59,033 nt of DNA, from positions 6,987 through 66,019 of the forward strand of contig NZ_AOJL01000061.1 in assembly GCF_000337035.1 (NCBI RefSeq), read 5' to 3'. The stretch comes from Halorubrum coriense DSM 10284. Its GTDB lineage: Archaea > Halobacteriota > Halobacteria > Halobacteriales > Haloferacaceae. The notes below the pieces were generated by a model, which was not told the DNA's origin, did not search any database, and was given only the letters and a program-made list of their open reading frames with translations. Positions 1 to 59,033 of this stretch are shown here, piece by piece. Each line of letters starts with the position of its first letter. Positions within the stretch are counted from its first letter, which is position 1. Made by a program: the position numbers and the translations under genes.

Positions 1-258
1 GAGTGGGACACCTCGAGAACGTGTTCACGGTGTGGAGACGACGCGAAATCGAACCGTGTCGAGCGTGGCCTGTACGTCTGCTCGTCGTGCGAGTTGGTAG
101 CCAACGCGGATTGTAACGGGGCGGAGAATATGCGTCAGAAGATAACTCCGAGTCCTCACGGCGAGGATAGGAGTACCGGCTGTGTGGCACAGCCATCGAC
201 ACACCTGTTCGACCGCGAGAGCGGGAGATTTCACACGAGAGAACAAGTCGTGTCGTAG
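1..258 (+). CDS. tnpB: TnpB RNA-guided nuclease, C-terminal part (cut by window edge)
   Basis: Frame 1 is open from the first base to a TAG at 256-258 and encodes the last 85 residues of an IS605/IS1341-type TnpB. Visible are the zinc-ribbon pair CSRCGDD and CSSCELV, followed by NADCNGAENM, which carries the third RuvC aspartate. The tail is nearly identical to that of the complete TnpB at 34851-36101, so both belong to one haloarchaeal subfamily. TnpB is a transposon-encoded RNA-guided DNA nuclease. The N-terminal part and the element's left end lie outside the window. Confidence 0.9.
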   Translation, partial: EWDTSRTCSRCGDDAKSNRVERGLYVCSSCELVANADCNGAENMRQKITPSPHGEDRSTGCVAQPSTHLFDRESGRFHTREQVVS

Positions 259-320
259 ACCAGCAAATATCCCACCTGCGGCACGGGAAGCCTCGCCGTT
301 TATGACGAGGAGGATGTCAC
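259..320 (+). mobile_element. Right end of IS605-type element (guide-RNA scaffold hairpin)
   Basis: After the tnpB stop come GGGAAGCCTCG, a short loop, and CGAGGAGGATGTCAC. The same hairpin plus the terminal GAGGATGTCAC recurs at the right ends near 25875, 34790 (minus) and 56905, which defines the element boundary at 320. In this family the right end is the 3' scaffold of the omega RNA and the flank beyond it acts as guide; I infer that here. The terminus also supplies the stop codon of the convergent gene at 317-1336. Confidence 0.75.
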
Positions 321-1336
321 TGCTCGTTAATCATGGAGCGGGCAGCGGACTGGATATTTTCTGCCGTCTTTGATCCGATCTGATATACGTCGGTCAACTC
401 TTCCTGAGACGCTTGTGTAATATCATACGGGGTTTGATACCCAGACTCAGCAAGAAAGTACGCCTGTTGCCCGGTAACAACATCGATATCAGCGACACTT
501 GGCCCGTACAGTACTCGGAGCTTTGGGAGCGCTTCGGAGGCTGGGACACCTGAAGCCGCAAGTGACGAGAGAGCAGGGTCAAATACTGATTCTGAAACTC
601 CAGTCTGGTCACGAAGCCGCTCAGCGGCAGGTTTCGCTCTCCCAACGAGTTCACGAGCTCCCTCGATAGCCACACCAGTAATTCCTTCGGAGATTCCGTT
701 AATATCGGAAAGATACCCAGGTCGAGAGTCCGCCAGCTCTTCGAGAGACGCCACGCCCGCCTCCGCGAATTTGCCCGCCCTCTGTGGTCCAATACCTTGA
801 ATGCGCTCTAGTTCAGAGAGAATTTCTGCTTTAGACCGCTCCGGTTTTTCTGACTCTGTGACCTTTCCCTCCGGATTCGAAGCTTGGGGAACCGGGCTCG
901 TATTTTCACTAGGTTTCAGTGAATCCGGAAGAGAGGGAAGATCGACGATTTGGAGGTCATCCGAAGAGACGTCATCAGCGATCGGGGAATTTTCCAGAGC
1001 GGATTGGACGCGTTTACCGTTTCGTTCAGCGATGTTGGACTCGGTAACGTACGAGACTAGTGCCGATCGCTCGCGAGAACTGAGCATCCCGCTGGATGGG
1101 AGATCACCAATAACAGCATCCACGTCGCGTTGGTTCGGAAACCACGCGTCCCCCATGGCTACGAAGAACGGAACGAATGGCTCAGGAACGGTGTCTCGTT
1201 CAGTGAGCCCCAACTTGTCCGTAAGCACGACAACGGCCCTATCATCTAGTGACAATTGGTACCGCCCACCGGGGAGAGAGATCTCCAGTTTTAATCGATC
1301 GACCGAATCGCGAATCAGCCTCGTCGGTTGGCGCAT
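317..1336 (-). CDS. Helix-hairpin-helix protein of unknown function
   Basis: 339 aa. The N-terminal ~110 residues are a globular domain I do not recognise. Residues ~120-170 are a Ser/Pro/Glu-rich linker. The C-terminal ~165 residues hold two helix-hairpin-helix DNA-binding units: LERIQGIGPQRAGKFAEAG and, near the end, a unit with VYQIGSKTAENI. The spacing GYQTPYDIT...EELTDV..IG parallels GFETPADVT...ESLTEA..VG in the neighbouring RecQ-like protein, so the two proteins share the same module. The start is ATG at 1336. The TGA stop at 317-319 lies inside the inserted IS terminus, so the native C-terminus is probably altered. Role unknown; a DNA-structure-binding partner of the helicase is a reasonable inference. 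Confidence 0.75.
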   Translation of the reverse strand: MRQPTRLIRDSVDRLKLEISLPGGRYQLSLDDRAVVVLTDKLGLTERDTVPEPFVPFFVAMGDAWFPNQRDVDAVIGDLPSSGMLSSRERSALVSYVTESNIAERNGKRVQSALENSPIADDVSSDDLQIVDLPSLPDSLKPSENTSPVPQASNPEGKVTESEKPERSKAEILSELERIQGIGPQRAGKFAEAGVASLEELADSRPGYLSDINGISEGITGVAIEGARELVGRAKPAAERLRDQTGVSESVFDPALSSLAASGVPASEALPKLRVLYGPSVADIDVVTGQQAYFLAESGYQTPYDITQASQEELTDVYQIGSKTAENIQSAARSMINEQ

Positions 1337-1608
1337 GTTACTCCGTTTTCCTCACACATGATAAGGATTCGACTAGAAGAAAAGCAGACATGTTCTGTGT
1401 AGTAGCTAGATAACTAAAGGACCCAATGCCATATGACAACTGATAGATCGTCACCAAATTCTGACAATGAAGAGCTTATTGAGATATTCGGGAAGGTAGC
1501 AGCCTAATCCGTGCGGTATCTGTTACTTGGCTAGGGGATCGAATTCTTCAGTATGGACGCTAATACACCTCTTCTCCGAGTAAACGCTTCCCAGAGTTGA
1601 ACCGGTTC

Positions 1609-1965
1609 TCAAATTTCTGCTAAGGCAAATGGGTATACTGGCCCACTGCCGGCGTCACGGAGCATAAACGCCGCTCCAGTAAATGTCCAGCGTGAGTCGA
1701 CAATGTCGTTAACAACTAACACTGGACCTGCCCGAACACTACCAGCAGCGGTCATAGTACCCTCAACGTTCCACCGCTTCTGATACGAGTTGGCCAACTC
1801 TTTTCGAGGTTGTACCGACTTGGTTTGCTCCAATGCCTCGATGTAGGGTAGATCCAAGTTCGCTGCTATCTGCTGGGCAAGATCTGCGATCTGACCGGTT
1901 TTATCCCAAATAGGAACTGAGGTTACCCACGCCGGCGCGGGTGACGGACTCCACTCACCATACAG
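1609..1965 (-). pseudogene. Phosphoribosyltransferase-like domain detached from RecQ-like helicase
   Basis: Directly downstream of the helicase stop, and in the same reading frame, 118 codons remain open: LYGEWSPSPAPAWVTSVPIW, then DKTGQIADLAQQIA, PRKELANSYQKRWNVEG, GPVLVVNDIVDSRWTFTG and GSGPVYPFALAEI, ending in TGA at 1609. This matches the C-terminal PRT-like domain known from RecQ-type helicases of actinobacteria and others (pattern VLLVDD-VDSGWT). Separation from the helicase by one TAA at 1966-1968 points to a nonsense mutation, unless there is readthrough or internal initiation. An ATG exists at 1857, but it would cut the domain in half. Confidence 0.75.
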
Positions 1966-4584
1966 TTATACAGCAGCTGAGATGAGATCGGCGTGATACT
2001 GGCCAGTACCTCGTTGTTCTCTTACACGTGTTCCCCAACCAGGGTCATCTAGTGTCGCCAGCACAAGGCCATGTTCCATGTTCCGGTCATCATCGATCAC
2101 AGAGCGCCCGCCATCTTGCTTTGGCAGGTAGTATCGCGACGATATCTCACCAGTTGATGCGCCCTTATAATGATCAACCGCTACATCGACCAGTTCACCC
2201 TTTTCGATAGTCGATGGAACAAACCCACCAACACAATTGGCACGCTGTCCGCAGTCCCTCTCAAGTGATCCGTCTAACTCATTATCGATGAACCGAGTGA
2301 GACACGTATCAGTCGCTGCAAACTCTTGGATTCGCTCTAATTCTTCCCACCGGTGCTGTGTAACTGACTCAATACGATCGTGATCGTAAGGCCAGTCTTT
2401 GGTGGTCCGCTCATACCCGTTTTCTCCTTTGTAGATCGCATTCTCAACCCGCAGGATGTTGAGACAAGTATCCGCAGCGCCCCACCCAATGTTGACGTGT
2501 TTAAGAAGTTCGTATTTATGGAGTTGGGTGTTGCTGGCTTCGAGTATCTCAAGCACTTCTTGGAAGGCTTCTGGTTCGGGGAAGGCTTGTTCAATAAAGT
2601 ACTCAGCCACCTCGTCATCGCTTTCGCCACTCAGCATAACTGCCTTCGCGTCATCGAGCGCACGCCCAGCTCGCCCAATCTCCTGATAGTATCGGATGAG
2701 GTTCGGCGGCCGTTGGAAGTGGATCACCCAGCCTAAATCGGGTTTGTTGAACCCCATCTCGAGTGCGTTTGTGGCGACGAGCCCGTCAACCTCATTCTCC
2801 ATCAACTGGGATTCAAGCTCCCGACGGCGATCTCCGTCAAGACGGCCATAATATGGCTCGACGCCGTGACCAAACTGTTGGAGCCACTCAGCGACAAGGT
2901 CGACTTCATCAGTCGTCAGGCAGTAAATGATCCCAGAACCATCGAAGGAAGCAACATTCTCAGCAAGCCAAGCAAGCCGCTCAGCCTTTGAGTCCATCTC
3001 AATGGTTTGAATTCGGAGTGAATCTCGAACCAACTCTCCGCGGATCGCATCAAGATCTGGCACCTGTGTTGTGATGTCGTCAACGACGCGATCGTTTGCA
3101 GTGGCCGTCGTTGCTGCCACCGGAATATGTCCCGGTAACTCATTGAGGATACGGCGAATCCGACGGTAGTCAGGCCGGAAATCATGGCCCCAGTCTGAGA
3201 TACAGTGAGCCTCGTCAACGACAAGCAGTCCAAACTCCTCGTTCATCTCTAAGAGAACTTCCTGTTGGAACTGTGAATTTGCGAGTCGCTCTGGCGAGAT
3301 GAGGAGGACGTCACAGTCACCTTCGACGATGGCGGTCTTTGCCTCGTCCCATTCATCGGTGTTGTTGGAGTTAATAGTCCACGCGGAGAGCCCAAGCTGA
3401 TCTTCTGCGTCTTGGACTTGGTTGTGCATCAATGACAACAATGGGCTGATGATGAGTGTCGGGCCAGCCCCCTGTGCTCGGCGGAGTTTGGTGGCAGTGA
3501 AGTAGACCGTACTTTTACCCCACCCAGTCCGCTGGACTAGTAACAACCGATCGTTGTCATTGACAAGTCGATCAATCGCCTCCCACTGTTGTGGACGAAA
3601 CTCCGCATCGGCACCGATGCTTCGTTCCAGTAGTTTCTGTGCTCGGGCTTTCGGTACCCGTCCTGTATCGCCTGAGTTGGCGTGATCAGCAACACCCTCT
3701 CCATCTGGGTGGGCAGTCGACTCAGCTACTGGTGTGTCAGGGTTCGGTTTGGACTGGATGGTGGGGTCTTCGGACTGTGTTGGATCCCCTGTGGTCTTAC
3801 CGTCAGATTCAGGCGTAGACTGTGTCTCGCTAGGGTCACCAACAGCAACCGTCTGGCCCTGTGTCGACGTGTCACTTGATTCGGTCCAGTCATCAACAGC
3901 TTCACCAAGAGACACTGCCATGCTGTCGCCAACGTACTGGGCTTCAGTGAGTGACTCAACAGACGCAGCGGTGACGTCAGCTGGTGTTTCAAATCCCTCC
4001 ACACTCAGCATATGATAGTATTTGATTGAGTAGCCGCCGTCTTGAAGAGCTTCAGCTAGTCGTGCTGGCTCGAACCACTCAATGAGTGATCCGACAGCTT
4101 CCTTTGACAACACTCCGGCAGGTGCGAGGTTACCATACGCTGTAGCAACCTCGCTACGGGGGACATCCAGACCATCTACAAGGTTCGCCAGTAGTGTTCC
4201 ATTGGTCTCGGATGCTTCATTGGCGACTGCCCAGACACGTCGACAGGTTCGTTCTCTAAGTTGTGTCGAGCCAATCAGAGTGGGCAGCGACGCTGATACA
4301 ATATCGTTTACGTGCTCATAGCCAGCATCAGAGAGTTTCCCAGCAAGCGTGGGACCGACGCCAGCAAGGTCTGTCACATCTACTCCTTGTTCTGTCAAGT
4401 TGTCAGCTTCTGCTGTCTCAGAAGTGTGATCAAGCATCGCTGTACGGAACTCGGAGGAGTTCTGATACCCGACAGCCGACCACGAATGAGCAGAATCAGT
4501 TTCATTGGTCATGTGGCGGATTACTTGACTCAGCGTATCTTCGTATTCACAACTAGAAACGGGGCACGAGAACGACTTTGCCAT
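1966..4584 (-). CDS. RecQ-like superfamily 2 helicase with N-terminal zinc finger and HhH domain
   Basis: About 872 aa. The order is: a C2H2-like finger (CPVSSC...H) at the N-terminus; an HhH unit (TDLAGVGPTLAGKL) near residue 75; a second HhH-like segment near 205-230; an acidic Ser/Thr-rich linker to ~310; then the RecQ helicase core. Walker A is RTGWGKST (~355), motif II is VVDEAHCISDWGHDFRPDY (~460), and motif VI is YYQEIGRAGR. The C-terminal PRT-like domain seen in relatives is cut off by TAA at 1966. I chose ATG 4584 over TTG 4602 because a TATA-like box sits about 24 bp upstream, fitting a leaderless transcript. Predicted ATP-dependent 3'-5' DNA unwinding; the biological role (repair or defence) is inferred only. 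Confidence 0.88.
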   Translation of the reverse strand: MAKSFSCPVSSCEYEDTLSQVIRHMTNETDSAHSWSAVGYQNSSEFRTAMLDHTSETAEADNLTEQGVDVTDLAGVGPTLAGKLSDAGYEHVNDIVSASLPTLIGSTQLRERTCRRVWAVANEASETNGTLLANLVDGLDVPRSEVATAYGNLAPAGVLSKEAVGSLIEWFEPARLAEALQDGGYSIKYYHMLSVEGFETPADVTAASVESLTEAQYVGDSMAVSLGEAVDDWTESSDTSTQGQTVAVGDPSETQSTPESDGKTTGDPTQSEDPTIQSKPNPDTPVAESTAHPDGEGVADHANSGDTGRVPKARAQKLLERSIGADAEFRPQQWEAIDRLVNDNDRLLLVQRTGWGKSTVYFTATKLRRAQGAGPTLIISPLLSLMHNQVQDAEDQLGLSAWTINSNNTDEWDEAKTAIVEGDCDVLLISPERLANSQFQQEVLLEMNEEFGLLVVDEAHCISDWGHDFRPDYRRIRRILNELPGHIPVAATTATANDRVVDDITTQVPDLDAIRGELVRDSLRIQTIEMDSKAERLAWLAENVASFDGSGIIYCLTTDEVDLVAEWLQQFGHGVEPYYGRLDGDRRRELESQLMENEVDGLVATNALEMGFNKPDLGWVIHFQRPPNLIRYYQEIGRAGRALDDAKAVMLSGESDDEVAEYFIEQAFPEPEAFQEVLEILEASNTQLHKYELLKHVNIGWGAADTCLNILRVENAIYKGENGYERTTKDWPYDHDRIESVTQHRWEELERIQEFAATDTCLTRFIDNELDGSLERDCGQRANCVGGFVPSTIEKGELVDVAVDHYKGASTGEISSRYYLPKQDGGRSVIDDDRNMEHGLVLATLDDPGWGTRVREQRGTGQYHADLISAAV

Positions 4585-4603
4585 TGGTATCTCTACTAGC
4601 AAG

Positions 4604-4610
4604 TATATGT
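4604..4610 (-). promoter_or_regulatory. TATA-like box for the RecQ-like gene
   Basis: On the minus strand ACATATACTT lies about 20-26 bp before ATG 4584, the usual haloarchaeal distance for a leaderless promoter. This also decides the start codon. Confidence 0.45.
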
Positions 4611-4749
4611 CTCATGACTTATCATTCTCGCCCAAAAGCAAAGATCGAGCATCCAATAGACCACGAAATATTTCGCTTATCGAACTGGTGTCCGGCTGAA
4701 CAGATCCTACCACCTACGTTTTTCTAGAAGACTCGTTGTTGAGTTACAC

Positions 4750-5688
4750 ATGGATTCAGACCGAGCCCGTGGAATCCTCTTCGGGTTGGCCTGCGGGGAT
4801 GCGCTTGGTCGACCAGTTGAGTTCTCGTCGGGAGCCACAATTGCGTCTGACCACGGCCAACTTGACGAGATGGTCGGCCACGGCACATGGAATCAACCGG
4901 CAGGAACGGTCACGGATGATACCGAACAGGCTCTCTGTATTGCCCGCAGCCTTGTCGAACAGCGAACATTCGACCCAGCAGATATCGCGTCTCGGTTCGT
5001 TGATTGGTACGATACTAACCCATTCGACATCGGCCGAATGACTCTAAAATCGCTGAGTCGGCTCAAACATGGTGACGACTGGAGCGAAGCCGGCCAACAC
5101 GTCTGGGAGGATAGCCCAGAGGGCCAAAACGCAGGCAACGGGAGTGTGATGCGGTGTTCACCGCTCGCAATACCATACGCAACTAACTGGGAGCAACTGG
5201 TCAGGGTGAGTCGACAATCCTCATACATCACGCACGCAGATCCACGGTGTACCTACGGGTGTGCCGTATTGAATCTCACACTTGCCGGTCTCCTTGTAGA
5301 CACGGACACGCCGCTTCGAGATGCGCTCCGTTACGTCGACGCAGATGCCCCTGACGAATTGATTACCGCGCTTGATGCGCTGACAGGTAATGAAACGCCC
5401 GGCCGACTAGAGACATCAGGCTACGTTATCCATTCACTCCAGACAGCACTCCACGACGGATTGGAGGCTACAGACGCTGAAGAAGCAATCATCACCGCGG
5501 TTAACCGAGGAGGAGATACTGACACGATTGGGGCGATTACAGGAGCCATCGCAGGAGCCCGGTTTGGGGCATCTCAGCTCCCTGACCGGTGGCTTTCAGG
5601 CATTGATGAAGTAAACGAGCTTGAATCACTAGCAGTGAAACTAGAAGAAACGGCTCTGTTGAATTCCTCAGGAAATGACACATTCTGA
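4750..5688 (+). CDS. ADP-ribosylglycohydrolase family protein (DraG-like)
   Basis: 312 aa, the usual family length. The dinuclear-metal motifs are present: GLACGDALGRPVEF (~12-25), TVTDDTEQAL (~53-61) and NRGGDTDTIGAITGAIAG (~254-271). The family removes ADP-ribose from proteins or nucleic acids. It sits between DNA helicase genes in an accessory island, so it could reverse an ADP-ribosylation made during defence or repair; no ADP-ribosyltransferase is visible nearby. The last ~12 codons (TALLNSSGNDTF) and the stop are read from a solo IS end (GGCTCTGTTGAATTCC...), so the original C-terminus was probably replaced. The catalytic core is complete. Confidence 0.92.
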   Translation: MDSDRARGILFGLACGDALGRPVEFSSGATIASDHGQLDEMVGHGTWNQPAGTVTDDTEQALCIARSLVEQRTFDPADIASRFVDWYDTNPFDIGRMTLKSLSRLKHGDDWSEAGQHVWEDSPEGQNAGNGSVMRCSPLAIPYATNWEQLVRVSRQSSYITHADPRCTYGCAVLNLTLAGLLVDTDTPLRDALRYVDADAPDELITALDALTGNETPGRLETSGYVIHSLQTALHDGLEATDAEEAIITAVNRGGDTDTIGAITGAIAGARFGASQLPDRWLSGIDEVNELESLAVKLEETALLNSSGNDTF

Positions 5689-5712
5689 CCTGGATGTGGT
5701 CAATACAGGCAA
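5653..5712 (+). repeat. Solo IS terminus, type A
   Basis: GGCTCTGTTGAATTCCTCAG followed by GAAATGACACATTCTGACCT and GGATGTGGTCAATACAGG. Near-identical copies lie at 21365 and 58675. No transposase follows. It overlaps the 3' end of the ADP-ribosylglycohydrolase gene. Confidence 0.7.
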
Positions 5713-5772
5713 AGGAGTGACTGACGGACAGAATACAGACATATTTATCATTATTCTGTATCTATTTTCATT

Positions 5773-5981
5773 ATGACCGTTAATGAAACTCTTTCTGCCG
5801 TGGGAAACTCGGAGGTCTCGTTGCTAAACGCAGTTTCAATCATTATTGCTACTGCCCCGTTTGGATACCTATTCGGGTTTTATTCACAGTTCATATCGTT
5901 TCCTCAGAGACGCTCGCTGTGTGGCTAACGACTGTCACGTTCGCCGTTCTGGGCTTAATCGTCTGGTCGGTTCGGTCTTGA
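5773..5981 (+). pseudogene. Frameshifted small two-TM membrane protein
   Basis: ATG at 5773 opens MTVNETLSAVGNSEVSLLNA with a hydrophobic stretch (VSIIIATAPFGYLFGF) and runs into TAA at 5926-5928. In another frame the reading continues VSSETLAVWLTTVTFAVLGL and IVWSVRS to TGA at 5979-5981, giving a second hydrophobic helix. A one-base shift near TTCATATCGTTTCC joins the two halves into a plausible ~68-aa two-helix protein of a type common in haloarchaea. I do not recognise a function. A solo IS end follows immediately. Confidence 0.55.
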
Positions 5982-5984
5982 GTC

Positions 5985-6063
5985 AGACTGCTCAGTTCGC
6001 ACTCTTCAGCGATCAGTTGTTTCAGGAAGAACCTATCTGAAGAAGAGGATTTCAACAGAGCCG
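5985..6063 (-). repeat. Solo IS terminus, type B
   Basis: Read on the minus strand: CGGCTCTGTTGAAATCCTCT, then TCTTCAGATAGG, then a stretch coding SLKQLIAEECEL. Related copies lie at 12305, 37155 and 50157. The coding part looks like a transposase N-terminus, but the rest of the gene is missing. Confidence 0.65.
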
Positions 6064-6177
6064 AAGAAACAGAATTGTGACGCCTTCTTCGCCGCAAACG
6101 GTGAGGAGAGTGCCACTACGACACAATCGATACAGACCAGAGACTCGGGGCCAAATCAATAAGAAACAGGACTGAAA

Positions 6178-8403
6178 CTAGAGAAAATCGTCTAATCCGG
6201 TGTCCACTAAGTCGGCCGTATCCTCCTCAAGCTCATGATCTAAGTCTCTGGTATCAGGGACGTTGAACGAGATCGTCGGCTGTTCGTCCTGTACTTCTTC
6301 TAGTACTGCTTCGACCTCACTGTGGAACGCTGATTCAGGAGTCGTGCCGGTCACGGTACACCATGCACGTGACCGCGTCAAGGCTACGAAGAGCTCATTC
6401 CGCCGGTGTAACTCGGATCCACGCCACGTTTCCTCCATGGTTGAATCAGCACCCATGACGTATATCGAAGCTGCTTCATTCCCTTTTGCTCGGTTGATTC
6501 CGGACAACGTCACCTCTCCAGGCCGCTCAAACTCTTTATCATCATTAGCTGTTGATGAGTTCCTATCTGGCCACACGGCGTTCAATTCGATATCAAACGC
6601 ATTGAGTGAATGCGCCAGTTCTGATTCAACGAACTCCCGATTACTTTTTCCGCATCTCCGCTGACCGCTTAGTGGGATTACGAGTAGATCTTCGGGATCT
6701 AATCCTTTCTCGAAGATGTCCTTACGGATCTGCTCAGCGACCCATTCGATTTCATCTGCTTTGGAGGCGAACGATTGGTGTGTGAGATGCTTCTCAGGCG
6801 GGTAGTTGTCTTGGAGCGGATGTGGGGAGTTCTCCGGTGGTCTCGTTAGTATCGCTTCACTTCCGGTTTTACGGAAGTCCCCGTCAATGTCGTAGCCAAG
6901 GTTTTCCCAGCCATCTTGCCGCGTGATCATCTGGACCGGGCCATCGTCCCGCTTGAGTCCCATCCCCAGTGCGTGAGCACTCATAAGGAGAGGGCGAGGG
7001 GAGCGGTAGGCCTTCCGCATAATGTAGGTCTTCTGTGGACCGTTCTTATATGTCCCACTCAGATCTAACAGAACGTTACCGTCATCGTTGCTTCCGAACA
7101 GATTCTTTGGACTTGGTGCCTCCAAACTTCCGAGGTCTTGTGCCTCATCGTAAGCCCAAATAAGCCGATTATCGTCTGTGAGCGACTCTAGACACATGTT
7201 GAGGAACTTGGGACCGAAGTCTTGAGCTTCATCAACCAGAATCGCATCCCAGAGATTCGGAAGATGTTCTTTCGGTGCGTCGAGAACTTCCTGTGAGACT
7301 GCCTCAAGTTTATCTTCAACCTCTGGAAACGCCGACTTTGCATCTGGATAGGTTCGATAATCAACGCCCTCAACATTATTGACGACGCGATAGTAGACTC
7401 CATCTCCAGTTTGGACACCACCCCAGCCGTGGATGATATCGATCTCTGCGTCAGCCTCCGCAAGCTGTTCGCCACTAAACTGCTCATAATACCGCTCTGT
7501 GAGAGACGTAATGTGGTCGTAGAGACTCTTTGTGTTGAAAGTCAGCGCAATCCGGGGAGTTTCTACATCAGGTGCCCACTCATCTGGGTCACTGAGCATC
7601 CGCGCTGCTTTCATTGCGACAAGTACCGTTTTTCCTGATCCAGCGATGCCTCGAATCTGTTGTGGGCCAGGCGGAATCCGGAGGCCGATCTCTTGCTGTC
7701 GCATATCCAATTCGCGGATCCCAGTGGTCACCACGTCGTAATGCTCTCCCCGTGTAGTGGGGTCATCAGGTGGAGATCCGTGTGAACCGCTAATCGGCTG
7801 GCCACAGCTGAGGACAGCCCGAGCAGCATCGTACTGGTCTTCGCTCAACGGATCGAAGTTTGGGAGTTGATCAAGCCGTCCGCGGAGGGTTTGGGCACCC
7901 AACTCATCACCGGTAATTACTCTTGGGGCAGCTGGCCCGGTGAATCCCCGCTCTTCCCATTCGGACCGGTCAATGTTTGGAAGAGCGACAATTGGCGTCA
8001 TCGAGACAACGCACTGTCCGGCTGACCGGAGTTGTGACTCCCGCTGAAAATATGACTGGAGATGGTATCCTTGATCTCGTGCCTGCTCAAGTGGGCTCGC
8101 AGTTTTTTGAGTTACTCCATCCAGAATCCACGTATCTCCTTCAATTCGATCTATCTGGTCTATCGTGAATCCTTTACATTCTAGAATAACCAGCCCCATA
8201 TTCTCATGTAGCAGTACGAAATCCGGCTTACGATCGAACCGATTCCCACCCTTCTGAATGATGGGATATTGATGGTAGAGGACTCCATTCTCATCCTTAT
8301 CAAACGCTCGTTTGAGCCGATTCCAGAATTTGAGTTCTGCTTCGCCGCCAGGATCGGACTCAGAGACCGAAGAGGCAGACAGGTATTCCATGTGTGCCAA
8401 CAT
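6178..8403 (-). CDS. NERD nuclease domain - UvrD-type helicase fusion
   Basis: 741 aa. Residues ~20-130 form a NERD (nuclease-related) domain with the PD-(D/E)xK signature PDFVLLHEN...VILECKG (D61, E75, K77). An SF1 helicase follows: Walker A GIAGSGKTV (~252-260), FNTKSLYDHI, motif II ILVDEAQDFG (~390), and C-terminal RAKGNEAASIYVMGAD and ELFVALTRSRAWCTVTG motifs. The start is ATG 8403 (a second ATG is at 8391). It is divergent from the large UvrD helicase beginning at 8676, so a shared 272-bp promoter region is likely. NERD-helicase fusions are widespread in accessory islands and probably process DNA ends; which DNA they act on is not evident here. Confidence 0.9.
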   Translation of the reverse strand: MLAHMEYLSASSVSESDPGGEAELKFWNRLKRAFDKDENGVLYHQYPIIQKGGNRFDRKPDFVLLHENMGLVILECKGFTIDQIDRIEGDTWILDGVTQKTASPLEQARDQGYHLQSYFQRESQLRSAGQCVVSMTPIVALPNIDRSEWEERGFTGPAAPRVITGDELGAQTLRGRLDQLPNFDPLSEDQYDAARAVLSCGQPISGSHGSPPDDPTTRGEHYDVVTTGIRELDMRQQEIGLRIPPGPQQIRGIAGSGKTVLVAMKAARMLSDPDEWAPDVETPRIALTFNTKSLYDHITSLTERYYEQFSGEQLAEADAEIDIIHGWGGVQTGDGVYYRVVNNVEGVDYRTYPDAKSAFPEVEDKLEAVSQEVLDAPKEHLPNLWDAILVDEAQDFGPKFLNMCLESLTDDNRLIWAYDEAQDLGSLEAPSPKNLFGSNDDGNVLLDLSGTYKNGPQKTYIMRKAYRSPRPLLMSAHALGMGLKRDDGPVQMITRQDGWENLGYDIDGDFRKTGSEAILTRPPENSPHPLQDNYPPEKHLTHQSFASKADEIEWVAEQIRKDIFEKGLDPEDLLVIPLSGQRRCGKSNREFVESELAHSLNAFDIELNAVWPDRNSSTANDDKEFERPGEVTLSGINRAKGNEAASIYVMGADSTMEETWRGSELHRRNELFVALTRSRAWCTVTGTTPESAFHSEVEAVLEEVQDEQPTISFNVPDTRDLDHELEEDTADLVDTGLDDFL

Positions 8404-8675
8404 TATACGACATTTGATATATCTGACGAACTCCAGGATGGCGTTCCGCTACTTTTGATTGGAATTTCTAGCCCTAACTAGGTACACACTGATTTCACCC
8501 TCCAATTGCTCAATTGGAATCTAATATATCGGAATTTGTAAACAATAATTCGAGGATACATTTAGCGTTTATCTTAGGTGAGGATCCTACTACTTCGCTC
8601 CTTTCAAAAAATATACTATGCGTGATCTACACCAGTACTGTACCGGCTAAACAGATTGAAAATCCTCGGTTAACT

Positions 8676-11600
8676 ATGGAACTTGAGCACGCATCTTCTT
8701 GGGACGAATACCAGCGCACACTCGAATCGAAGCAGAATAGCACATTATTTTCGTTGCTTCCAGGCGCGCTCAAAACCACGATTTACGGAGACCTTGTTAC
8801 CGAGATAGAACAAGCAGATGAGCGGAGAACGCAAGCCGAACAGCGGTTCGAAGAGCAAAAAACAGAAGTTCGCACTTTGCTGTCGGATCTTGACAAGGAT
8901 ATTCGTTCATGTCGACATCGGGGCGAACCACTCCCTTCAGAAGTACGACAGCAGGTACCAGACATCCGAGATACCCGTGTACAAGTGAGTGGACTGCTGG
9001 AGGATTACACACAATATCTTACAACTGCTGAGCAGTCTACATTACGTCAGTTACAGGACACTCTGGAGAAACGGGTTGAGTACCTCCAATCGAAAGAACA
9101 GTTCGATGACGGGACCGCTGAAGTTCAGGAGATTTTGGCCGACATTGAAACTGACGTCGAAGCAGTCTACGATTCGGATGCTCTATTGCCGGCTGATGAC
9201 AAAGACGCCATGTTGAAGCGGATTGATCGCGCTAATCAATCACTGGTGGCTGTCGAACCAGACTCACCTGAGACACCACTTACCGAGCCTGATCTTCAGG
9301 TTGTTGAGGATTTATCTGAGCAACTTGTGTCTTTGCGCGAACAGATTGAGGTGTACAACTCGAAGTACGTCGCAAAAAGATATGAAACAGTGTATGACAG
9401 AGCGGTACGCCTTTACAAAAAATCAAACGAGAATCTAGCAGCCTCACAAACACAAGGTGCTTCGCTGCCCACCTCGGGAGAAGAACTTCTCGAACGCGTA
9501 GACACCATACTCGGAGCCCTTGATGAGTTCCGACAGCCGGACGCAAAAGATGAGTTGACCAGCGATCAGCTAGATAACATCACTTCTGTTCGGTCACGGC
9601 TTCAAGATCAGCGCGAGTTCATTCGCTCGAAACACGTATTTGACTCGCAGATTGGGCATCTGGACACGCCTGTTTCGGACGTAGAGTCCGAAGTAGCAGA
9701 GCCAACATCACGTGGTTCCTACATAACGACTCCTGAAAGAGAGTCAATTAATTCGACGGTGGAGAATATCAAGACATCCATTGCTGAATTTCAGGATGGA
9801 ATTACGGTAGACGTGCTCGCAGAAAGCGATCGGCAACGGCTAAACAATCTCAAAAGGCGGGTGGTTGGATTGGAAGACCAAGTCGACCACGTTAACGAGC
9901 AGTTCGTGGATCGTAAGCGGAGCCAGTACCAAGACATGTTCAGTGGATTCGGTGAAGAGGATCTCGCCCTCAACTCAGAACAGGAACTTGCGGTGTACCG
10001 AAATGACGTTCACAATCAAGTAATCGCTGGAGCCGGAACCGGAAAGACATTCTCGCTGTCTTGTCGAGTCAAGTATCTCGTTGAAGAGGGTATTTCTGAG
10101 GACGATATTCTCACCCTGACGTTCACGCGGAAGGCAGCTGACGAGATGGAAGAGCGATTGGACGACATGTTCGATATTACAGGTGTCGAAACATCCACCC
10201 TCCACTCGTTCGGAAACAGGACACTCAATGAAGTCGACCCGACTCTCGTACAGATTGAAGACCAGAGTCGGCTACGCGAAGCAGGGCAGCTTATCCGTAC
10301 ACTACGGGCTGATAACCCTGAATTCCGATCGCATTTTGAGTCGTTCCTCAATATCTACGCCGAAGAGAATCTCAGTGACGACCGCGACACTCGGGCAGAC
10401 TTTGTCGATTCACTACGATATAAATCCGATACGACACTCCGAGGTGAAGAGGTTGAGTCGCAGTTCGACGAAGAACAGGAGGTCCACACCAGCATTGCCG
10501 ACTGGCTATTCAAGCACCAACTTGACTATCGGTATCGCCAGTACGCAGCGTGGGCAGGGAATCCGGGTAACGAAGCGTACATCCCTGACTTCACACTACC
10601 TGGGCAGAATATCTGTATCGAGTACATTCCATCCTCGTCGACTCGCCGTCGCAAGCGTTGGTACGAACAAAAACCAACGGCTGCCGAGATTGCGGCCATC
10701 TTTGAAGATACTGAAAGGACGTGTATAGTAATCGATGGTGATGAGATCACGCCGAAACAGGTTACTCACTATCTTGCTGAGCAGTTGTCAGCGCGCGGCA
10801 TCGAGATGGAAGAGACGCTCCAAGGGACGGAACTTCAGGATGCGGTCTATGAACATAACATCCTAGAACGGGAGGTTGAGTCCCACTTCGCTGAGTTTGT
10901 CAAGAAAGCGAAAACGAATCAGCGAGACCCTCGAGAGTATCTTGAGACGCTTGACGAGGAGGCGGACCCCGAACTGTACCATTTCAGTCACGCTGCGACG
11001 CGAGTCCTTGAAGCGTACAACGAGCAGTACGAGAAGTATAACGCGTACGACTTCGTGGACATGATCGTGATGGCGACCTCGGCGATCGAAAGCGACGAAG
11101 CCGGTGACATGGCCGAGTTTAAACACGTCATGGTTGACGAGTTCCAAGACTTGAATCTCGTCCAAGTTGAGTTCATTCAGGCTCTTCTTGACCAACATAA
11201 GGACGCCAGACTGTTCGCGGTCGGCGACGACTGGCAGAGCATCTACGGGTTCAAGGGAGCACGCCCAGACTACTTCATTGACTTTGAGCAGCACTTCCCA
11301 TACGACACGAAGACTGAACTCGAAACCAACTACCGGTGCCCACCAAGTGTTGTTCAAGCTGGCAATACCCTAATTCAGAATAACGACGCTAAGACCGCTA
11401 AGACCGTCAAAGCAAACAAGTCACTCGAAACGACGCCTCAAGTTCATCTTGTACCGGGATCTAATGATTTTCAGTACAAGCGGAACGCAATTAACAAGCT
11501 GGTCCAACTCGTGACCAAATCACTTCACACCAATCCAGACCGTGAGCCTTCGGATATCATGGTTCTCGCCCGCAACGAGGAGGGCTCACCGTTCATTCGC

Positions 11601-12206
11601 GATGTAACAAGAGAGCTCCAGAAACGCGACATCGAGGTTGGTGGTAGCTCCGGCGTTGAAGTGACCACTGCTCACCAATCAAAAGGGAAAGAAGCCGAAC
11701 ACGTCGTTATTGCGAATGTAGCTTGTGAGATGAACGATGGCTTCCCTCCTACAGGGGGTGACCGGAATCTTACCGCGCTGGTCGAAGTGAACACCGGTTC
11801 CCACTTCGATGAAGAGCGGCGCTTATTCTACGTAGCGCTCACCCGAGCCGAAAAGCGACTTGATATTCAGTCTCGAACTGGACAACAGTCTCCCTTCTTA
11901 GGCGAAATTCAAGACCACACCGACCTAAATTCGAGTGGTATTGACTGTACTGTTCACCGCACAACGGTCACTGTTACAGTCGCTGACGAGCGGGAAGCCG
12001 AACCATATTGGGAAACTCGTCAGGTCGGTGAGGTCGTAATCGACGGCGAGCACTCGCTCAACTTCGCTATTGATGATGACGCCACAAACCAACCGCTCCT
12101 TGACGCTGGGACAGCGTATCGGTTAGAAGGCGTGCGGGTCGGCGAGTACGACGGGCAACCACAACTCCAGATCGATCAAGAAACAACCATCACGTCTCAA
12201 CCGTAG
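8676..12206 (+). CDS. Large UvrD/Rep-family helicase with coiled-coil N-terminus and embedded nuclease-like domain
   Basis: 1176 aa from ATG 8676; an upstream TTG at 8514 would add 54 residues without domain content. Residues 1-430 are mostly charged and coiled-coil-like (many Glu/Gln/Arg heptads). The SF1A core has Walker A AGAGTGKTFS (~450), TLTFTRKAADEM, motif II VDEFQDLN (~821), VGDDWQSIYGFKGARP, NYRCPPS, HQSKGKEAEHV (~1001) and YVALTRAEK (~1051). Between motifs Ia and II sits a segment with YRYRQY...YIPDFTLPGQNICIEY, the pattern of the nuclease-like insert found in many HelD/UvrD-like proteins. The last ~85 residues look like a small beta-rich OB-type domain (VTVADEREAEPYWETRQV). It probably works with the divergent NERD-helicase. 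Confidence 0.9.
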   Translation: MELEHASSWDEYQRTLESKQNSTLFSLLPGALKTTIYGDLVTEIEQADERRTQAEQRFEEQKTEVRTLLSDLDKDIRSCRHRGEPLPSEVRQQVPDIRDTRVQVSGLLEDYTQYLTTAEQSTLRQLQDTLEKRVEYLQSKEQFDDGTAEVQEILADIETDVEAVYDSDALLPADDKDAMLKRIDRANQSLVAVEPDSPETPLTEPDLQVVEDLSEQLVSLREQIEVYNSKYVAKRYETVYDRAVRLYKKSNENLAASQTQGASLPTSGEELLERVDTILGALDEFRQPDAKDELTSDQLDNITSVRSRLQDQREFIRSKHVFDSQIGHLDTPVSDVESEVAEPTSRGSYITTPERESINSTVENIKTSIAEFQDGITVDVLAESDRQRLNNLKRRVVGLEDQVDHVNEQFVDRKRSQYQDMFSGFGEEDLALNSEQELAVYRNDVHNQVIAGAGTGKTFSLSCRVKYLVEEGISEDDILTLTFTRKAADEMEERLDDMFDITGVETSTLHSFGNRTLNEVDPTLVQIEDQSRLREAGQLIRTLRADNPEFRSHFESFLNIYAEENLSDDRDTRADFVDSLRYKSDTTLRGEEVESQFDEEQEVHTSIADWLFKHQLDYRYRQYAAWAGNPGNEAYIPDFTLPGQNICIEYIPSSSTRRRKRWYEQKPTAAEIAAIFEDTERTCIVIDGDEITPKQVTHYLAEQLSARGIEMEETLQGTELQDAVYEHNILEREVESHFAEFVKKAKTNQRDPREYLETLDEEADPELYHFSHAATRVLEAYNEQYEKYNAYDFVDMIVMATSAIESDEAGDMAEFKHVMVDEFQDLNLVQVEFIQALLDQHKDARLFAVGDDWQSIYGFKGARPDYFIDFEQHFPYDTKTELETNYRCPPSVVQAGNTLIQNNDAKTAKTVKANKSLETTPQVHLVPGSNDFQYKRNAINKLVQLVTKSLHTNPDREPSDIMVLARNEEGSPFIRDVTRELQKRDIEVGGSSGVEVTTAHQSKGKEAEHVVIANVACEMNDGFPPTGGDRNLTALVEVNTGSHFDEERRLFYVALTRAEKRLDIQSRTGQQSPFLGEIQDHTDLNSSGIDCTVHRTTVTVTVADEREAEPYWETRQVGEVVIDGEHSLNFAIDDDATNQPLLDAGTAYRLEGVRVGEYDGQPQLQIDQETTITSQP

Positions 12207-12304
12207 CGAAAGTCTCTAATCTCATATCGGTCGGCAACTCATTCGTACGCGTATATGCTAGAAAGCAAATTTTTAATTATTTTGCCCTCCAAATGTAAAA
12301 TTCT

Positions 12305-12385
12305 GGCTCTGTTGAAATCCTCTTCTTCAGATGTATTCCCGCCTGAAACAGCTGGTCGATGAGAACTGCGTACTGAGCGATGACC
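12305..12385 (+). repeat. Solo IS terminus, type B
   Basis: GGCTCTGTTGAAATCCTCTT CTTCAG followed by a stretch coding SRLKQLVDENCVLSDD, the start of a lost transposase. It makes the downstream gene appear to have a longer N-terminus than it really has. Confidence 0.65.
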
Positions 12386-12438
12386 CGCTATCGATCAAAG
12401 GTAGTTGTCTTATCTGTGAAGAACGCAGGCATCTAATA

Positions 12439-13074
12439 ATGTCAAACGGGAGTAAGCCCAGTGGAAGTGAACGACTCGCTCAGGTGTTAGGAGAGGTGGA
12501 TATGGACGAATTAGAGGAGGCTATCAAAGCCAGGATGGAGACCACCAAGAAGGCGGGCGGTTTCCACGAATCCGTTGACGGACCGGACGACGAAACGAAA
12601 TACATCCTTCATAAAGACGGACTTCCGTCGGACCGATACCACGAACTCGCACGAACGATTACGGAAGCAGTTCTGGACGTAAATCCTCGGAAAGTAGCCA
12701 CAGCCGGAGTTCAAGGGATAGATGAATTTCTCCGGAATCGGAATGAAGAGGCCGTCAAGACGCTCCTAGAAAGTGAAATCTCGTACGTCGAGAGCGAGTA
12801 CAATGATGGAACGATTGAGGGGCGATGCGCTGCGACCCCAGATGTAGTCGAAGCCGTACTTTCGTTGTATATTCCTGGTCTGACACACGCATACTTCTTA
12901 GATAGCGAAGGTGAGGCGATTGCGGCACGCTTTGACGACACCTTACAGTATTATTGGTTGTCCGAACGCACATATCGACAGCTTGGCGAACGGTTAAATC
13001 CTGATCTGTTCTCGGCAGTCATGACTCAGAAAGAGTTGGAACAGATAATAGAAAGAGAACGTCAGGATAGGTAG
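12439..13074 (+). CDS. Hypothetical acidic protein
   Basis: 211 aa from ATG 12439 (MSNGSKPSGSERLAQVLGEV). The frame stays open upstream only because it runs through the IS end at 12305, so I take the ATG. The protein is soluble, acidic and rich in alpha-helix, with no motif I recognise. Segments VDPEAVLSLYIPGLTHAYFL-like (~160-180) and DDTLQYYWLSERTYRQLGER suggest a compact C-terminal fold. It is flanked on both sides by IS scars, so it is probably cargo of past rearrangement. Function unknown. Confidence 0.6.
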   Translation: MSNGSKPSGSERLAQVLGEVDMDELEEAIKARMETTKKAGGFHESVDGPDDETKYILHKDGLPSDRYHELARTITEAVLDVNPRKVATAGVQGIDEFLRNRNEEAVKTLLESEISYVESEYNDGTIEGRCAATPDVVEAVLSLYIPGLTHAYFLDSEGEAIAARFDDTLQYYWLSERTYRQLGERLNPDLFSAVMTQKELEQIIERERQDR

Positions 13075-13107
13075 ATCACCAGTGTTGATCGGAACCGGTA
13101 GAAATCG

Positions 13108-13225
13108 TCAGTTTCTAACGATTTCAACAGAGCCAAATTCACCTGAAACAGTCGGTCGATGAATTCTCTGTATTGACCGTTATCGGTATGGAACATGTCG
13201 ACTGCTAAGGATTTCAGCCGAGCCG
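13108..13225. repeat. Cluster of IS end fragments
   Basis: AACGATTTCAACAGAGCC is the inverted form of the GGCTCTGTTGAAAT terminus. It is followed at once by ACCTGAAACAGTCGGTCGAT, which matches the inner part of the type B ends, and about 70 bp on by GGATTTCAGCCGAGCC, a decayed inverted terminus. Two IS ends therefore abut here. Confidence 0.5.
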
Positions 13226-13293
13226 GGCATTACATTAATATGAACAACAGATAACTAATCTCACGTGACGGTGCGAATCGTCCTTGGCGAAGA

Positions 13294-13653
13294 CTGGACC
13301 ACTGTGAGGCGAAGGGCATCTGCGAGCAGCTGAGCCTCGTCGATGTCCAGCCGCTCGTCGAGGTGCGAGATTGGGAGAACGATGCCGATCTTGCGCGGAC
13401 GTTGGTCCACGAGTACGCACACCTGCTCCAAATCGATGTCGACGACGACACCGAGCGGGCGAAATGCGAAGTTGAGGCCGAGGCGGTCGCGTGCGTCGTC
13501 GTGCGCTACTGCGGGCTCGACACTAGCGGGTCCGCGTTCTACCTCGCTGGGTAGAAGTCGGACGATCCCGATGTCATTCGCGAGCGCCTTGGACAGATTA
13601 GCCGAACAGCAGAGGAGCTCAGCGACGTGCTCGAAGAGCCGCCTGCTCGCTAA
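13294..13653 (+). pseudogene. Zinc metallopeptidase (ImmA/IrrE-like, HExxH), N-terminally truncated and with in-frame TAG
   Basis: The frame reads CEAKGICEQLSLVDV, VEVRDWENDADLARTL, then VHEYAHLLQ (HExxH zinc motif) with a downstream EVEAEAVACVVVRYCGLD that gives the third ligand glutamate. It continues TSGSAFYLAG, TAG at 13552-13554, then KSDDPDVIRERLGQIS and RTAEELSDVLEEPPAR to TAA at 13651-13653. Haloarchaeal relatives read AAW-x-DDP at the stop, so TGG to TAG is the likely change. No start codon with an intact N-terminal domain is found; the left side abuts IS fragments. Relatives are often phage- or plasmid-borne peptidases. Confidence 0.7.
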
Positions 13654-13908
13654 ATCGGTTAACCAACAGATTGTGGGCTTTCGGCCATCTGATGATTGAA
13701 ATTGTTCCAGTCACAGACAAGGACTTTCAGAGGATAATGGGGTGTTGCGATCTTCTAGTGGTTGTCAGAGATAGTTGTGACTGTGTTAAATTAGAGATTA
13801 TGGATCGAAAGACGACCCCAATACGGTACTCTGAGGAACAAACACGACGCGTCGAGTTCCGGTCACCAATGAAGCCTCCGGCGAATGCCTGAGTCGGTCA
13901 ATCCCAAC

Positions 13909-13945
13909 GTATATTACTGGAGAATACAACCTGGGTATTGTGCAA
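13909..13945 (+). promoter_or_regulatory. Promoter with TATA box and TTGTGCAA element
   Basis: TATATTA at 13910-13916 lies ~25-30 bp before the octamer TTGTGCAA at 13938-13945. This puts a possible transcript start near 13940 and leaves a leader of ~190 nt before ATG 14133. The octamer resembles TTGTACAA in the palindrome at 19012-19023 upstream of the tenA operon. Confidence 0.4.
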
Positions 13946-14053
13946 CTCACCGATGATCAGTTCAGACAGTATCAACATGGAGGAGATGTTGTCACCGGTG
14001 GGTTGGAATCAAACCTGAAGGCCGGGTGGATAACGTCTCACATTCGCGTGCCG

Positions 14054-14096
14054 ATGGGACCTGTGGGTGTTCTCCTCCAGCAGTTCCTGGTCCCAT
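14054..14096 (+). promoter_or_regulatory. Stem-loop in the leader of the NRAMP-like gene
   Basis: ATGGGACC (14054-14061) pairs perfectly with GGTCCCAT (14089-14096) across a 27-nt loop that can itself fold (CCAG...CTGG). It ends 36 nt before the start codon. It lacks the conserved core of a TPP riboswitch. Regulatory role inferred only. Confidence 0.35.
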
Positions 14097-14132
14097 ACGC
14101 CACCAGCAATCGATTCCCGAGGTGTGTCTGAA

Positions 14133-15464
14133 ATGGCGTTCACCCGCCTCTATGAGCAGCTCTCAGGCATGGGGCCAGCGTGGCTCCCGGGTGCCATCGC
14201 AGCCGGTCCGGCCACGATTAGCGCGCTCGTGGCCGCTGGTGTCGGCTACGGATACGACCTCCTGTGGGTTGTGGTACTGTCTGCGCCAGCAGGGTTCGTC
14301 GCGTTGCTTTTGGCCGCCCGGCTCGGGACAGCTACTGAGCGGGGAATCGTCCGAAGCGTCGAGGACCGCCTCGGCAAGTGGTGGGCGTGGCTGCTCGTTG
14401 TTGACACCGTAATCGTCGCCGGTGTGGCCCAGTTGCTGATCATGAAAGGGCTCGCGGACGTGTCGGCCTCACTGTTCGGCCTAGTTCCGCCGGTCTGGGG
14501 TGTGTTCTGGGCAGTCGTACTTGTGGTCGGACTCGCAGGCGGTGGGTACCGAGTCGCGGAAATCGGGGCAAAAGTTGTGGTCTCGGCCGTCGTACTCGTG
14601 TTCGTCGCGACACTCGTGGTTGTCCCGCCGGACCCGGCCGCCGCCGCGGCAGGGCTGGTGCCCACAACGCCGCCGGGCGCGGCAGTCACCGTCGCAGGTG
14701 TGCTCGGAGGCGCCGTCCACATTACGCTCGTCACAATGTACACGTACACGATGCGGGCCCGGGAGTGGGGTAGCGACGACTACGGGCTGGCGCGATTCGA
14801 CGCTGGCGCATCGATGCTGGTCGCGTTCGGGCTGTACAGCCTATCCATCTTTCTGGTTGTGGCCGGGGCGCTGGGCGGCCGAGATGTCGCCCCACAGGCC
14901 GCCGCGGCCGCGGCAGCGCTGGTGCCTGTAGCGGGGAGCGCGGCCGTGACGTTGTTCCTCGTCGGCATTCTCGGCGCTGCCGTTTCTACGCTCGGCGGCA
15001 ACACGGTGGTCCCGCCATTCTTGCTCGCGGACAAGCTGGGATGGGGAACCACCATCGATGATGGCCGGTACCGGGCGCTGTTGGCCGGGACGGCGCTGGT
15101 TTCGGCCGCGGGCGCGTTCGTCGGCGGGAGCTTCATTCCATTGCTCGTTCAGGCGTTGGCACTCGGACTTGTGGGAACACCCTTCGTCCTCGCACTCGTT
15201 TTGTATCTCCTGTACGACGTACCTGGTGGGCCTCCCTCACGACTCCTGACCGGCTCGGGCGTCATCTTACTAGGTGTGACAAGTGTAACGGCGGCCAACG
15301 CCGTCCGGGACACTGCGGCGACCCTGACCGACGGGCTCGCCCCAATTCCCGCGTTCGTCACCCTGTTCGCAGTCGTGCTGGGTCTCGCGACGCTCGCACT
15401 ACTCGCGCTGCTCGTGCGTGAGTGGGCAGCCGGGTGGCGACGCGCCGACCGCACGCCCGGGTGA
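14133..15464 (+). CDS. NRAMP-family-like membrane transporter lacking the canonical metal motif
   Basis: 443 aa from ATG 14133, with about 11 hydrophobic helices. The N-terminus (GPAWLPGAIAAGPATISALV) follows the haloarchaeal branch of the NRAMP/LeuT-fold family. However, the helix-1 DPGN motif of true Mn/Fe transporters is AAGPATIS here, and the MPH motif of helix 6 is not visible (region VHITLVTMYTYTM). The substrate is therefore probably not a divalent metal, or is bound differently. It is followed after 4 bp by the P-loop gene at 15469, so the two are co-transcribed. The locus faces the tenA/SSF operon and may share an operator-like octamer with it. Confidence 0.75.
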   Translation: MAFTRLYEQLSGMGPAWLPGAIAAGPATISALVAAGVGYGYDLLWVVVLSAPAGFVALLLAARLGTATERGIVRSVEDRLGKWWAWLLVVDTVIVAGVAQLLIMKGLADVSASLFGLVPPVWGVFWAVVLVVGLAGGGYRVAEIGAKVVVSAVVLVFVATLVVVPPDPAAAAAGLVPTTPPGAAVTVAGVLGGAVHITLVTMYTYTMRAREWGSDDYGLARFDAGASMLVAFGLYSLSIFLVVAGALGGRDVAPQAAAAAAALVPVAGSAAVTLFLVGILGAAVSTLGGNTVVPPFLLADKLGWGTTIDDGRYRALLAGTALVSAAGAFVGGSFIPLLVQALALGLVGTPFVLALVLYLLYDVPGGPPSRLLTGSGVILLGVTSVTAANAVRDTAATLTDGLAPIPAFVTLFAVVLGLATLALLALLVREWAAGWRRADRTPG

Positions 15465-15468
15465 TCCG

Positions 15469-16017
15469 ATGCGAGACGTTTTCGAGGAGGGCGAGACGCT
15501 CATCCTCGGTCCCTCGAACGTCGGCAAGACCCGGCTAACGGCGCGAGCCCTCGACCGCTGGGTCAGACAGAATGGGCCGTCGGGTGTTGTTGTCCTAGAG
15601 TTTGCACCCGAACTGGAACGGGACGGGACCGTTCTAGGTGGACAGCTGAGCCGGTTCACGTCGGTCCCTGACGGTGCCTTCCACGGAATCGTGGAGGCCG
15701 ACGCCCCACGAGCCGAGAGCGACGATGAGGACGGCGCACTTGAGCTCGCTCACGGGAATGCCGACCGCGCGTTCCGTGTGCTTGCGGCGGCCCCGGCGGA
15801 TCCGACGGCGGTTTTTGTCAACGATGCGACTATTGCGCTCCAAGCGAACGCCGACCGCGCGGACGCACTGACCGACTACTGCGACCGCGCGTCGGTCACC
15901 GTGTGTAACGCCTTCGAGAGCGACGAACTCGGCAGCGAGGATTCTGTTTCGCAAAACGAGCGGGCGGCACTACACTCACTCCGGGCGTGGGCCGATCGGA
16001 TCGTCGAACTTTCCTAA
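15469..16017 (+). CDS. Small P-loop NTPase-like protein
   Basis: 182 aa from ATG 15469, 4 bp after the transporter stop. The N-terminus TLILGPSNVGKTRLTARAL contains a clear Walker A (GPSNVGKT, residues 14-21). ADPTAVFVNDATIAL near residue 115 could serve as Walker B, with Asp but no following Glu. No DNA-binding or GTPase G4 motif is evident. It is soluble and acidic. It converges with the SSF gene, whose stop lies 15 bp beyond. Function unknown; by context it may drive or regulate the partner transporter. Confidence 0.65.
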   Translation: MRDVFEEGETLILGPSNVGKTRLTARALDRWVRQNGPSGVVVLEFAPELERDGTVLGGQLSRFTSVPDGAFHGIVEADAPRAESDDEDGALELAHGNADRAFRVLAAAPADPTAVFVNDATIALQANADRADALTDYCDRASVTVCNAFESDELGSEDSVSQNERAALHSLRAWADRIVELS

Positions 16018-16032
16018 GCGGGCCAGTCGTCC

Positions 16033-17553
16033 TCAGTCGGCCGGCTCCGAGGGGTCGTCGTCGATACGACCGATCTCGCCGGCGAGGCCTTCGAGGTTGA
16101 ACGCCGAGGTTGAAAGCCGCGCTGTGACCAGTGTCAGCGCGGTTGAGACGCAGAATGCGCCCGCGAAGGAGGTCAGGTACAACGGATCCGCCGCGGGGAG
16201 TGCATCGCCGAGGACCGGGACCGCCACGAGCGTGCCGCGGAGATCGGGAAAGTACGCCAGCCCGACAGCCAGCCCGCTGACACTGCTTGTGAGCGCGCCG
16301 CGGCCAGTGATCGACTCCGAGTAGAGCCCGTAGACGAGTGGGAACGCGACGGCTGCGCCCAGCAGGTCCGCAAAGAAGAACAGCCGAAGCACGCTCTGGG
16401 CCCGGAGGCTGACGTAGACCGCTGCGAGCGCCACAGCGACGGTGAACAGGCGAGAGGCAAGGAGGAGCCATCGATCGTCCGTTGCGGTGAGCCGCCCCAA
16501 GTCGACGGCGACGAGGCTCGCCAACGCGTTGAACAGCGTATCGACGGAGCTGATCACAAGCAGCAGCGCGAGCAGCGTCACCCCGAGGACGACCGGTTCC
16601 GGGAAGGCCTCCTCAAGGAGCACGAACAGTGCGACATCGGCATTGTAGCCCGCGCTCGTCACGTTGGTAACGATATCCGTGCTGCCGACTGCGACGATGC
16701 CAAACAGGGCCGCTAAGAACACGAGCACACCGTTCGCGACGCTCGCCGTCCGGAATCCGCGGCGGACGACGTCGTCGCTCTCGCCGGCGTACACCCGCTG
16801 CCACCAGGTCTGGTTGATCAGCTCCGCACCGAGGATGGCGAACGAGAGCGCGAGTCCGAACTGTAGGCCCGGAATGAACCCGGGGTCAAGCAAGGCCGGG
16901 TTCGCAGCGGTGACCCCGTCGTAAACAGGGCCAACCCCACCAACAGTTACGAGAACGGCGATGAACGTGGCCACGAGTAGGGGAATCACGAGCAATGCCT
17001 GTACCGTGTCTGTGACGATACTCGCCGTGAGGCCGCCGTAGCCTGTGTAGAGGAGCACGACGCCGCCGACCAACACGGCCGTCTGCCACTGTGGGACGCC
17101 GGCGACGAGCGAGAGCGCACCCGCAATTCCCGTTAGTTCGGCGGACACAAAGACGAACATGTAGAGTGCAGACACCACAAGGATGAACGCGTACATCGCG
17201 GTCCCGTAGCGCGCGTGGGCGTACTCAGTCAACGAGTGACCGTCCGGAATGAGCTTTCTGATTTGCGGCCCGATCCGGGCGTACGCGAGCATCGGAACCG
17301 CCTCGCCGACAGCGTAGCCGACGACCGCAGCAATTCCGAAGCTCGCGCCGGCCTCCGGCGCCGAAAAGAGTATCCAGACACCCATTACCGACGCCACTAG
17401 CGTCCCCGTCATCCGCCGCTCGCCGATTGAATCGCGAGCAGTGATTAGATCCTCAACCGACCCGACCTGACCGCGGGAGTACCACACCCCAATCGCAGCG
17501 CTCCCGGCAAGCACCGCCATGACGAGCCCAAGTGTAGCTGTCGTCGTCACCAT
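16033..17553 (-). CDS. Sodium:solute symporter (SSF family), probable thiamine-precursor transporter
   Basis: 506 aa, ~13 predicted helices, SSSF-like features such as ITARDSIGERRMTGTLVASV (the helix 1-2 loop) and GYGGLTASIVTDTVQALLVI. It is the last gene of a minus-strand operon and overlaps the upstream TenA_E gene by 7 bp, so translation is coupled. SSF proteins import small solutes with Na+. Beside two TenA enzymes the likeliest cargo is a pyrimidine or thiamine degradation product; that assignment is inference from context. Confidence 0.85.
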   Translation of the reverse strand: MVTTTATLGLVMAVLAGSAAIGVWYSRGQVGSVEDLITARDSIGERRMTGTLVASVMGVWILFSAPEAGASFGIAAVVGYAVGEAVPMLAYARIGPQIRKLIPDGHSLTEYAHARYGTAMYAFILVVSALYMFVFVSAELTGIAGALSLVAGVPQWQTAVLVGGVVLLYTGYGGLTASIVTDTVQALLVIPLLVATFIAVLVTVGGVGPVYDGVTAANPALLDPGFIPGLQFGLALSFAILGAELINQTWWQRVYAGESDDVVRRGFRTASVANGVLVFLAALFGIVAVGSTDIVTNVTSAGYNADVALFVLLEEAFPEPVVLGVTLLALLLVISSVDTLFNALASLVAVDLGRLTATDDRWLLLASRLFTVAVALAAVYVSLRAQSVLRLFFFADLLGAAVAFPLVYGLYSESITGRGALTSSVSGLAVGLAYFPDLRGTLVAVPVLGDALPAADPLYLTSFAGAFCVSTALTLVTARLSTSAFNLEGLAGEIGRIDDDPSEPAD

Positions 17554-18308
17554 TCATTCTCACCCAGATTGTGCCCAATGTCGGCATCGTAGGCCGACTC
17601 GAAGAACGCGACCTCCAGTTCGACTGTCCGCCGAAACAGCCGGTCGAGCCGTGCGCGTCGGCGATCGGATGCGGCCGCGCCCTCGCGGTCGAGTTCCTCG
17701 CGCAGCCAGTCGACGAACGCGATGAAGCCCTCGTTCGCGTGGAGATCAATCCACTCATCGAGATAGAACGGCTCGGGCGACGCGTCGGCTGTAGTCGCCC
17801 ACTCTCGGTAGATCCACTCGGCAGGCAAGAGCACCGCAAGCGTCTCGGCATAGCCGCCCTCGCGGGCCGCCCGCTCTAGGACGTCCTGAAACGCACGGGT
17901 TGTGGCCGTCGTTTCGGGGGTGACATACGTTTCCTCGGCCACGCCGAGCGCGTCGAACGACCGCTCGAAGTAGTCATTCTCCTCGGCGGTCAGCGTCTCC
18001 ATGAATGTCACGAGCTGCGACTTCGCGGCCATCGTCGGGGCCTCCCCGACCGCGTGACCGAACGTACCGACGAGCGTCTCGACGAACAAGTAATCCTGGA
18101 GGAGGTAGCGGCTGTATACGTCGTCGGCTATCGTCCCCTCGATCAGCTCTTTGATGAACCGGCCCTCGATGGCGGCCGACCACTGCGGCTCCGCGCGGGC
18201 CCGAAGCCAGTCAGTGAATCGTGCGCCCTCTACATCCCCCTCCGCCGCCGTGGCGTACGTCTCGAAGTCGACGGGGACATCCGTCCCGTCCGATCTCTGC
18301 GTCGTCAT
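17547..18308 (-). CDS. TenA family protein, TenA_E type
   Basis: 253 aa from ATG 18308, which overlaps the stop of the upstream TenA_C gene (ATGA overlap of 4 bp). TenA fold features: RYLLQDYLFVETLVG (~67-81) with the substrate-binding Asp, and LAVLLPAEWIYREW (~157-170). The catalytic Cys of classical TenA is absent; Ala163-Glu164 occupy its place, which defines the TenA_E class. That class hydrolyses amino-HMP precursors in thiamine salvage in other organisms. An N-terminal extension of ~25 residues (MTTQRSDGTDVPVDFETY) is unusual. Confidence 0.85.
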   Translation of the reverse strand: MTTQRSDGTDVPVDFETYATAAEGDVEGARFTDWLRARAEPQWSAAIEGRFIKELIEGTIADDVYSRYLLQDYLFVETLVGTFGHAVGEAPTMAAKSQLVTFMETLTAEENDYFERSFDALGVAEETYVTPETTATTRAFQDVLERAAREGGYAETLAVLLPAEWIYREWATTADASPEPFYLDEWIDLHANEGFIAFVDWLREELDREGAAASDRRRARLDRLFRRTVELEVAFFESAYDADIGHNLGENEW

Positions 18309-18970
18309 AGCGGCCACCTCTCTTCTTTCCAAGCGGCATCCCAAAACAGGTACTCGTACTGGGCTGACGTCCCAAACAGGTCGCGATAGCGATCCCGCTC
18401 GGCGTCGCTGGCTTCTGCGGCCACCTCGTTCATGAGGTCTTTACACCACGTTGTGAGTTCGGTGAACTCCTCGCCAGCGTACATTTCTATCCAGGCTGCG
18501 TACTGTTCGTGCTCCGGCACCCCACCCGCTGCGAGGCGCGTTCCAGTCTCGTTAAAGCCCCACATACAGGGCAAGAGCGCGGCAACGAGGTCACCAAATG
18601 TTCCATGGGAGGCCGTTCGGATGAGAAAGTCTGTGTACCCACGGGTCGTCGGCGAGAGATTGGTCGCCGCCAGCTCATCCTCGTCGATGCCGAACTCGGC
18701 GGCATACGATCGATGAAGGTCCATCTCCGTGTTCACAGTCGATTCGAGCAACGTCGCGAACCGGCCCATGCGTTCGAGATCTGGCGCTTTCGCAGCGCCG
18801 AGCGCGAACAGCCGGCTGTACTCGACTAGGTAGACGTAATCTTGGCGCACCCAGTGGCGGAACGGCGCTTCCTCAAGAGTACCCTCCCCGAGTCGGCGCA
18901 CCATCGGGTGATCGAAAATCGCCGACCAGTAGGTGTCAGCCTCCTCACGAAGTTCGTCGGTGAATGTCAC
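18305..18970 (-). CDS. tenA: Aminopyrimidine aminohydrolase / thiaminase II, TenA_C type
   Basis: 221 aa with a GTG start at 18970. The catalytic set of Bacillus TenA is recognisable at matching positions: Asp44 and Tyr47 (RQDYVYL), Tyr112 (GYTDF), Cys135 (LLPCMWGF) and a Glu at 206 (QYEYLFWD). The family deaminates 4-amino-5-aminomethyl-2-methylpyrimidine to HMP or cleaves thiamine, allowing salvage of degraded thiamine. First gene of an operon with TenA_E and the SSF symporter. A perfect 12-bp palindrome lies 42-53 bp upstream. Confidence 0.92.
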   Translation of the reverse strand: MTFTDELREEADTYWSAIFDHPMVRRLGEGTLEEAPFRHWVRQDYVYLVEYSRLFALGAAKAPDLERMGRFATLLESTVNTEMDLHRSYAAEFGIDEDELAATNLSPTTRGYTDFLIRTASHGTFGDLVAALLPCMWGFNETGTRLAAGGVPEHEQYAAWIEMYAGEEFTELTTWCKDLMNEVAAEASDAERDRYRDLFGTSAQYEYLFWDAAWKEERWPL

Positions 18971-19011
18971 ATCCGGACGCTAGACGGAGAACCGCAAAAG
19001 TGTTATCATCA

Positions 19012-19023
19012 GGTTGTACAACC
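19012..19023 (-). promoter_or_regulatory. Palindromic operator candidate upstream of tenA
   Basis: GGTTGTACAACC is a perfect 12-bp palindrome centred ~48 bp before the tenA GTG, just upstream of where TATA/BRE should lie. Its core TTGTACAA differs by one base from TTGTGCAA before the NRAMP-like gene. It is a candidate site for a thiamine repressor such as the archaeal ThiR; not verified. Confidence 0.45.
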
Positions 19024-19135
19024 CAGTTATATCATACGAGCCCTAGCAGCAGATACGCGACCCGTTGTGTTGACTGCCGCAGGCAGCGACTCGGGCGGCG
19101 GCGGCGCCAGCGTGTAGGCAGATCTAAGAACAATT

Positions 19136-21124
19136 TCACCCCGTCGTCTCGAAGACCGCGACATCCTCAACGGTTAGTCCGTCTTCTGCCGCTCGCGACA
19201 CCCCCGAGACGAGATCCGTCGCATCGACCGTCTCGTCGATTCCGACCGTTGCCGTTCCGGGACCGAAGTTGAGGAGGACCACGTAGCCCGCATCCCCGTC
19301 CTTGCGGCCGAAGGCAACGACATCGTCGGGATTCTCCGTCTCGTACTCGACGTCGACGAGCTCGCCCTCAACCCCGAGTACCGGGTGGTCATCGTGAAGC
19401 GCGAGTAGGTCGTCGTAGTGCGACCGGATCTCCTCACGCGCATCACCCCATGCGAGCGGGTCGCGAGTACCTCGCTGTCCCAGCTCTTGACCGCCGTACA
19501 ACATCGGGATTCCTGGAAGGGTGAACAGCGCGCCGGCGGCGGCCTTCGCAGCGTCGTCGCCGCATTCGACTACGTATCGCGTCTCGTCGTGGTTCTCCAG
19601 ATACAACATGAATGCGGCGTGATCGGGGAAGCCGGAGCGCGTACGTCCTTCGACCGCGTCGAGAAGTGACTCCGCAGGCTCGTGGCCGGAGCCGACCTGC
19701 CGGAGCATGAAGTACAGCGTGGTGTCGAAGTGGATGTCGAACATTCCCTCATGGAAGTCGGCGATGTATGGGATTGTCTCGTCTAGCAACAGAAACTCGG
19801 GGTCCTCGGATTTGAGCCGGTCTCTGAGTTCCTTCCAGAACGACTCCGGGACCGCCCACGCCATGTCACAGCGGAAGCCGTCGGCGACCTCAGCCCACGT
19901 GTCGGCCGCGTCAAGAAGGTGTCGCCGGACCTCGAGGCTGGTAAAATCGAAGTTGGCGATCAGCTCCCAGTCGAAATACGTGCCCGGTTCGCCCGACTCC
20001 TGCCACTCGTAGCGGTCGCGGTACTGCGCGTCGGGATTCTGATAGGCGTCTTGGAACCACTCGTGGTCACGTGCAGAATGGTTCAACACGAGATCAAAGA
20101 GCACCGCCATCCCGCGGTCGTGAGCCGCGTCGACAAACGCCTCGTAATCATCACGGGTACCGAGGTCGTCGGCGATAGCGAAGAAGTCGGTGATATTGTA
20201 CCCGTGGGGCTTGCCGTCGTGTTGGAGCACCGGCGTGAGCCACAGGCAATCGACGCCGAGTTCGTCGAGGTAGTTGAGCCGATTTTCGAGCGCCTCAAAG
20301 GTGGTCTCGGCTTCCTCGTCGTCGTCCGCGTAGCCGCGGACGTAGATCTCATAGAGTGTGCTGTCCGTGGCCCACCCGGGCGGCTCGTTGAGTCGGGTGA
20401 CGCCGAAGTCCGCACCGTCACCGAGCCGATCGACGCTGACCGCGTCAGCGACGCTGTAGCTCGCGCCGACGGCGACCCCGTGGATGCGCACTTGGTCGTC
20501 GATCTCGTTGAGTGGAACCCGGAGTTCGCGGTCGTCGACTGGCGCATCCTCACGGGTTACATCATCCCGGTCGTCGAGAAGGAACTCCACGTCGAGATCG
20601 ACAGCGTCAAGCGACGAGTCTGGGTGTGGCGTCGGCGTCGCCCGGACGACGGCCTCGTCACCTTCGATTTCTGCGTCGAGCCTGACACGCGGGCGTCCAT
20701 CCTCATCTTCGGTGGGTTCGGCGCGTGCTCCAGATCCGGACCCAGAAGCGAAGCCACTCTCTCCGCCGCTCTTTCGGGCTGAGCCACTCTTGCCGCTATA
20801 GCCACTCTTCCCGCTTCTCCCACTGTACCCGCTCTTGCTAGCGGCGCCGGCGGTCTCGGCTCCCTCACCGGTGGGTCTGTGATCGCCTGGGAAGACTCGG
20901 ATCGTCAGGTCGTAATTCTCGACCGGCGTATCGAGCGTCACCGTGTAGCGACCGGGGACATCCGGGACGAACTCTTCGACGGCCTCACCGCCGACGGTCG
21001 CCTCGCTTGCGCTCGGAGCCTCAGTGACCGCCCACCGGTACGTGGCCTCGGTCTCTGGGTCGCGAGGGGCTAGCTGTACCACTTCACCGACGGCAGCGAA
21101 CTGCGGCGGGCCTGGGTGATCCAT
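19136..21124 (-). CDS. GH13 alpha-amylase family glycosidase with Gly/Ser/Lys linker
   Basis: 662 aa. The N-terminal ~85 residues form an Ig/PKD-like module (ATYRWAVTEAPSASE). A low-complexity linker with SGYSGKSG-type repeats spans ~95-135. An N-domain of starch-acting type follows, then the GH13 barrel from ~250. Catalytic residues are visible: nucleophile Asp in GFRCDMAW (~420), acid/base Glu in LLLDETIPY (~446), and Asp in LENHDETR (~511), with a small C-terminal beta domain. No Sec or Tat signal is seen, so the enzyme is probably cytosolic and acts on maltodextrins or glycogen. It precedes tenA on the same strand with 166 bp between. Confidence 0.92.
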   Translation of the reverse strand: MDHPGPPQFAAVGEVVQLAPRDPETEATYRWAVTEAPSASEATVGGEAVEEFVPDVPGRYTVTLDTPVENYDLTIRVFPGDHRPTGEGAETAGAASKSGYSGRSGKSGYSGKSGSARKSGGESGFASGSGSGARAEPTEDEDGRPRVRLDAEIEGDEAVVRATPTPHPDSSLDAVDLDVEFLLDDRDDVTREDAPVDDRELRVPLNEIDDQVRIHGVAVGASYSVADAVSVDRLGDGADFGVTRLNEPPGWATDSTLYEIYVRGYADDDEEAETTFEALENRLNYLDELGVDCLWLTPVLQHDGKPHGYNITDFFAIADDLGTRDDYEAFVDAAHDRGMAVLFDLVLNHSARDHEWFQDAYQNPDAQYRDRYEWQESGEPGTYFDWELIANFDFTSLEVRRHLLDAADTWAEVADGFRCDMAWAVPESFWKELRDRLKSEDPEFLLLDETIPYIADFHEGMFDIHFDTTLYFMLRQVGSGHEPAESLLDAVEGRTRSGFPDHAAFMLYLENHDETRYVVECGDDAAKAAAGALFTLPGIPMLYGGQELGQRGTRDPLAWGDAREEIRSHYDDLLALHDDHPVLGVEGELVDVEYETENPDDVVAFGRKDGDAGYVVLLNFGPGTATVGIDETVDATDLVSGVSRAAEDGLTVEDVAVFETTG

Positions 21125-21364
21125 CCGTCACGTGTTGACTCGGCAACATTAGTTATAGGTGTTCGGAAATGATAGTAAATAGACATAATTGTTGTCTCTG
21201 ATTAACACTTGTGTCAAGAGTCATTGCTCACGTCGTTTTCGCGGGTTTCTTGGATATGGTTTCGTTCTTGATATTTGATAATATCTGTGACAACAGGGAC
21301 AAGTTTCCGGTTTTTTCCGGGGATCGGTGGCGGAAGCCGTCAACCGAGGGTGTGTTAGATCTTC

Positions 21365-21425
21365 GGCTCTGTTGAAATCCTCAGGAAATGATCCATTCTG
21401 ACCTGGATGTGGTCAGTACAGGGGA
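21365..21425 (+). repeat. Solo IS terminus, type A
   Basis: GGCTCTGTTGAAATCCTCAG followed by GAAATGATCCATTCTGACCT and GGATGTGGTCAGTACAGG. Nearly identical to the copy at 5653. It truncates the gene fragment at 21460-21636. Confidence 0.7.
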
Positions 21426-21459
21426 CTGAAGAATCACCCAACAGGGTCGCCAGCACGGA

Positions 21460-21636
21460 TCAACCGAACGTTCTCCGGTAGTGCTTTCGACCGGAGACCG
21501 GATCGTCTCCGTCGTCGTGGATGATTAGCAATTCGTCTTCAGGCCTCAACTGTGCGGCGACTTCATCACAGGTGCCGGTCCAAGAAACGGTTGGGAGGAG
21601 TACGCTTGTCGGCGTGCGTGTCTGTCTGTTCGACAT
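21460..21636 (-). pseudogene. N-terminal fragment, probably of a family 2 glycosyltransferase
   Basis: 58 codons from ATG 21636: MSNRQTRTPTSVLLPTVSWT followed by DEVAAQLRPEDELLIIHDD. The pattern (hydrophobic strand, then a polar helix, then DELL-I-D-D) fits the nucleotide-sugar-binding start of a GT2 glycosyltransferase. The reading ends in TGA at 21460 next to a solo IS end, so the rest was lost. Family call is tentative. Confidence 0.45.
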
Positions 21637-21758
21637 CCTACTCGAAACGTGAGCGCGGATATGGATTGTAGCTTCTTACGGCTTCTCTAACTGAAGCCAG
21701 ACAGAAAGCCCAGAACGGCATAACCTATATTGACGAAACAAAGAATGGGTCGCTTACG

Positions 21759-22100
21759 GTGTCCGACGTGCGAGATCCCGAAGCGCTCGCAGACCTACTC
21801 GGTGACGAGTGTGTACGCACGATTCTCATCGAGGCCAAGAAGGAGCCCTGCTCGGCCGCAGAGCTCAGCGACTGCGCCGGGGTCTCGGAGCCGACAGTCT
21901 ATCGGCGACTCGAACGGCTCCGCGAGTATGACCTGGTTGCAGAAGACATCCAGCCAGTCACCGACGGAAAGAATTACAAGCTTTATCGGACAGAACTCGA
22001 TGGAATTAAACTCGATCTCAGCGAGGACGGATTCGAGATTACGGTCTCACGTCGGGAGTGGATGGCCGACCGCTTCACACGGTTCGTAGAGGGTAGCTGA
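21759..22100 (+). CDS. Winged-helix (ArsR-like) transcriptional regulator
   Basis: 113 aa with GTG start 21759. The HTH is evident: LLGDECVRTILIEAKKEPC, SAAELSDCAGVSEPTVYRR, then LERLREYDLV, typical of haloarchaeal ArsR-like regulators. No metal-binding Cys cluster is present. The next gene starts 1 bp after the stop and encodes a small membrane protein; this pair (wHTH plus 3-4-TM protein) is common in haloarchaea. TATA-like CCTATATTG lies ~30 bp upstream. Confidence 0.85.
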   Translation: MSDVRDPEALADLLGDECVRTILIEAKKEPCSAAELSDCAGVSEPTVYRRLERLREYDLVAEDIQPVTDGKNYKLYRTELDGIKLDLSEDGFEITVSRREWMADRFTRFVEGS

Positions 22101-22101
22101 T

Positions 22102-22413
22102 ATGCTCGACATACTCCAGATCGATCTCGACACGCTACGAACCATTCGTCAGGCGAGTGAACTAGTCCCGATGATCCTCGGATTAGCGATTAGTTATCTC
22201 GCCTACACGGCATATCAGCAAAACCAAAGCCGTCCGATGTTGTACATCGCGGTCGGTTTCATGCTGGTTTTGTTCGTACAGGCTCCGCTGGCTCTGGTAC
22301 TGATTTACTTACTGGAACTTCCAACCCCGGTTCTCAACACCATTATTCAGATCCCCGAGTTCATCGGGTTGTGCCTGATTCTCTACGGGCTGTGGATGCC
22401 ACGCCGTGACTAA
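22102..22413 (+). CDS. Small membrane protein paired with wHTH regulator (DUF7521-like)
   Basis: 103 aa with three or four hydrophobic helices (VPMILGLAISYLAYTAY, LYIAVGFMLVLFVQAPLAL, FIGLCLILYGLWM). It follows the regulator by 1 bp and is co-transcribed. It resembles the uncharacterised haloarchaeal family I know as DUF7521 (number from memory). It may sense a membrane signal for the regulator; function unknown. Confidence 0.75.
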   Translation: MLDILQIDLDTLRTIRQASELVPMILGLAISYLAYTAYQQNQSRPMLYIAVGFMLVLFVQAPLALVLIYLLELPTPVLNTIIQIPEFIGLCLILYGLWMPRRD

Positions 22414-22777
22414 CACTGTCGGCCTGTCGAACCCACAACCCGGGTAGAGTCATACTGCCAGACACGAGCGTGGTAACGCGACGGCAAAAAAGCGGGTCAG
22501 ACTGTCTCTGTTCGATGGGAGACAGCAATCGATCAGTGGCCCCGGTCGTACCGTCAGTATTAGTCCTCACTGTCCAAGTCCGGACTCGTCGTCTGTGATG
22601 AGCAGTGACATCTGGGTATCACCTTCGACTGCTGGTCCGTGGATTTCGGGTCGTCGTACGCTCCGTGCGAACGAGCGCGTGTGCGAATTCCTATTTAATT
22701 GTGCCACACCGGTTAGCTTCAGCGAGTGAAGCCAGGAGAATCCGCCTTTTCAAACGCGTCCATACACCGACGTGTCG
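22414..22777. other. 364-bp intergenic region, no confident gene
   Basis: A minus-strand frame is open from ~22745 to TGA near 22573 and ends PEIHGPAVEGDTQMSLLITD followed by DESGLGQ, but it has no usable start codon. It could be the tail of a lost gene. The last 60 bp before 22778 hold the promoter of the CPBP gene. Confidence 0.3.
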
Positions 22778-23791
22778 ATGACCGAAGCAGATTCTGACAC
22801 CAACTTCGAACGAACCGGATCCCGGTCGACCGATGCCGACCGGCGAACTGATCGCGATGGAATCACAGGACAGGTCGTCTCCGTGCTGTGGAATCGAACC
22901 GAGAATCGCCCCCGTGCACTCTGGCGCGTCCTCGGAGTGTACATGGCCGCACTCGTGGGTATTTTTGTACTCCCGGCGCTGGCGCTGGCGGGCACCGAGC
23001 TCCCGCCGTCGGTGTCCTCAGTCGTGACCAACCTGATCGCTGCTCTTACTGGACTCCTCGTGGTGGTTGGCGTCGCGAAGTACGTTGACCGGCGACCGTT
23101 GACCGACTACGGACTCGCGTTCGCCCCGTCGTGGCTGAAGGACTTCGGCGCTGGCAGCGTCATCTCTCTGGCGGGGATGGCAGTGGCACTCCCCGTGAGT
23201 CTGTTCGCCGGGTGGGTGACCATCTCCGAGCTGTTCTCGGGTGGCGCTGGCGCGAACGTGCTGCCGCTCGCCGTCGCGTTCGGAGTGTTCACAATCAATT
23301 GGGCGTTTGTGGCCTTCTGGGAAGAGCTGGTCTTTCGGGGCGTCATTCTGACGAGTGCCGTCGAAGGACTCCGGAGTCGATGGCTGTCCGACCGCGGCGC
23401 AGTCGTGGCAGGAGTGGTGGCGTCCTCGTTGGTATTCACTATCGGGCACTCCCCGGGCTCAATGGGAGCGTTCGGATTTCGGATGGTGTTGGGGCTCCTC
23501 CTCGGCGCCGCGTACGTATGGACCGACTCGCTGGCACTGCCGATCGGACTCCATTTCTTGATCAACTTCGCGATGAACAACATCTACGGCCTGTCGAACG
23601 TCCGTGAGGCCCCGGAAATAGCAATGCTGATCCGGCCGGCGTTCACCGGCCCGTCACAGTTCGTACAGGTGTACGGTCTGGTCAATGGCGCAGCGGTACT
23701 CTCTGTTGCTGCGCTCACCGTCGGATACGTTATCTTCCGGAACGGCGACCTCAGGTCGCGGCTGTCGTCAACGTATTTGGGAGGTGAGTAA
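22778..23791 (+). CDS. CPBP family intramembrane glutamic protease (CAAX-like)
   Basis: 337 aa from ATG 22778, with about 8 helices. The family motifs are present in order: FWEELVFRGVIL (the EExxxR motif), FTIGHSPGSMGAF (His motif), and HFLINFAMNNIYG (second His/Asn motif). Members are membrane proteases that process prenylated proteins or peptides, or act in immunity. The charged N-terminus (MTEADSDTNFERTGSRSTD) is cytoplasmic. It is followed after 7 bp by a 66-aa two-helix protein, probably its operon partner. Confidence 0.9.
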   Translation: MTEADSDTNFERTGSRSTDADRRTDRDGITGQVVSVLWNRTENRPRALWRVLGVYMAALVGIFVLPALALAGTELPPSVSSVVTNLIAALTGLLVVVGVAKYVDRRPLTDYGLAFAPSWLKDFGAGSVISLAGMAVALPVSLFAGWVTISELFSGGAGANVLPLAVAFGVFTINWAFVAFWEELVFRGVILTSAVEGLRSRWLSDRGAVVAGVVASSLVFTIGHSPGSMGAFGFRMVLGLLLGAAYVWTDSLALPIGLHFLINFAMNNIYGLSNVREAPEIAMLIRPAFTGPSQFVQVYGLVNGAAVLSVAALTVGYVIFRNGDLRSRLSSTYLGGE

Positions 23792-23798
23792 TTTACAG

Positions 23799-23999
23799 AT
23801 GCTTGGAGGAGGACGCTCAGACCCTCCAGCGGTCAGGATTATCGGGGGTATCGTGGCGTTGGTTGCTGTTGTCGGCTACCTAGTTTTCGGATGGTCGTGG
23901 GGGTCGGGTGGCGCTGTTCCCACAGCGATTGGCACGACTGTTGCGGTCTCGATAATCGGCTGGTCATTATACAAAACCGAATCAAAGTGGGCCGAATGA
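23799..23999 (+). CDS. Small two-helix membrane protein
   Basis: 66 aa from ATG 23799, 7 bp after the CPBP stop. Two hydrophobic helices: IIGGIVALVAVVGYLVFGW and VPTAIGTTVAVSIIGWSLY, with a short charged tail. No known domain. Its tight spacing suggests co-expression with, or binding to, the protease. Confidence 0.65.
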   Translation: MLGGGRSDPPAVRIIGGIVALVAVVGYLVFGWSWGSGGAVPTAIGTTVAVSIIGWSLYKTESKWAE

Positions 24000-24224
24000 A
24001 GTAGTTCCGACCCCGCGCGCCTTGTTCGGATCTGAACAAAGGTAGTTGTTCTGTAGGATTCTAACACATCGAGAGACAGCTTTGGTAAAATCCTTAGTCG
24101 CTGATAGTTCGTTGAGGCCGTGATACATACAGAGCGCGAATGCGGCGCAAACCGAGGCCGGTCTGTGGGAGAGTGATTGCTCAGTACAGAATATGTAGGT
24201 AACGTCCTGATCGTCTATCTTTAA
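23982..24224 (-). pseudogene. Unidentified coding fragment beside the TnpB element
   Basis: An 81-codon minus-strand frame without a start codon reads IDDQDVTYIFCTEQSLSHRP, SVCAAFALCMYHGLNEL, SATKDFTKAVSRCVRIL and ends in TGA at 23982, overlapping the 3' end of the convergent gene. It begins where the IS605-type left end begins, so it looks like the downstream remnant of a gene cut by the insertion. I do not recognise the family. A second frame is also open here, which lowers confidence. Confidence 0.35.
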
Positions 24225-24356
24225 TCAGCGAGAGAATCCCGCCGTTTACGGCGGGCGTGAATCGCGCCAAAACACGACGGTACCCACGAGCGACAGCACT
24301 CTGAATACCCCACGCCTACGAATCTTTAAGATACGAGAAAACGTACCAAATATTGG

Positions 24357-24491
24357 ATGCGAGTTGACATCGCCATCGAACGTGGAAGCGACCTCCACGA
24401 ACGAGTCAAAGAATACTCTCGTGAGAACGGCTTGCGAATGGACTTCGCCTACGCCGAACTCGTCGAACAAGGACTCGGCGCTGACAAATGA
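24357..24491 (+). CDS. Small TnpB-associated protein
   Basis: 44 aa: MRVDIAIERGSDLHERVKEY, SRENGLRMDFAYAELVEQG, LGADK. Its TGA overlaps the tnpB ATG (ATGA), so translation is coupled. A beta-strand followed by two helices suggests a ribbon-helix-helix-type DNA-binding fold. Similar small ORFs precede tnpB in other haloarchaeal IS1341 elements as I recall them. It may repress tnpB or the guide RNA; inferred only. Confidence 0.6.
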   Translation: MRVDIAIERGSDLHERVKEYSRENGLRMDFAYAELVEQGLGADK

Positions 24492-25807
24492 GTGAAGAGT
24501 GTAAGACGCTCGAAGCGTATCTTGCCCCACCCACTCAGCACAAGCAACGCAAGCTCCACAGCGAACACGAGCGATACGAATCGCTCCTCCACGAGAGTTT
24601 TGAAACCCAGTGTAACACTATGAGTGCCGTCAACGAAGTCGTCAGCGATGAAGACCTCAACTGGCACTCGAAAAACGCACTCAAAAAATACGTCCCCAAC
24701 CTCTTAGACGAGGATACGTACAACGCGAAACAACTCGCAGACACTCATCCAATCCGCTACGCGAACACCGCCGCTGTCTTTGATCTTAACGAAGACCGCC
24801 ACCACCAAATCTGCTGGGAAGTCCCGCTCCCCGGTCGCGGGACGAACTTCTGGATACCGCTCCAGTTGAACCCAGAGCAAGAAGACTGGTGGCACGCACT
24901 GCTTGACGACGAAGACGACAGTGTGTGGGCGGGACAACTCCGCTTACAACGTGAGGGTAGTCGATGAGTGTTACACGTCGCGGCGAACTACGAAGTTGAA
25001 CCAAACCATTCGTGTTCGTGTGAGAGCGACAACGTGACACCAATCGGATTCGACGTGGGTGAATCCAAGCTCTTGGTGGGCTGTGCCCTCCGAGACGACA
25101 CGCCCGTCGACCCGTTATTCGTGGATGGTGGTCGCGTCCGAGACCTCCGACAAAAACAAGCATCCGCTGAAGACCGCTTGAAACCACGCTACGCGTCGAA
25201 GCTTCTCGACGACCTCGTGTGGGGGCGGTGGCAAGACGCCATCGAAGACGAAATAGAGAAAGCCTCACATAGAGCCGTCAAATACACAACCCAGTTCGAG
25301 AAGCCGGTCATCGTCCTCGAATTCCTCGAAGGTATCACAGACGAGGACATCGGGAAATACTGGAATCGACGCCTCGGCAAGTGGTTATTCTCTCGATTAC
25401 AGTCGAGAATCGAGGACAAGGCAGCGGAGCGCGGGATTCCTGTAGAATACGTGTACCCGCACTACACGTCGAAGACGTGCTACACCTGTCAGCACCTCGG
25501 ATACAGGCCGCATCAGGGTACGTTCAAGTGTACGAATGAAGCGTGTTGGGTGTCGGAGTATCAAGCGGATTTGAACGCGGCTGCGAATATAGCCAATCGG
25601 CTGAATCCGTGGGGAGAGAGCTTGCCTGTGAAATGGGTGGGCAATGACTCGCTTCGGAGTGGGGGCCAGTGGCAGGCCCACGAAGACACGTCACTGAGTG
25701 AGGGACTCTCGTCTGAGAAGCGGGCTCTTGATGACAAGGTTTCGTCTAGCTCACCAGCGGTGAGAGCGGGGGCGGAGCCAGAGACCAGTGACGCGAACAC
25801 GTCTTGA
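24488..25807 (+). pseudogene. tnpB: TnpB with a single in-frame TGA
   Basis: 439 codons in one frame from ATG 24488 to TGA 25807, broken only by TGA at 24965-24967. The intact relative at 55596 reads QNWVLHV where this copy reads SR-stop-VLHV, so TGG to TGA is the simplest change. The RuvC residues are all kept downstream: Asp in IGFDVGESKLLVG, Glu in VIVLEFLEG and Asp in QADLNAAANIANR. The zinc ribbon CYTCQHLG...CTNEACW is also kept. A C-terminal fragment could start at GTG 24968 but would lack the RNA- and DNA-binding N-terminus. Confidence 0.85.
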
Positions 25808-25882
25808 AACCTCAATCCAGCAGGTTGCTGGTATTCCACGTGGTGTGGATGCCCTGGCGTTTACGCCGGGCGAGGATGTCAC

Positions 25883-26143
25883 GTAGTCAATCATTGTCAG
25901 GAACGGCGTGCTGAATACAGGGCGCGAATGTGGCGCTCCGCGGTACAGTATCAGGAATGACGGGCTGTGGTCGGCAAGCAGGTAATCGTCGATAGATTTC
26001 GGTTCGTTGTCTGGAACGACATGGATTCTGACTGAACCGTCTGAGGCGGATAACTGCTCGGCGTATTCTTCACCCCCAGTTCTCGATCGGAATTTGGGCG
26101 TGTGGCTGTGGGCTTCGACGGCATCTCGTAACTCACTGTTCAC
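25883..26143 (-). pseudogene. Hypothetical protein truncated by the TnpB element
   Basis: 87 codons remain from ATG 26143: MNSELRDAVEAHSHTPKFRS, then DDYLLADHSPSFLILYRG, and the frame then runs into the IS right end at 25882. The C-terminal part is missing from the immediate flank or has decayed. The soluble N-terminus matches no family I know. The DNA stretch reading CATTCGCGCCCTGTAT in this gene recurs with one change at ~24130, hinting at a related fragment on the other side of the element. Confidence 0.5.
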
Positions 26144-26296
26144 TTCAACCGCCCCTCATTTCACTTCGATAGCAAACCCTTCACTAGTAAACGATCTTCA
26201 AATTGGTTGAAACCTCAGTCGCTTCTTTATTATCTCAGTATTGTTATCCAAACTTGCCACAAGTTTTATTTAATCTCACTCGTGGTTCTACTACAG

Positions 26297-26583
26297 ATAT
26301 CGCCTGATAACATTACTCACACAGACCGTCGTGCGTTTCTCACCATCGCTGGGGCCGGCGGGATCGCGGGCCTCTCCGGCTGCGTCGGATTGGGAGGGAG
26401 AGCGGTGATGGAGGCGATGGAGGGGCCGGTGACGGAGACGGTATCGACGGTGGAACGGAAGAGTCAGACACTCCTGAGGCAATCACGTTCGGACAGCCCG
26501 CGTCGCTCAGCGGTCAGTGGGACTTCCTCCAACCCGGTATCTCACAGGCAACCGACGCTGCTGTCAACCATATCAACGAGTAG
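26297..26583 (+). pseudogene. Tat-lipoprotein, branched-chain-type ABC substrate-binding protein, frameshifted fragment
   Basis: The first frame gives ISPDNITHTDRRAFLTIAGA, GGIAGLSGCVGLGG, a Tat RR motif followed by an AGLSGC-type lipobox. After a shift near GGGAGGGAGAGCGG another frame continues GDGGDGGAGDGDGIDGGTEE and ITFGQPASLSGQWDFLQPGI, then SQATDAAVNHINE and TAG at 26581-26583. That is the start of a periplasmic-binding-protein (Peripla_BP_6) domain. The expected ATG before SPDN is missing and ~350 residues are lost. It is a decayed relative of the type found intact at 52712-53968. Confidence 0.65.
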
Positions 26584-26621
26584 GCTGATAAGACCGGTCG
26601 TGAGCGATCACCCGCGGCCTT

Positions 26622-27188
26622 TCAGCCATCGCGAAGCAGATATGACACAGCCCGTCCAGTCGCGTGTATCAACACCGCTACCGATTGTGCGATGGCGGCC
26701 ACGATCACGATGAACGGGAGCGCCGTCGGGATTTCACCGCGCACGGCAACCAGCACGAGCGCCGCCGCGAGTCCACAGATGAACACTCCGGCAGCGATCA
26801 TCTCCGTTGTTCGAATACCGTCGACCGCTAGCGTACGTGCGTCGCCGTCCCCGGTGAACGGCACTCTGTGATTAGTCGCCTCTAGATATCCATGTACGAG
26901 CAGTAGGACGGCTAAACAGAGCAGCAGAGCAGTACAGATGACAGCAATGATGGCTCCCCCAGCGAGTATCGATCCTTCTCCTCCAAGTGCGACGAAGGTT
27001 CCAAAGACCAGAAACGGCAGTGCGATCGTTCCGACGACGATCGCCGTCACCGCAATCCCGGCTTCGACGTAGAGTCCGTTCCGTAAAAGCCAGACGTAGC
27101 CCCGACTTAATTTGGTGCCCGGTTCTGACACGGCCCTCGCGCTATTCGTTCCTGAGCCAGGTCCGTTCGCTGGAGAGTCATCCGTCAT
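26622..27188 (-). CDS. Hypothetical four-helix membrane protein
   Basis: 188 aa from ATG 27188. A polar N-terminus of ~30 residues is followed by four hydrophobic helices (VEAGIAVTAIVVGTIALPFL; ILAGGAIIAVICTALLLCLA; MIAAGVFICGLAAALVLVAV; ALPFIVIVAAIAQSVAVLIH). No motif or known family. It lies convergent to the broken binding-protein gene and is transcribed alone. Confidence 0.65.
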   Translation of the reverse strand: MTDDSPANGPGSGTNSARAVSEPGTKLSRGYVWLLRNGLYVEAGIAVTAIVVGTIALPFLVFGTFVALGGEGSILAGGAIIAVICTALLLCLAVLLLVHGYLEATNHRVPFTGDGDARTLAVDGIRTTEMIAAGVFICGLAAALVLVAVRGEIPTALPFIVIVAAIAQSVAVLIHATGRAVSYLLRDG

Positions 27189-27685
27189 ACTGAGCGATCA
27201 CTCGTGTATCCTATACCTCCTGCTCTGTGTCTCAGACGTAGAAACACTGCGGAGTGTGACTGACCACGTCTTCGATACTACCGATCCCGCCTGGATATCT
27301 GATCCACTTGAGGCGCTGTTACAACGGGCGGACGACTGTCATCGGGATCCGAGCCGGGCGAGACGAAAGAGACATACGGCCTTGCCAGGTTGTTAATCAA
27401 TCGGCACCGGTATGCGGCGGTCTAACTCACCCTCGAGCGTGTCGACGCGACCCACTGATGTTGGGAGGATCTTTACCACAGATCGTCGAATAAATTACCA
27501 CTATTGATACTTTGGAAGCAAGATTTACGTGTCCTCTATTTCCAAATTTCAGCTAATGGACTACTACGTACAGAAGGTAATCTTAAAAATGGGCCCGCCG
27601 CTCAGGCGAGCTTGAACGTGTATTAGTAGCAACTATCCCAACGAACGCGTACACCCTCCGTAATACGATAGCAAGGTAACTCGAA
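27189..27685. other. 497-bp region without a confident gene
   Basis: A plus-strand stretch around 27225-27396 reads VSDVETLRSVTDHVFDTTDP and AWISDPLEALLQRADDCHRD, which looks protein-like, but it has no convincing start and ends at TAA near 27396; it may be a gene remnant. The last 150 bp are AT-rich (ATTTCCAAATTTC, CTTAAAAATG) and probably hold the promoter of the pilin-like operon. Confidence 0.35.
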
Positions 27686-28165
27686 GTGACTCCTTCCCGC
27701 ACCTCGGAACGATTCAGGTCGGATCGTCGCGGTCAGACGCTCCAGGACTACGTTATCGGAGTGTCGATTTTTCTCCTCACGACCGCGTTTGTCGTGGCGT
27801 TCATTCCGACCCTCTTTACCCCCTTCACCGCGCCGGTCGACGCCTCCCAGACCGCACAGGCCGACAGATACGCCGCCGAAGTGCTTGCGGAGATCACCCA
27901 GTCTGACTCCGAGAACGTCCTCAACGGGACCAAGACGGACGCGTTTTTTACAAACGAGTCGAATCTGGACCGGATCCCGACGTCCGAACAGAGCGAGGTG
28001 AACGTGACCTTGGTGAACGGGACGGGAGGAGTCCAGCATGCGATCGGTCCGTCATACCGAGGCGAGTCCACGGCCGCCGCGACCCGGATCGTCGTGCCCG
28101 AAACGGGCTACGTGGGTAACCACAACTGCACGACAACTTGTCGTATCGAGGTGAGGCTATGGTAG
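27686..28165 (+). CDS. Prepilin-like membrane-anchored protein 1
   Basis: 159 aa with GTG start 27686. The N-terminus SDRRGQTLQDYVIGVSIFLL is an archaeal class III (prepilin-type) signal: basic residues, RG-Q, then a hydrophobic helix (to ~40). The rest is an extracellular beta-rich domain with several NxS/T sequons (LVNGTGG, VNVTL). First gene of a five-gene operon with overlapping stops and starts. Resembles uncharacterised haloarchaeal DUF7287 proteins (number from memory). Probably a minor pilin or part of a type IV pilus-like surface structure. Confidence 0.75.
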   Translation: MTPSRTSERFRSDRRGQTLQDYVIGVSIFLLTTAFVVAFIPTLFTPFTAPVDASQTAQADRYAAEVLAEITQSDSENVLNGTKTDAFFTNESNLDRIPTSEQSEVNVTLVNGTGGVQHAIGPSYRGESTAAATRIVVPETGYVGNHNCTTTCRIEVRLW

Positions 28166-28782
28166 ATCGCACGCTGGACCATCGGCTCGGTTCTGGCGAT
28201 GACCGTGGGCAGGCGTACACTCTCGAGGGTGTGGTCTCTGCGGTCTTGGTCCTCACGGCGCTGCTGCTAGCGACGACCGCGGTCGTAATCACGCCGACCA
28301 CAGCGGGGACAATCGACCGAGACACGATGGCGCAGTTGGGGACGCAGACTGACGACGTGCTCACGGCCGCTCATGAGCGTGGCACGCTCCGAGAGGCGGC
28401 ACTGTTCTGGAACGTCACAGGCGGACAGTCGGGATGGTCGGACTGGCGAGTGAGCCAGGAATGCCCCACTGCCGCGGACGGTGAGAAGCTCACGCTCTGT
28501 GAGCTGCTTCAGGAGACGTTCAATTCTCGGTTTTACCGTTACAACGTGTATCTCGACTACCAGACGAAGGAGAAAACGACGCAGACGGAACCCCTGTTCG
28601 TCCAGGGAACCCCGGGCCGCAACGCGGTCAGCGCGACCCGTTCGGTAGCGCTCCACGACGGCATGAATTTGACACACCCGTCCGGAGGCAATCTTGAGGA
28701 GAACGCCTCAGAGTTTTATGCCGAGGATCTAGAGGACCCAACGCTCGTCAACGTGGTTCAAATACGGGTGGTCGTCTGGTGA
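28159..28782 (+). CDS. Prepilin-like membrane-anchored protein 2
   Basis: 207 aa from ATG 28159, overlapping the previous gene by 7 bp. DDRGQAYTLEGVVSAVLVLT is followed by a single helix (LLLATTAVVITPT), then an extracellular domain ending in VQIRVVVW. It has one Cys pair (QECPTAAD, TLCELL). Resembles DUF7288 of haloarchaea (number from memory). The overlap and shared topology make it a subunit of the same assembly. Confidence 0.75.
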   Translation: MVDRTLDHRLGSGDDRGQAYTLEGVVSAVLVLTALLLATTAVVITPTTAGTIDRDTMAQLGTQTDDVLTAAHERGTLREAALFWNVTGGQSGWSDWRVSQECPTAADGEKLTLCELLQETFNSRFYRYNVYLDYQTKEKTTQTEPLFVQGTPGRNAVSATRSVALHDGMNLTHPSGGNLEENASEFYAEDLEDPTLVNVVQIRVVVW

Positions 28783-29702
28783 CCCCAAAGCTCGATGACC
28801 GCGGCCAGTTGATGCTCGTGGGGGCGGTCGTGATGGCGGCAAGCCTGTTGGCCCTCGTCGTGGTACTGAACTCCACGATCTACACGCAGAATACCAACCC
28901 CGGGGATACGCTGGACGAGACGAGAGAAGTGGGCCAACAGTTAGAAGTCGTCCAGACGGACGTCGTTCGACTCACCGACCGACTCGCGCAGCCGGGCCGT
29001 CACGTCGATGTCTACGAACTGAACGCGACTCTCAAGGCGTACGGCGATACGAGGGCAGAACAGACTGTCAGCCGGCGCCCAGCGTATCTCGATATTGCGC
29101 TGAACGAGAGCGCGTCTACGCTCAGGAGAGAGGTACTCCGACAAGGCAACCGCTCTCGAGACATCGTTTCGAACACCACCGAGAGCGACTGGACACTCGT
29201 GGAGAACGCGACGTTCAACGAGTCCACTCCGTTCGTGGTCACCGTTGAACCTCAGAGCTCGACGTCGCCGACCGCGTTCATCGTCGAAGGCGACAGCGGG
29301 GGCAGATGGTATCTGAACGTCAGTCGGGGGTCACCGGGCGTCGACATCGCCGTCACGTACGACAACGGAACCACGACGACAACAACGGTCTCGGGGAACG
29401 CAACTCGGCTAAACGTCACCGGTGGCGCGGTTGACGGGACCCAGAGTTTTGCGTTCGCGCCGGGGCTAACGGCCCCGTACGACCTACACGTTAACGACGG
29501 CCACCAGTCAAACGGCACGTACAGCATCGTCGTTGACGAAGTCAGCGGGGTCAACACTGGGAACTTCCACCCGGACCCGACCAACGGACAGCCGTACGTC
29601 AGCCGGGAGGTGACGACGGTCGTCGTCGATGTCAACTACGTGAGCGACAAGGTATCCACGGAGTCGCAGATTACGGTCCCCCTCGGAGATGGTTCAGGAT
29701 GA
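28779..29702 (+). CDS. Prepilin-like membrane-anchored protein 3
   Basis: 307 aa, overlapping its neighbour by 4 bp. LDDRGQLMLVGAVVMAASLL and LALVVVLNSTIYTQN form the pilin-type N-terminus. The large outer domain is rich in Asn/Thr with many NxS/T sequons (NESAS, NTTES, NATFNES), as in glycosylated haloarchaeal surface proteins. Resembles DUF7261 (number from memory). Confidence 0.75.
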   Translation: MTPKLDDRGQLMLVGAVVMAASLLALVVVLNSTIYTQNTNPGDTLDETREVGQQLEVVQTDVVRLTDRLAQPGRHVDVYELNATLKAYGDTRAEQTVSRRPAYLDIALNESASTLRREVLRQGNRSRDIVSNTTESDWTLVENATFNESTPFVVTVEPQSSTSPTAFIVEGDSGGRWYLNVSRGSPGVDIAVTYDNGTTTTTTVSGNATRLNVTGGAVDGTQSFAFAPGLTAPYDLHVNDGHQSNGTYSIVVDEVSGVNTGNFHPDPTNGQPYVSREVTTVVVDVNYVSDKVSTESQITVPLGDGSG

Positions 29703-30184
29703 ACAGAAATGACGTGACTGAACGGCTTCTGGAAGACCGGCGCGGAGTCTCAGTCGCGCTGACACACGTGCTCACGATGGGGATCACCTCCGTGCTGATC
29801 GCCGGCCTCATTATCACCGCAGGTGGCGCCGTCGAGACGCAACGCGAACGTGCGGTACAGGGTGAGCTCACGACGATCGGGGAACGGCTCGGGACCGAAC
29901 TCACGGCATTAGACCGCGCCGCCGAGTCGACGAACTCAACGATGACCGTCGAGACGTCACATCCCGAGCGGGTCGTCAACACCCGTTACCGGGTACGGCT
30001 AACGTCGAATCACAGCGACTGCCGAACAGATGCCTGTCTGGTGCTGGACGCACGAACGACTGAGACTCCGGTCGTGATCGCTGTCCGTGACGGCATCGAC
30101 ACCGTGGAGTCGAGCGCTCTCGGGGGAGAGCTCAGACTCGTTCACAACGGGACCGCAGTCCGCGTGGCGGAGGCGCGGTCATGA
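29699..30184 (+). CDS. Prepilin-like membrane-anchored protein 4
   Basis: 161 aa, 4-bp overlaps on both sides. EDRRGVSVALTHVLTMGITS followed by VLIAGLIITAGGAV is a pilin-type anchor helix, and a small outer domain has two Cys (SDCRTDACL) likely forming a disulfide. Resembles DUF7266 (number from memory). Same operon. Confidence 0.75.
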   Translation: MNRNDVTERLLEDRRGVSVALTHVLTMGITSVLIAGLIITAGGAVETQRERAVQGELTTIGERLGTELTALDRAAESTNSTMTVETSHPERVVNTRYRVRLTSNHSDCRTDACLVLDARTTETPVVIAVRDGIDTVESSALGGELRLVHNGTAVRVAEARS

Positions 30185-30936
30185 TCGCAGACGAACGTGC
30201 CGTGAGCGACTTGGTCGGGTTCATCCTGTCCTTCTCGATAATCCTGTTATCCGTCAGTGTCGTATACACCGGCGGGTTCGCCGCGATCACCGACCAACAG
30301 GAGGCGGAACAGATGCACAACACCGAGCGAGCGATGACGGTGCTCGCAGAGAATTTCCGCGACATTGAGCGGGGGAACGCGCCGACCCGGGCGGGTGAGT
30401 TTCGACTCTCGGGGGGACGGTTGTCGTTGGACCGCGCCGCGAGGTTCACTGTGGTGGTAGGGCTTAACAACTCGACCGTCCCGGTGACCGTTCGGACCAG
30501 ATCGCTTTCGTACGAAAAAGAAGGAACCGAGATAAGCTACGAGAACGGGGCCGTCCTCCGGACTGATGGCGAATTCGGATTCATGGCGCGCGCACCAACA
30601 GTGACATGTCGAGCCGACAGGGCGATCGTCTCGTTGGTCGAGATCGATCCGCGCGGCAACCGTACGTCAACGAGCGGAGAAGGGTCGGTTCTGGTCACAG
30701 TGACGAAGCAGGACTCCGGAATCTACTACCCGAGACAGGAGAACGGAACCGTGGTCAACGAGGCCGACGCAGCCCGTAACGTGACGATTCGCGTTGAGGA
30801 GTCGCGCCACGAGGAAGGGTGGGAGAACTGGTTCGAAGAGCGTGATGGCTGGAACCAGACGGCAGTGGGCTACACTTGCGAGGCCGACACCGTCGTCGTC
30901 CGGACGACGAAGGTGACAGTTGAGTTTCTGCGGTGA
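30181..30936 (+). CDS. Prepilin-like membrane-anchored protein 5
   Basis: 251 aa, last gene of the plus-strand set. The N-terminus MIADERAVSDLVGFILSFSI followed by ILLSVSVVYTGGFAAI resembles archaeal pilin signals (DERAVSDL-G). The outer domain is beta-rich and ends TTKVTVEFLR. Resembles DUF7289 (number from memory). It converges on the sixth pilin-like gene 68 bp away. Confidence 0.75.
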   Translation: MIADERAVSDLVGFILSFSIILLSVSVVYTGGFAAITDQQEAEQMHNTERAMTVLAENFRDIERGNAPTRAGEFRLSGGRLSLDRAARFTVVVGLNNSTVPVTVRTRSLSYEKEGTEISYENGAVLRTDGEFGFMARAPTVTCRADRAIVSLVEIDPRGNRTSTSGEGSVLVTVTKQDSGIYYPRQENGTVVNEADAARNVTIRVEESRHEEGWENWFEERDGWNQTAVGYTCEADTVVVRTTKVTVEFLR

Positions 30937-31004
30937 CTGGGCGACGACGGCGGCCCTCGGTGGCGAATGGGCCGGGCCGGGGCTGTCTATGGCTCATGAA
31001 CAAT

Positions 31005-32513
31005 TCACTCGCTGTTGGCCTCGATGACTACTTCGTTGGTCGTCAGCCGAATCTCGAAGCCACCGGCGACCTCCTTCCCCTCCTGATCCTCTATTTCCAG
31101 TAGCACGATCGCGTCGTTGTAGTTCGGGTCGCCAATGTCGTCGGTCGCGCTCACCCACGTCGCGTCCGGATCGGTGAGTTCGAAGAGGAACACCACTTGA
31201 TTGTCCTCGAGTTGTAGATGGCCGGTCTCGTTGAGCAGTGGGCCGAGAACCTCCTCGGCGTTGCGCTGACGGTACCGAGTCTCTATCACTGGCATCTCGT
31301 CGCCGTCCTTCAGGACCCGGACGTTCTCCGGGTTCTCGCCGGCCGACGCGTCGGTACGGACGTTCGGTGACCCGAGGTCGTCGCAGTTGTAGTGATACCA
31401 GTACGACCCGTCGTACACGTCCGCCCCCACGTAGTCGTAGTCGGCACACGACCACTGTGTCGCCCGGAGTGACACCGTCGTTCCTCCTTCGACCTCGAAG
31501 TCGTGGGTCCACTCTGAGAGCTGCGTCCCTCGCTCGTTGAGATTCTGTTCGGCACTGATGGGACTGCCGGGATCGTAGGGGCCGTCAGGCCACGGGCGCG
31601 TCTGTTCGCCGTCGGTCACGATTCCCATAGTGACGGGGGCCCACCGCTTTGCCATGCCGCCGTAGTACGGGAACTCGCTGGACACCTCCGTCCCGAGAGC
31701 CGTCGCAGAGACCGTCGCGTTCTCCGTGACGCTGATCTCGCTGTCGTCGCCGCCGACTCCGTAGTTGACGCCCTCGGAGATTGTCACCGTCACTGAGTTG
31801 TTGTTTGGATTGGTGTTGTCGAGGTCATACGTCGAGTTCGACGAGACCTCGCTCTCGAGATATTTTCCCCACACGTCGGCGTAGCGACTCTCGACGGTGA
31901 CGGTCATCCTCGACGCATTCGAGCAGTTCTCCATCAGCTGCGAGTACTCGCGGGACCGCTCACGGGAGTATTCGAGGTTCTTTTTTGCTTGAAGCGTCCG
32001 CACCTGACCGCTGGCACTCCCGTTGATGTTCACGGACGGGAACGTCAACGTGCCGTCCTTGTACTCCATGTCGGGCGGCGAGATCATCACGTTGCCACTC
32101 GATGTCTCCTTCCAGATACCCCCGCCTTGGTAGGTGACCGTCGACTGACCCTCGCTCTCGTAGTGTAGCGAGCCCATTGGGATCACGAATGGGGTGCAGG
32201 TCGGGCCTCCGTTGAGTTCGATTACCATCTCGGCGTTGTCCGCGATGCGGACCGATTGCCCCTCGCTGGGATCGAACGCGAGCGTGTGTTCTAGGTTGTC
32301 GCTGAAAGCGACCTCACTGAGCCTAGAGTCGATCTCCCGCATCGTCTGTTCCGCGTCCTGGCCCTGAATTTCGCCCTTCAGGTCGCCAACCATGGCCGAC
32401 CCGAAGTAGAGGGTCACCGACGCCGCGACGAGAATCATCCCGATCAGCAGGACGAACCCGATGAGATTCGACTGGCCTCGTCCCTGTCGTCGGGTGGGCG
32501 TGGACGGGATCAT
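31005..32513 (-). CDS. Prepilin-like large surface protein 6
   Basis: 502 aa, on the opposite strand. The N-terminus RRQGRGQSNLIGFVLLIGMI followed by LVAASVTLYFG is again a pilin-type signal plus helix. The ~460-residue outer domain carries many sequons (NCSNAS, NSTYDL, NESGHL-like) and Trp/Tyr-rich parts (CADYDYVGADVYDGSYWYHY). It belongs to the same broad family as protein 5 but is twice as long. The prepilin peptidase, ATPase and platform protein are not in the window. Confidence 0.72.
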   Translation of the reverse strand: MIPSTPTRRQGRGQSNLIGFVLLIGMILVAASVTLYFGSAMVGDLKGEIQGQDAEQTMREIDSRLSEVAFSDNLEHTLAFDPSEGQSVRIADNAEMVIELNGGPTCTPFVIPMGSLHYESEGQSTVTYQGGGIWKETSSGNVMISPPDMEYKDGTLTFPSVNINGSASGQVRTLQAKKNLEYSRERSREYSQLMENCSNASRMTVTVESRYADVWGKYLESEVSSNSTYDLDNTNPNNNSVTVTISEGVNYGVGGDDSEISVTENATVSATALGTEVSSEFPYYGGMAKRWAPVTMGIVTDGEQTRPWPDGPYDPGSPISAEQNLNERGTQLSEWTHDFEVEGGTTVSLRATQWSCADYDYVGADVYDGSYWYHYNCDDLGSPNVRTDASAGENPENVRVLKDGDEMPVIETRYRQRNAEEVLGPLLNETGHLQLEDNQVVFLFELTDPDATWVSATDDIGDPNYNDAIVLLEIEDQEGKEVAGGFEIRLTTNEVVIEANSE

Positions 32514-33163
32514 GAGTACTCCTAACTGCCCGGTGTCAGCCGTTTCAACGGACGTTACTCAGCTCTCGTATATCTGAAAGTGATAATCTTTCGCCCAAAG
32601 TATTGAGAGTGATAACCACACTTAGTGGCCACTTTTCAGTATCGCACGACGGCAGGCACGCTAAAACAGTACAGCTATCTCCGATCCAAACCGTCCTGAG
32701 TGTGCCTGAAGTAGCGTTGCGAGCCATTTCGCATCCGGCTTCGAACTGAACCTGTTCAGGGCCGTAGGTTGTATTAATCCGGTTCGTATCCTCAATACCA
32801 AGTTGTCTGGATTGCTGAAGCATGAGGACTAATCCGATTCTGCTTGGTATTTCGGTGTCCCCACAGCATCGGTCACGATCGTGTTTCGGAACTTGAAACG
32901 CTGCTACGGGCTTGATATTCAAGAGGCAATATGATTGAGGTAGCCGCCGGCCCGAGGCGGCTCCAATGAAGTATCTGGCTTCCGAGCGCGTGCCATCGGT
33001 ATGACGCAGCTCGAAGGGAGCGCCCCAGCTTTCGCCGTCGCTCCCCCCACCCCCCGCTTTGACGCCTCCCGGTCGGGTAACCCGACCCTCCTCCGCTGCC
33101 GGCGCTATCGTATCGATCTCCACCGTCACCAATATTAAACTAATTCCCCGCTTATTGCTAATT
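32514..33163. other. 650-bp region without a confident gene
   Basis: A 93-codon minus-strand frame (32545-32823, starting MLQQSRQLGIEDTNRINTTY) is possible but unsupported. Its longer version, up to 33303, runs antisense through the gene at 33164 and is not credible. GGTGGAGATCGATACGATAG upstream of 33164 and ACCAATATTAAACTAA (33129-33144) supply the promoter of that gene. Confidence 0.35.
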
Positions 33164-33367
33164 ATGCCCTCGGAAAAGACGGAGTCAACCGGTGTTTTAG
33201 AGATCACCGAGCGTGGAAAAACCGCCGCCTTCCACGGGTTTCTCTGGCTTACCGTCGTGTCCGCTCTTTCGGTGTTACTTGACGACTCACCTGCGGAAGC
33301 CATCGCTTACGGTGTTTTCTGTGCCATGCTGTACGGCACGATCGTATATATTTGGCAGCCGTACTAA
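33164..33367 (+). CDS. Small two-helix membrane protein
   Basis: 67 aa from ATG 33164: MPSEKTESTGVLEITERGKT, then two hydrophobic segments (AAFHGFLWLTVVSALSVLL and AIAYGVFCAMLYGTIVYIW). A TATA-like AATATTAAAC lies ~25-30 bp upstream. No known function. Confidence 0.65.
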   Translation: MPSEKTESTGVLEITERGKTAAFHGFLWLTVVSALSVLLDDSPAEAIAYGVFCAMLYGTIVYIWQPY

Positions 33368-33733
33368 ATGCGACTGAGAGACGGTCTGACTGCCGACTCG
33401 GCGTCGCGTTTGCTGCGCGCTTGTCCTCTCGTTTGACCAACGAGTATGAATCCCGTTTTCGAGTATTTCGTTGTGGAATCGGCCACCGAATGTTTGCCGT
33501 GGGACGCAACGGAGACCGAACCGTTGGTCGGAGTCACCCCTCGTGTTAGCGTGAAGTGGATTGTCTCCACGGCTTGTTCTCACAGAATATGCTTCCCACG
33601 AGTCGACTAAGGCGACAGTGATGAGTCCAATGACGGAGAGTACATATCAGTCAATTTGTGCTCTGTGACTGCGATTTGACTACGTTCTCGTGTTGATTCC
33701 TTGGAGCGATGCAGAACGCAGACTATGGATCTG
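33368..33733. other. 366-bp region, nothing supported
   Basis: A short plus-strand frame begins MNPVFEYFVVESATECLPWD at 33447, but nothing in its composition or context supports a gene. No repeats or terminators stand out. Confidence 0.3.
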
Positions 33734-33925
33734 TCACTCCGTCTGTGAGTACCGTCGTCGTTCGTTTAGCAACGTTGGGAGCACAATCCCAATGCCGAAT
33801 AACGCCGCAAGCTATAACACATCGCTATTAGCGTACTCTGTTGTCAAGTACCACGCTGTGAGGCCAAGAAACATGAATATCAGCGTTATCCTCGTCTCAG
33901 TACTGAGGAGGGAATCGGGGGCCAT
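33734..33925 (-). pseudogene. Two-helix membrane protein with in-frame TAG
   Basis: From ATG 33925: MAPDSLLSTETRITLIFMFL, GLTAWYLTTEYANSDVL, then TAG, then LAALFGIGIVLPTLLNERRR and YSQTE to TGA at 33734. Both halves are in one frame and each holds a hydrophobic helix, so the TAG most likely replaced TGG (VLW-LAALFGIG). The right end of a TnpB element lies only 4 bp before the ATG and separates the gene from its promoter. Confidence 0.6.
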
Positions 33926-33929
33926 ATTC

Positions 33930-34789
33930 GTGAACTACCCCACCCTACCGCTCGCCTGACGGCTCGCGTTTGAGGGTGGGGCTTCCTGTTTCCACGACGC
34001 GCTTTACCGATGCCGAGGTATCCACAGGGAGCGCAGTCTCCACACGCGTTGATTCGGAGCGTCCCGCTCCTAACCGCTTTGGGATACCGCGAGAAAGAAT
34101 ATTCCACGCCGCGTTCGCGTCTCTGTCCGCCTCGAACCCACACGCCGGACAGGAGTGTTCGCGCACCCACAGCGGTTTCTCGGTCGAAACGCCGCAGGAC
34201 GCACACTCTCTCGTCGTCCCACGAGGATTCACCGCGACAAAGTACGTTCCTTCGCGTTCGCACTTGTATTCGAGCATCCGCAGGAACGTTCCCCACGCCG
34301 CTCCCGCTCGGTTCCGCGAGTTGCCCGGAAGTTCGATCAAGCCCTTTGCGTCCAAGTCCTCCACGGCCACGAAGTCGTATTCGCGGGCGTAGTAGTTTGA
34401 GAGCTTGTGGAGGAAGTCCCGCCGCTTGTTCTTCAAATCGGCGTAACGCTCAGCCACGACACGGCGCTGTTTCTCCCAATTTGCGGAACCGTGTTCCTTC
34501 CGCGAGAGGTCGCGTTGGGCGCGTTCCAACCGCTCACGTTCATCGGACAGATCGAACGATTCGACAGCTGTTCCGTCGGTGTCGTGGGCGTACTTGAGAA
34601 TCCCCACGTCGATACCGACACACTTCTCGGGATTCTCAGGTTTCGCAGGCGGGTCGTCAGAGGTTTCGACACCGAAGATGGCGAACCACTTGTCGGTCGG
34701 CTCTTGTTTTACCGTGACGGTCTTGATTTCAGCGTCGTCGGGAAGATCGCGGTGGAAGGTGAGCGGAATTTCTCCGAGTTTTGAGAGCC
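33930..34789 (-). mobile_element. Outer TnpB element, left part lost to a nested insertion
   Basis: The right end is at 33930, ending GGGTGGGGTAGTTCAC on the minus strand, with a hairpin partner CCCCACCCTCAAACGCGAG. This terminus differs from the GAGGATGTCAC of the other elements, so it is a second IS1341-type family. The N-terminal part of its tnpB and its left end are missing; the inner element (34790-36240) abuts the break. Confidence 0.7.
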
Positions 34790-34796
34790 GTGACAT
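33945..34796 (-). pseudogene. tnpB: TnpB lacking its N-terminal domain
   Basis: 283 codons. The RuvC core is intact: Asp in CVGIDVGILKYAHD, Glu in DFVAVEDLDAKGLIE, Asp in ADRDANAAWNILSRG, with zinc ribbon CASCG and CPACG. The first ~150 residues (recognition and wedge domains) are gone. The apparent ATG at 34796 belongs to the inner element's terminus (GGATGTCAC reads ATG TCA). It cannot be an active RNA-guided nuclease as it stands. Confidence 0.85.
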
Positions 34797-36240
34797 CCTC
34801 CCCGTCGTGAACGACGGGGCTTCCCGTACCGCGTTGGGATATTTGCTGGTCTACGACACGAGCTGTTCTCTCGTGTTGAACGTCCCGCTTTCGCGGTCGA
34901 ACAGGTGTGTCGATGGCTGTGCCACACAGCCGTTACTCCTATCCTCTCCGTGAGGACTCGGAGTTATCTTCTGACGCATGTTCTCCGCCCCGTTGCAATC
35001 TGCGTTGGCTACCAACTCACACGACTGGCACACATACAAGCCACGGTGCTTCCGATTCGACTTCGTGTCGTCACCACACCGTGAACACGTCTTCGAAGTG
35101 TCCCACTCGTTCTCCTTCAGCACCTCGACACCGCGAATCTCGCCTTTGTATGCGAGGTACTGGTAGATGCGGTCGAACGCCCACGTATGCAGTTTCTTGT
35201 TACCGGTCTTGCCCCAGTCTGAATCGCGCACGTCTTTGGGCCAACTTACCGCGAGCGTCCCCACGCTACGTTCGACACACTCGGTGATGATGGCGTTTGT
35301 GAGCGTATGGTAGAAGTGGGTTTCGCGGTCTGCGAGTTTTTGACGCGCCCACATCGACTGATCTGATGGTCCGTTCTCTCCCTCGGTGTCGTACTCAGAA
35401 CCCGTGAAGTAGTGCTTGTCTTGCTTGAGTGAGTTGCCGGGATACAGAACGTACTCATTAGGGAACGCGACCGTGGCGAGGTTCTTGATACCAAGGTCGA
35501 TTCCCGCCACGCCGTCGCCTGCGGAGTCGTTGGTTTCGAGGCTGACTTTACAGACGAAGTGTAGTTCCCACTCATCACCGTTCCAGACGGCGCGAACGTT
35601 CTGTACGGACTCGACCTCTGAGAGGTCTACGTCTGGTCGGGTCTGGTACTCACAGAGTAGAAAGTCCGACCAATGCTCCTTGAGGTTCGAGCCTTTGGAG
35701 AGTCTGACCCTGTTGCTCTGGGGATCGTGTTTGAACCCGTCTTCTTTGAACGTGACCGTACTCTTGGGTCGCGTGTCGCCGTGTTTACGGTAGTCGGGGG
35801 GATTCGCCTTTGAGTCTTTGTGTCGCAGATCGAACCATGACTGGAAAGCGTCGGAAAGTTCTTCAATGACTTTCTGACTGGATTGCGCATTCAGGTCTTT
35901 CCAGCACGACTGGTTCTTCATATACGATTTCAGCACGCCCCCATCTGGGATTTCACCAGTGGCGTCCCATACACGGTCGGCTGTCCATCGTGCGACGTTC
36001 CAAATCTTGGAGGCGGAGTCTCCGAGCGAGCCGAGGCCCTCGCAGACCTGTCGGTGGTTCCGGATGGAACCAACGTAGGTGCGAGTGACCTGAATCGCCA
36101 TACATAGCCTATGTAGAAGTAGTTAGTTAATGGTGTGGATTAGCGTGGAATATCCAGCCTGCTATCGGCGGTGGACTGTGGAGGAGTTGTCGGATTCACT
36201 CCCGCCGTAAACGGCGGGATTCTCTCCTCGAAGAAAGATA
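34790..36240 (-). mobile_element. Inner IS1341-type element with intact tnpB
   Basis: The right terminus is GAGGATGTCAC at 34790 (minus strand). The left end has GAGAATCCCGCCGTTTACGG and CGGGAGTGAATC near 36190-36235, preceded by CTATCTTTC. There is no tnpA. It sits inside or at the break of the older element at 33930-34789. The terminal hairpin CCCCGTCG-TTC-ACGACGGGG lies at 34800-34822. Confidence 0.8.
34851..36101 (-). CDS. tnpB: TnpB RNA-guided nuclease (full length)
   Basis: 416 aa from ATG 36101. RuvC motif I: GIDLGIKNLATVAF. The middle acidic region reads VGTLAVSWPKDVRDSDWG, where related proteins have VGDL-GIRED; the catalytic Glu may be replaced by Asp. The third Asp is in NADCNGAENM, with zinc ribbon CSRCGDD...CQSCELV. 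No frameshift or stop. The C-terminus nearly equals that at 1-258. If the middle acidic residue is truly changed, cleavage may be weakened while RNA-guided binding is kept. Confidence 0.9.
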   Translation of the reverse strand: MAIQVTRTYVGSIRNHRQVCEGLGSLGDSASKIWNVARWTADRVWDATGEIPDGGVLKSYMKNQSCWKDLNAQSSQKVIEELSDAFQSWFDLRHKDSKANPPDYRKHGDTRPKSTVTFKEDGFKHDPQSNRVRLSKGSNLKEHWSDFLLCEYQTRPDVDLSEVESVQNVRAVWNGDEWELHFVCKVSLETNDSAGDGVAGIDLGIKNLATVAFPNEYVLYPGNSLKQDKHYFTGSEYDTEGENGPSDQSMWARQKLADRETHFYHTLTNAIITECVERSVGTLAVSWPKDVRDSDWGKTGNKKLHTWAFDRIYQYLAYKGEIRGVEVLKENEWDTSKTCSRCGDDTKSNRKHRGLYVCQSCELVANADCNGAENMRQKITPSPHGEDRSNGCVAQPSTHLFDRESGTFNTREQLVS

Positions 36241-36431
36241 GTCAGCACGCCCGAGTTGACAGCTACCGGGGAGATCATTTGGGTGGTGCTGAATACACAG
36301 CGCTTATTTCGCACAGAATTATCTCCAGAATCGATTCGCTCAGTACAGGGGACTCACGAATCGTTCCGTATGGGACAAACAGCCGGTAAAAGAGGTCGGT
36401 ACAGGTAGAGACAGGAAGAGAGACGTGAAAT

Positions 36432-36465
36432 CTATTATAATAACGGGAAGATTTTTGAATCTTCC
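36432..36465 (+). promoter_or_regulatory. VapBC promoter and inverted-repeat operator
   Basis: TATTATAATAA (36433-36443) is a TATA-like element. GGAAGATT-TTTG-AATCTTCC (36446-36465) is a perfect 8-bp inverted repeat just downstream, 21 bp before the vapB start. AbrB-type antitoxins bind such repeats to autorepress. Confidence 0.55.
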
Positions 36466-36486
36466 TGTATGATAAGCTAGTACACC

Positions 36487-36753
36487 ATGTCAAAATCAAC
36501 GGACGAACGAGGGCGGATTTACCTCCCAAAAGATGTCCGAGAGAAGTTCGGTAACCAGTATCGCATTGTCGAACTCCCGAGTCATGTCGCCCTCTTCCCC
36601 GTCGACGAGGACCCGGTAGCGGGGCTCCGAGCTGCCGTTGGCGATGCGTTCGGAGATACGAAAGCCGCCGATCTGAAAGCAGACGCGCGTGAGGCGATCT
36701 CTCGAGAGGTTCGAGAGGAAGCAGAAGCCCGGTCACAGGCCGGTAAGGAGTAA
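36487..36753 (+). CDS. vapB: VapB antitoxin, AbrB/SpoVT family
   Basis: 88 aa. The N-terminal swapped-hairpin domain reads STDERGRIYLPKDVREKFG and YRIVELPSHVALFPVDEDP, typical AbrB. The C-terminal helix (AADLKADAREAISREVREEA) would wrap the toxin. It is followed after 2 bp by the PIN toxin. Likely autoregulated through the inverted repeat at 36446. Confidence 0.9.
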   Translation: MSKSTDERGRIYLPKDVREKFGNQYRIVELPSHVALFPVDEDPVAGLRAAVGDAFGDTKAADLKADAREAISREVREEAEARSQAGKE

Positions 36754-36755
36754 CT

Positions 36756-37157
36756 GTGTACGTCGAAACTGACTTTCTCACGGCGTTGCTAAAGGATGAT
36801 GACTGGCTTCAGGAGGCCGCAATCCGCGCCCTTGACGAGCGCGACGACATTCACACATCGATACTCGCATATGCCGAGGTACTGGTGCTGTTCTACGACC
36901 GTGAGACTGCCGAGTATGAGATCGACGCGCCGCGGGCAATCACTAACCTGCTCGAACTAGTTCCGATCGTACCAAAAGAACACGAGGACGCGGTTCTGGC
37001 CGCCGCAGCGTTCCTCGATGAGTACGAGCTCACACCATTCGACGCACTTCATGCCGGACTCGTCACAACCGGCGAGGAGCGCATTCTTTCGACCGAGCAG
37101 GACTACGACACTGTCGGCCTCGACCGTACACCCTTGGAATCCGCTTTTTCGGAGTGA
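36756..37157 (+). CDS. vapC: VapC toxin, PIN-domain ribonuclease
   Basis: 133 aa with GTG start 36756. The four PIN acidic residues are present: Asp6 (VETDFLTALL), Glu41 (ILAYAEVLVLFYD), Asp96 (LTPFDALHAG) and Asp116 (EQDYDTVGLD). VapC toxins cleave tRNA or rRNA when freed from VapB. Intact by all visible signs. A solo IS terminus follows directly after the stop. Confidence 0.9.
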   Translation: MYVETDFLTALLKDDDWLQEAAIRALDERDDIHTSILAYAEVLVLFYDRETAEYEIDAPRAITNLLELVPIVPKEHEDAVLAAAAFLDEYELTPFDALHAGLVTTGEERILSTEQDYDTVGLDRTPLESAFSE

Positions 37158-37236
37158 CTCTGTCAGTACGCACTCTTCAGCGAACAGCTGTTTCAGACGG
37201 GTCAATGTCTGAAGAAAAGGATTTCAACAGAGCCGC
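37155..37236 (-). repeat. Solo IS terminus, type B
   Basis: Minus strand: CGGCTCTGTTGAAATCCTTT, then TCTTCAGACATTGACC, then codons for TRLKQLFAEECVLTES. The match to the other type B copies ends there. Confidence 0.65.
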
Positions 37237-37307
37237 CTGCCTGTCATCTACTAACGCGGTCGTCGCGGTGAGCACTCGACGGTGGTCGGAGCGCTCTACC
37301 ACTCGAA

Positions 37308-38093
37308 TCAGATGTCTCGGCGCTGGAACAGCGCCTGTGAGGCGATCAGTAGGCCGGCGAACGCGACGAGCAGGATGATCGAGTCGATCGGTTCGAACGA
37401 CCCGTCGATCAGGACCGGCGTCGGCTCATAGTACTGCGTCGGACTCAGGTATTGTATCCAGTCGTACCCCTCGGCGCCGCCGACGACCGACTCGACGAGA
37501 TAGAGGACGAAGACGGTGCCGACGGCCGCTCGCTCGGCGATCGCCGCGCGGTCGACGGCGACCGAGAATACGAGGCCGATCCCAGCGCAGACGAGGAGGA
37601 ACGGGACCGACAGCAGGTGCGCCAAGAGGAGGTGATCGACGGCGATTCGCTCTCCGACGGCGATCACGAACAGGTAGACCAGCAGGCCGCCGCCGGCGTT
37701 GACGGCGATCATGGGCACGAGCAGCGCGGCGAACTTCTCGACGAGAAGCCGGGACCGCGTGACGGGAAACGACAGGAGGAGGTCCATCCGTTCCGTCTCC
37801 ACGTCGCGCGCGATCACGCCGCCGGCGACGTACGCGAAGTACAAGCCCAGTCCGAGCAGCCAGACGAAGTTGAACACCTGCGCGCCGAGGAATCCCTCGA
37901 TCGTCGATAGGTTTTCGATGCCGAACGCGTCCAGCATCGCCGGCGGCAGGTCCTCGAAGACGTCCTCGTAGTCGACCCCCTCCAGAACGGTGAAGTACCA
38001 GACGATGAATCCGACGTACGCCCCGACGCCGGCCGTGAGAATCGCGGCGCCGCGGAGTCGCCGCCGCCCCTCGTTTCGGGCGGTCTCAAACAT
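37308..38093 (-). CDS. ABC-2 type transporter permease
   Basis: 261 aa from ATG 38093 (MFETARNEGRRRLRGAAILT); the ATG overlaps the stop of the ATPase gene. An alternative ATG at 38114 adds 7 residues. Six hydrophobic helices, with the GGVIARDVETERMDLLLSFP-VTR loop that is characteristic of ABC-2 permeases just before helix 3. It forms an exporter with the ATPase at 38086. Cargo unknown; adjacent CARDB-like surface protein suggests envelope-related export. Confidence 0.9.
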   Translation of the reverse strand: MFETARNEGRRRLRGAAILTAGVGAYVGFIVWYFTVLEGVDYEDVFEDLPPAMLDAFGIENLSTIEGFLGAQVFNFVWLLGLGLYFAYVAGGVIARDVETERMDLLLSFPVTRSRLLVEKFAALLVPMIAVNAGGGLLVYLFVIAVGERIAVDHLLLAHLLSVPFLLVCAGIGLVFSVAVDRAAIAERAAVGTVFVLYLVESVVGGAEGYDWIQYLSPTQYYEPTPVLIDGSFEPIDSIILLVAFAGLLIASQALFQRRDI

Positions 38094-39099
38094 TCGTTGC
38101 CCCCGTTCCGTCATTCTCGCTCGTCGCTTCCGCCCCGTCGCTCTCGCCCGTCGCTCCACCGCTTCCGTCCCACGCCTCCTCGGTCGGGCTCGACCCGTCC
38201 GGCGTTCCCTCGCCGCCGTAGTAGTGCGCGAACACATCCTCGATGGGGGGCTCGCCGACCTCCACGTCGCGGACGTCGTGAGCCGCCAGTTCGCGGAGGA
38301 GCGCGTTGACGCCGCCGGCGTAGATGAACTGGACGCCCTCGGCGAACCGGTCCGGGTCGACGACGCCGTCGAGGTCGGTTATCGTCGCAATCGCGGCATC
38401 GCTCGCGTGGACCCGCACGTGTTTCCCGCCTCGGTGGAGCAGCGCCTCGACGTTCTCGAGTTCGACGACCGACCCGCCGCGGAGGATGCCGACACGGTCG
38501 CAGACCCGCCGCACCTCGCTCAGCACGTGCGAGGAGAAGAACACCGTCGTGCCGCGGTCCCGCTCGTCCCGGACGAACTCGTTGAACGCCTCCTGTTTGA
38601 GCGGGTCGAGACCCGAGGTGGGTTCGTCCATGATCACGAGGTCCGGGTCGTGCATGAACGCCTGCACCAGACCGAGCATCCGCTTGTTCCCGGTCGAATA
38701 CTCCCGTATCGGACGGTCGACCGGCGGGGTGAACAGCTCCAACAGCTCCGCCCGGCGACTGTCGCCTTTCACCGCGCCGTGGTATTCGAGCACCGCCTCC
38801 CCCGTCGCCTCCTCGGCGAATCCGAGGTGTGCCGGGAGGTACCCGATCCGGCGCTTGGCCTCGGTCAGCGCGGCCTCGTCGCGGACGTCGGCGCCGAGCA
38901 CTGTCGCCGTCCCCGAGGTGGGTTTCAACAGCCCCAACAGCAGTCGTATCGTCGTCGACTTCCCCGCGCCGTTGGGTCCGAGGAAGCCGAACACCTCGCC
39001 CTCGTTCACGGCGAAGGACACGGCGTCGTTCGCGACCACGTTCCCGAACTCCTTGGTGAGTCCCTCGACGACGAGGGGTCGGTCGGCCTCACCGGACAT
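38086..39099 (-). CDS. ABC transporter ATP-binding protein (exporter type)
   Basis: 337 aa. Walker A GPNGAGKSTT (~40), signature region YSTGNKRMLGLVQAF (~140, a variant of LSGGQ), Walker B DLVIMDEPTSGLD (~160), and H-loop FFSSHVLSEV. A C-terminal ~60-residue low-complexity tail (Glu/Ser/Gly/Thr) is typical of haloarchaea. It overlaps the upstream surface protein by 11 bp and the permease by 8 bp, so the three form one operon. Confidence 0.93.
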   Translation of the reverse strand: MSGEADRPLVVEGLTKEFGNVVANDAVSFAVNEGEVFGFLGPNGAGKSTTIRLLLGLLKPTSGTATVLGADVRDEAALTEAKRRIGYLPAHLGFAEEATGEAVLEYHGAVKGDSRRAELLELFTPPVDRPIREYSTGNKRMLGLVQAFMHDPDLVIMDEPTSGLDPLKQEAFNEFVRDERDRGTTVFFSSHVLSEVRRVCDRVGILRGGSVVELENVEALLHRGGKHVRVHASDAAIATITDLDGVVDPDRFAEGVQFIYAGGVNALLRELAAHDVRDVEVGEPPIEDVFAHYYGGEGTPDGSSPTEEAWDGSGGATGESDGAEATSENDGTGATNV

Positions 39100-40687
39100 A
39101 GAACCACCACGCGCCGGCGGCGACGATGACGAGGAGGATGATCAACACGCCGACTTCAATGGGTATCTCGTCCCCGGACGACTCGACGACCGAGGCGGCG
39201 ACCCGCTCGGTGTCGCCGTCGACGCGGACGCCGTCGGGGTCGGTGTACGCGACTTCGACGCTCGCGGGGTACCGGGTCGCCGGCGCGTCGCCGTCCACCG
39301 CGAGGTCGAACGCGACTTCTCCGGTCTCCCCGGGCGCGAGCGACGGGATCACCGTCGTCCGGAACTCGCTCTCCAGCGGTTGGTCGACGACGAGGCGCAG
39401 TTCGACGTCGCGGAGTTCAACGTCGCGGCGGTTCGTCACCTCGAGCCGCAGCACGCCTTCCTCGCCGGCCGCGAACTCCGAGTCGAGCGCGGACACCGCC
39501 ACGGCGTCTCGGCGTTCGGCGATCGGTACGCGCACCGTCGCTTCGGTCGTCCGTTCGGTGTCGGCTGCGCTCCGGTAGCTGGTCGAGAGGACCAGCGGCT
39601 GGGGGACCGAGTCGGCGTTCGCCGGGACCTCCCCGCGGAAGCGGAAGGCAGCGCTCTCGCCGGCGTCGAGGTCACCGACGGCGTACCGCGGGCTGCGCGG
39701 GACGAACGCCCCGTCGCCGACCGCGAGGACGACCGCTCGAACCTCCGCCGGCCCGTCGTTCCGGATCGTCCCGCTGACGGTCCCGTTCTCGCCGACGCGG
39801 AGGGAGGCGTCGTCGACCGCGACCGAGAGAGACTGCTCCGCGCGCGGTCGGAGCCCGACCGGAATGTCCGTCTGCGCGCCGCGGACGCCGTCGGGGTCGG
39901 TGTACTGCACGACGCCGGTGAGGTCGAACGACTCGGCAGCGGCGTCGGCGCTGACGCTCGCCGGGAACCTGATCGTCGCGTTCTCGCCGGGACCGAGCCG
40001 GTCGATCCGGGCGGTGTTCCGCTCCGTCTCGCCGAGCGCGAGGTCGGGGCCGTTTGCGGCGAGTTCGACCGAGAGGTCGCGCGCGGGCTCTCCGCCGACG
40101 TTGGTCACGTTCGCCACGAGCGTTCCGGCGTCGCCGACCTGTACGTCCGTCTCGACCGTCCGTACCGCGAAGCGCGGCGCGTCGTCGACGGTCACCGATA
40201 CCGACTCGGTCCGGGTCCGCGTCCGGTCCTGGACGACGCCGCTCCGCGGCGCTGACAGGGAGGTGTACGAGTATTCGAGCCGCACGTCGAGCGAGTACCG
40301 CCCCGGCTCCGCGTCGGCCGGGACGACGACGGAGACGGGCGCCTCGCGAACCGCTCCCTCGCCGATTGACCCGACGGCGAACCGACCGGTCTCGACGACG
40401 AGCGGGGAGCGTCTGGCTCGGACCTCGACGACGACGCTGCGCGCGGTCGTGACGGTATCTCGCCGGGCGTCCGATCCCGCGTCGACGTCGCCGTCGTTCG
40501 CGACCTGTAGCGTGAGCTCCGTCGCCGTCCCCGGTGACACGGTCGAGTCCGGCACGTAGACGTCCAGTTCGGGCTCGCCGCGCACGAACGGCGGCTCCTC
40601 CTGCGCGACGGCGAAGCCGGCGAACGCCGCGACGGAGAGGACGACGACGGCGACGACGGCGAGGGCCGGGAGCGGTCGGCGCGCCAT
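39089..40687 (-). CDS. Secreted membrane-anchored protein with repeated CARDB-like domains
   Basis: 532 aa. Signal peptide LPALAVVAVVVLSVAAFAGF-AVAQ. Then about four Ig-like repeats of the CARDB/COG1361 type (TPDGVRGAQTDIPV, YTDPDGVRVDGDTE are the repeat signatures), and a C-terminal helix VGVLIILLVIVAAGAWWFYV anchoring it outward. First gene of the operon with ATPase and permease. COG1361 proteins commonly accompany ABC-2 exporters in haloarchaea and may act as an external adaptor; that is inferred. Confidence 0.88.
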   Translation of the reverse strand: MARRPLPALAVVAVVVLSVAAFAGFAVAQEEPPFVRGEPELDVYVPDSTVSPGTATELTLQVANDGDVDAGSDARRDTVTTARSVVVEVRARRSPLVVETGRFAVGSIGEGAVREAPVSVVVPADAEPGRYSLDVRLEYSYTSLSAPRSGVVQDRTRTRTESVSVTVDDAPRFAVRTVETDVQVGDAGTLVANVTNVGGEPARDLSVELAANGPDLALGETERNTARIDRLGPGENATIRFPASVSADAAAESFDLTGVVQYTDPDGVRGAQTDIPVGLRPRAEQSLSVAVDDASLRVGENGTVSGTIRNDGPAEVRAVVLAVGDGAFVPRSPRYAVGDLDAGESAAFRFRGEVPANADSVPQPLVLSTSYRSAADTERTTEATVRVPIAERRDAVAVSALDSEFAAGEEGVLRLEVTNRRDVELRDVELRLVVDQPLESEFRTTVIPSLAPGETGEVAFDLAVDGDAPATRYPASVEVAYTDPDGVRVDGDTERVAASVVESSGDEIPIEVGVLIILLVIVAAGAWWFYVR

Positions 40688-40907
40688 TCACCTCACCGAC
40701 CCGGCGGCCGCGTCCGTTCGCTCGGTCGATCGAGACGAGCCCGGACGGCCGTATTGTTTGGTTGTCATGTCCTCCACTCCGCTCGCCGGTCATATATGTT
40801 TACGCGTGGCGACAGCTTCGGTTCGTTCTCGGTGTGGTGGCGGCAGCTTCGATCTGGAGCGTCGAGCGGGACGGGGCGGTTATTCCGTTGGAACCGAGTG
40901 TCGGTGT

Positions 40908-41822
40908 ATGCTCATGACGCCGGGACCGACCGCGGTCCCCGAACTCGTCCGCGACGCGATGAGCCGCGAGCTGATCGATCCCGACGTGGGCCCGGAGTTC
41001 CGGCGGATCTACGATCGACTCACCGACCGGCTGGGGACGGTGTACGGGGTCGAGTCCGGCGAGGAGGGGGGAGCGGACGACGGGTCCGCCCGCGACGTCG
41101 TCGTCCCCGGCGGCGAGGGGATCCTCGGCCTGGAGGCCGCGATCGCCTCGCTCGTCGAGCCCGGCACTGAGGTGCTCTGCCTGTCGAACGGGCTCTACGG
41201 AGACGGCTTCGCCGACTTCGTCGAGTCGTACGGCGGCGAGGCGACCCTCGTCTCGGCCGACTACGACGAGCCGCTCCCGCTGGCGGAGCTGGAGTCGGCG
41301 CTCGCCCGGGGAGACGCCGACTTCGAGGTCGCGACGATGGTCCACTGCGAGACGCCCACGGGGACGCTCAACGACCTCGGGCCCGCGCTGGACTTACTGG
41401 AGGAAACCGACGGCGAGGTCCTCACTGTCGTCGACGCCGTCTCCTCGCTCGGCGGGGCGAGGGTGCCGACCGAGCGGATCGACGTCTGTCTGGGCGCCTC
41501 CCAGAAGTGCTTCAGCGCGCCGCCGGGGCTCACCACGGCCGTGATCAGCGAGCGTGCGTGGACCGCGATGGAGGAGCGCGACCCGCACTCGCTGTACACG
41601 AACTTCCTGCCGTGGCGCAACACCTCAGGGGGATTCCCGTACACCCACCTCACGACCGAGGTCGTGGCGCTCGACGCGGCGCTCGGACTGTGGCTGGAGG
41701 AGGGGCTCGACGACGTTCGAGAGCGTCATCGCACCGCGGCGGCGCGGTGTCGCGAGCGCGGGGCGGAGCTGGGGCTGGAGCCGTATCCGGAGCCCGAGCG
41801 CAGTTCGCCGATGGTGACCGCC
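40908..41822 (+). pseudogene. PLP-dependent aminotransferase (alanine-glyoxylate type), 3' end lost
   Basis: From ATG 40908: MLMTPGPTAVPELVRDAMSR. PLP-fold landmarks: GGEGILGLEAAIASLV, MVHCETPTGTLNDL, TVVDAVSSLGG, and the lysine in LGASQKCFSAPPG that forms the Schiff base. The reading is normal up to SSPMVTA (41822) and then enters an IS6 fragment, so the last ~60 residues including part of the small domain are missing. The remaining protein is probably inactive. Family: class V, serine-pyruvate/alanine-glyoxylate aminotransferases. Confidence 0.85.
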
Positions 41823-41971
41823 ATAGAAATCGGAATGCTGTTGAACGTATTGCTAGAGAAACAAACGACGAATAGCCTGTTTCTCAAACTGTTTCAGCAA
41901 CGCCAACGCAGAAGCTGCCGACAATTGGCTCAGATCGTTCAGCTTCCCGTGAAATAAGCTCACCTGAACAC
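41822..41971 (+). mobile_element. IS6-family remnant (right part)
   Basis: CATAGAAATCGGAATGCTGT onward aligns with the 3' part of the IS6 transposase at 49960-50104 (CATGGAAGTCGGAACAGCGT). Shared further on are CTGTTTCAGCAAC and GCCGACAATTGG, and the common right end is TGAACACTACGT. It carries frameshifts. Only the last ~150 bp of the IS remain. Confidence 0.75.
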
Positions 41972-42025
41972 TACGTGGCGTATGGTGGCAAGAATCAAGT
42001 GTAGACCCCACCTCCCACCGGGGGC

Positions 42026-42715
42026 ATGTACCGGGCCAAAATCTACCTCAAACTGGACACGAACTGTATCCTCAGTCAGGTGACGAACAAGTGGAACTTT
42101 TCTTTTACTGTCCACAGTGAAGAATTAATTGACGGCGGCAAGGTTCGGTTTGTGCTCGACGCCGGTGACCGGATCGAAGAAATCGAGGCCGCCTTCGAGG
42201 CGTCGGACGAGGTGACGGCGCTCAACCGGGTCGAGGAGAGCCGGCTGGCGGTGACGAAACATGCCTGCGGCGCGCTCCCGATCATCCGAGAAAATCACGG
42301 GATGCTCGAGGGGCGCGATCAGGTCAGTGGCGACCAGCGCGTGTTCGACATGGTGGTGTACCGCCGACAAGATCTCCGCAACATAATCGAGGAACTCGCC
42401 TCGATCAGCACTGTCAAACTCGGCCGGCTCACCCCTTACCTCGAACCCGAGAGCATGCTCTCGGAACGCCAGTCGGAGGTGATCTCGACGGCGTTGCGGC
42501 GCGGTTACTACGAGTGGCCACGCAAGACCGACGCAGAGACGCTTGCCGGTGAGCTGGGGATCGCCCACTCGACGTTCCTCGAACACCTCAGGAAAGCGGA
42601 GCGCGCGCTGCTCTCGGATGCCCTCGGCCGCGGCGGCCGGACCGAGGTACCAGGGCCGGACGAGGCGGAGCTCATGCTGGGGGGCGAACGGGCTACCGAT
42701 CCGTCAGATAAATAA
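42026..42715 (+). CDS. Bat-type HTH-10 transcriptional regulator
   Basis: 229 aa. The N-terminal ~150 residues are a bacterioopsin-activator-like sensor domain. The C-terminal HTH-10 reads MLSERQSEVISTALRRGYYE, WPRKTDAETLAGELGIAHST, FLEHLRKAERALL, the classic haloarchaeal Bat signature. It stands directly upstream of and in line with the importer operon, 56 bp away, and is therefore its likely activator. The sensed ligand is unknown. A hairpin at 42719 separates it from the next gene. Confidence 0.9.
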   Translation: MYRAKIYLKLDTNCILSQVTNKWNFSFTVHSEELIDGGKVRFVLDAGDRIEEIEAAFEASDEVTALNRVEESRLAVTKHACGALPIIRENHGMLEGRDQVSGDQRVFDMVVYRRQDLRNIIEELASISTVKLGRLTPYLEPESMLSERQSEVISTALRRGYYEWPRKTDAETLAGELGIAHSTFLEHLRKAERALLSDALGRGGRTEVPGPDEAELMLGGERATDPSDK

Positions 42716-42718
42716 AAA

Positions 42719-42734
42719 GCCTACCAGTGTAGGC
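42719..42734 (+). promoter_or_regulatory. Inverted repeat between regulator and operon
   Basis: GCCTAC-CAGT-GTAGGC is a perfect 6-bp inverted repeat starting 4 bp after the regulator's stop. It follows an A-run rather than preceding a T-run, so I favour an operator or RNA processing hairpin over a terminator. Confidence 0.4.
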
Positions 42735-42771
42735 GGAAGGCAAACCTTCACGGACTATAGTGACAGACGGT

Positions 42772-44073
42772 ATGGAACGTAAACAGTTCACACGCCGGCG
42801 GTTCATCGGTACGGCTGGAACAACAGCGACGCTTGGAATCGCGGGCTGCCTCGGTGGTGGCGACAGCGGAGAAAACACAATCCGGTACCTCTCCGACCGT
42901 GGGGACTCCAGCGACGTCGTCGACGACATCATCGAGGAGTTCGAGAACGAGTTCGACTACACCGTCGAGGTCACCTACACCTCGCGCGGGACATCGACGG
43001 ACGAGGAGCTCCAGCAGATGCTCGCAGCCGGGAACCCCCCGGATCTAGTGTTTGACACGTCCGCCGACGCCTACCGGTACCAGCAGAACGGCAGCCTCGC
43101 GACCGTCACCAGCGCGGTACAGGACGTTGGACTCCCGGACCCAGTCAACATTGACGGCGAGTCCTACTTCGCGCCGACGATGGTCGAGCCCCTGATGGGC
43201 TGGTACCGCAACGACCTGTACGAGGAGAACCCGACGAACTTCGAGACCTGGCTCAGCGAGGCCCAGCGCGTCAGCGAGGAGGAGGACATGAACGGCTACG
43301 TCGTCCCAACGGGCCAGACCAACAACGCCGACACGTCGACGACCCAATACCTCTGGCAGAACGACGTGGAGATCTACAGCGGCCCCTCCGATGACATTCA
43401 GATTACCATCGACCAAGGTGAGAACCGCGAGCGCGCGGTCGAGACCTACCAGTGGCTCCAAAGCATCAACGAGTACGCACCGAACGGCTCCGGCTGGGAG
43501 TGGGGCGACGGCACGCAAGCGCTCCAGCAGGGTAACGCCGCCGCGTTGATGTCCGTCGGCGGCCTGCCGATCCTAAGCATCCGCCAGAACCGACCTGACC
43601 TCGTCGATAACCTCTCACCGACCGGGTTCCCGATCCCACAGGGCGGCTCCCAAGACACGTGGTGGGCGTACATGGAGGGCCACGTCGTCCGGAACGACGG
43701 CGAGGCAACCGAGGGCGCACAGGAGTTCACCCGCTTCTTCAGCGAGTCCGAGCGCTTCCTCGACTTCGTGCTGTCGGCGCCACTGTTCCAATGGCCGCCG
43801 ACTGAGGAGCTCATGAACAGCGACCAGATGACCGAGAACGAGGTTCTGGCAGAGCACCAGGAGGCGGTAGATCTGGTTCGGGACAACTGGGATGCGTTCA
43901 CCACCGTGCTCGCGACGGGTGACGAGGAGGCGCCCAACCTCACGGCCGCCAACGCATACAGTGGACAGCTGTTCGGGCAGTCGGCCGAGCAGATGCTTGT
44001 TGGCAGCCAGTCACCCGAGGAGACGGTCGATTGGGTGGCGGCGGAACTTCGCGGCCTTCAGGAGGAGGAGTAA
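42772..44073 (+). CDS. Tat-exported lipoprotein, ABC substrate-binding protein (sugar-type)
   Basis: 433 aa from ATG 42772 (GTG 42760 is an alternative). Tat motif RRRFIGTAG, lipobox GIAGC with Cys26. The mature part is an extracellular solute-binding protein of family 1 (MalE-like): DELQQMLAAGNPPDLVFDTS-type segment, VEPLMGWYRNDLYEENP, GQLFGQSAEQMLVG. Anchored outside the membrane, it hands its ligand to the permeases encoded next. MalE-type proteins usually bind sugars, but the enzymes of this operon point to an organic acid or its derivative; ligand not determinable from sequence. Confidence 0.92.
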   Translation: MERKQFTRRRFIGTAGTTATLGIAGCLGGGDSGENTIRYLSDRGDSSDVVDDIIEEFENEFDYTVEVTYTSRGTSTDEELQQMLAAGNPPDLVFDTSADAYRYQQNGSLATVTSAVQDVGLPDPVNIDGESYFAPTMVEPLMGWYRNDLYEENPTNFETWLSEAQRVSEEEDMNGYVVPTGQTNNADTSTTQYLWQNDVEIYSGPSDDIQITIDQGENRERAVETYQWLQSINEYAPNGSGWEWGDGTQALQQGNAAALMSVGGLPILSIRQNRPDLVDNLSPTGFPIPQGGSQDTWWAYMEGHVVRNDGEATEGAQEFTRFFSESERFLDFVLSAPLFQWPPTEELMNSDQMTENEVLAEHQEAVDLVRDNWDAFTTVLATGDEEAPNLTAANAYSGQLFGQSAEQMLVGSQSPEETVDWVAAELRGLQEEE

Positions 44074-44082
44074 CGCTTCTCG

Positions 44083-44997
44083 ATGTCCGCTGTCAGCACG
44101 TTACAGGGGAGGCTCGGCGAGTTCGACGAGAAGCGACTGCTGTTGCTCGCGATGTTTGTCCCGTTCACGCTGTTCTTTGTGCTGGTCTGGGGGGTCCCCA
44201 TCGGCTACGCGCTGGGGATGAGCCTGTTCTCGGACCCGACCGGCGCCGCGGAGTTTGCGTTCCTTGGGAACTACGTCGATGTCCTCACCTCCGAACTGTT
44301 CGGTACCGCGCTGTGGAACAGCATCGTTTACGCGCTCTCTTCGACGGTTCTCAGCCTCGTGCTGGGGCTAGGACTGGCGCTCGTGGTCAACCGGAAAATC
44401 AAGGGCGGCAACGCCTTGCGGACCATGATGATCTTCCCGTACCTCCTGCCGACACTCGTGGTTATTTTCATGTGGACGTTCCTGCTCGACCCCAACGTCG
44501 GCGCGGTGAACCAGTTCCTGCTCGACTACGGGGTGATTCAGGAGCCCCTGGCGTTCTTTTCGTCGACGACGTGGGCGATGCCCGCGGCTATCGTCGCGAG
44601 CGTCTGGAAGTACGGCTCGTTTGCGTTCTTCATCTTGCTTGCGCGCCTACAGGCGATCGATCCGAACCTCTACGAGCGCGCCCGTGTCGAGGGTGCGTCG
44701 ACATGGCAGGCGTTCCGTGACATCACCATTCCGAACCTTCGGGGAGCGATCCTGATCATCATTCTCGTCAGGGGGATCTGGATGTTCAACAAGTTCGACA
44801 TCATTTACCTCGCGACCCGCGGCGGCCCACTGGACGCAACGACGACGCTGCCGATCATGGTGTACGAACTGGCGTTCCTCGGATCGCCCGACTTCGGCGG
44901 TGCGACCGCACTTGCAGGCATCATGTTTCTGCTACTCGCAGCCGTCGCGGTGGTGTACTTCTGGGCGTTCAAACCCGAACAGGAGGTGACTACGTGA
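44083..44997 (+). CDS. ABC importer permease, MalF-like
   Basis: 304 aa. Six helices with the EAA loop YERARVEGASTWQAFRDITI-P characteristic of binding-protein-dependent permeases. Starts 9 bp after the binding-protein stop and overlaps the second permease by 4 bp. Confidence 0.92.
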   Translation: MSAVSTLQGRLGEFDEKRLLLLAMFVPFTLFFVLVWGVPIGYALGMSLFSDPTGAAEFAFLGNYVDVLTSELFGTALWNSIVYALSSTVLSLVLGLGLALVVNRKIKGGNALRTMMIFPYLLPTLVVIFMWTFLLDPNVGAVNQFLLDYGVIQEPLAFFSSTTWAMPAAIVASVWKYGSFAFFILLARLQAIDPNLYERARVEGASTWQAFRDITIPNLRGAILIIILVRGIWMFNKFDIIYLATRGGPLDATTTLPIMVYELAFLGSPDFGGATALAGIMFLLLAAVAVVYFWAFKPEQEVTT

Positions 44998-45872
44998 TGC
45001 TGGGACTCGGCGAGGGCGCCGCCGGGAAGTTCGTCAGCCAACGAACCCAGGAACAGGTGCGTCGAGTGACAGTAATTCTCACAGCCCTGCTCGTCGCGAT
45101 CTTTGTCAGTATCCCGGTGTACGTGATGATCGCTATCGCGTTCCAGCCCTCGGTGACGACCTTCCGAGGTGGACAAGTGAACCTGCTGTTTGATTCGTTC
45201 ACGTTCGATAACTTCGTCCTGTTGTTCACGGAGACCGGCACCCCCCGCTACCTGTTCAACAGTTTCGTGGTCACGGCGTCTTCGACGCTGCTGGCGACAG
45301 CACTGTCGGTTGCGGCGGGATACGGGCTGACCCGCTTCGAGTTCCGTGGGAAGACGATGGCCGCGCGTGCGGTACTGTTCGCGTACATGTTCAGTCCGAT
45401 CGTGCTCGCCATCCCGCTGTACGTCATCTTCTTCTCGCTGGGGATGCTCGACAGCTACTTCGCGCTAACGCTGGCGCTGACGGGTATCTCCGCGCCGTTC
45501 GGCATCTGGCTGATGTGGCAGTACTTTCAGACGGTGCCCATCGCGCTGGAGGAGTCAGCGTGGATCCGCGGCGCAAGCCGAACCCGTACCCTCTGGGAGG
45601 TCGTTCTCCCCGTCGCGCGACCCGGCACCATTGCCACGGCCATCTTTTCGTTTTCGGTTGCGTGGAACGACTTCACGATGGCCCGTGTGGTAATGAGTCA
45701 ACAAGAGATGTACCCGATCACCGTCGGCGCTAGCCTGTTTCTCGACCGCGTGAGCATCGGCTGGTCCGAGACTATGGCGGCGGCAGTGCTGATGTCGCTC
45801 CCGCCGTTCGCGATCGCGCTGTTCCTCCAGAATTACCTGCTACAGGGCTTCAACGTTGGAGGACTCGAATAA
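44994..45872 (+). CDS. ABC importer permease, MalG-like
   Basis: 292 aa. About six helices; the EAA loop reads LEESAWIRGASRTRTLWEVV-LP. Partner of the MalF-like subunit in a heterodimeric channel. The start (GTG or ATG at 44994-44997) overlaps the previous stop; the ATPase gene begins 2 bp after this stop. Confidence 0.92.
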   Translation: MMLGLGEGAAGKFVSQRTQEQVRRVTVILTALLVAIFVSIPVYVMIAIAFQPSVTTFRGGQVNLLFDSFTFDNFVLLFTETGTPRYLFNSFVVTASSTLLATALSVAAGYGLTRFEFRGKTMAARAVLFAYMFSPIVLAIPLYVIFFSLGMLDSYFALTLALTGISAPFGIWLMWQYFQTVPIALEESAWIRGASRTRTLWEVVLPVARPGTIATAIFSFSVAWNDFTMARVVMSQQEMYPITVGASLFLDRVSIGWSETMAAAVLMSLPPFAIALFLQNYLLQGFNVGGLE

Positions 45873-45874
45873 CT

Positions 45875-47008
45875 ATGGCACAACCGATACGACTCGATGA
45901 CGTTCGCAAGGAGTACCACACCGCCGGCGCGAGCCACGTCGCCGTCGACGACCTCTCACTGGAGATTCCCGAGGGGTCGTTCACGACTATCGTCGGTCCT
46001 TCTGGCTGCGGGAAGACCACCACGCTGCGGATGATCGCCGGGCTGGAGACCCCCACCTCGGGGACGATTCACTTCGGCGACCGCGACGTGACCGATGTCC
46101 GCCCGCAGGACCGCAACGCCGCGATGGTGTTCCAGTCCATCGCGCTCTACCCTCACATGACCGTGCGTGAGAATATCGCCTACGGGCTGAAAGTCGCGGG
46201 CGTCCCAAAGGCCAAACGCGACGCGGCCGTCGACGAGGCGGCCGAAACTCTCCAGATCCGCGAACAGTTGGAGAAGATGCCCGCTGAACTCTCCGGCGGC
46301 CAGCAACAGCGCGTCGCGCTCGGCAGTGCGTTCGTACAAGACCCCGACGTGCTCCTGCTTGACGAGCCGATGTCCGACCTAGACGCAAAACTCAAAGCCG
46401 AACTCCGGGTTGAGGTTCAGCGCCTCCACAAGGAGATGGACGCGACGATGGTATACGTCACCCACGACCAGACAGAAGCAATGACGATGAGCGACCATGT
46501 GCTCCTGCTGGAGGAGGGTCGCCTCGCGCAGTTCGCGCCGCCAAGCGATCTGTTCGACCGGCCAGTGTCCCAGTACGTCGCGGAGTTCATCGGCACGCCC
46601 TCGACCAACACGTTGCCCGCGACCGTTGAGGTCGGCGGCGACGCCCCGACTATCGTTGGGGAGCAGTTCGAGATCCCAGCGCCGTCGGACCTGTTCGCCG
46701 ACCGTATCGGCGACTCGGTAACGGTCGGCATCCGGCCGCAGTATCTCTCGCCCGACGGTGGTGACCACCACGTCAGAGTGATAGTGGACGTCGTCGAACA
46801 ACTCGGTACGGAGTTTGTCGTCCACGGCACGAGCGTCGACGGCACCCACATCAACGTCGTCGACGAGCGCGTCGGTGACGCCGGCCCTGACGACGAACTC
46901 TCGGTTGGATTCGACGGCGGCGACGCGTTCGTGTTCGACAAAGACGGCGAAACCATCTGTCACGGCGACGTGCTCGTCGCTGCCCGCTCCGCCTCCCCCT
47001 CTCAATGA
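45875..47008 (+). CDS. ABC importer ATPase, MalK/UgpC-like
   Basis: 377 aa. Walker A GPSGCGKTTT, signature LSGGQQQRVALG, Walker B VLLLDEPMSDLD, H-loop YVTHDQTEAM. The C-terminal ~130 residues form the OB-type regulatory domain (TVGIRPQYLSPDGGDHHVRV) of the MalK group. Overlaps the CoA-transferase gene by 4 bp. Confidence 0.94.
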   Translation: MAQPIRLDDVRKEYHTAGASHVAVDDLSLEIPEGSFTTIVGPSGCGKTTTLRMIAGLETPTSGTIHFGDRDVTDVRPQDRNAAMVFQSIALYPHMTVRENIAYGLKVAGVPKAKRDAAVDEAAETLQIREQLEKMPAELSGGQQQRVALGSAFVQDPDVLLLDEPMSDLDAKLKAELRVEVQRLHKEMDATMVYVTHDQTEAMTMSDHVLLLEEGRLAQFAPPSDLFDRPVSQYVAEFIGTPSTNTLPATVEVGGDAPTIVGEQFEIPAPSDLFADRIGDSVTVGIRPQYLSPDGGDHHVRVIVDVVEQLGTEFVVHGTSVDGTHINVVDERVGDAGPDDELSVGFDGGDAFVFDKDGETICHGDVLVAARSASPSQ

Positions 47009-48288
47009 CGCGATACGACGATTCGACCGACGACACACGGCACAGAACAGATCGGCAACCACGCACCGACGGCGGCCACCGAATCGCCCCGAACCTGCTC
47101 CCCGGCGCCGAGGGGCGGCCGCTTTCGGACGTGACGGTACTAGAATTAGGTCACATCATCGCCGGCCCGTTCTGTTCCATGCTGCTGGCCGACCTCGGCG
47201 CCGAGGTCATCAAGGTGGAACACCCCAAGGGCGGTGACGCAGTCCGAGACTCTTCGGAGGTCGGAAACAGTTCGTTCAATTACGTCAATCGCAACAAACT
47301 TGGCGTTACCCTCGACCTGAAGTCCGATGAGGGCAGCGCGGTGTTCGCGGACCTCGTGGAGGAGTCGGACGTGCTCATCGAGAATTTCGCCACTGGCACC
47401 GCTGACCGCCTTGGTGTCGGCTACGACGATCTGAAAACAATCAACAAAGAACTGGTGTACTGCTCGATTAAGGGGTTCAACGAAGGACCCTATGAGGATT
47501 ACCCGGCGCTCGACCCCGTCGCAGAAGCGCTTTCCGGCGTGATGAGCGTCACGGGCCACCCTGATCAACCACCGGTTCGGTCTGGGACCAGCCTCGCGGA
47601 CATGGCCGCCTCGCTGTACGGCGCCATTTCCATCCTCGGCGGCGTGCGCCAGCGCGATGCCAGCGGGGATGGCCAACATGTCACCGTCCCGCTGTACGAA
47701 AGCACCGTCTCGCTAATGGGCTACTGGCTGGCGTACACACAGGCCTACGGGAAGGTGGCTGAACCAATCGGCGCCGGCCACCCGAACTGGGCACCGTACA
47801 ACGCGTACCAGTCCGCCGACGAGGAGTGGGTGTTCGTCGGTCCGTCTTCACAGGCCCAGTGGGAGGCGATGTGTGAGGTGCTCGACACCGACCTCCACGA
47901 AGACGCCCGCTTTTCAACGCTCGACGACCGCCGCGACCACCGCGAGGCACTAGATAAGGGCGTCGCCGCAGCCTGCGAGCAGTTCGAGGCCGAGGAACTT
48001 ATTTCCCGCCTCCGCAACGCTGGCGTTCCGGTCGCACCAGTCAACGACACGCAGGACGTGATTGACGATCCGTACCTCCGACAGACCGACGCGCTGGGCA
48101 CGATCCACGCGACGGAGGGCGATGGCGGTGACATAGACGTACCGCGCTACCCTGCCCGCTCGACTAGGTTCGACCGCGTGGAGAATGCCGACCCGCCTGA
48201 ACTCGGCGAAGACACTGACGCCGTACTCGAAGCACTGGGCTACGACGAGGCGGAGCGCGAGCGACTCCGCGACACAGGGGCGGTATGA
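47005..48288 (+). CDS. Family III CoA-transferase (CaiB/BaiF)
   Basis: 427 aa. Family signatures: VTVLELGHIIAGPFCSMLLA, DLGAEVIKVEHPKGGD, RNKLGVTLDLKSDEG, DVLIENFATGTADRLGVGYD. The catalytic Asp lies at residue 170 (YPALDPVAEALSG), matching Asp169 of formyl-CoA transferase. It moves CoA between carboxylic acids (for example from succinyl-CoA). Position inside an importer operon and before a Claisen-type enzyme suggests that it activates the imported acid. Exact acid unknown; candidates are C5-C6 hydroxy-dicarboxylates. Confidence 0.93.
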   Translation: MTRYDDSTDDTRHRTDRQPRTDGGHRIAPNLLPGAEGRPLSDVTVLELGHIIAGPFCSMLLADLGAEVIKVEHPKGGDAVRDSSEVGNSSFNYVNRNKLGVTLDLKSDEGSAVFADLVEESDVLIENFATGTADRLGVGYDDLKTINKELVYCSIKGFNEGPYEDYPALDPVAEALSGVMSVTGHPDQPPVRSGTSLADMAASLYGAISILGGVRQRDASGDGQHVTVPLYESTVSLMGYWLAYTQAYGKVAEPIGAGHPNWAPYNAYQSADEEWVFVGPSSQAQWEAMCEVLDTDLHEDARFSTLDDRRDHREALDKGVAAACEQFEAEELISRLRNAGVPVAPVNDTQDVIDDPYLRQTDALGTIHATEGDGGDIDVPRYPARSTRFDRVENADPPELGEDTDAVLEALGYDEAERERLRDTGAV

Positions 48289-49364
48289 AACTCCTCGATC
48301 TCACGCTGCGGGAGGGCGAACAGCGTCCGGGCGTCGAGTACACGGTCGAGCAGAAGGTCGATGCGGCCCGCGAACTCGACCGGCTTGGCGCCGACTTCGT
48401 CCAGATCGGCTTCCCAGTAGCTGGCGAACGAACGCAGAAGGTGTGTAAGCGACTCGACATTGAAGCCGACGTGACTGGCCTCGCCAGAGCGATCCCGAGT
48501 GACGTGGCGGCCGCGCTCGATGCCGGCGTCGACGTGGTGGACCTGTTCGCACCGGCCAGCGATGCGCAACTGGACGCCGTCCTCGGCGCCTCCCGCGAGT
48601 CGATGATCAAGTCGGTACAGGAAGCCGCCAAACTCGCCCGGGAGGGCGGCTCCGACGTACACTTCACTGCGATGGATGGATTTCGCACCTGTCCCGCCCA
48701 CCTCGACGACCTGTTCGCCGCGGTCGACGCCGACTGGTATACCGTCGCGGACACCGTCGGCTCCCGGACACCGGCGGGTGTCGAGCGGCTCCTCGAGGCC
48801 CTCGACGCAGACCTCGGGTCCATCGGTGTCCACTTCCACGAGGACATTGGCGTTGGCACCGCGAACGCACTGGCGGCGGGCCGCGCTGGCGCCGGGAAGG
48901 TTGACGTGTCGATCGGCGGCATCGGCGAGCGAGCAGGCAACACCGCCACCGAGGAGTTCGTCGCCGCCGCCGCGGTCGGCGGGGAGCCGATCGACCTTGC
49001 GGTGGACGAGTCGTCGCTGCTCCCCGTCGCCAACCGCGTGCTGGACGCGCTGGGCGAGGACGTGAAACCAACGAAGCCCCTACTCGGCGCTGAGGTGTTC
49101 TCACATGAGTCTGGCCTCCACACCGCCGCGATGCTGGACGAGCCGTCAACGTTTGAGCCGTTCGACCCTGTCCGCTTTGGGGGGAAGCGGCGGCTTCTGT
49201 TCGGGGTGAGTACTGGCGCCGGTGCGGCCCGGAAGCTCCTCAAACGCGCGGGCCGGGAACCCACGGACGACCGCGTCGAAGCGCTGCTCGCTCGACTCGG
49301 AGACTTGGACGAGGAGATCGGAGTTGAGGAGGCGATCGCAGTGGCGAACGACGTGGACGGCTGA
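48285..49364 (+). CDS. DRE-TIM metallolyase superfamily enzyme (isopropylmalate/homocitrate synthase-like)
   Basis: 359 aa. The N-terminus MKLLDLTLREGEQRPGVEYT carries the Arg9-Glu10 catalytic/metal pair; the metal-binding HFH is at 183-185 (GVHFHEDIGVGTA), and GIGERAGNTATEEF is the Claisen-condensing subgroup motif. HMG-CoA lyases lack that last motif. There is no LeuA-type regulatory domain, so it is short, like NifV or Re-type enzymes. Substrate likely an acyl-CoA plus a 2-oxoacid, or the reverse cleavage. Overlaps the CoA-transferase gene by 4 bp and ends the operon. Confidence 0.88.
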   Translation: MKLLDLTLREGEQRPGVEYTVEQKVDAARELDRLGADFVQIGFPVAGERTQKVCKRLDIEADVTGLARAIPSDVAAALDAGVDVVDLFAPASDAQLDAVLGASRESMIKSVQEAAKLAREGGSDVHFTAMDGFRTCPAHLDDLFAAVDADWYTVADTVGSRTPAGVERLLEALDADLGSIGVHFHEDIGVGTANALAAGRAGAGKVDVSIGGIGERAGNTATEEFVAAAAVGGEPIDLAVDESSLLPVANRVLDALGEDVKPTKPLLGAEVFSHESGLHTAAMLDEPSTFEPFDPVRFGGKRRLLFGVSTGAGAARKLLKRAGREPTDDRVEALLARLGDLDEEIGVEEAIAVANDVDG

Positions 49365-49420
49365 ACACCCCAGACCGCGCAGAACCGCCGCCGACCGAAG
49401 ATTTCCTGACACGAGCGGCG

Positions 49421-50108
49421 GTGTTCAGATAAGGAAAAAGAGTGAGGCGGTGTGTTTTCTGAGTAGTTTATGCCTGAAAACACACGCCTCAGCGGTATTA
49501 TCAACCAGCTCGAATTGTTATTTGTCGAACGAGGAGCGACACCGAGATTGCTGATGAAGCTCGGTATTCAGCTCCATCTTGCTGGCCTATCACTTTCGAG
49601 TACAGTTTTATTCTTGAGATATTTAGTGTCGAATGTACTCGATCGACGGTTCATAGTTAGGCTCACAAAGTCGATCTACAGCCTGAAGGTGGGCGGTGTC
49701 GGGATCACATTGTGGTTGACGAGACTGTGATCCGAATCAATGATGAGCAATATTGGCTGTATGCTGCTGTCGATCCTGAAACAAACGAATTGCTCGATAC
49801 AAAAGTTGAGCCAACGACGACAAAGATTCTCCCTCATTCGTCTCTAACGGAACTCTCCAAGAAACACGACGTCTCCGACGCCGTGTTTCTCGTCGATGGA
49901 TCGCACTCGTTACAATATGCGTGTCAACGCCACGACTTTGATTTCAGATACGAGAAACATGGAAGTCGGAACAGCGTCGAACGTGTCTTTAGAGTGATAA
50001 ACCGTCGAAATATAGATTTCTCAAGCTGTTTCAGCAACATCGAAGCAGAAACCGCCGACAATTGGATCAAATCGTTCAGTTTCGCATGGAATCAGCTTAT
50101 TTGAACAC
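49421..50108 (+). mobile_element. IS6-family element, degenerate
   Basis: 688 bp bounded by the inverted repeats GTGTTCAGATAAG (49421-49433) and CTTATTTGAACAC (50096-50108). It lies 57 bp after the operon's last gene, in the same orientation as the remnant at 41822-41971 upstream of the operon. Together they form the outline of an IS6-type pseudo-compound transposon. Confidence 0.8.
49470..50104 (+). pseudogene. IS6-family transposase, frameshift and nonsense
   Basis: ATG 49470 gives MPENTRLSGIINQLELLFVE and GIQLHLAGLSLSSTVLF, then the frame is lost. Shifting by one restores FSVECTRSTVHS, TAG (expected Trp: HSW-HK), then AHKVDLQPEGGRCRDH and IVVDETVIRINDEQYWLYAA. Downstream the DDE residues are visible: VDET, VFLVDGSHSL and, in place of the last Glu, SRNSVERVF. 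At least one indel and one TGG-to-TAG change inactivate it. Confidence 0.85.
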
Positions 50109-50156
50109 TACGTACAAAAGAGAAATGAAACTCATAGTCGCACATAGATTTGAGAG

Positions 50157-50245
50157 GCTCTGTTGAAATCCTCTTCTTCAGCTAGGTCCTTGCCTGAAAT
50201 GACTGATCGCTGAAGGGTGCGTATTGTTCGACTCAGTACAGCCGC
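50157..50245 (+). repeat. Solo IS terminus, type B
   Basis: GGCTCTGTTGAAATCCTCTT CTTCAGCTAGG, then TGCCTGAAATGACTGATCGC and TGAAGGGTGCGTATTG. The expected transposase start is altered. It lies 50 bp after the IS6 element. Confidence 0.6.
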
Positions 50246-50306
50246 CTACCTGAACAACGGCTTTGTTGAGCTCACGAAGAACAGGTTCTGAGCTCTGTTC
50301 TATCGT

Positions 50307-52715
50307 TCAGTCAGATTCCACCTCGCCTGGTGGGGAATGGTCACCGGCTCCGGGGTCACTCGAGTCTGGTTTTGCCGGTTGCGGATCAGGTGTTGGAGAG
50401 TCTCTCTCGACCTCTGCCGGCGTGGCCCCCACATCCGTATCGAACTGTTTGAGCATCTCCGAGAGCCGATTGGCTCGGTCAGAAAGCGACGAGACAGACT
50501 CAGAAACCTCCGTGAGAGAGGTGGTCTGTTCTTCGGCTGCGGCAGCGACAGTATCCGCTTCGGACGCTGTCTCTTCGCTAATCGCCGCCACCTCATCGGC
50601 CATAGAGACGACTTCCTCCGTGGATGCGGCCTGCTCTTCGGTCACATCGGATATTTCTTGGACGCCGTCATTCGTCTCGTCCGCGAGGTCAGCAATGTGC
50701 TCGAGGTCGTCGACGGCCGCCTCCACGCGTGTAGCAGCATCGTCAATCTGCTCGCTTGTCGATTCAACTTCGGCCGTCGACTCGTCCATACGTCTGCGGA
50801 TCGCGTCAATACGCGATTCTGCGGTCTCTGCCGCGTCTTTCACCTCGTCAGATAGCGCCTTGATCTCTTCTGCGACAACCTCGAACCCCTTTCCAGCTTC
50901 GCCGGTGGAGCGGGCGGCTTCGATGTTCGCGTTCAGTGCGAGGATGTTTGTCTGTTCTGCAATTTCGGAGATCCGATCTATCAACTGGTCCACCTCGCTC
51001 ACCTCATTGTCGAGGGCGTGGATCGCTCCGACAGCCTCCTCAACCGTCTCCTCTGTGATTTCCATCTCGTTGATAGCGTCTTTGGCAGCCTTCTGTCCCC
51101 GGTCACCTGCCTCTGCGGTCCGCGCGGCTGCGTCGGCAACTTGGTCGGAGGACGAGGCAACCTCCTCAATCGTCGCCGAGAGGTCGCTCATCTCGTCTCT
51201 CACCTCGGTTAGCGACTCACTCTGGTCGGCAGCACCCCGCGAAATCTCATCGACCGAGCCGGCGACCCCTGACGCTGTCTCGGCAACCTCCTCAGCGGAC
51301 GTGGTTGCCTGCTCGGATGCGGAAGCCACCTCGTCTGCGAACGCCGTGAGGCGGGCATACGTCTGCTCTATCTCTGCGACCATACTGTTGAATTCTTCAG
51401 CAATCGCCGTCATTGCCTCGTCGTCCGCGTCAGTGTACATCCGCGCGGTGAGGTCGCCGTCGGCAGCCTTCCGCATCGTTTCGCCGTAGTCGTCGGCGGT
51501 TGATTGTAGCCGCTCGTTGCGCTGCGCCATCCGCTCACGCTCGGTCTCGGCGGCCTCCTGTGCGGTCTCTGCCTCATCTATCTTGTTGCTGAGGGAGTCG
51601 CGCATCGCGCCGAACGAGCCGTACAAACGACCGATCTCGTCGATCCGATTTGTCTTCAGATCAACCGACAAGTCGCCGGACTCCATACGCTCTGCGCGGT
51701 CGCGAAGGTCACGTAGTGGGGCGACTGTCTGTCGGCTCAAAGTGAGTCCGACAACGACGAGCGACAGCAGTCCGGCACCGATCACCATCAAGACACTAGT
51801 CCCAACTGCGTCGCTTGCGGCGAACGCCTGTTCGCTGGGGACGGTGGTGACGGCGACCCAGTCTTTATCACCAGTTGAAGCGTACGCTGCCACCTCATCG
51901 TCGCCTCGGTCGAAGGCAGTTTCGCCACGAGATGCACCGAGTTCGGAGACGACTTTATCATCCGCGTTTACGCTACCGTTACCACTAGCGAGGATTATGT
52001 CGCCGTTCCCGCCGACGATCATCGTTTCTTGATCAGCGTGGAGTTGTCGGAGGTTGTCCACCCGGTACTCAAGTGTACCCACTAAGACAACCACACGGGA
52101 TTCGTCGCCCTCAACAGGGCTAGCGAACGCCATCACCTGATCGCCCATGGCGTTCGACTCATAGGCAGTTGGGGAGTTCCACACGTCGTTCGACGAGGTC
52201 AGATCAACACCGGGTTGTATGTCACTCCACGGGGCTGTGATGTCGTCGACTGACTCGCCGCGACGATCCGGCGACGTACTCGTGACGACGCTTCCATCAG
52301 CAGTATCAACAAGGTGGATGGCTCGTACGTCGACTGGGAGTTGCGCTTGCTTTTGTATCAACTCTCCTTCAGCCGTCCCAGAGTCCGCCCCGGAAAGTGC
52401 CTGCGTTGACGAGACCGAGCGGGTGTGCGTCTCCATGGAGACTGCCCACTCATTGATCGAGTCAGCATGCATATCGACGGTCGACGTGAGCTGCTGTTCG
52501 GCACCCTGCTCAACAGTAGCCTCCGCGCTCACGTAGTTTATCCCGCCCACGGCAGAGAGAACGACTACGACAAGAAAGATGGAAATGATGAATTTCGACC
52601 GGTAGTTCCGGCGGATTACGTCTGGTGTGAGACCTCTCGCCAGACGACTGACTGCCGACTCGTCGACGGTATTCGACCTATCGGAAGCCTGCTGTGGGTC
52701 GTCGGTATCGCTCAT
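50307..52715 (-). CDS. Halobacterial transducer (methyl-accepting chemotaxis protein)
   Basis: 802 aa. TM1 at ~40-65 (FIISIFLVVVVLSAVGGI), an outer double-Cache-like sensor to ~305, TM2 (SVLMVIGAGLLSLVVVGLTL), HAMP (LRDLRDRAERMESGDLSVDL), then a long coiled coil with the tip ISEIAEQTNILALNANIEAA, RSTGEAGKGFEVVAEEIKAL. It overlaps the upstream binding-lipoprotein gene by 4 bp, the arrangement of BasB-BasT in Halobacterium. It probably receives a ligand signal from that lipoprotein and passes it to CheA. Confidence 0.94.
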   Translation of the reverse strand: MSDTDDPQQASDRSNTVDESAVSRLARGLTPDVIRRNYRSKFIISIFLVVVVLSAVGGINYVSAEATVEQGAEQQLTSTVDMHADSINEWAVSMETHTRSVSSTQALSGADSGTAEGELIQKQAQLPVDVRAIHLVDTADGSVVTSTSPDRRGESVDDITAPWSDIQPGVDLTSSNDVWNSPTAYESNAMGDQVMAFASPVEGDESRVVVLVGTLEYRVDNLRQLHADQETMIVGGNGDIILASGNGSVNADDKVVSELGASRGETAFDRGDDEVAAYASTGDKDWVAVTTVPSEQAFAASDAVGTSVLMVIGAGLLSLVVVGLTLSRQTVAPLRDLRDRAERMESGDLSVDLKTNRIDEIGRLYGSFGAMRDSLSNKIDEAETAQEAAETERERMAQRNERLQSTADDYGETMRKAADGDLTARMYTDADDEAMTAIAEEFNSMVAEIEQTYARLTAFADEVASASEQATTSAEEVAETASGVAGSVDEISRGAADQSESLTEVRDEMSDLSATIEEVASSSDQVADAAARTAEAGDRGQKAAKDAINEMEITEETVEEAVGAIHALDNEVSEVDQLIDRISEIAEQTNILALNANIEAARSTGEAGKGFEVVAEEIKALSDEVKDAAETAESRIDAIRRRMDESTAEVESTSEQIDDAATRVEAAVDDLEHIADLADETNDGVQEISDVTEEQAASTEEVVSMADEVAAISEETASEADTVAAAAEEQTTSLTEVSESVSSLSDRANRLSEMLKQFDTDVGATPAEVERDSPTPDPQPAKPDSSDPGAGDHSPPGEVESD

Positions 52716-53968
52716 GAGCCCACCTCTGGGGTGATCTCTTCGATAACACTGAACCCGTCAGCGTCGTATCGGAAATACTGATAATCAATTCCAGAGACGT
52801 CCCCGTTTTCGTCGAAGACGACTTCACTCGACGCGCCTCGGTACTCGACTGGGTCACCAGCTGCGGCGTGACGTATGCCCTCAGCAAGGGTGTCTGGCGT
52901 GACCTCAGTACCCCCGTCTGCGGTGACACGACGCATCTGTTTCCGAATCGCACCGCCATCGTTTTCGCCTGCGGCGGCATTTGCGAGGAGAATCACTGCG
53001 GCGGCGTCGTATCCGTTTGCGGTGAAGATGCTCGGTTCGCGCCCGAACTCAGACTCATACTGCTCTGCGAAAGCGTCATACCCCGGTCCGTTTGAGGACG
53101 GAGCCGTCCCGTAGACGTTTTGCATCGGCTCGCCCACCTGTTCCGGGAGCGAAGAGTCCATCATCCCGTCGGTCGTGAACACGACCTCATCACCCTCGTA
53201 GCCGTCGTAATAGTGACTGAATATCTCCACGCCGTCTTTCGGATAACCGATCACAAAGAGTAGATCCGGGTCGCCGGAAAGGGCAGCCGCCAGCGGGTCT
53301 TCGTACTCGTCGTCAAAAGAGACTTGTCGCTGTACTTCACCGCCGAAAGACGTGGCGAAGGCGCCCGAAAGTTGTCTGCCGTAGTCTCCAGCGATGTGTA
53401 GCGTTGCGGCCGATGACGCGTCGTGTTTGTCGGCTGCGAGCCGGGCGGCAACGGCTGCCTGTAACGAGTCGTCTGGTGCGGTTCGGAAGCTGAACCCACG
53501 ATCGTTTAGTATTGATAGGGTCGGGGTCGTGCTAGCGGGTGAGCAATTGACTACCTCCGCAGGAATTGAGGCCTGCTGGACCGCTTGTAGAGTCACGTCA
53601 GATCCGAGCGGCCCAGCGATAGCGGGGTACCCCGCATCAACAAGCGTCCGCATCGCATTGATTCCCCCTCGCGCCGTCGTTTCTGAGTCCTCAATCTGTA
53701 ACTCCACGTCGGCCTCGAGATCTGAATCATCGAGTTGTTTCGCTGGGAGTTCAACTGCGTCGGCAATAGGTTCCCCGACTGAACCTAAGCCACCAGAAAG
53801 TGCCATCACTCCCCCGTAGCGAAGCGTTCGCTCTGCTAGAGGCGTGCGGCCCTGTTCGGCTTCTCCAGTCGATCCCAGACACCCCGCAAGTCCAAACGTA
53901 GTGACTCCAGCAGCCGCGGCTAACAGCCCACGTCGACTGCGTGGTTGTGTTTGTCCGTGTTTATACAT
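52712..53968 (-). CDS. Tat lipoprotein, branched-chain-type ligand-binding protein for chemotaxis
   Basis: 418 aa from ATG 53968, chosen because a TATA-like element sits 24-31 bp upstream. Tat motif SRRGLLAAAAG, lipobox GLAGC with Cys30. Peripla_BP_6 fold: LRYGGVMALSGGLGSVGEPI, AIAGPLGSDVTLQAVQQASI, FTANGYDAAAVILLANAAAG. No permease or ATPase follows, only the transducer, so it is a chemotaxis receptor component and not a transport protein. Ligand unknown; an amino acid is likely by family. Confidence 0.9.
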   Translation of the reverse strand: MYKHGQTQPRSRRGLLAAAAGVTTFGLAGCLGSTGEAEQGRTPLAERTLRYGGVMALSGGLGSVGEPIADAVELPAKQLDDSDLEADVELQIEDSETTARGGINAMRTLVDAGYPAIAGPLGSDVTLQAVQQASIPAEVVNCSPASTTPTLSILNDRGFSFRTAPDDSLQAAVAARLAADKHDASSAATLHIAGDYGRQLSGAFATSFGGEVQRQVSFDDEYEDPLAAALSGDPDLLFVIGYPKDGVEIFSHYYDGYEGDEVVFTTDGMMDSSLPEQVGEPMQNVYGTAPSSNGPGYDAFAEQYESEFGREPSIFTANGYDAAAVILLANAAAGENDGGAIRKQMRRVTADGGTEVTPDTLAEGIRHAAAGDPVEYRGASSEVVFDENGDVSGIDYQYFRYDADGFSVIEEITPEVGS

Positions 53969-53991
53969 ACGTGTTATGCTCCCACATGACA

Positions 53992-53999
53992 ATTTAATC
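53992..53999 (-). promoter_or_regulatory. TATA-like box of the binding-protein/transducer operon
   Basis: GATTAAATT on the minus strand, 24-31 bp upstream of ATG 53968, fits a leaderless transcript. Confidence 0.45.
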
Positions 54000-54262
54000 T
54001 TCGGCCGAGGTTATCAAATGAGATAACGTTCTGTGAGGCTGACTTGGAGTGCGGTGACTGGCGCCGCTACACTTCTTCTGTTGACCCCGGTTGAGGCAGT
54101 ATGTTGTCTCCCAAGCGTCGGACTATCCACTTAACTGACCAGAGTCCGACCCCACTACTATGCGATATCGGTGTCTCACGTCCGTGGTTCACTATCAACT
54201 GCTGAGGGTTCAGCAGATCAAAAAATAAGTGACATTTGTATGTGTAGGCTCACTATCCAACG

Positions 54263-54694
54263 ATGACTGACTCATCAAACGCCACGCGGATACACCGGCT
54301 CTTTGAGGAGGCATGGACAGACGGAGAACTCGATGTGGTCGATGAGGTCGTCGCCGATGCGTTCGTTTTCACTCGCGGCGGTGAGGTTCAGACGGGAGGC
54401 GCGGAACTCTACAAGAACCTTATTCGCACCACACGAGAGATGTTCCCTGATATGGAGTTCAGAGTAGACGACGTGATTGTCGGCGAGGACGGTGACGCTG
54501 TCACGGTCCGCTGGATCATGACGGGAACACATAAAGGCGAATACAAGGGCGTCGAATCGACCGACCAGACGATAGAGATGGAAGGCCTCGAACTCAATAA
54601 ATTTGAGGACGGCCGGCTCGTCGAAACATGTACCTACCCACATTGGGTAGGGTTCTTGGAAGACATCGATGTATTTCCTCTGACCGATTCCTGA
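54263..54694 (+). CDS. SnoaL-like / ester cyclase family protein
   Basis: 143 aa, a single NTF2-like domain: NATRIHRLFEEAWTDGELDV, VDEVVADAFVF, MFPDMEFRVDDVIVGEDGDA, VTVRWIMTGTHKGEYKGVES. This is the usual pattern of small SnoaL-like proteins. Members hydrolyse or cyclise small molecules, but most have no known substrate. It stands alone between the transducer operon and IS debris. Preceded by AAAAAATAAGTGAC, a possible promoter. Confidence 0.85.
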   Translation: MTDSSNATRIHRLFEEAWTDGELDVVDEVVADAFVFTRGGEVQTGGAELYKNLIRTTREMFPDMEFRVDDVIVGEDGDAVTVRWIMTGTHKGEYKGVESTDQTIEMEGLELNKFEDGRLVETCTYPHWVGFLEDIDVFPLTDS

Positions 54695-54732
54695 AATAGA
54701 TAATCCGATCGTACCGCGTGAAGGCGACTATT

Positions 54733-55056
54733 TCGGCTGTGTTGAAATCTCTGTGCCGACGATAGACTTGATCGGGCGAGCTCTCAGCTTGGCTTGGACC
54801 GAACCGGATGCGTGACAGGTTTGTCGTCAACCCGCACTCTTCAGCGACCTGTTGTTTCAGGTAACGACGTGAAGGTGGTCAGCGCGACTTCGAACGTCGA
54901 CCTCCGGAGAAAGCGAGATGTCGAGGCCGCAGCCGATCGTGATCGGCGGCGTATCTTCGAGGTGACGTGCCTCTCGTGTGACCACAACGAGCGGGTCTAC
55001 GTTGAGCCCTGGCGACTGCCGAACTGTCGATCACGACCGGCAGAATGCGGCGCACT
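54733..55056. other. 324-bp scar region with IS end fragments
   Basis: GGCTGTGTTGAAATCTCTG at 54736 is a decayed type A/B terminus, and CACTCTTCAGCGACCTGTTG TTTCAG at 54832-54857 is an inverted type B inner part. Between 54870 and 55040 a plus-strand frame reads FEVTCLSCDHNERVYVEPWR, resembling half of a zinc-ribbon protein, without start or end. No intact gene. Confidence 0.45.
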
Positions 55057-55200
55057 ATCTTTCTTCAAGGCGAGAATCCCGCCCTTTAGCGCGGGCGTGA
55101 AGCCGACAACATCTACACAAACCACCGTCTGTTACAGTTCAAATACCCCACGACTACGAGTTTTTATTAGAATTGGGTATATAGAAATTAGTACGGGCAA

Positions 55201-55593
55201 ATGAAGTACAACCTCGAAACCAGGTCGCACACGGTCTACGCGCTCCAATATCACTTTGTGACCGTCACAAAGTACCGCGCGGACGTCCTCACCGACGAGA
55301 TATCCGAACGCATCGGTGAGATTGCCAGCGACATCTCTGAGGACTTCGGCGTGAGTATTCAGAAAGTCAACGGCGGGTCCGACCACGTTCACATCCTGTT
55401 CACGGCGAAGCCCACGACAGACCTCACAAAGTTCATCAACTCCCTCAAGGGCGTCACGTCTCGCAAAATCCGTGACGAAAACCCCGAGGTTCGGCAGACG
55501 CTCGGCAGCGCGTTCTGGCAACCGGGATACTTTCTCGCTACCACCGGACAGGTGAGCATCGACGTGCTGATGGAGTACGTGGAGGACCAGTAG
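55201..55593 (+). CDS. tnpA: TnpA, IS200/IS605 Y1 HUH transposase
   Basis: 130 aa. The HUH motif is in GGSDHVHILFTAKP, and the catalytic Tyr is in AFWQPGYFLATTG. The length is normal for single-domain Y1 transposases. It cuts and joins single-stranded DNA at hairpin ends. It is followed after 2 bp by tnpB. The start ATG lies 4 bp after GGGCAA, with TATA-like GGGTATATAG ~25 bp upstream. Confidence 0.95.
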   Translation: MKYNLETRSHTVYALQYHFVTVTKYRADVLTDEISERIGEIASDISEDFGVSIQKVNGGSDHVHILFTAKPTTDLTKFINSLKGVTSRKIRDENPEVRQTLGSAFWQPGYFLATTGQVSIDVLMEYVEDQ

Positions 55594-55595
55594 CG

Positions 55596-56858
55596 ATGTC
55601 CACGATCGTCACGAAGACGTTACAGGCGACGTTTGCGCCACCCACCGCGCACAAGCAGGCGAAACTCAACGACCTGCTCGAAACATACCGTGACGGTCTA
55701 CAAGAAGCGTTCGACGCCGGGGCGAGTACCATGTCGGCGGTGAGCGACATCGTGACACCCTACGACCTGCCGTATCAAGCTAAAGCCGCACTCTGTAACT
55801 ACGTCCCGAAACTCCGCAAGACGTACAACGCGAAAGAGTTGGACGACAAACACCCCATACGGCTTACGAACCAAGCCGCGAAGTTTGACCATTCCGAGGA
55901 ACGCAACTACGAGTTCACGTGGTGGGTCCCACGCCCCGGTCGGGGGACGAACTTCTGGATACCGCTCCGTATCAACCCCGAACAGGAAGACCTCTGGCAC
56001 GACCTCGTATCCGAGGACGCGAAAGCAGGCGAGATACGGCTTCAACAGCACCGGCAAAACTGGGTACTACACGTCACCGTCGAGTACCCGGTCGAAGAAC
56101 CAACGACAGACGGTGACGCCACGCACATCGGCTTAGACATCGGAGAAACCGCCCTTATCACGGGCTGTGCCCTTAAGAACGGTTCTCCGACTGACCCGTT
56201 CGTGCGTAGCGGAAGCAACGCGAAGCATCTCCGCAAAGAGATGCACACGACCCTGAAACGACTCCAAGAGCGCGACGCTTCGGAGTGGCGTGCCGGCGAA
56301 CGGTTCGACCACTACCAAAACGCTCTCACCGACATCGTGGAGAAGGCGTCTCGGGAAGCCGTCGAGTACGCCACGCAGTTCGAGAACCCGGTGTTGGTGA
56401 TGGAGAATTTGACGTACATCCGCGAACGACTCGACTACGGGAAGTACATGAACCGTCGGCTTCACTCGTGGGCGTTCGCCCGGCTCCAAGGGCGCATCGA
56501 GGACAAGGCGACGGAAGCAGGCATCCCGGTTGAGTTCGTGAATCCGGCATACACCTCGCAGACGTGCCACTCGTGCCACCGTATCGGCCGGCGGGACTCT
56601 CAAGCTGAGTTCCGGTGTCCGTACGATGAGTGCCACGTGTCGACGTTTCAGGCCGACATCAACGCTTCCGCGAACATCGCACGGCGGGTTGACCCGTGGG
56701 GAGAGAGCGTTCCGCTTGACAAGGCGGAACGCGATGACTCGCCTCGGGATGGGAGCAGTAGTGACACTGCCACGACTCACCGTGAGACGAGCGAGACACC
56801 CTCGCAGATGACGCTCACGGCGTTCCGAGAGTTGGAACCCTCTACCAGCGACGGCTGA
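55596..56858 (+). CDS. tnpB: TnpB RNA-guided nuclease (full length)
   Basis: 420 aa. RuvC Asp in HIGLDIGETALITG, Glu in VLVMENLTYI, Asp in FQADINASANIARR; zinc ribbon CHSCHRIG...CPYDECHV. All three catalytic acids and the N-terminal domain are present. It is clearly the same subfamily as the broken copy at 24488-25807 but differs from the copies at 1 and 34851. The last ~50 residues (polar, Ser/Thr-rich) extend past the zinc ribbon. Confidence 0.93.
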   Translation: MSTIVTKTLQATFAPPTAHKQAKLNDLLETYRDGLQEAFDAGASTMSAVSDIVTPYDLPYQAKAALCNYVPKLRKTYNAKELDDKHPIRLTNQAAKFDHSEERNYEFTWWVPRPGRGTNFWIPLRINPEQEDLWHDLVSEDAKAGEIRLQQHRQNWVLHVTVEYPVEEPTTDGDATHIGLDIGETALITGCALKNGSPTDPFVRSGSNAKHLRKEMHTTLKRLQERDASEWRAGERFDHYQNALTDIVEKASREAVEYATQFENPVLVMENLTYIRERLDYGKYMNRRLHSWAFARLQGRIEDKATEAGIPVEFVNPAYTSQTCHSCHRIGRRDSQAEFRCPYDECHVSTFQADINASANIARRVDPWGESVPLDKAERDDSPRDGSSSDTATTHRETSETPSQMTLTAFRELEPSTSDG

Positions 56859-56912
56859 CTGGTATTCCTCATGCGTGGGAAGCCTCGCCGTTCACGGCGA
56901 GGAGGATGTCAC
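56740..56912 (+). ncRNA. Candidate omega RNA scaffold of the complete IS605 element
   Basis: By analogy with characterised TnpB elements, the RNA spans the 3' end of tnpB and the right end, with guide bases from the flank (CGGCGGTGGTTC...). The terminal perfect 8-bp hairpin and conserved GGATGTCAC support a scaffold. The 5' limit is a guess. Confidence 0.4.
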
Positions 56913-56924
56913 CGGCGGTGGTTC

Positions 56925-56985
56925 GTGGGGGATAGTGTCGGATTCATCCCCGCGCTAAAGCACGGGGCTTTCTCCTCAATTTTCC
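56925..56985 (-). repeat. Solo left end of another IS605-type element, inverted
   Basis: Read on the minus strand: GAGGAGAAAGCCCCGTGCTT, TAGCGCGGGGATGAATCCGA. This is the left-end hairpin pattern (GAGAATCCCGCC...GGCGGGCGTGAATC) of the local elements. It faces the complete element 13 bp away. No gene is attached. Confidence 0.6.
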
Positions 56986-57101
56986 GTAATGATTTCTGTC
57001 TACTGAAAAATATAATCCAGCAACACTCATGTCGTCGCAGTCTTGCTAGCAACGTCAGCAACGTATTTAGTCATAGCAAGATACTGTCTGTCCATCTTCA
57101 A

Positions 57102-58466
57102 ATGGCCGTATTGGACGACCTCTCGGGGTTCGAGTTCGAGGACCTGATAGAAGATGTTTTCCGCAACCTCGGCTACGAGAATGTCCGCCAGGCTGAGAAG
57201 ACAGCTGACGAGGGACGGGACGTCATGATGGAGGAGGTCGTCGACGGAACACGGCGTGCGATCGTCGTTGAGTGTAAGCACACAGGGACGGTCGGGCGAC
57301 CAGTCGTCCAGAAGCTCCATTCGGCGATCGCGACATTCGACTTCGATGGCCCAAAACGCGGCATGGTCGTCACGACCGGCCGATTCACGAACCCTGCTCA
57401 GGAGTACGCAAACCGACTCCAGCAGAACGACGACCCGTATCCCATCGAGCTGCTCGACGGCGAGGACCTCCGAGAGATCGCCGACGAGATCGGACTTGAC
57501 CTCTACAACGGCCGCATCGAGATCCTCTGCGACGAGACGCTTCGGCCGTACGACGTGGCGGCGGATGTCGACGCACCCGTCCAAGAAGCGTTCCGCGACA
57601 TCGAGAACATCGAGGCTGGCGACCTCCCAGAACCGCATGCGGCGGTGGCGTTCCGTCCGGTAGTCGCGGTTACTGCCGATACGAACGCCGTCTTTGAGAC
57701 ATCTGTCGGCATCATCCACCAAATCAACGATCGGACGCAGTTTGTGGTTCACGCTGACCGTGGGCACCTACAGGTCATTGACGAGGATGTCGCGACACTG
57801 GTTATCGAAAATCTTCATACGACGATTGACATCGATCCAGAACAGTTTGGGGAGGTGTTCGACGACGTTGAGGAGCGCCGTTTCGGACAGACCCAAACCG
57901 AGTACAAAGAGTGGGCCGTCGAGCGGCTCCAGCAACACCACACGACGACGGTGACCTACACCGGCGACAACAACGTCACGTACAACAAGACGTGTGAGCC
58001 GAACCGCTCGGATATCTCTGTCCAATCGATCGAGTCGGTGTATCTCCCCGAGGTTCGACAGACGACCGATCTCCAAGAGTACACCTACCCCTACGAGTAC
58101 TACGCGGCAGGCCCGTCACGAGTGACTGCCGAGGACGGTATCCATCGATGCGTTCACTGTGACACGACCAGCGTCGACGAGACATACACGTACTGTCCCA
58201 ACTGTGGGGCCATTGCCTGTGACAGCCACATCAAAACGGAACGGCTGGAAGGAGAACCGGTCTGTACGGGGTGTGCGGTCACTGAGCGGTTCGCGCTGAA
58301 GACGAAGTACTTCTACGACGACCAGAATCTCGAGGCGTTCCGCGAGGAGTACGCCAGGATGCCGTTCCACCAGAAAGTGATGGAGAACAAGTTACTGGCC
58401 GCGGGAAGCGTGGTCACGACGCTGCTGCTTGTTGTGGGACTACTCGTCATCGGCGGCATCATATAG
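57102..58466 (+). CDS. Mrr-type restriction endonuclease-like protein with zinc ribbon and C-terminal membrane anchor
   Basis: 454 aa from ATG 57102; upstream codons in frame run through IS debris. Mrr_cat domain at 1-125: LSGFEFEDLIEDVFRNLGYE, with the PD-(D/E)xK residues Asp40 (DEGRDVMM), Glu57 and Lys59 (AIVVECKHTG). A middle beta-rich domain of unknown type spans ~150-330. Then a zinc-ribbon region CVHCDTT...YCPNCGAIAC...CTGCAV, and a terminal hydrophobic helix AGSVVTTLLLVVGLLVIGGI. Mrr enzymes cut modified or foreign DNA, so this is a probable defence nuclease, unusual in being membrane-tethered. Confidence 0.88.
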   Translation: MAVLDDLSGFEFEDLIEDVFRNLGYENVRQAEKTADEGRDVMMEEVVDGTRRAIVVECKHTGTVGRPVVQKLHSAIATFDFDGPKRGMVVTTGRFTNPAQEYANRLQQNDDPYPIELLDGEDLREIADEIGLDLYNGRIEILCDETLRPYDVAADVDAPVQEAFRDIENIEAGDLPEPHAAVAFRPVVAVTADTNAVFETSVGIIHQINDRTQFVVHADRGHLQVIDEDVATLVIENLHTTIDIDPEQFGEVFDDVEERRFGQTQTEYKEWAVERLQQHHTTTVTYTGDNNVTYNKTCEPNRSDISVQSIESVYLPEVRQTTDLQEYTYPYEYYAAGPSRVTAEDGIHRCVHCDTTSVDETYTYCPNCGAIACDSHIKTERLEGEPVCTGCAVTERFALKTKYFYDDQNLEAFREEYARMPFHQKVMENKLLAAGSVVTTLLLVVGLLVIGGII

Positions 58467-58480
58467 ACTGGGATGGTACG

Positions 58481-58608
58481 CAGGGTTATTCGAACGAAGC
58501 TCCGACTTCGTCAGCAATCACTTGGAGATCTGATTTCAGGAAAGTAGAGTCGTTGGCTGCCTCTATTGACTCTGCGATACCGACGTGCGCCCGGATGGAT
58601 CGGCGCAT
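58481..58608 (-). pseudogene. Small unidentified coding fragment
   Basis: A 41-codon minus-strand frame from an ATG near 58606: MRRSIRAHVGIAESIEAAND, STFLKSDLQVIADEVGASFE, stop near 58483. A second frame just upstream reads AIEAICEVLGTDVDETEHCQ, so both may be halves of one frameshifted gene cut by the IS end at 58675. No family recognised. Confidence 0.3.
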
Positions 58609-58674
58609 TCACGATGTTGACAGTGCTCCGTTTCGTCAACATCGGTTCCGAGTACTTCACAAATCGCTTCTATG

Positions 58675-58735
58675 GCTCTGTTGAAATTCTCAGGAAGTGA
58701 TACATTCTAACCGACTGTGGTCAGTACAGAGGATC
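58675..58735 (+). repeat. Solo IS terminus, type A
   Basis: GGCTCTGTTGAAATTCTCAG followed by GAAGTGATACATTCTAACC and GTGGTCAGTACAGAGG. Third copy of the type found at 5653 and 21365. Confidence 0.65.
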
Positions 58736-58868
58736 CACGTAACGGTGACAGAATCTAATTTCTACACAGTTTGTCAGCAACGCCGTGCGAGATACAGAGG
58801 TTGAATACAGCGGTTCAGATTGGATAGTTCTGGAGAGTGAAAGAACGCGCGTCAGGCAGCCACCACTG

Positions 58869-59033
58869 CTACTGGTGCCGTGTAATCGCTCTTTCAACAG
58901 CAATCTGTAACGGCTCAATCGGCATCCGGTCTCTCGCCTTCACGGGTGAAACCCATTTGTATTCCTCGTGCTCGTGATTGAGTGTTATTTCGGTCTCATC
59001 GGTCTCGCAGTCGTACACGACAGTGAACATCGG
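58869..59033 (-). CDS. NUDIX hydrolase, C-terminal part (cut by window edge)
   Basis: 55 codons run from the window edge to TAG at 58869-58871: PMFTVVYDCETDETEITLNH, EHEEYKWVSPVKARDRMPIE. This is the typical second half of a NUDIX fold (strand, loop, then EH-E-WVSP). The Nudix box itself lies beyond the edge. It hydrolyses nucleoside diphosphate derivatives; the precise substrate cannot be told. Confidence 0.7.
   Translation of the reverse strand, partial: PMFTVVYDCETDETEITLNHEHEEYKWVSPVKARDRMPIEPLQIAVERAITRHQ

What the first reader, a model, noticed from the sequence alone, without database searches (positions are those of the whole stretch)
317..12206. Candidate defence or repair island: HhH protein, RecQ-PRT, ADP-ribosylglycohydrolase, NERD-helicase, giant UvrD
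Five nucleic-acid or ADP-ribose enzymes lie together between IS scars. ADP-ribosyl hydrolases and NERD/UvrD helicases are frequent parts of antiviral systems, but this exact set is not one I know.
Basis: inference. Interest (0 to 1): 0.7.

Follow-up and report, generated by a model that had tools for sequence, protein, structure and literature searches.

The report
HhH adaptor linked to helicase-nucleases
The five neighbouring genes in this salt-loving archaeon (Halorubrum) are not one system: three of them (a DNA-gripping HhH protein and two helicase-nucleases) travel together in other species and look like a DNA-processing or defence unit, while the other two are a broken toxin-type gene and an unrelated passenger.

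Summary
All five genes are present, but the set is not one system. Only G207 of 321 other haloarchaeal genomes, plus H. halophilum found by separate searches, holds A, D and E together; RecQ-PRT (B) and the ADP-ribosylglycohydrolase (C) are absent from both loci.

B is a degenerate PsyrT/RqlH-type gene: in-frame TAA before its phosphoribosyltransferase core, lost conserved residues, no DprA-type antitoxin. C is a common accessory gene whose 3' end is cut by an IS remnant.

The other three recur. D (NERD nuclease + UvrD helicase), E (Helicase IV-like UvrD with a PD-(D/E)XK-like insert) and A (HhH protein) lie together in all three of 52 Halorubrum genomes that carry D. They are under purifying selection (dN/dS 0.06-0.12), and the window copy is far more diverged (dS 1.2-1.75) than radA (0.25-0.27).

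A is a DNA-binding adaptor: a new N-terminal domain plus a double-HhH module that also forms B's N-terminus and is fused elsewhere to MrfA/HRQ1-like, Mre11-like (by eye), primase-TFB-like and PRT-DprA proteins. Seven of 13 A-family loci have a UvrD/AddA helicase within 10 kb, against 0 of 21 controls.

Best reading: A recruits D/E to DNA structures for degradation or repair, probably invader control. Function is untested.

The parts
1..257 (+). IS remnant, tail of a TnpB-like ORF (Cys-rich finger, then stop)
   Evidence: Read from the sequence; 69-71% nt match to 413-426-aa ORFs in L144 and L113. The TnpB name is an inference, not profile-tested.
317..1336 (-). Gene A: HhH adaptor, 339 aa. N-terminal domain 1-138, linker 140-164, double-HhH module about 169-338
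   Evidence: Pfam HHH_5 4.8e-16; model mean pLDDT 82.7; first HhH like the RadA N-terminal domain Z 10.5, second like Hel308/Pol theta Z 8.2-8.6; dN/dS about 0.09-0.12
1609..4584 (-). Gene B: degenerate HhH-RecQ-PRT (PsyrT/RqlH type). C2H2-like finger, double-HhH module (about residues 58-244), RecQ helicase, PRT split by an in-frame TAA at 1966-1968
   Evidence: PADLOC PsyrT 2e-194; in-frame stop and lost residues; no PF02481 match above cut-off in the own genome
4750..5688 (+). Gene C: ADP-ribosylglycohydrolase (DraG/ARH family); last residues come from the IS end
   Evidence: ADP_ribosyl_GH 1.2e-78; relatives align to residues 1-299/303 only; IS end at 5651-5709
5652..6062 (.). IS remnant with inverted ends, cutting the 3' end of C and separating it from D
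   Evidence: Copies of the two IS-end repeats, facing each other
6178..8391 (-). Gene D: NERD nuclease + SF1 UvrD-type helicase, about 737 aa; NERD PDF...ECK and helicase motifs intact
   Evidence: PADLOC 'Helicase' 3e-101, NERD+UvrD 6e-24; motifs; orthologues 83-84% in two Halorubrum species; dN/dS 0.06-0.07
8676..12206 (+). Gene E: about 400 aa of coiled-coil helices + UvrD/Helicase IV-like helicase with an inserted PD-(D/E)XK-like segment (about ORF residues 577-766)
   Evidence: UvrD-helicase 1e-49, PRK11054 DNA helicase IV 4e-79; insert alignment; N-terminal helices pLDDT 70-89; dN/dS about 0.10
12305..12378 (+). IS-end repeat closing the D-E block on the right
   Evidence: 82-87% identity to the other copies

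Best explanation
The region is a patchwork of separately acquired accessory genes between IS scars, with one real unit inside it: A + D + E. A is a DNA-structure-binding adaptor (double-HhH module plus a new N-terminal domain) that serves the helicase-nucleases D (NERD-UvrD) and E (coiled-coil UvrD with a PD-(D/E)XK-like insert). Proposed mechanism: A grips junctions, ends or gapped DNA; E and D load there, unwind 3'-5' and cut or degrade the DNA. The likely role is control of invading or damaged DNA. Shown: gene identities, intact motifs in A, D and E, their co-location in three Halorubrum species, purifying selection, divergence well beyond the species, and repeated A-UvrD/AddA adjacency elsewhere. 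Inferred: physical interaction, substrate, direction, and the defence role. B is a decaying PsyrT-type toxin helicase carrying the same HhH module, and C is a passenger; neither belongs to the unit.
For: D in 3 of 52 Halorubrum genomes, each with E divergent next to it. In G207 and H. halophilum the order is D(-)E(+)A(-); E and A are convergent about 200 bp apart in H. halophilum; in the window it is A(-)...D(-)E(+). dN/dS 0.06-0.12; window-to-others dS 1.2-1.75 for A, D, E against 0.25-0.27 for radA. A-family loci with a UvrD/AddA ORF within 10 kb: 7 of 13 against 0 of 21 controls (p=0.0003; 5 of 11 after collapsing the three related Halorubrum loci, p=0.002). Class-wide co-occurrence A-E p=0.014, A-D p=0.025. 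A-type domains next to AddA-like and Dna2-like nucleases (L185), AddAB-like pairs (L134, L136), and fused to an Mre11-like protein beside McrBC (L179). Fold of A's two HhH units.
Against: The D-E pair is found only in Halorubrum (3 genomes, probably one ancestral event). E and D occur mostly apart in other genera, with varied neighbours; D-E co-occurrence class-wide is not significant (p=0.32). D, E and A are on alternating strands, not an operon, and the D-E intergenic DNA is not conserved. A also occurs without a UvrD helicase nearby (6 of 13 loci). radA is one gene with likely strong codon bias, so its dS is a low benchmark. The control loci were not a random sample of the genome. In the window IS remnants, B and C lie between A and D-E.
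Confidence: 0.5

Rival explanations
1. A chance pile-up: a low-GC, IS-rich landing zone in which unrelated defence-like and accessory genes accumulate, with no functional link among any of the five.
For: B and C are unlinked to the rest class-wide. IS ends separate the pieces. The order differs between species. D and E are usually solitary elsewhere.
Against: A, D and E recur together in all three D-bearing Halorubrum genomes, diverged well beyond radA and under purifying selection. A is enriched near UvrD/AddA helicases in other genera.
Confidence: 0.3
2. A five-gene defence system in which the RecQ-PRT makes a ribosyl-type mark or toxin and the ADP-ribosylglycohydrolase removes it, with A, D and E as nuclease arms.
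For: B-type and C-type genes are adjacent on the same strand in G038 and G015 and near each other in G140 and G215.
Against: No other genome found has all five. B is degenerate. B-C presence/absence is not significant (p=0.17). In G038/G015 the C-type gene belongs to a conserved MsrA/FAD/C2H2-CSD neighbourhood that stands without RecQ-PRT in the own genome's C26 (L125).
Confidence: 0.04
3. A, D and E are an accessory DNA-repair set (end resection or fork restart) rather than antiviral.
For: HhH units like RadA and Hel308/Pol theta; AddAB- and Mre11-like partners of the A family; many haloarchaea do without it.
Against: Patchy distribution (A in 9, D in 29, E in 24 of 322 genomes), low G+C, divergence beyond the species, and McrBC, PRT-DprA (ShosT-like) and Mre11-like A fusions in one locus (L179) fit a defence setting better.
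Confidence: 0.16

Closest known systems
PsyrTA / RqlHI (RecQ-like helicase with PRTase toxin domain + DprA-like antitoxin)
   Same: B matches PADLOC PsyrT at 2e-194 and has the RecQ-PRT layout; the G139 relative is followed directly by a DprA-family gene. In E. coli the PRT domain is the toxic part (PMC4670107).
   Different: B is broken, has no antitoxin gene, and carries an N-terminal finger plus double-HhH module. RqlH without RqlI is already known to be common (PMC4670107).
E. coli DNA helicase IV (HelD/PRK11054) and GajB-type UvrD helicases
   Same: E matches PRK11054 4e-79 and GajB models up to 2e-53; same SF1 motifs.
   Different: Long coiled-coil N-terminus (about 400 aa), PD-(D/E)XK-like insert, and no GajA (OLD nuclease) seen in the window ORFs tested.
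NERD-UvrD helicases (PADLOC 'Helicase' PDLC03002, C3a187, RT-associated NERD-Hel)
   Same: D aligns along nearly its whole length to PDLC03002 (3e-101); NERD and SF1 motifs intact.
   Different: No recurring partner gene next to D outside Halorubrum; paired with E and A here.
AddAB / McrBC / SbcCD-type nuclease-helicase machines
   Same: Other A-family members sit beside AddA/AddB-like, McrBC or Mre11-like genes.
   Different: D and E are not AddA/AddB; the HhH adaptor is not a known subunit of these machines (from general knowledge).
HhH domains of RadA/RAD51, NusA, Hel308/Pol theta
   Same: Each HhH unit of A superposes at 1.1-1.7 A.
   Different: Two units joined by a helical linker, plus an N-terminal domain for which the comparison gave no match (not tested on its own).

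Membership tests
PsyrTA / RqlHI toxin-antitoxin | RecQ-type helicase fused to a C-terminal PRT domain | tested here: inconclusive
   Homology clear (PsyrT 2e-194), but the ORF ends at an in-frame TAA before the PRPP loop
PsyrTA / RqlHI toxin-antitoxin | Conserved helicase motif V, zinc-binding Cys and PRPP-loop acidic pair | tested here: not met
   NALEMGF, CGQRANC and ND in place of residues invariant in the intact relatives
PsyrTA / RqlHI toxin-antitoxin | Adjacent DprA-like antitoxin | tested here: not met
   No DprA-like match in the window by tblastn; own genome has only a sub-threshold PF02481 fragment; present beside the G139 relative
Gabija | GajA OLD-family nuclease next to GajB | tested here: not met
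   No OLD/GajA model hit among the ORFs tested around E; E matches GajB models only as a UvrD helicase
Helicase IV (PRK11054) family | SF1A UvrD motifs, best match PRK11054 | tested here: met
   4.2e-79, best NCBIfam hit, though below the curated cut-off of 543 bits (266.8); motifs intact
Helicase IV-like with PD-(D/E)XK insert | Insert with E...PDF...IEH/IEY pattern between helicase motifs | tested here: inconclusive
   PDF and IEY kept, first Glu replaced by His in the window protein; no profile hit for the insert and the model is too poor to confirm the fold
ADP-ribosylglycohydrolase (DraG/ARH) | Full-length PF03747 domain | tested here: met
   1.2e-78 over profile positions 1-287/287
NERD-UvrD helicase | NERD nuclease motif plus SF1 helicase motifs | tested here: met
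   PDF...ECK, Walker A, DEAQD and motif VI present; PADLOC models
Antiviral defence system | Protects against virus | not testable with these tools
   Needs challenge experiments

The most novel reading that the evidence does not exclude
A defines a haloarchaeal family of DNA-structure-reading adaptors (new N-terminal domain + double-HhH module) that plugs, in cis or in trans, into many DNA-attacking machines: UvrD/NERD helicase-nucleases, AddAB-like enzymes, McrBC with an Mre11-like protein, MrfA-like helicases and PRT toxins (RecQ-PRT, HhH-PRT + DprA). It would be a shared recognition head for archaeal DNA defence.
Probability: 0.35. Interest if true: 0.65.

Novelty: new variant of a known kind. 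Interest (0 to 1): 0.45.

Why it matters
If right, it names a testable recognition part that several unrelated archaeal DNA-attacking enzymes share, and explains why HhH proteins of no known function turn up beside helicase-nucleases. It also removes a false lead: the RecQ-PRT/ADP-ribosylglycohydrolase pairing in this window is not a working pair. The A-D-E set is a small, clean candidate for a virus or plasmid challenge in a genetically tractable haloarchaeon.

Tried and rejected
Five-gene system: rejected by genome-wide co-occurrence and B's decay. B as an intact PsyrTA: rejected. B-C functional pair: adjacency seen in G038/G015, but C belongs to another conserved neighbourhood there. Viral origin: scans of viral contigs with A (twice), B, D and E found no relatives; A has no match in PLSDB plasmids. 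A constant partner of D outside Halorubrum: none among the neighbours tested. Folding E: the helicase part was not modelled with two sequences (mean pLDDT 44), so the nuclease-like insert could not be confirmed. PDB comparison of A: only the HhH units matched; the N-terminal domain had no listed match but was not searched alone. D had no PDB sequence relative. A local copy of the whole genome was not available. A first plain radA alignment was on the wrong strand and was redone. Papers searched gave no description of this A family or of an A-D-E set.

Full report
Observation. Three details change: B is broken, E starts at about 8676, and A is a DNA-binding protein rather than an enzyme. The IS scars are real. 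A pair of IS-end repeats bounds a remnant at 5652-6062, which supplies the last codons of C, and another copy starts at 12305, so D-E lies between IS ends. The block is 51-55% G+C against 60% for the rest of the window. Relatives of A place the genome in Halorubrum (inference from closest matches).

Do the genes travel together? The same sample of 322 Halobacteria genomes was searched with each protein: B in 15, E in 24, D in 29, A in 9, C in 91. Leaving out the window's own genome, B is not associated with A, D or E, and C only weakly with E (p=0.03); A-D (p=0.025) and A-E (p=0.014) exceed expectation. These p-values ignore shared ancestry and are uncorrected for ten tests.

The core of three. 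D is present in three of 52 Halorubrum genomes: the window's, G207 and G324, the last being H. halophilum B8 (L190). In each, E is the divergent neighbour. In G207 and H. halophilum the order is D(-)E(+)A(-), and in H. halophilum E and A are convergent, about 200 bp apart. In the window A is on the other side, which keeps orientation and amounts to a cyclic permutation; a circular intermediate is one possible cause, which I did not test. A, D and E have dN/dS of 0.06-0.12 and dS of 1.2-1.75 between the window and the other two, whereas radA has dS 0.25-0.27 among the same genomes and DNA around radA is 84-89% identical. So the window's copy split from the others long before the species did, by transfer or old polymorphism, and the three genes have stayed within about 12 kb of one another.

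What A is. An AlphaFold model of A (mean pLDDT 82.7) has a mixed N-terminal domain and two HhH units. The first resembles the RadA/RAD51 N-terminal domain (Z 10.5 over 61 residues), the second Hel308 and Pol theta (Z 8.2-8.6). The same double-HhH module forms the N-terminus of B. A profile of it finds full-length copies in about 15 proteins of very different length. Fusions seen: RecQ-PRT (window, G139, G306), DEAD helicases with an MrfA zinc-binding domain (one of three profile-tested, L180), a primase-like protein with a TFIIB repeat (L177; primase-like by eye), an Mre11-like protein (L179; by eye only, Pfam found only HhH), and a PRT protein matching ShosT whose reading frame runs into a DprA-family gene (L179).

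A-family genes near helicases. Among 13 loci with A or an A-type N-terminal domain, seven have a UvrD/AddA-type ORF within 10 kb, against none of 21 control loci (23 loci were run; the two hits, in L131 and L145, are the D genes by which those loci were chosen) (p=0.0003). Collapsing the three related Halorubrum loci gives 5 of 11 (p=0.002). The controls are loci chosen around B, C or D, not random ones. Independent cases: an E-like ORF 80 bp from the A fusion in Halohasta litorea (L137, contig edge), a UvrD-PDDEXK helicase 177 bp from an A N-domain ORF (L185), and AddAB-like pairs in L134 and L136.

B. Fourteen relatives with the RecQ core were aligned. The window copy alone has E for G in motif V, and R for C in the zinc cluster; it has N for D in the PRPP loop, and an in-frame TAA in the PRT (the G015 copy is broken too, after about residue 710). 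RqlH toxicity in E. coli maps to the PRT domain and is lost on changing its PRPP site (PMC4670107), so a product ending at the TAA should lack it. No DprA-type antitoxin lies in the window, and the own genome has only a weak PF02481 fragment.

C. An ordinary ADP-ribosylglycohydrolase. The closest relatives are 84% identical in other Halorubrum without A, B, D or E next to them in the two loci read (L186, L187), though H. amylolyticum has a C-type gene 1.6 kb from A.

Mechanism. D keeps a NERD PD...ExK site and a full helicase; E keeps all UvrD motifs and carries an insert with PDF...IEY. My best reading is that A binds a DNA structure and D/E act there as a 3'-5' helicase-nuclease pair. The direction follows from UvrD-family membership (general knowledge). 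Everything about interaction, substrate and defence is inference.

Limits. Small numbers, related genomes, one benchmark gene for divergence, and a non-random control set. D-E pairing is known only from Halorubrum. No function was tested.

Noticed in passing
L179 1-2951 and 3301-9700: HhH-PRT protein matching ShosT (1.5e-12) overlapping a DprA gene (4.6e-54), then McrBC, then an A-type N-domain fused to an Mre11-like and double-HhH protein: a dense defence-like locus.
   Followed up: partly
L118 9423-13283 and L119 10893-14753: HhH-RecQ-PRT followed directly by a DprA-family gene, present as two near-identical copies about 36 kb apart in G139.
   Followed up: partly
L180 4547-7609, L183 8771-11773, L184 3538-6597: DEAD helicases, the one tested with an MrfA zinc-binding domain, carrying the C-terminal part of the double-HhH module.
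   Followed up: partly
L177 5648-8290 and L178 5733-8369: Finger + double-HhH + primase-like segment + TFIIB repeat in one protein.
   Followed up: no
window 5652, 6062, 12305, 21365, 37234, 50156, 58674: Dispersed IS-end/MITE-like repeats starting GGCTCTGTTGAAA, also in other Halorubrum loci. Family not identified.
   Followed up: partly
window 50307-53992: Chemoreceptor + periplasmic binding protein pair; in G207 the same pair lies about 2 kb from D, here it is inverted and about 40 kb away.
   Followed up: no
window 56871-58466: Mrr_cat restriction-endonuclease-domain protein, 531 aa.
   Followed up: no
L125 5642-13186 (own genome, C26): A second E-like helicase (31%) and a second ADP-ribosylglycohydrolase (75%) about 3.5 kb apart.
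   Followed up: partly
L124 4302-11021 and L140 8522-15300: E-like helicases next to a Cdc6-like ATPase, a possible HTH protein and a nucleotidyltransferase (AbiEii-like); related genes lie near RecQ-PRT in L109.
   Followed up: partly

What the first reader, a model, noticed from the sequence alone, without database searches (positions are those of the whole stretch)
1609..4584. RecQ-like helicase separated from its phosphoribosyltransferase-like domain by one in-frame TAA
The frame runs through TAA at 1966-1968 without any shift into a complete PRT-like domain (LYGEWSPSP...VVNDIVDSRWTFTG). Relatives carry both parts in one polypeptide. Either this is a fresh nonsense mutation, or the two parts are made separately or by readthrough, which would be a new arrangement.
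Basis: partly seen in the sequence, partly recalled or inferred. Interest (0 to 1): 0.7.

Follow-up and report, generated by a model that had tools for sequence, protein, structure and literature searches.

The report
Recently broken RecQ–phosphoribosyltransferase helicase gene
A salt-loving archaeon carries a helicase gene of a known toxin-like defence family that was recently cut short by a single stop codon; related species carry it whole, so this looks like ordinary gene decay rather than a new protein arrangement.

Summary
In detail: an in-frame TAA (1966-1968, minus strand) separates an 872-residue RecQ-like helicase from a phosphoribosyltransferase (PRT)-like domain in the same frame. 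Both halves match consecutive parts of one PADLOC model, PsyrT, so this is a haloarchaeal PsyrT/RqlH gene. In 22 other haloarchaeal copies the PRT follows in one frame and none has a stop at the junction, including the three closest (about 80% identical). One other copy (G068, same genus) has an unrelated nonsense codon inside the helicase. No usable start follows the TAA until a TTG 36 codons into the PRT. Pairwise dN/dS matches that among intact relatives, so the stop is recent. Four radical changes sit at columns invariant in all other haloarchaeal copies. Best reading: a recent nonsense mutation in an accessory gene without an antitoxin partner, which has begun to decay. Published RqlH work shows the PRT is the toxic part and dispensable for helicase activity, so the stop would detoxify the protein. 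Sequencing error cannot be excluded. Readthrough or a programmed split is unsupported. Interest is low.

The parts
1969..4584 (-). RecQ-like helicase part of a PsyrT/RqlH-type gene, 872 residues from ATG 4584, with N-terminal helix-hairpin-helix region and linker
   Evidence: PADLOC PsyrT 5-562 at E 2e-194; Pfam DEAD, Helicase_C, HHH_5; NCBIfam RecQ family
1966..1968 (-). in-frame TAA between helicase and PRT
   Evidence: sense codon for Glu/Asp in the three close relatives
1609..1965 (-). PRT-like domain behind the stop (118 codons, then TGA 1609-1611), inferred to be untranslated
   Evidence: PADLOC PsyrT 569-683; NCBIfam ribose-phosphate diphosphokinase E 4e-4 and GntX E 0.0035; PDB PRPP synthetases E 4e-4 with the profile of ten
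2758..2760 (-). G609E, in helicase motif V (ATNALGMG; motif name recalled)
   Evidence: Gly in 21 of 21 other haloarchaeal sequences and 8 of 8 bacterial ones aligned
2242..2244 (-). C781R, one of the three clustered cysteines (CGxCxxC) of a zinc-finger-like segment (zinc role recalled from RecQ)
   Evidence: Cys in 21 of 21 other haloarchaeal and 7 of 8 bacterial sequences, the eighth having a gap
2065..2067 (-). R840L
   Evidence: Arg in 21 of 21 other haloarchaeal sequences; Arg/Lys in the 6 bacterial sequences that reach it
1675..1677 (-). E970G, in the PRT, behind the stop
   Evidence: Glu in 21 of 21 other haloarchaeal sequences; Val/Leu in bacteria, so conserved only within haloarchaea
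1855..1857 (-). first ATG/GTG/TTG in frame after the stop (TTG); would give only the last 82 residues of the PRT
   Evidence: no convincing ribosome site upstream
4750..5688 (+). divergent ADP-ribosylglycohydrolase gene, recurrent neighbour of this family in haloarchaea
   Evidence: Pfam PF03747 E 1.2e-78; neighbour within 5 kb in 6 of 22 genomes
317..1336 (-). helix-hairpin-helix protein downstream; not a PsyrA and not a conserved neighbour
   Evidence: Pfam HHH_5; its only matches in the fetched loci of other genomes are the HHH part of the helicases themselves

Best explanation
The locus is a haloarchaeal PsyrT/RqlH gene (HHH region + RecQ-like helicase + PRT-like domain) without an adjacent DprA-like antitoxin, interrupted at the helicase-PRT junction by one recent nonsense mutation. 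Translation ends at residue 872 and the PRT is not made (inferred). The gene has started to decay, as four radical changes at otherwise invariant positions indicate. In the E. coli relative the PRT is the toxic part and the helicase alone is non-toxic (published, PMC4670107), so the stop would remove a costly activity; that this favoured its spread is inference. Shown here: stop, frame, homology, intact relatives, extra changes, recency. Inferred: no readthrough, loss of function, reason for the loss.
For: All 22 other haloarchaeal copies have the PRT in the same frame as the helicase, with no stop at the junction (second count by profile). The three closest (G397; G396 = Halorubrum halophilum; G459 = MAG LUM.70) align over the junction without gaps at about 80% protein identity. 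No ATG/GTG/TTG follows within the first 36 codons of the PRT. Four of five departures from invariant columns are radical (BLOSUM62 <= -2), against 5 of 37 in 20 other sequences without the divergent G307 (Fisher p 0.005), or 11 of 56 with it (p 0.011). Branch model: omega on this branch 0.139 against 0.067 elsewhere, helicase+PRT, 2dlnL 5.62. An independent nonsense codon lies in G068, which differs by five bases from the whole G120 gene. No PsyrA in the window or its genome: best genome match a 62-residue stretch at E 5e-4.
Against: The PRT behind the stop is intact in frame, keeps its VNDIVDSRW motif, and shows no excess of amino-acid change in pairwise comparison (dN/dS 0.13-0.19, against 0.17-0.20 among the intact relatives). 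This fits either a recent stop or continued translation of the PRT. The radical-change test rests on five changes. In the branch model no single region is strong: PRT 2dlnL 4.02 with omega at an unreliable value of 12, helicase 2.27. One assembly only; reads were not available.
Confidence: 0.85

Rival explanations
1. The helicase without its PRT is the selected product: the stop is a detoxifying, suppressor-like mutation, and the 872-residue protein still works as a helicase.
For: In PMC4670107 (abstract, passages, sections 8 and 15 read whole) deleting the PRT abolished RqlH toxicity, the PRT was called dispensable for helicase activity in M. smegmatis, insertions in rqlH rescued a strain lacking the antitoxin, and S. 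sonnei 53G has helicase and PRT separated by an insertion element. The helicase core is under strong constraint (dN/dS 0.03-0.04). Two of eight bacterial plasmid copies examined (both Rhodococcus) lack the PRT.
Against: G609E in motif V and C781R in the zinc-finger-like segment hit positions that vary in no other sequence with a residue there. The constraint signal mostly predates the stop. 19 of 22 other haloarchaeal copies keep the PRT frame without an adjacent PsyrA, so lack of PsyrA does not by itself force loss of the PRT.
Confidence: 0.1
2. The stop is a sequencing or assembly error in one draft genome.
For: One base in one 69-contig assembly; no second genome carrying the near-identical gene was found among 52 genomes of the genus.
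Against: Other radical departures in the same gene are single-base changes too, so several errors in one gene would be needed to explain all of them, though not the stop alone.
Confidence: 0.05
3. A programmed split: the PRT is made separately by reinitiation, or a full-length protein is made by readthrough of TAA.
For: The PRT frame is intact and not detectably relaxed pairwise. PRTase effectors paired with a separate DprA protein exist in E. coli (PMC9122126, passages).
Against: No start codon at the beginning of the PRT; the relatives' GTG there is absent in the window. No relative shares the arrangement (0 of 22). PRT alone was not toxic in E. coli (PMC4670107). E970G sits in the PRT.
Confidence: 0.02

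Closest known systems
PsyrT of the PsyrTA toxin-antitoxin/defence system (PADLOC PDLC03928)
   Same: Helicase and PRT parts match consecutive positions of the one model; haloarchaeal relatives G263 (two copies) and G013 have a true PsyrA six bases downstream
   Different: N-terminal HHH region and linker not covered by the model; no PsyrA next to it or convincingly in the genome; interrupted by a stop
RqlH of Mycobacterium smegmatis / E. coli (RecQ-like helicase with C-terminal PRTase)
   Same: Same domain order; the PRT keeps the DIVD tetrapeptide that PMC4670107 mutated in E. coli RqlH (window residues 960-963)
   Different: E. coli RqlH is paired with RqlI; here unpaired, as in nearly all Gram-positive bacteria; truncated before the PRT
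Shigella sonnei 53G rqlH with PRT separated by an insertion element (PMC4670107 section 15)
   Same: Helicase and PRT separated by a disrupting mutation
   Different: Insertion element there, nonsense codon here
DpdF of the Dpd system
   Same: RecQ-like helicase; several DpdF models match the helicase, two match the PRT
   Different: Far weaker than PsyrT (best E 4e-86 against 2e-194); NCBIfam DpdF score 140.6 against a cut-off of 550

Membership tests
PsyrT/RqlH (as a gene family) | RecQ-like helicase core with conserved motifs | tested here: met
   one motif glycine changed (G609E)
PsyrT/RqlH (as a gene family) | C-terminal PRT-like domain in the same polypeptide | tested here: not met
   Encoded in the same frame but behind a stop. 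Met as frame order in 22 of 22 other haloarchaeal copies, one of which (G068) has a stop inside the helicase. Filed as a disrupted allele, not as a working PsyrT
PsyrTA system | Adjacent DprA-like antitoxin PsyrA/RqlI | tested here: not met
   None in the window or, beyond a 62-residue match at E 5e-4, in the genome; met in G263 and G013 only
PsyrTA system | Toxicity relieved by the antitoxin; phage defence | not testable with these tools
   Needs expression assays
DpdF | Score above the NCBIfam equivalog cut-off (550) | tested here: not met
   140.6 bits
Canonical RecQ (TIGR01389) | Score above the equivalog cut-off (640.2) | tested here: not met
   264.3 bits; only the broader RecQ-family model TIGR00614 passes (229.9 against 219.8)

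The most novel reading that the evidence does not exclude
Haloarchaeal PsyrT genes without PsyrA are held in check some other way, possibly by the neighbouring ADP-ribosylglycohydrolase, and shedding the PRT at the junction is a recurrent escape route that leaves a working, harmless helicase.
Probability: 0.06. Interest if true: 0.5.

Novelty: new member of a known kind. Interest (0 to 1): 0.15.

Why it matters
It removes a candidate for a new split-protein or readthrough arrangement. It also shows that the PsyrT/RqlH family, described from bacteria in the papers seen here, is present in haloarchaea, mostly without PsyrA, and has been broken by independent nonsense mutations in two Halorubrum lineages. 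If the PRT is a self-toxic part in archaea too, such natural truncations are ready-made material for testing that.

Tried and rejected
Readthrough or reinitiation: rejected for lack of a start codon, absence of the relatives' GTG, and no relative with the arrangement. Dpd system: DpdF scores are far below PsyrT and below the NCBIfam cut-off. The downstream HHH protein as an antitoxin: it has no PsyrA-like domain and is not a conserved neighbour. Same-strain copies on plasmids or viral contigs: none. The scan of genome contigs gave four loci, all on contigs also reached as G genomes. A PRT structure model from five sequences was useless (mean pLDDT 40.2), so no fold search was run; the PRT label rests on sequence profiles and on the literature for RqlH. 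Papers on M. smegmatis RqlH and on the discovery of PsyrTA are not held; what is said of them comes from other papers' passages. A search for papers holding RecQ, 'phosphoribosyltransferase domain' and antitoxin found none.

Is breakage special to this family? As a control, the neighbouring ADP-ribosylglycohydrolase has 14 near-full-length matches (at least 250 residues) in the same 22 genomes, two of them with an internal stop; three shorter matches were left out. The 2 of 23 broken PsyrT copies are therefore not unusual for accessory genes. G396's 'TAG' is the gene's own end, not an interruption.

Sequences left out of counts: the second G263 copy (identical) and L045 (same contig as LUM70) were dropped; only 17 sequences were used. 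G012/G101, G068/G120 and the two G263 copies are near-identical pairs, so 22 copies are fewer independent lineages. PsyrA was sought genome-wide in 19 genomes; for G456, G457 and G463 only in 16 kb around the gene. For G459 the contig ends 782 bases behind the gene and the genome is 62% complete, so a PsyrA there could be missed.

Full report
What is there. On the minus strand an ATG at 4584 opens a frame of 872 codons that ends at TAA 1966-1968; the same frame continues for 118 codons to TGA 1609-1611. The first part has a helix-hairpin-helix region (Pfam HHH_5, residues 69-103), a linker, and a RecQ-family helicase (DEAD 330-503, Helicase_C 545-642). The second part scores weakly against ribose-phosphate diphosphokinase and GntX models (E 4e-4, 0.0035), and a profile of ten relatives finds PRPP synthetases in the PDB at E 4e-4. 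PADLOC joins them: the helicase matches PsyrT positions 5-562 and the second part positions 569-683 of 689.

What relatives look like. By protein search the gene occurs in 16 of 392 genomes drawn from the order, 5 of 52 of the genus and 10 of 170 of the family; these sets overlap and give 22 genomes with 23 copies. By the PsyrT profile it occurs in 19 of 391 genomes drawn from the class. In all 22 copies other than the window's, the PRT follows in the helicase frame with no stop at the junction. The three closest (G397; G396, the same contig as Halorubrum halophilum B8; G459, the same contig as MAG LUM.70) are about 80% identical in protein and 79% in DNA and align across the junction without gaps. 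They have Glu or Asp at the stop, and the TAA is one substitution away from the codon of two of them. One other copy, G068, has a TGA inside the helicase; it differs at five bases of coding sequence from the whole G120 copy.

How old is the stop. Pairwise dN/dS between the window and the three close relatives is 0.033-0.038 (helicase core), 0.089-0.095 (C-terminal part) and 0.126-0.188 (PRT); among the three relatives it is 0.024-0.043, 0.050-0.095 and 0.172-0.197. A rough bound puts the fraction of the window's own branch spent without constraint at no more than about 3% from the helicase core, 8% from the C-terminal part and 6% from the PRT (one-sided 95%, own branch taken as half the pairwise distance). 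A codon branch model with distant outgroups gave a somewhat raised omega on the window branch (0.139 against 0.067 for helicase plus PRT, 2dlnL 5.62); for the helicase alone 2dlnL was 2.27, and for the PRT 4.02 with an omega at an unreliable value of 12. Together: recent, with hints of relaxation.

Other damage. At columns identical in all other haloarchaeal sequences (22 in the set, the window included), the window departs five times: one mild change (E562D) and four radical ones, G609E, C781R, R840L and E970G. G609 is Gly in all eight bacterial relatives aligned as well; C781 is Cys in the seven that have a residue there; R840 is Arg or Lys in the six that reach it; E970 is not conserved in bacteria. 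Radical changes make up 4 of 5 here against 5 of 37 in 20 other sequences without G307 (p 0.005), or 11 of 56 with it (p 0.011). The numbers are small, but they point to a gene no longer held to its function both before and behind the stop.

Can the PRT still be made? The first ATG, GTG or TTG in frame after the stop is a TTG at 1857, 36 codons into the domain, without a convincing ribosome site; all three close relatives have an in-frame GTG near the domain's start that the window lacks. No relative shows an independent PRT start. Readthrough of TAA has no support beyond the intact frame, which recency explains.

What the family does. In E. coli, RqlH is a RecQ-like helicase with a C-terminal PRTase; without its partner RqlI it is genotoxic, deletion of the PRTase or a change in its DIVD motif removes the effect on growth and the SOS response, the PRTase alone is not toxic, and RqlI likely binds the PRTase (PMC4670107: abstract, passages, sections 8 and 15). 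The same paper reports 55.3% of the strains in its survey with RqlH but no RqlI, nearly all Gram-positive ones so, and a natural case (S. sonnei 53G) with helicase and PRTase separated by an insertion element. PMC8790059 lists PsyrTA as a validated toxin-antitoxin family with a RecQ toxin (passages). In haloarchaea a true PsyrA lies directly behind the gene in G263 (two copies) and G013 only; the window's genome has none beyond a 62-residue match at E 5e-4. Most haloarchaeal copies are thus unpaired.

Verdict. The most economical account is a recent nonsense mutation in an accessory PsyrT/RqlH-type gene, followed by the first missense decay. It would remove the toxic part of the protein, as loss of rqlH relieves the antitoxin-less strain in E. 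coli, but lack of PsyrA alone does not explain it, since 19 of the 22 other copies keep the PRT frame without an adjacent PsyrA. Breakage is not special to this family: 2 of 14 near-full-length ADP-ribosylglycohydrolase matches in the same genomes also carry a stop. A sequencing error cannot be excluded without reads.

Noticed in passing
window 4750-5688; also near the PsyrT-like gene in G120, G068, G459, G195, G273: An ADP-ribosylglycohydrolase gene lies within 5 kb of the RecQ-PRT gene in 6 of 22 genomes, in varying orientation; 11 of 22 genomes have such a gene anywhere. Possible functional link or shared accessory region.
   Followed up: partly
L037 10222-11283, L042 1072-2133: True PsyrA (DprA-like, PADLOC E 7e-84) directly behind the RecQ-PRT gene in G263 (two identical copies about 36 kb apart with the same flanks) and G013: complete PsyrTA pairs in haloarchaea.
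   Followed up: partly
L032 9131-11215 (G068): Independent TGA inside the helicase of a RecQ-PRT gene that is whole in the 99.7% identical G120 copy.
   Followed up: yes
L071 2096-3955, L072 1976-4006: Two Rhodococcus plasmid copies end at or shortly after the zinc-finger-like segment and have no PRT nearby; no CDS is listed there in PLSDB.
   Followed up: no
L065 4789-5441 (Sinorhizobium pSymB): PsyrA-like sequence behind the RecQ gene in two pieces and different frames, not annotated: looks like a broken antitoxin next to a whole RecQ-PRT gene.
   Followed up: no
window 6178-8403: Putative NERD/UvrD-type helicase matching PADLOC 'Helicase' (E 3e-101), a further defence-like gene beside the locus.
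   Followed up: no
window 1-258: C-terminal end of a TnpB-like gene (open at the window start); several plasmid matches to this part are annotated as transposase or TnpB.
   Followed up: no
G000:C26:77277-78185: Second ADP-ribosylglycohydrolase copy of the same genome with an internal TGA.
   Followed up: no

Follow-up and report, generated by a model that had tools for sequence, protein, structure and literature searches.

A haloarchaeal operon that joins the genes of a sugar-type ABC importer to those of a CoA-transferase and a LeuA-like enzyme raises the question of which compound is taken up and what becomes of it in the cell. Such an operon lies in a stretch of 59,033 nucleotides from Halorubrum coriense DSM 10284 (contig NZ_AOJL01000061.1), hereafter referred to as the window. 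An earlier note on this DNA, made from the sequence alone, considered the operon undescribed and proposed that a hydroxy-dicarboxylate is imported, converted to its CoA thioester and split to acetyl-CoA and a 2-oxoacid, or made by the reverse reaction. The first of these claims holds for the open-access literature. A search of open-access full text, with subscription papers outside its scope, found no study of the operon, and the sole mention found is that of a probable relative, HVO_A0489, which is 31% identical to the citramalate synthase MJ1392 and was assigned a "general function only" (PMC8305020). Judging from closely related plasmids of Haloferax lucentense and Haloferax alexandrinus, which carry the last gene of the operon in the window, HVO_A0489 is likely the same gene.

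Gene content and conservation of the operon

The operon comprises seven genes in head-to-tail orientation spanning positions 42026 to 49364 (Table 1), and Pfam supports the family of every product: HTH_10 for the regulator, SBP_bac_1/8 for the solute-binding protein (SBP), BPD_transp_1 for both permeases, ABC_tran with TOBE_2/OB_MalK for the ATPase, CoA_transf_3 (E 4e-113) for the CoA-transferase, and HMGL-like with HCS_D2 for the final enzyme, referred to here as the DRE enzyme. An SBP_bac_1 protein, two BPD_transp_1 permeases and a MalK-like ATPase with TOBE/OB, all encoded in one operon, identify the importer as CUT1 type. The tight spacing described previously, with six genes overlapping or 2 to 9 bp apart, was confirmed from the SBP gene to the DRE gene, where the gaps are 9, −4, 2, −4 and −4 bp; the regulator is a seventh gene, 44 bp off. 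Scans of the window for consensus promoters and terminators gave no informative signal, the promoter model being a bacterial one.

Table 1. Features of the operon and its flanks (positions in the window)
Feature	Position	Strand	Evidence and remarks
Aminotransferase class V gene, 5' part	40908..41822	+	Cut short at 41822 (intact length about 360 aa); flank, outside the pathway
IS6-family element, 3'-end remnant	41822..41976	+	Left junction of the inserted segment; 75% DNA identity with 49958-50113, E 3e-23; tblastn residues 98-129
HTH_10 (bacterio-opsin-activator type) regulator	42026..42715	+	PF04967, E 1e-18; gene 1 of the operon in relatives too
CUT1-type ABC importer, solute-binding lipoprotein	42760..44073	+	PF01547/PF13416; AF2 pLDDT 78; fold matches sugar-type SBPs
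ABC permease 1 (UgpA/MalF type)	44083..44997	+	PF00528; NCBIfam UgpA 104 bits, below cut-off of 335
ABC permease 2 (GlcU/MalG type)	44994..45872	+	PF00528; GlcU 105 bits, below cut-off of 340
ABC ATPase (UgpC/MalK type)	45875..47008	+	PF00005, TOBE_2, OB_MalK; UgpC 379 bits, below cut-off of 432
Class III (CaiB/BaiF) CoA-transferase	47005..48288	+	PF02515, 379 bits; Asp199 nucleophile; GxGH loop at 256
LeuA/homocitrate-synthase-like DRE-TIM metalloenzyme	48285..49364	+	PF00682, PF22617; 359 aa, without the LeuA regulatory domain
IS6-family transposase remnant	49712..50104	+	Right flank, oriented like the left remnant; NF033587 115 bits, below the 125-bit cut-off, model 72-200 of 202

When 391 genomes of the class were searched with the DRE protein, matches at E ≤ 1e-80 came from 75 genomes, which belong to 31 of the 86 genera. 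Conservation of the neighborhood, suggested in the earlier note as a check, was assessed in 40 segments of some 20 kb that surround such matches and in the matches of a locus scan. Among the loci examined, the full order regulator-SBP-permease-permease-ATPase-CoA-transferase-DRE was found in 19, the window included, from at least eight haloarchaeal genera, and its recurrence in so many other genomes places the arrangement far beyond chance. The same gene order is seen in annotated plasmids of Haloferax lucentense and Haladaptatus salinisoli, where the two enzymes are named only "CaiB/BaiF CoA-transferase" and either "LeuA family protein" or "citramalate synthase". In loci L083 and L038 the same importer accompanies a CoA-transferase of a different clade. 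The operon is rare within the genus, where the DRE protein has a match in only two other genomes, one of them with the full operon (G108, L047). The bacterial matches of the locus scan (L039 to L043) are distant LeuA-like proteins without a CoA-transferase. In Halolamina pelagica (L033/L046) the DRE gene stands alone, and in Halolamina rubra (L036) only the CoA-transferase and DRE genes are present; L044 and L045 carry the full operon in the same neighborhood, a pattern of apparent stepwise decay.

Pairing of the CoA-transferase and the DRE enzyme

The genes of the two enzymes are kept together in nearly every haloarchaeal locus despite changed surroundings. In a tally with approximate start calls and one genome counted twice, the CoA-transferase gene directly adjoins the DRE gene in 37 of 45 haloarchaeal DRE loci, and in four more it lies 2.3 to 4.2 kb away, inside a TctABC cluster. 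The DRE gene is reversed in L053, L054, L055 and L058, tail to tail with the CoA-transferase gene and still adjacent to it, which indicates that the pairing is more than an effect of transcription. Pairwise identity in the one protein correlates with that in the other, with an r of 0.67 that none of 1,000 label permutations reached and to which shared species history contributes. In the loci compared, the set has no further gene family as a regular companion across genera, and neither a hydratase nor a third enzyme gene is conserved in it.

The CoA-transferases form two clades. One occurs with the CUT1 importer or with TctABC, and the other, whose identity to the protein of the window is about 33%, occurs in other settings, some of its members beside hydantoinase-like genes. 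The second clade has different DRE partners, so that the two clades may not share a substrate. In L074, L076 and L082, the second-clade CoA-transferase and the DRE gene stand beside HyuA/HyuB-like and isochorismatase-like genes, possibly a related pathway for nitrogen compounds.

Proposed pathway

The best explanation of this gene content, to which we give a probability of about 50%, is a substrate-regulated catabolic operon that would serve the import of a hydroxy-di- or tricarboxylate, its activation with CoA and its retro-Claisen cleavage. The ABC importer would take up a small acid of the 2-alkylmalate type, with citramalate as the simplest candidate. The CoA-transferase would then shift CoA from succinyl-CoA or acetyl-CoA to the carboxyl group beta to the carbinol, and the LeuA-like DRE enzyme would act as a metal-dependent lyase that releases acetyl-CoA and a 2-oxo acid, the HTH_10 protein regulating the operon in response to the substrate. 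That no hydratase is conserved in the set is in keeping with a substrate in which the hydroxyl group is already present.

The forward reaction of LeuA-type enzymes is pulled by hydrolysis of the thioester, which makes free-acid alkylmalates hard for such an enzyme to cleave. Prior formation of the CoA ester by the CoA-transferase would remove this barrier, and the cleavage would then resemble that carried out by HMG-CoA lyase. Several points count against a lyase. To our knowledge, the LeuA type comprises synthases and no CoA-ester lyases; in itaconate and citramalate breakdown the lyases are CitE-like, from another superfamily, and the HMG-CoA lyases form another branch.

The DRE enzyme and the direction of the reaction

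Membership of the DRE-TIM metallolyase superfamily is evident from R9-E10, H183/H185 and the GERAGN motif at 214 to 219, and from the fold. The earlier note had named R9, H183, H185 and this motif correctly, and they are invariant in 35 relatives; E10, Q13 and H279 are invariant as well. The AF2 model (pLDDT 93) consists of a TIM barrel and a post-barrel subdomain (HCS_D2), and VIA-align gave a Z of 38.7 to MAM synthase and of about 30 to HMG-CoA lyase. In the alignment with MAM synthase, R89 corresponds to R9, Q93 to Q13, H288/H290 to H183/H185, T257 to T157 and the general base H388 to H279, so that the metal and base residues are kept. The roles of these substrate-binding Arg/Gln, metal-binding His, Thr and general-base His residues in MAM synthase were tested by mutagenesis (PMC11532901).

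In MAM synthase the base is supported by E227 and Y399, at whose places the DRE clade of the window has Met130 and Phe290; members of the sister clade also have Leu, Val, Ala or Ile at the first of these. These replacements were rejected as a sign of lyase activity, since L002, a LeuA-like protein of the same genome, shares both Met and Phe. Reading the 2-oxo acid from pocket residues 66, 87, 126 and 155 was given up because their conservation within the clade is insufficient.

Against the curated model TIGR02090 the DRE enzyme scores 249.9 bits (cut-off 484.75), and it is below the cut-off of all other synthase equivalogs as well; the two other LeuA-type proteins of the genome, L002 (389.7 bits) and L003 (427.6 bits), also miss the TIGR02090 cut-off, though scoring much higher. 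The score against HMG-CoA lyase (PRK05692) is 40.1 bits, with a cut-off of 246. In the tree, the DRE clade is separate from the LeuA-type proteins of the genome (100/98), and in a phylum-wide profile search the members of the family, all haloarchaeal, score at least 505 bits and all other proteins at most 340, a gap of 165 bits. By these sequence comparisons, the DRE enzymes make up a haloarchaeal clade of their own and are not LeuA/CimA, despite the labels "LeuA family" and "citramalate synthase".

The enzyme might instead work in the synthetic direction, as an alkylmalate synthase that joins acetyl-CoA to an imported 2-oxo acid with hydrolysis of the thioester, the CoA-transferase activating the product for a later step. 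All close solved homologues of the DRE enzyme are synthases, the general base and its subdomain are kept (H279, HESG.H motif), and databases label its relatives as citramalate synthase. This direction is nevertheless unlikely, given that the set holds no conserved gene for a later step and that an importer with its own regulator usually points to catabolism. Moreover, L002 and L003 are able to serve leucine/isoleucine synthesis, for which a third LeuA-type gene would be superfluous.

The CoA-transferase

The match to the class III (CaiB/BaiF) family covers profile positions 1 to 366, and the nucleophilic aspartate is conserved in all 50 relatives. Its position, previously given as Asp170, has to be corrected to Asp199 when the ATG at 47005 is taken as the start. 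Among solved structures the nearest relatives are YfdE (207 bits) and SUGCT (203 bits), with other acyl-CoA transferases almost equal, so that the substrate cannot be read from them. Both YfdE (oxalate) and SUGCT act on dicarboxylates. The best NCBIfam match is succinyl-CoA:mesaconate CoA-transferase (NF041294; 257.7 bits, below the 700-bit cut-off), another class III relative that acts on a dicarboxylate (PMC5592240).

With SUGCT as the second-best solved relative, and with the DRE fold shared by HMG-CoA lyase, a special case of cleavage can be considered in which the acid is 3-hydroxy-3-methylglutarate, activated by a SUGCT-like CoA-transferase and cleaved to acetyl-CoA and acetoacetate by an HMG-CoA-lyase-like DRE enzyme. 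However, other class III enzymes, YfdE among them, have equal scores, the DRE sequence resembles LeuA/homocitrate synthase more closely than HMG-CoA lyase (279 versus 40 bits), and it keeps the second subdomain, which HMG-CoA lyases do not have. We therefore consider this acid improbable as the substrate.

The importer and its ligand

The fold of the SBP matches those of sugar-type SBPs (VIA-align Z of 32 to 37, 12 to 17% identity), and these matches do not discriminate between ligands. Most of the nearest folds are sugar binders, which is a point against the import of an acid; CUT1 binding proteins with anionic ligands, SmoF (sulfoquinovosyl compounds) and UgpB, are also among them.

Four loci (L061, L062, L070 and L081) have TctC-TctB-TctA in place of the ABC importer, beside the CoA-transferase and the DRE enzyme, and these genes are annotated as such in the Natrononativus amylolyticus record. 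The CoA-transferases of these loci are 60 to 65% identical to that of the window, and the ABC-type and Tct-type CoA-transferases form one clade with 100/100 support. The DRE enzyme of L061 falls inside the ABC-linked DRE clade (95/91), on a long branch, and those of L062, L070 and L081 fall in the sister clade. As a family, tripartite tricarboxylate transporters carry carboxylates, and their ligands are not limited to hydroxyl-bearing ones. The presence of two unrelated transporters beside close relatives of the same enzymes suggests a shared class of ligand, and the swap argues for a carboxylic acid as the ligand of the importer, a sugar being less likely.

The scheme of the earlier note gained support on two points, namely the compact uptake and two-enzyme pathway, from its conservation, and the preference for an organic acid over a sugar, from the TctABC swap. 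The outcome held there to be incompatible with it was a binding protein for an ordinary sugar and two enzymes of unrelated roles. Such a reading, in which the importer carries a sugar or glycoside and the genes share only the operon, would agree with the CUT1-type binding protein and subunits and with the sugar-binding folds. It has become less likely, and we regard it as very improbable, because the importer is linked to both enzymes in 19 loci, because TctABC replaces it beside their close relatives, and because the set has no other recurrent gene family across genera. Very improbable as well is an acid derived from a nitrogen compound, which is hinted at by the hydantoinase-type (HyuA/HyuB) and isochorismatase-type genes (c33 to c35, families read by eye from the sequence) that adjoin the enzyme pair in L074, L076 and L082; these genes occur only with the second CoA-transferase clade and are absent from the ABC-type loci of the window's clade and from the Tct-type loci.

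Genomic context of the operon

Upstream of the operon, the DNA is collinear with seven loci of the same genus at 81 to 87% identity, over 4.5 kb with three of them and over the aminotransferase gene with the four others, and the collinearity ends exactly at 41821/41822. Relatives of this gene are found in 48 of 52 genomes of the genus, intact in most; being a gene of the old chromosome that is cut at 41822, it was rejected as a part of the pathway. A second copy elsewhere in the genome (G000:C24:28361-29275) is 78% identical to the part that is kept.

An IS6-family remnant lies on either side of the operon, and the two, which point the same way, resemble the terminal elements of a composite or IS26-type translocatable unit. 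From the break in collinearity and these flanking remnants, the operon segment looks acquired or rearranged with IS6-type elements, and plasmid-borne operons of this kind in Haladaptatus, Haloferax and Natrononativus fit a mobile history. Copies and fragments of IS6-family transposases are frequent in the genome (17 matches to 49712-50104). A repeat of about 70 bp is present in four copies outside the operon (50156-50226, 5998-6062, 12305-12375 and 37164-37234; 76 to 91% identity).

Comparison with known systems

Tentatively, a DRE-TIM enzyme of the LeuA branch turned hydroxyacyl-CoA lyase and a class III CoA-transferase may together make up a two-enzyme route of 2-alkylmalate breakdown that evolved separately from the routes with CitE-type citramalyl-CoA lyase and with HMG-CoA lyase, and to which a CUT1 "sugar" importer was retargeted for an organic acid. 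If so, this would be a second evolutionary origin of alkylmalyl-CoA cleavage. It would give a role to a haloarchaeal family labeled as leucine/citramalate biosynthesis, with annotations to be corrected in many haloarchaeal genomes, and would mean that the organic acid is common enough in brines to maintain a dedicated, often plasmid-borne, uptake operon.

The itaconate degradation cluster (PMC12290011, PMC6689899) is similar in its CoA-transferase, which activates a C5 dicarboxylate, and in its lyase, which yields acetyl-CoA and pyruvate, and the Cupriavidus cluster has a gene for a Tct-type binding protein nearby. It differs in having a hydratase, a CitE-like citramalyl-CoA lyase from a different superfamily and no CUT1 importer, whereas the operon described here has no third enzyme and its candidate lyase is of the DRE-TIM type. 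HMG-CoA lyase with a SUGCT-type CoA-transferase shares the DRE-TIM metallolyase fold and the class III CoA-transferase; the DRE enzyme of the window, by contrast, belongs to the LeuA/homocitrate-synthase branch with its extra subdomain. The LeuA, CimA and homocitrate synthases (TIGR02090, NifV, LysS) have the same fold, metal ligands and base histidine, with about 30% identity to solved members, but the window enzyme is far below the curated cut-offs, stands in its own clade and is linked to a CoA-transferase and an importer. The mesaconate CoA-transferase of the methylaspartate cycle (PMC5592240) is likewise a haloarchaeal class III enzyme for a C5 dicarboxylate, from which the protein of the window is set apart by its score (258 bits against 700), by the GAGH instead of the GNxH loop in its clade and by its different neighbors.
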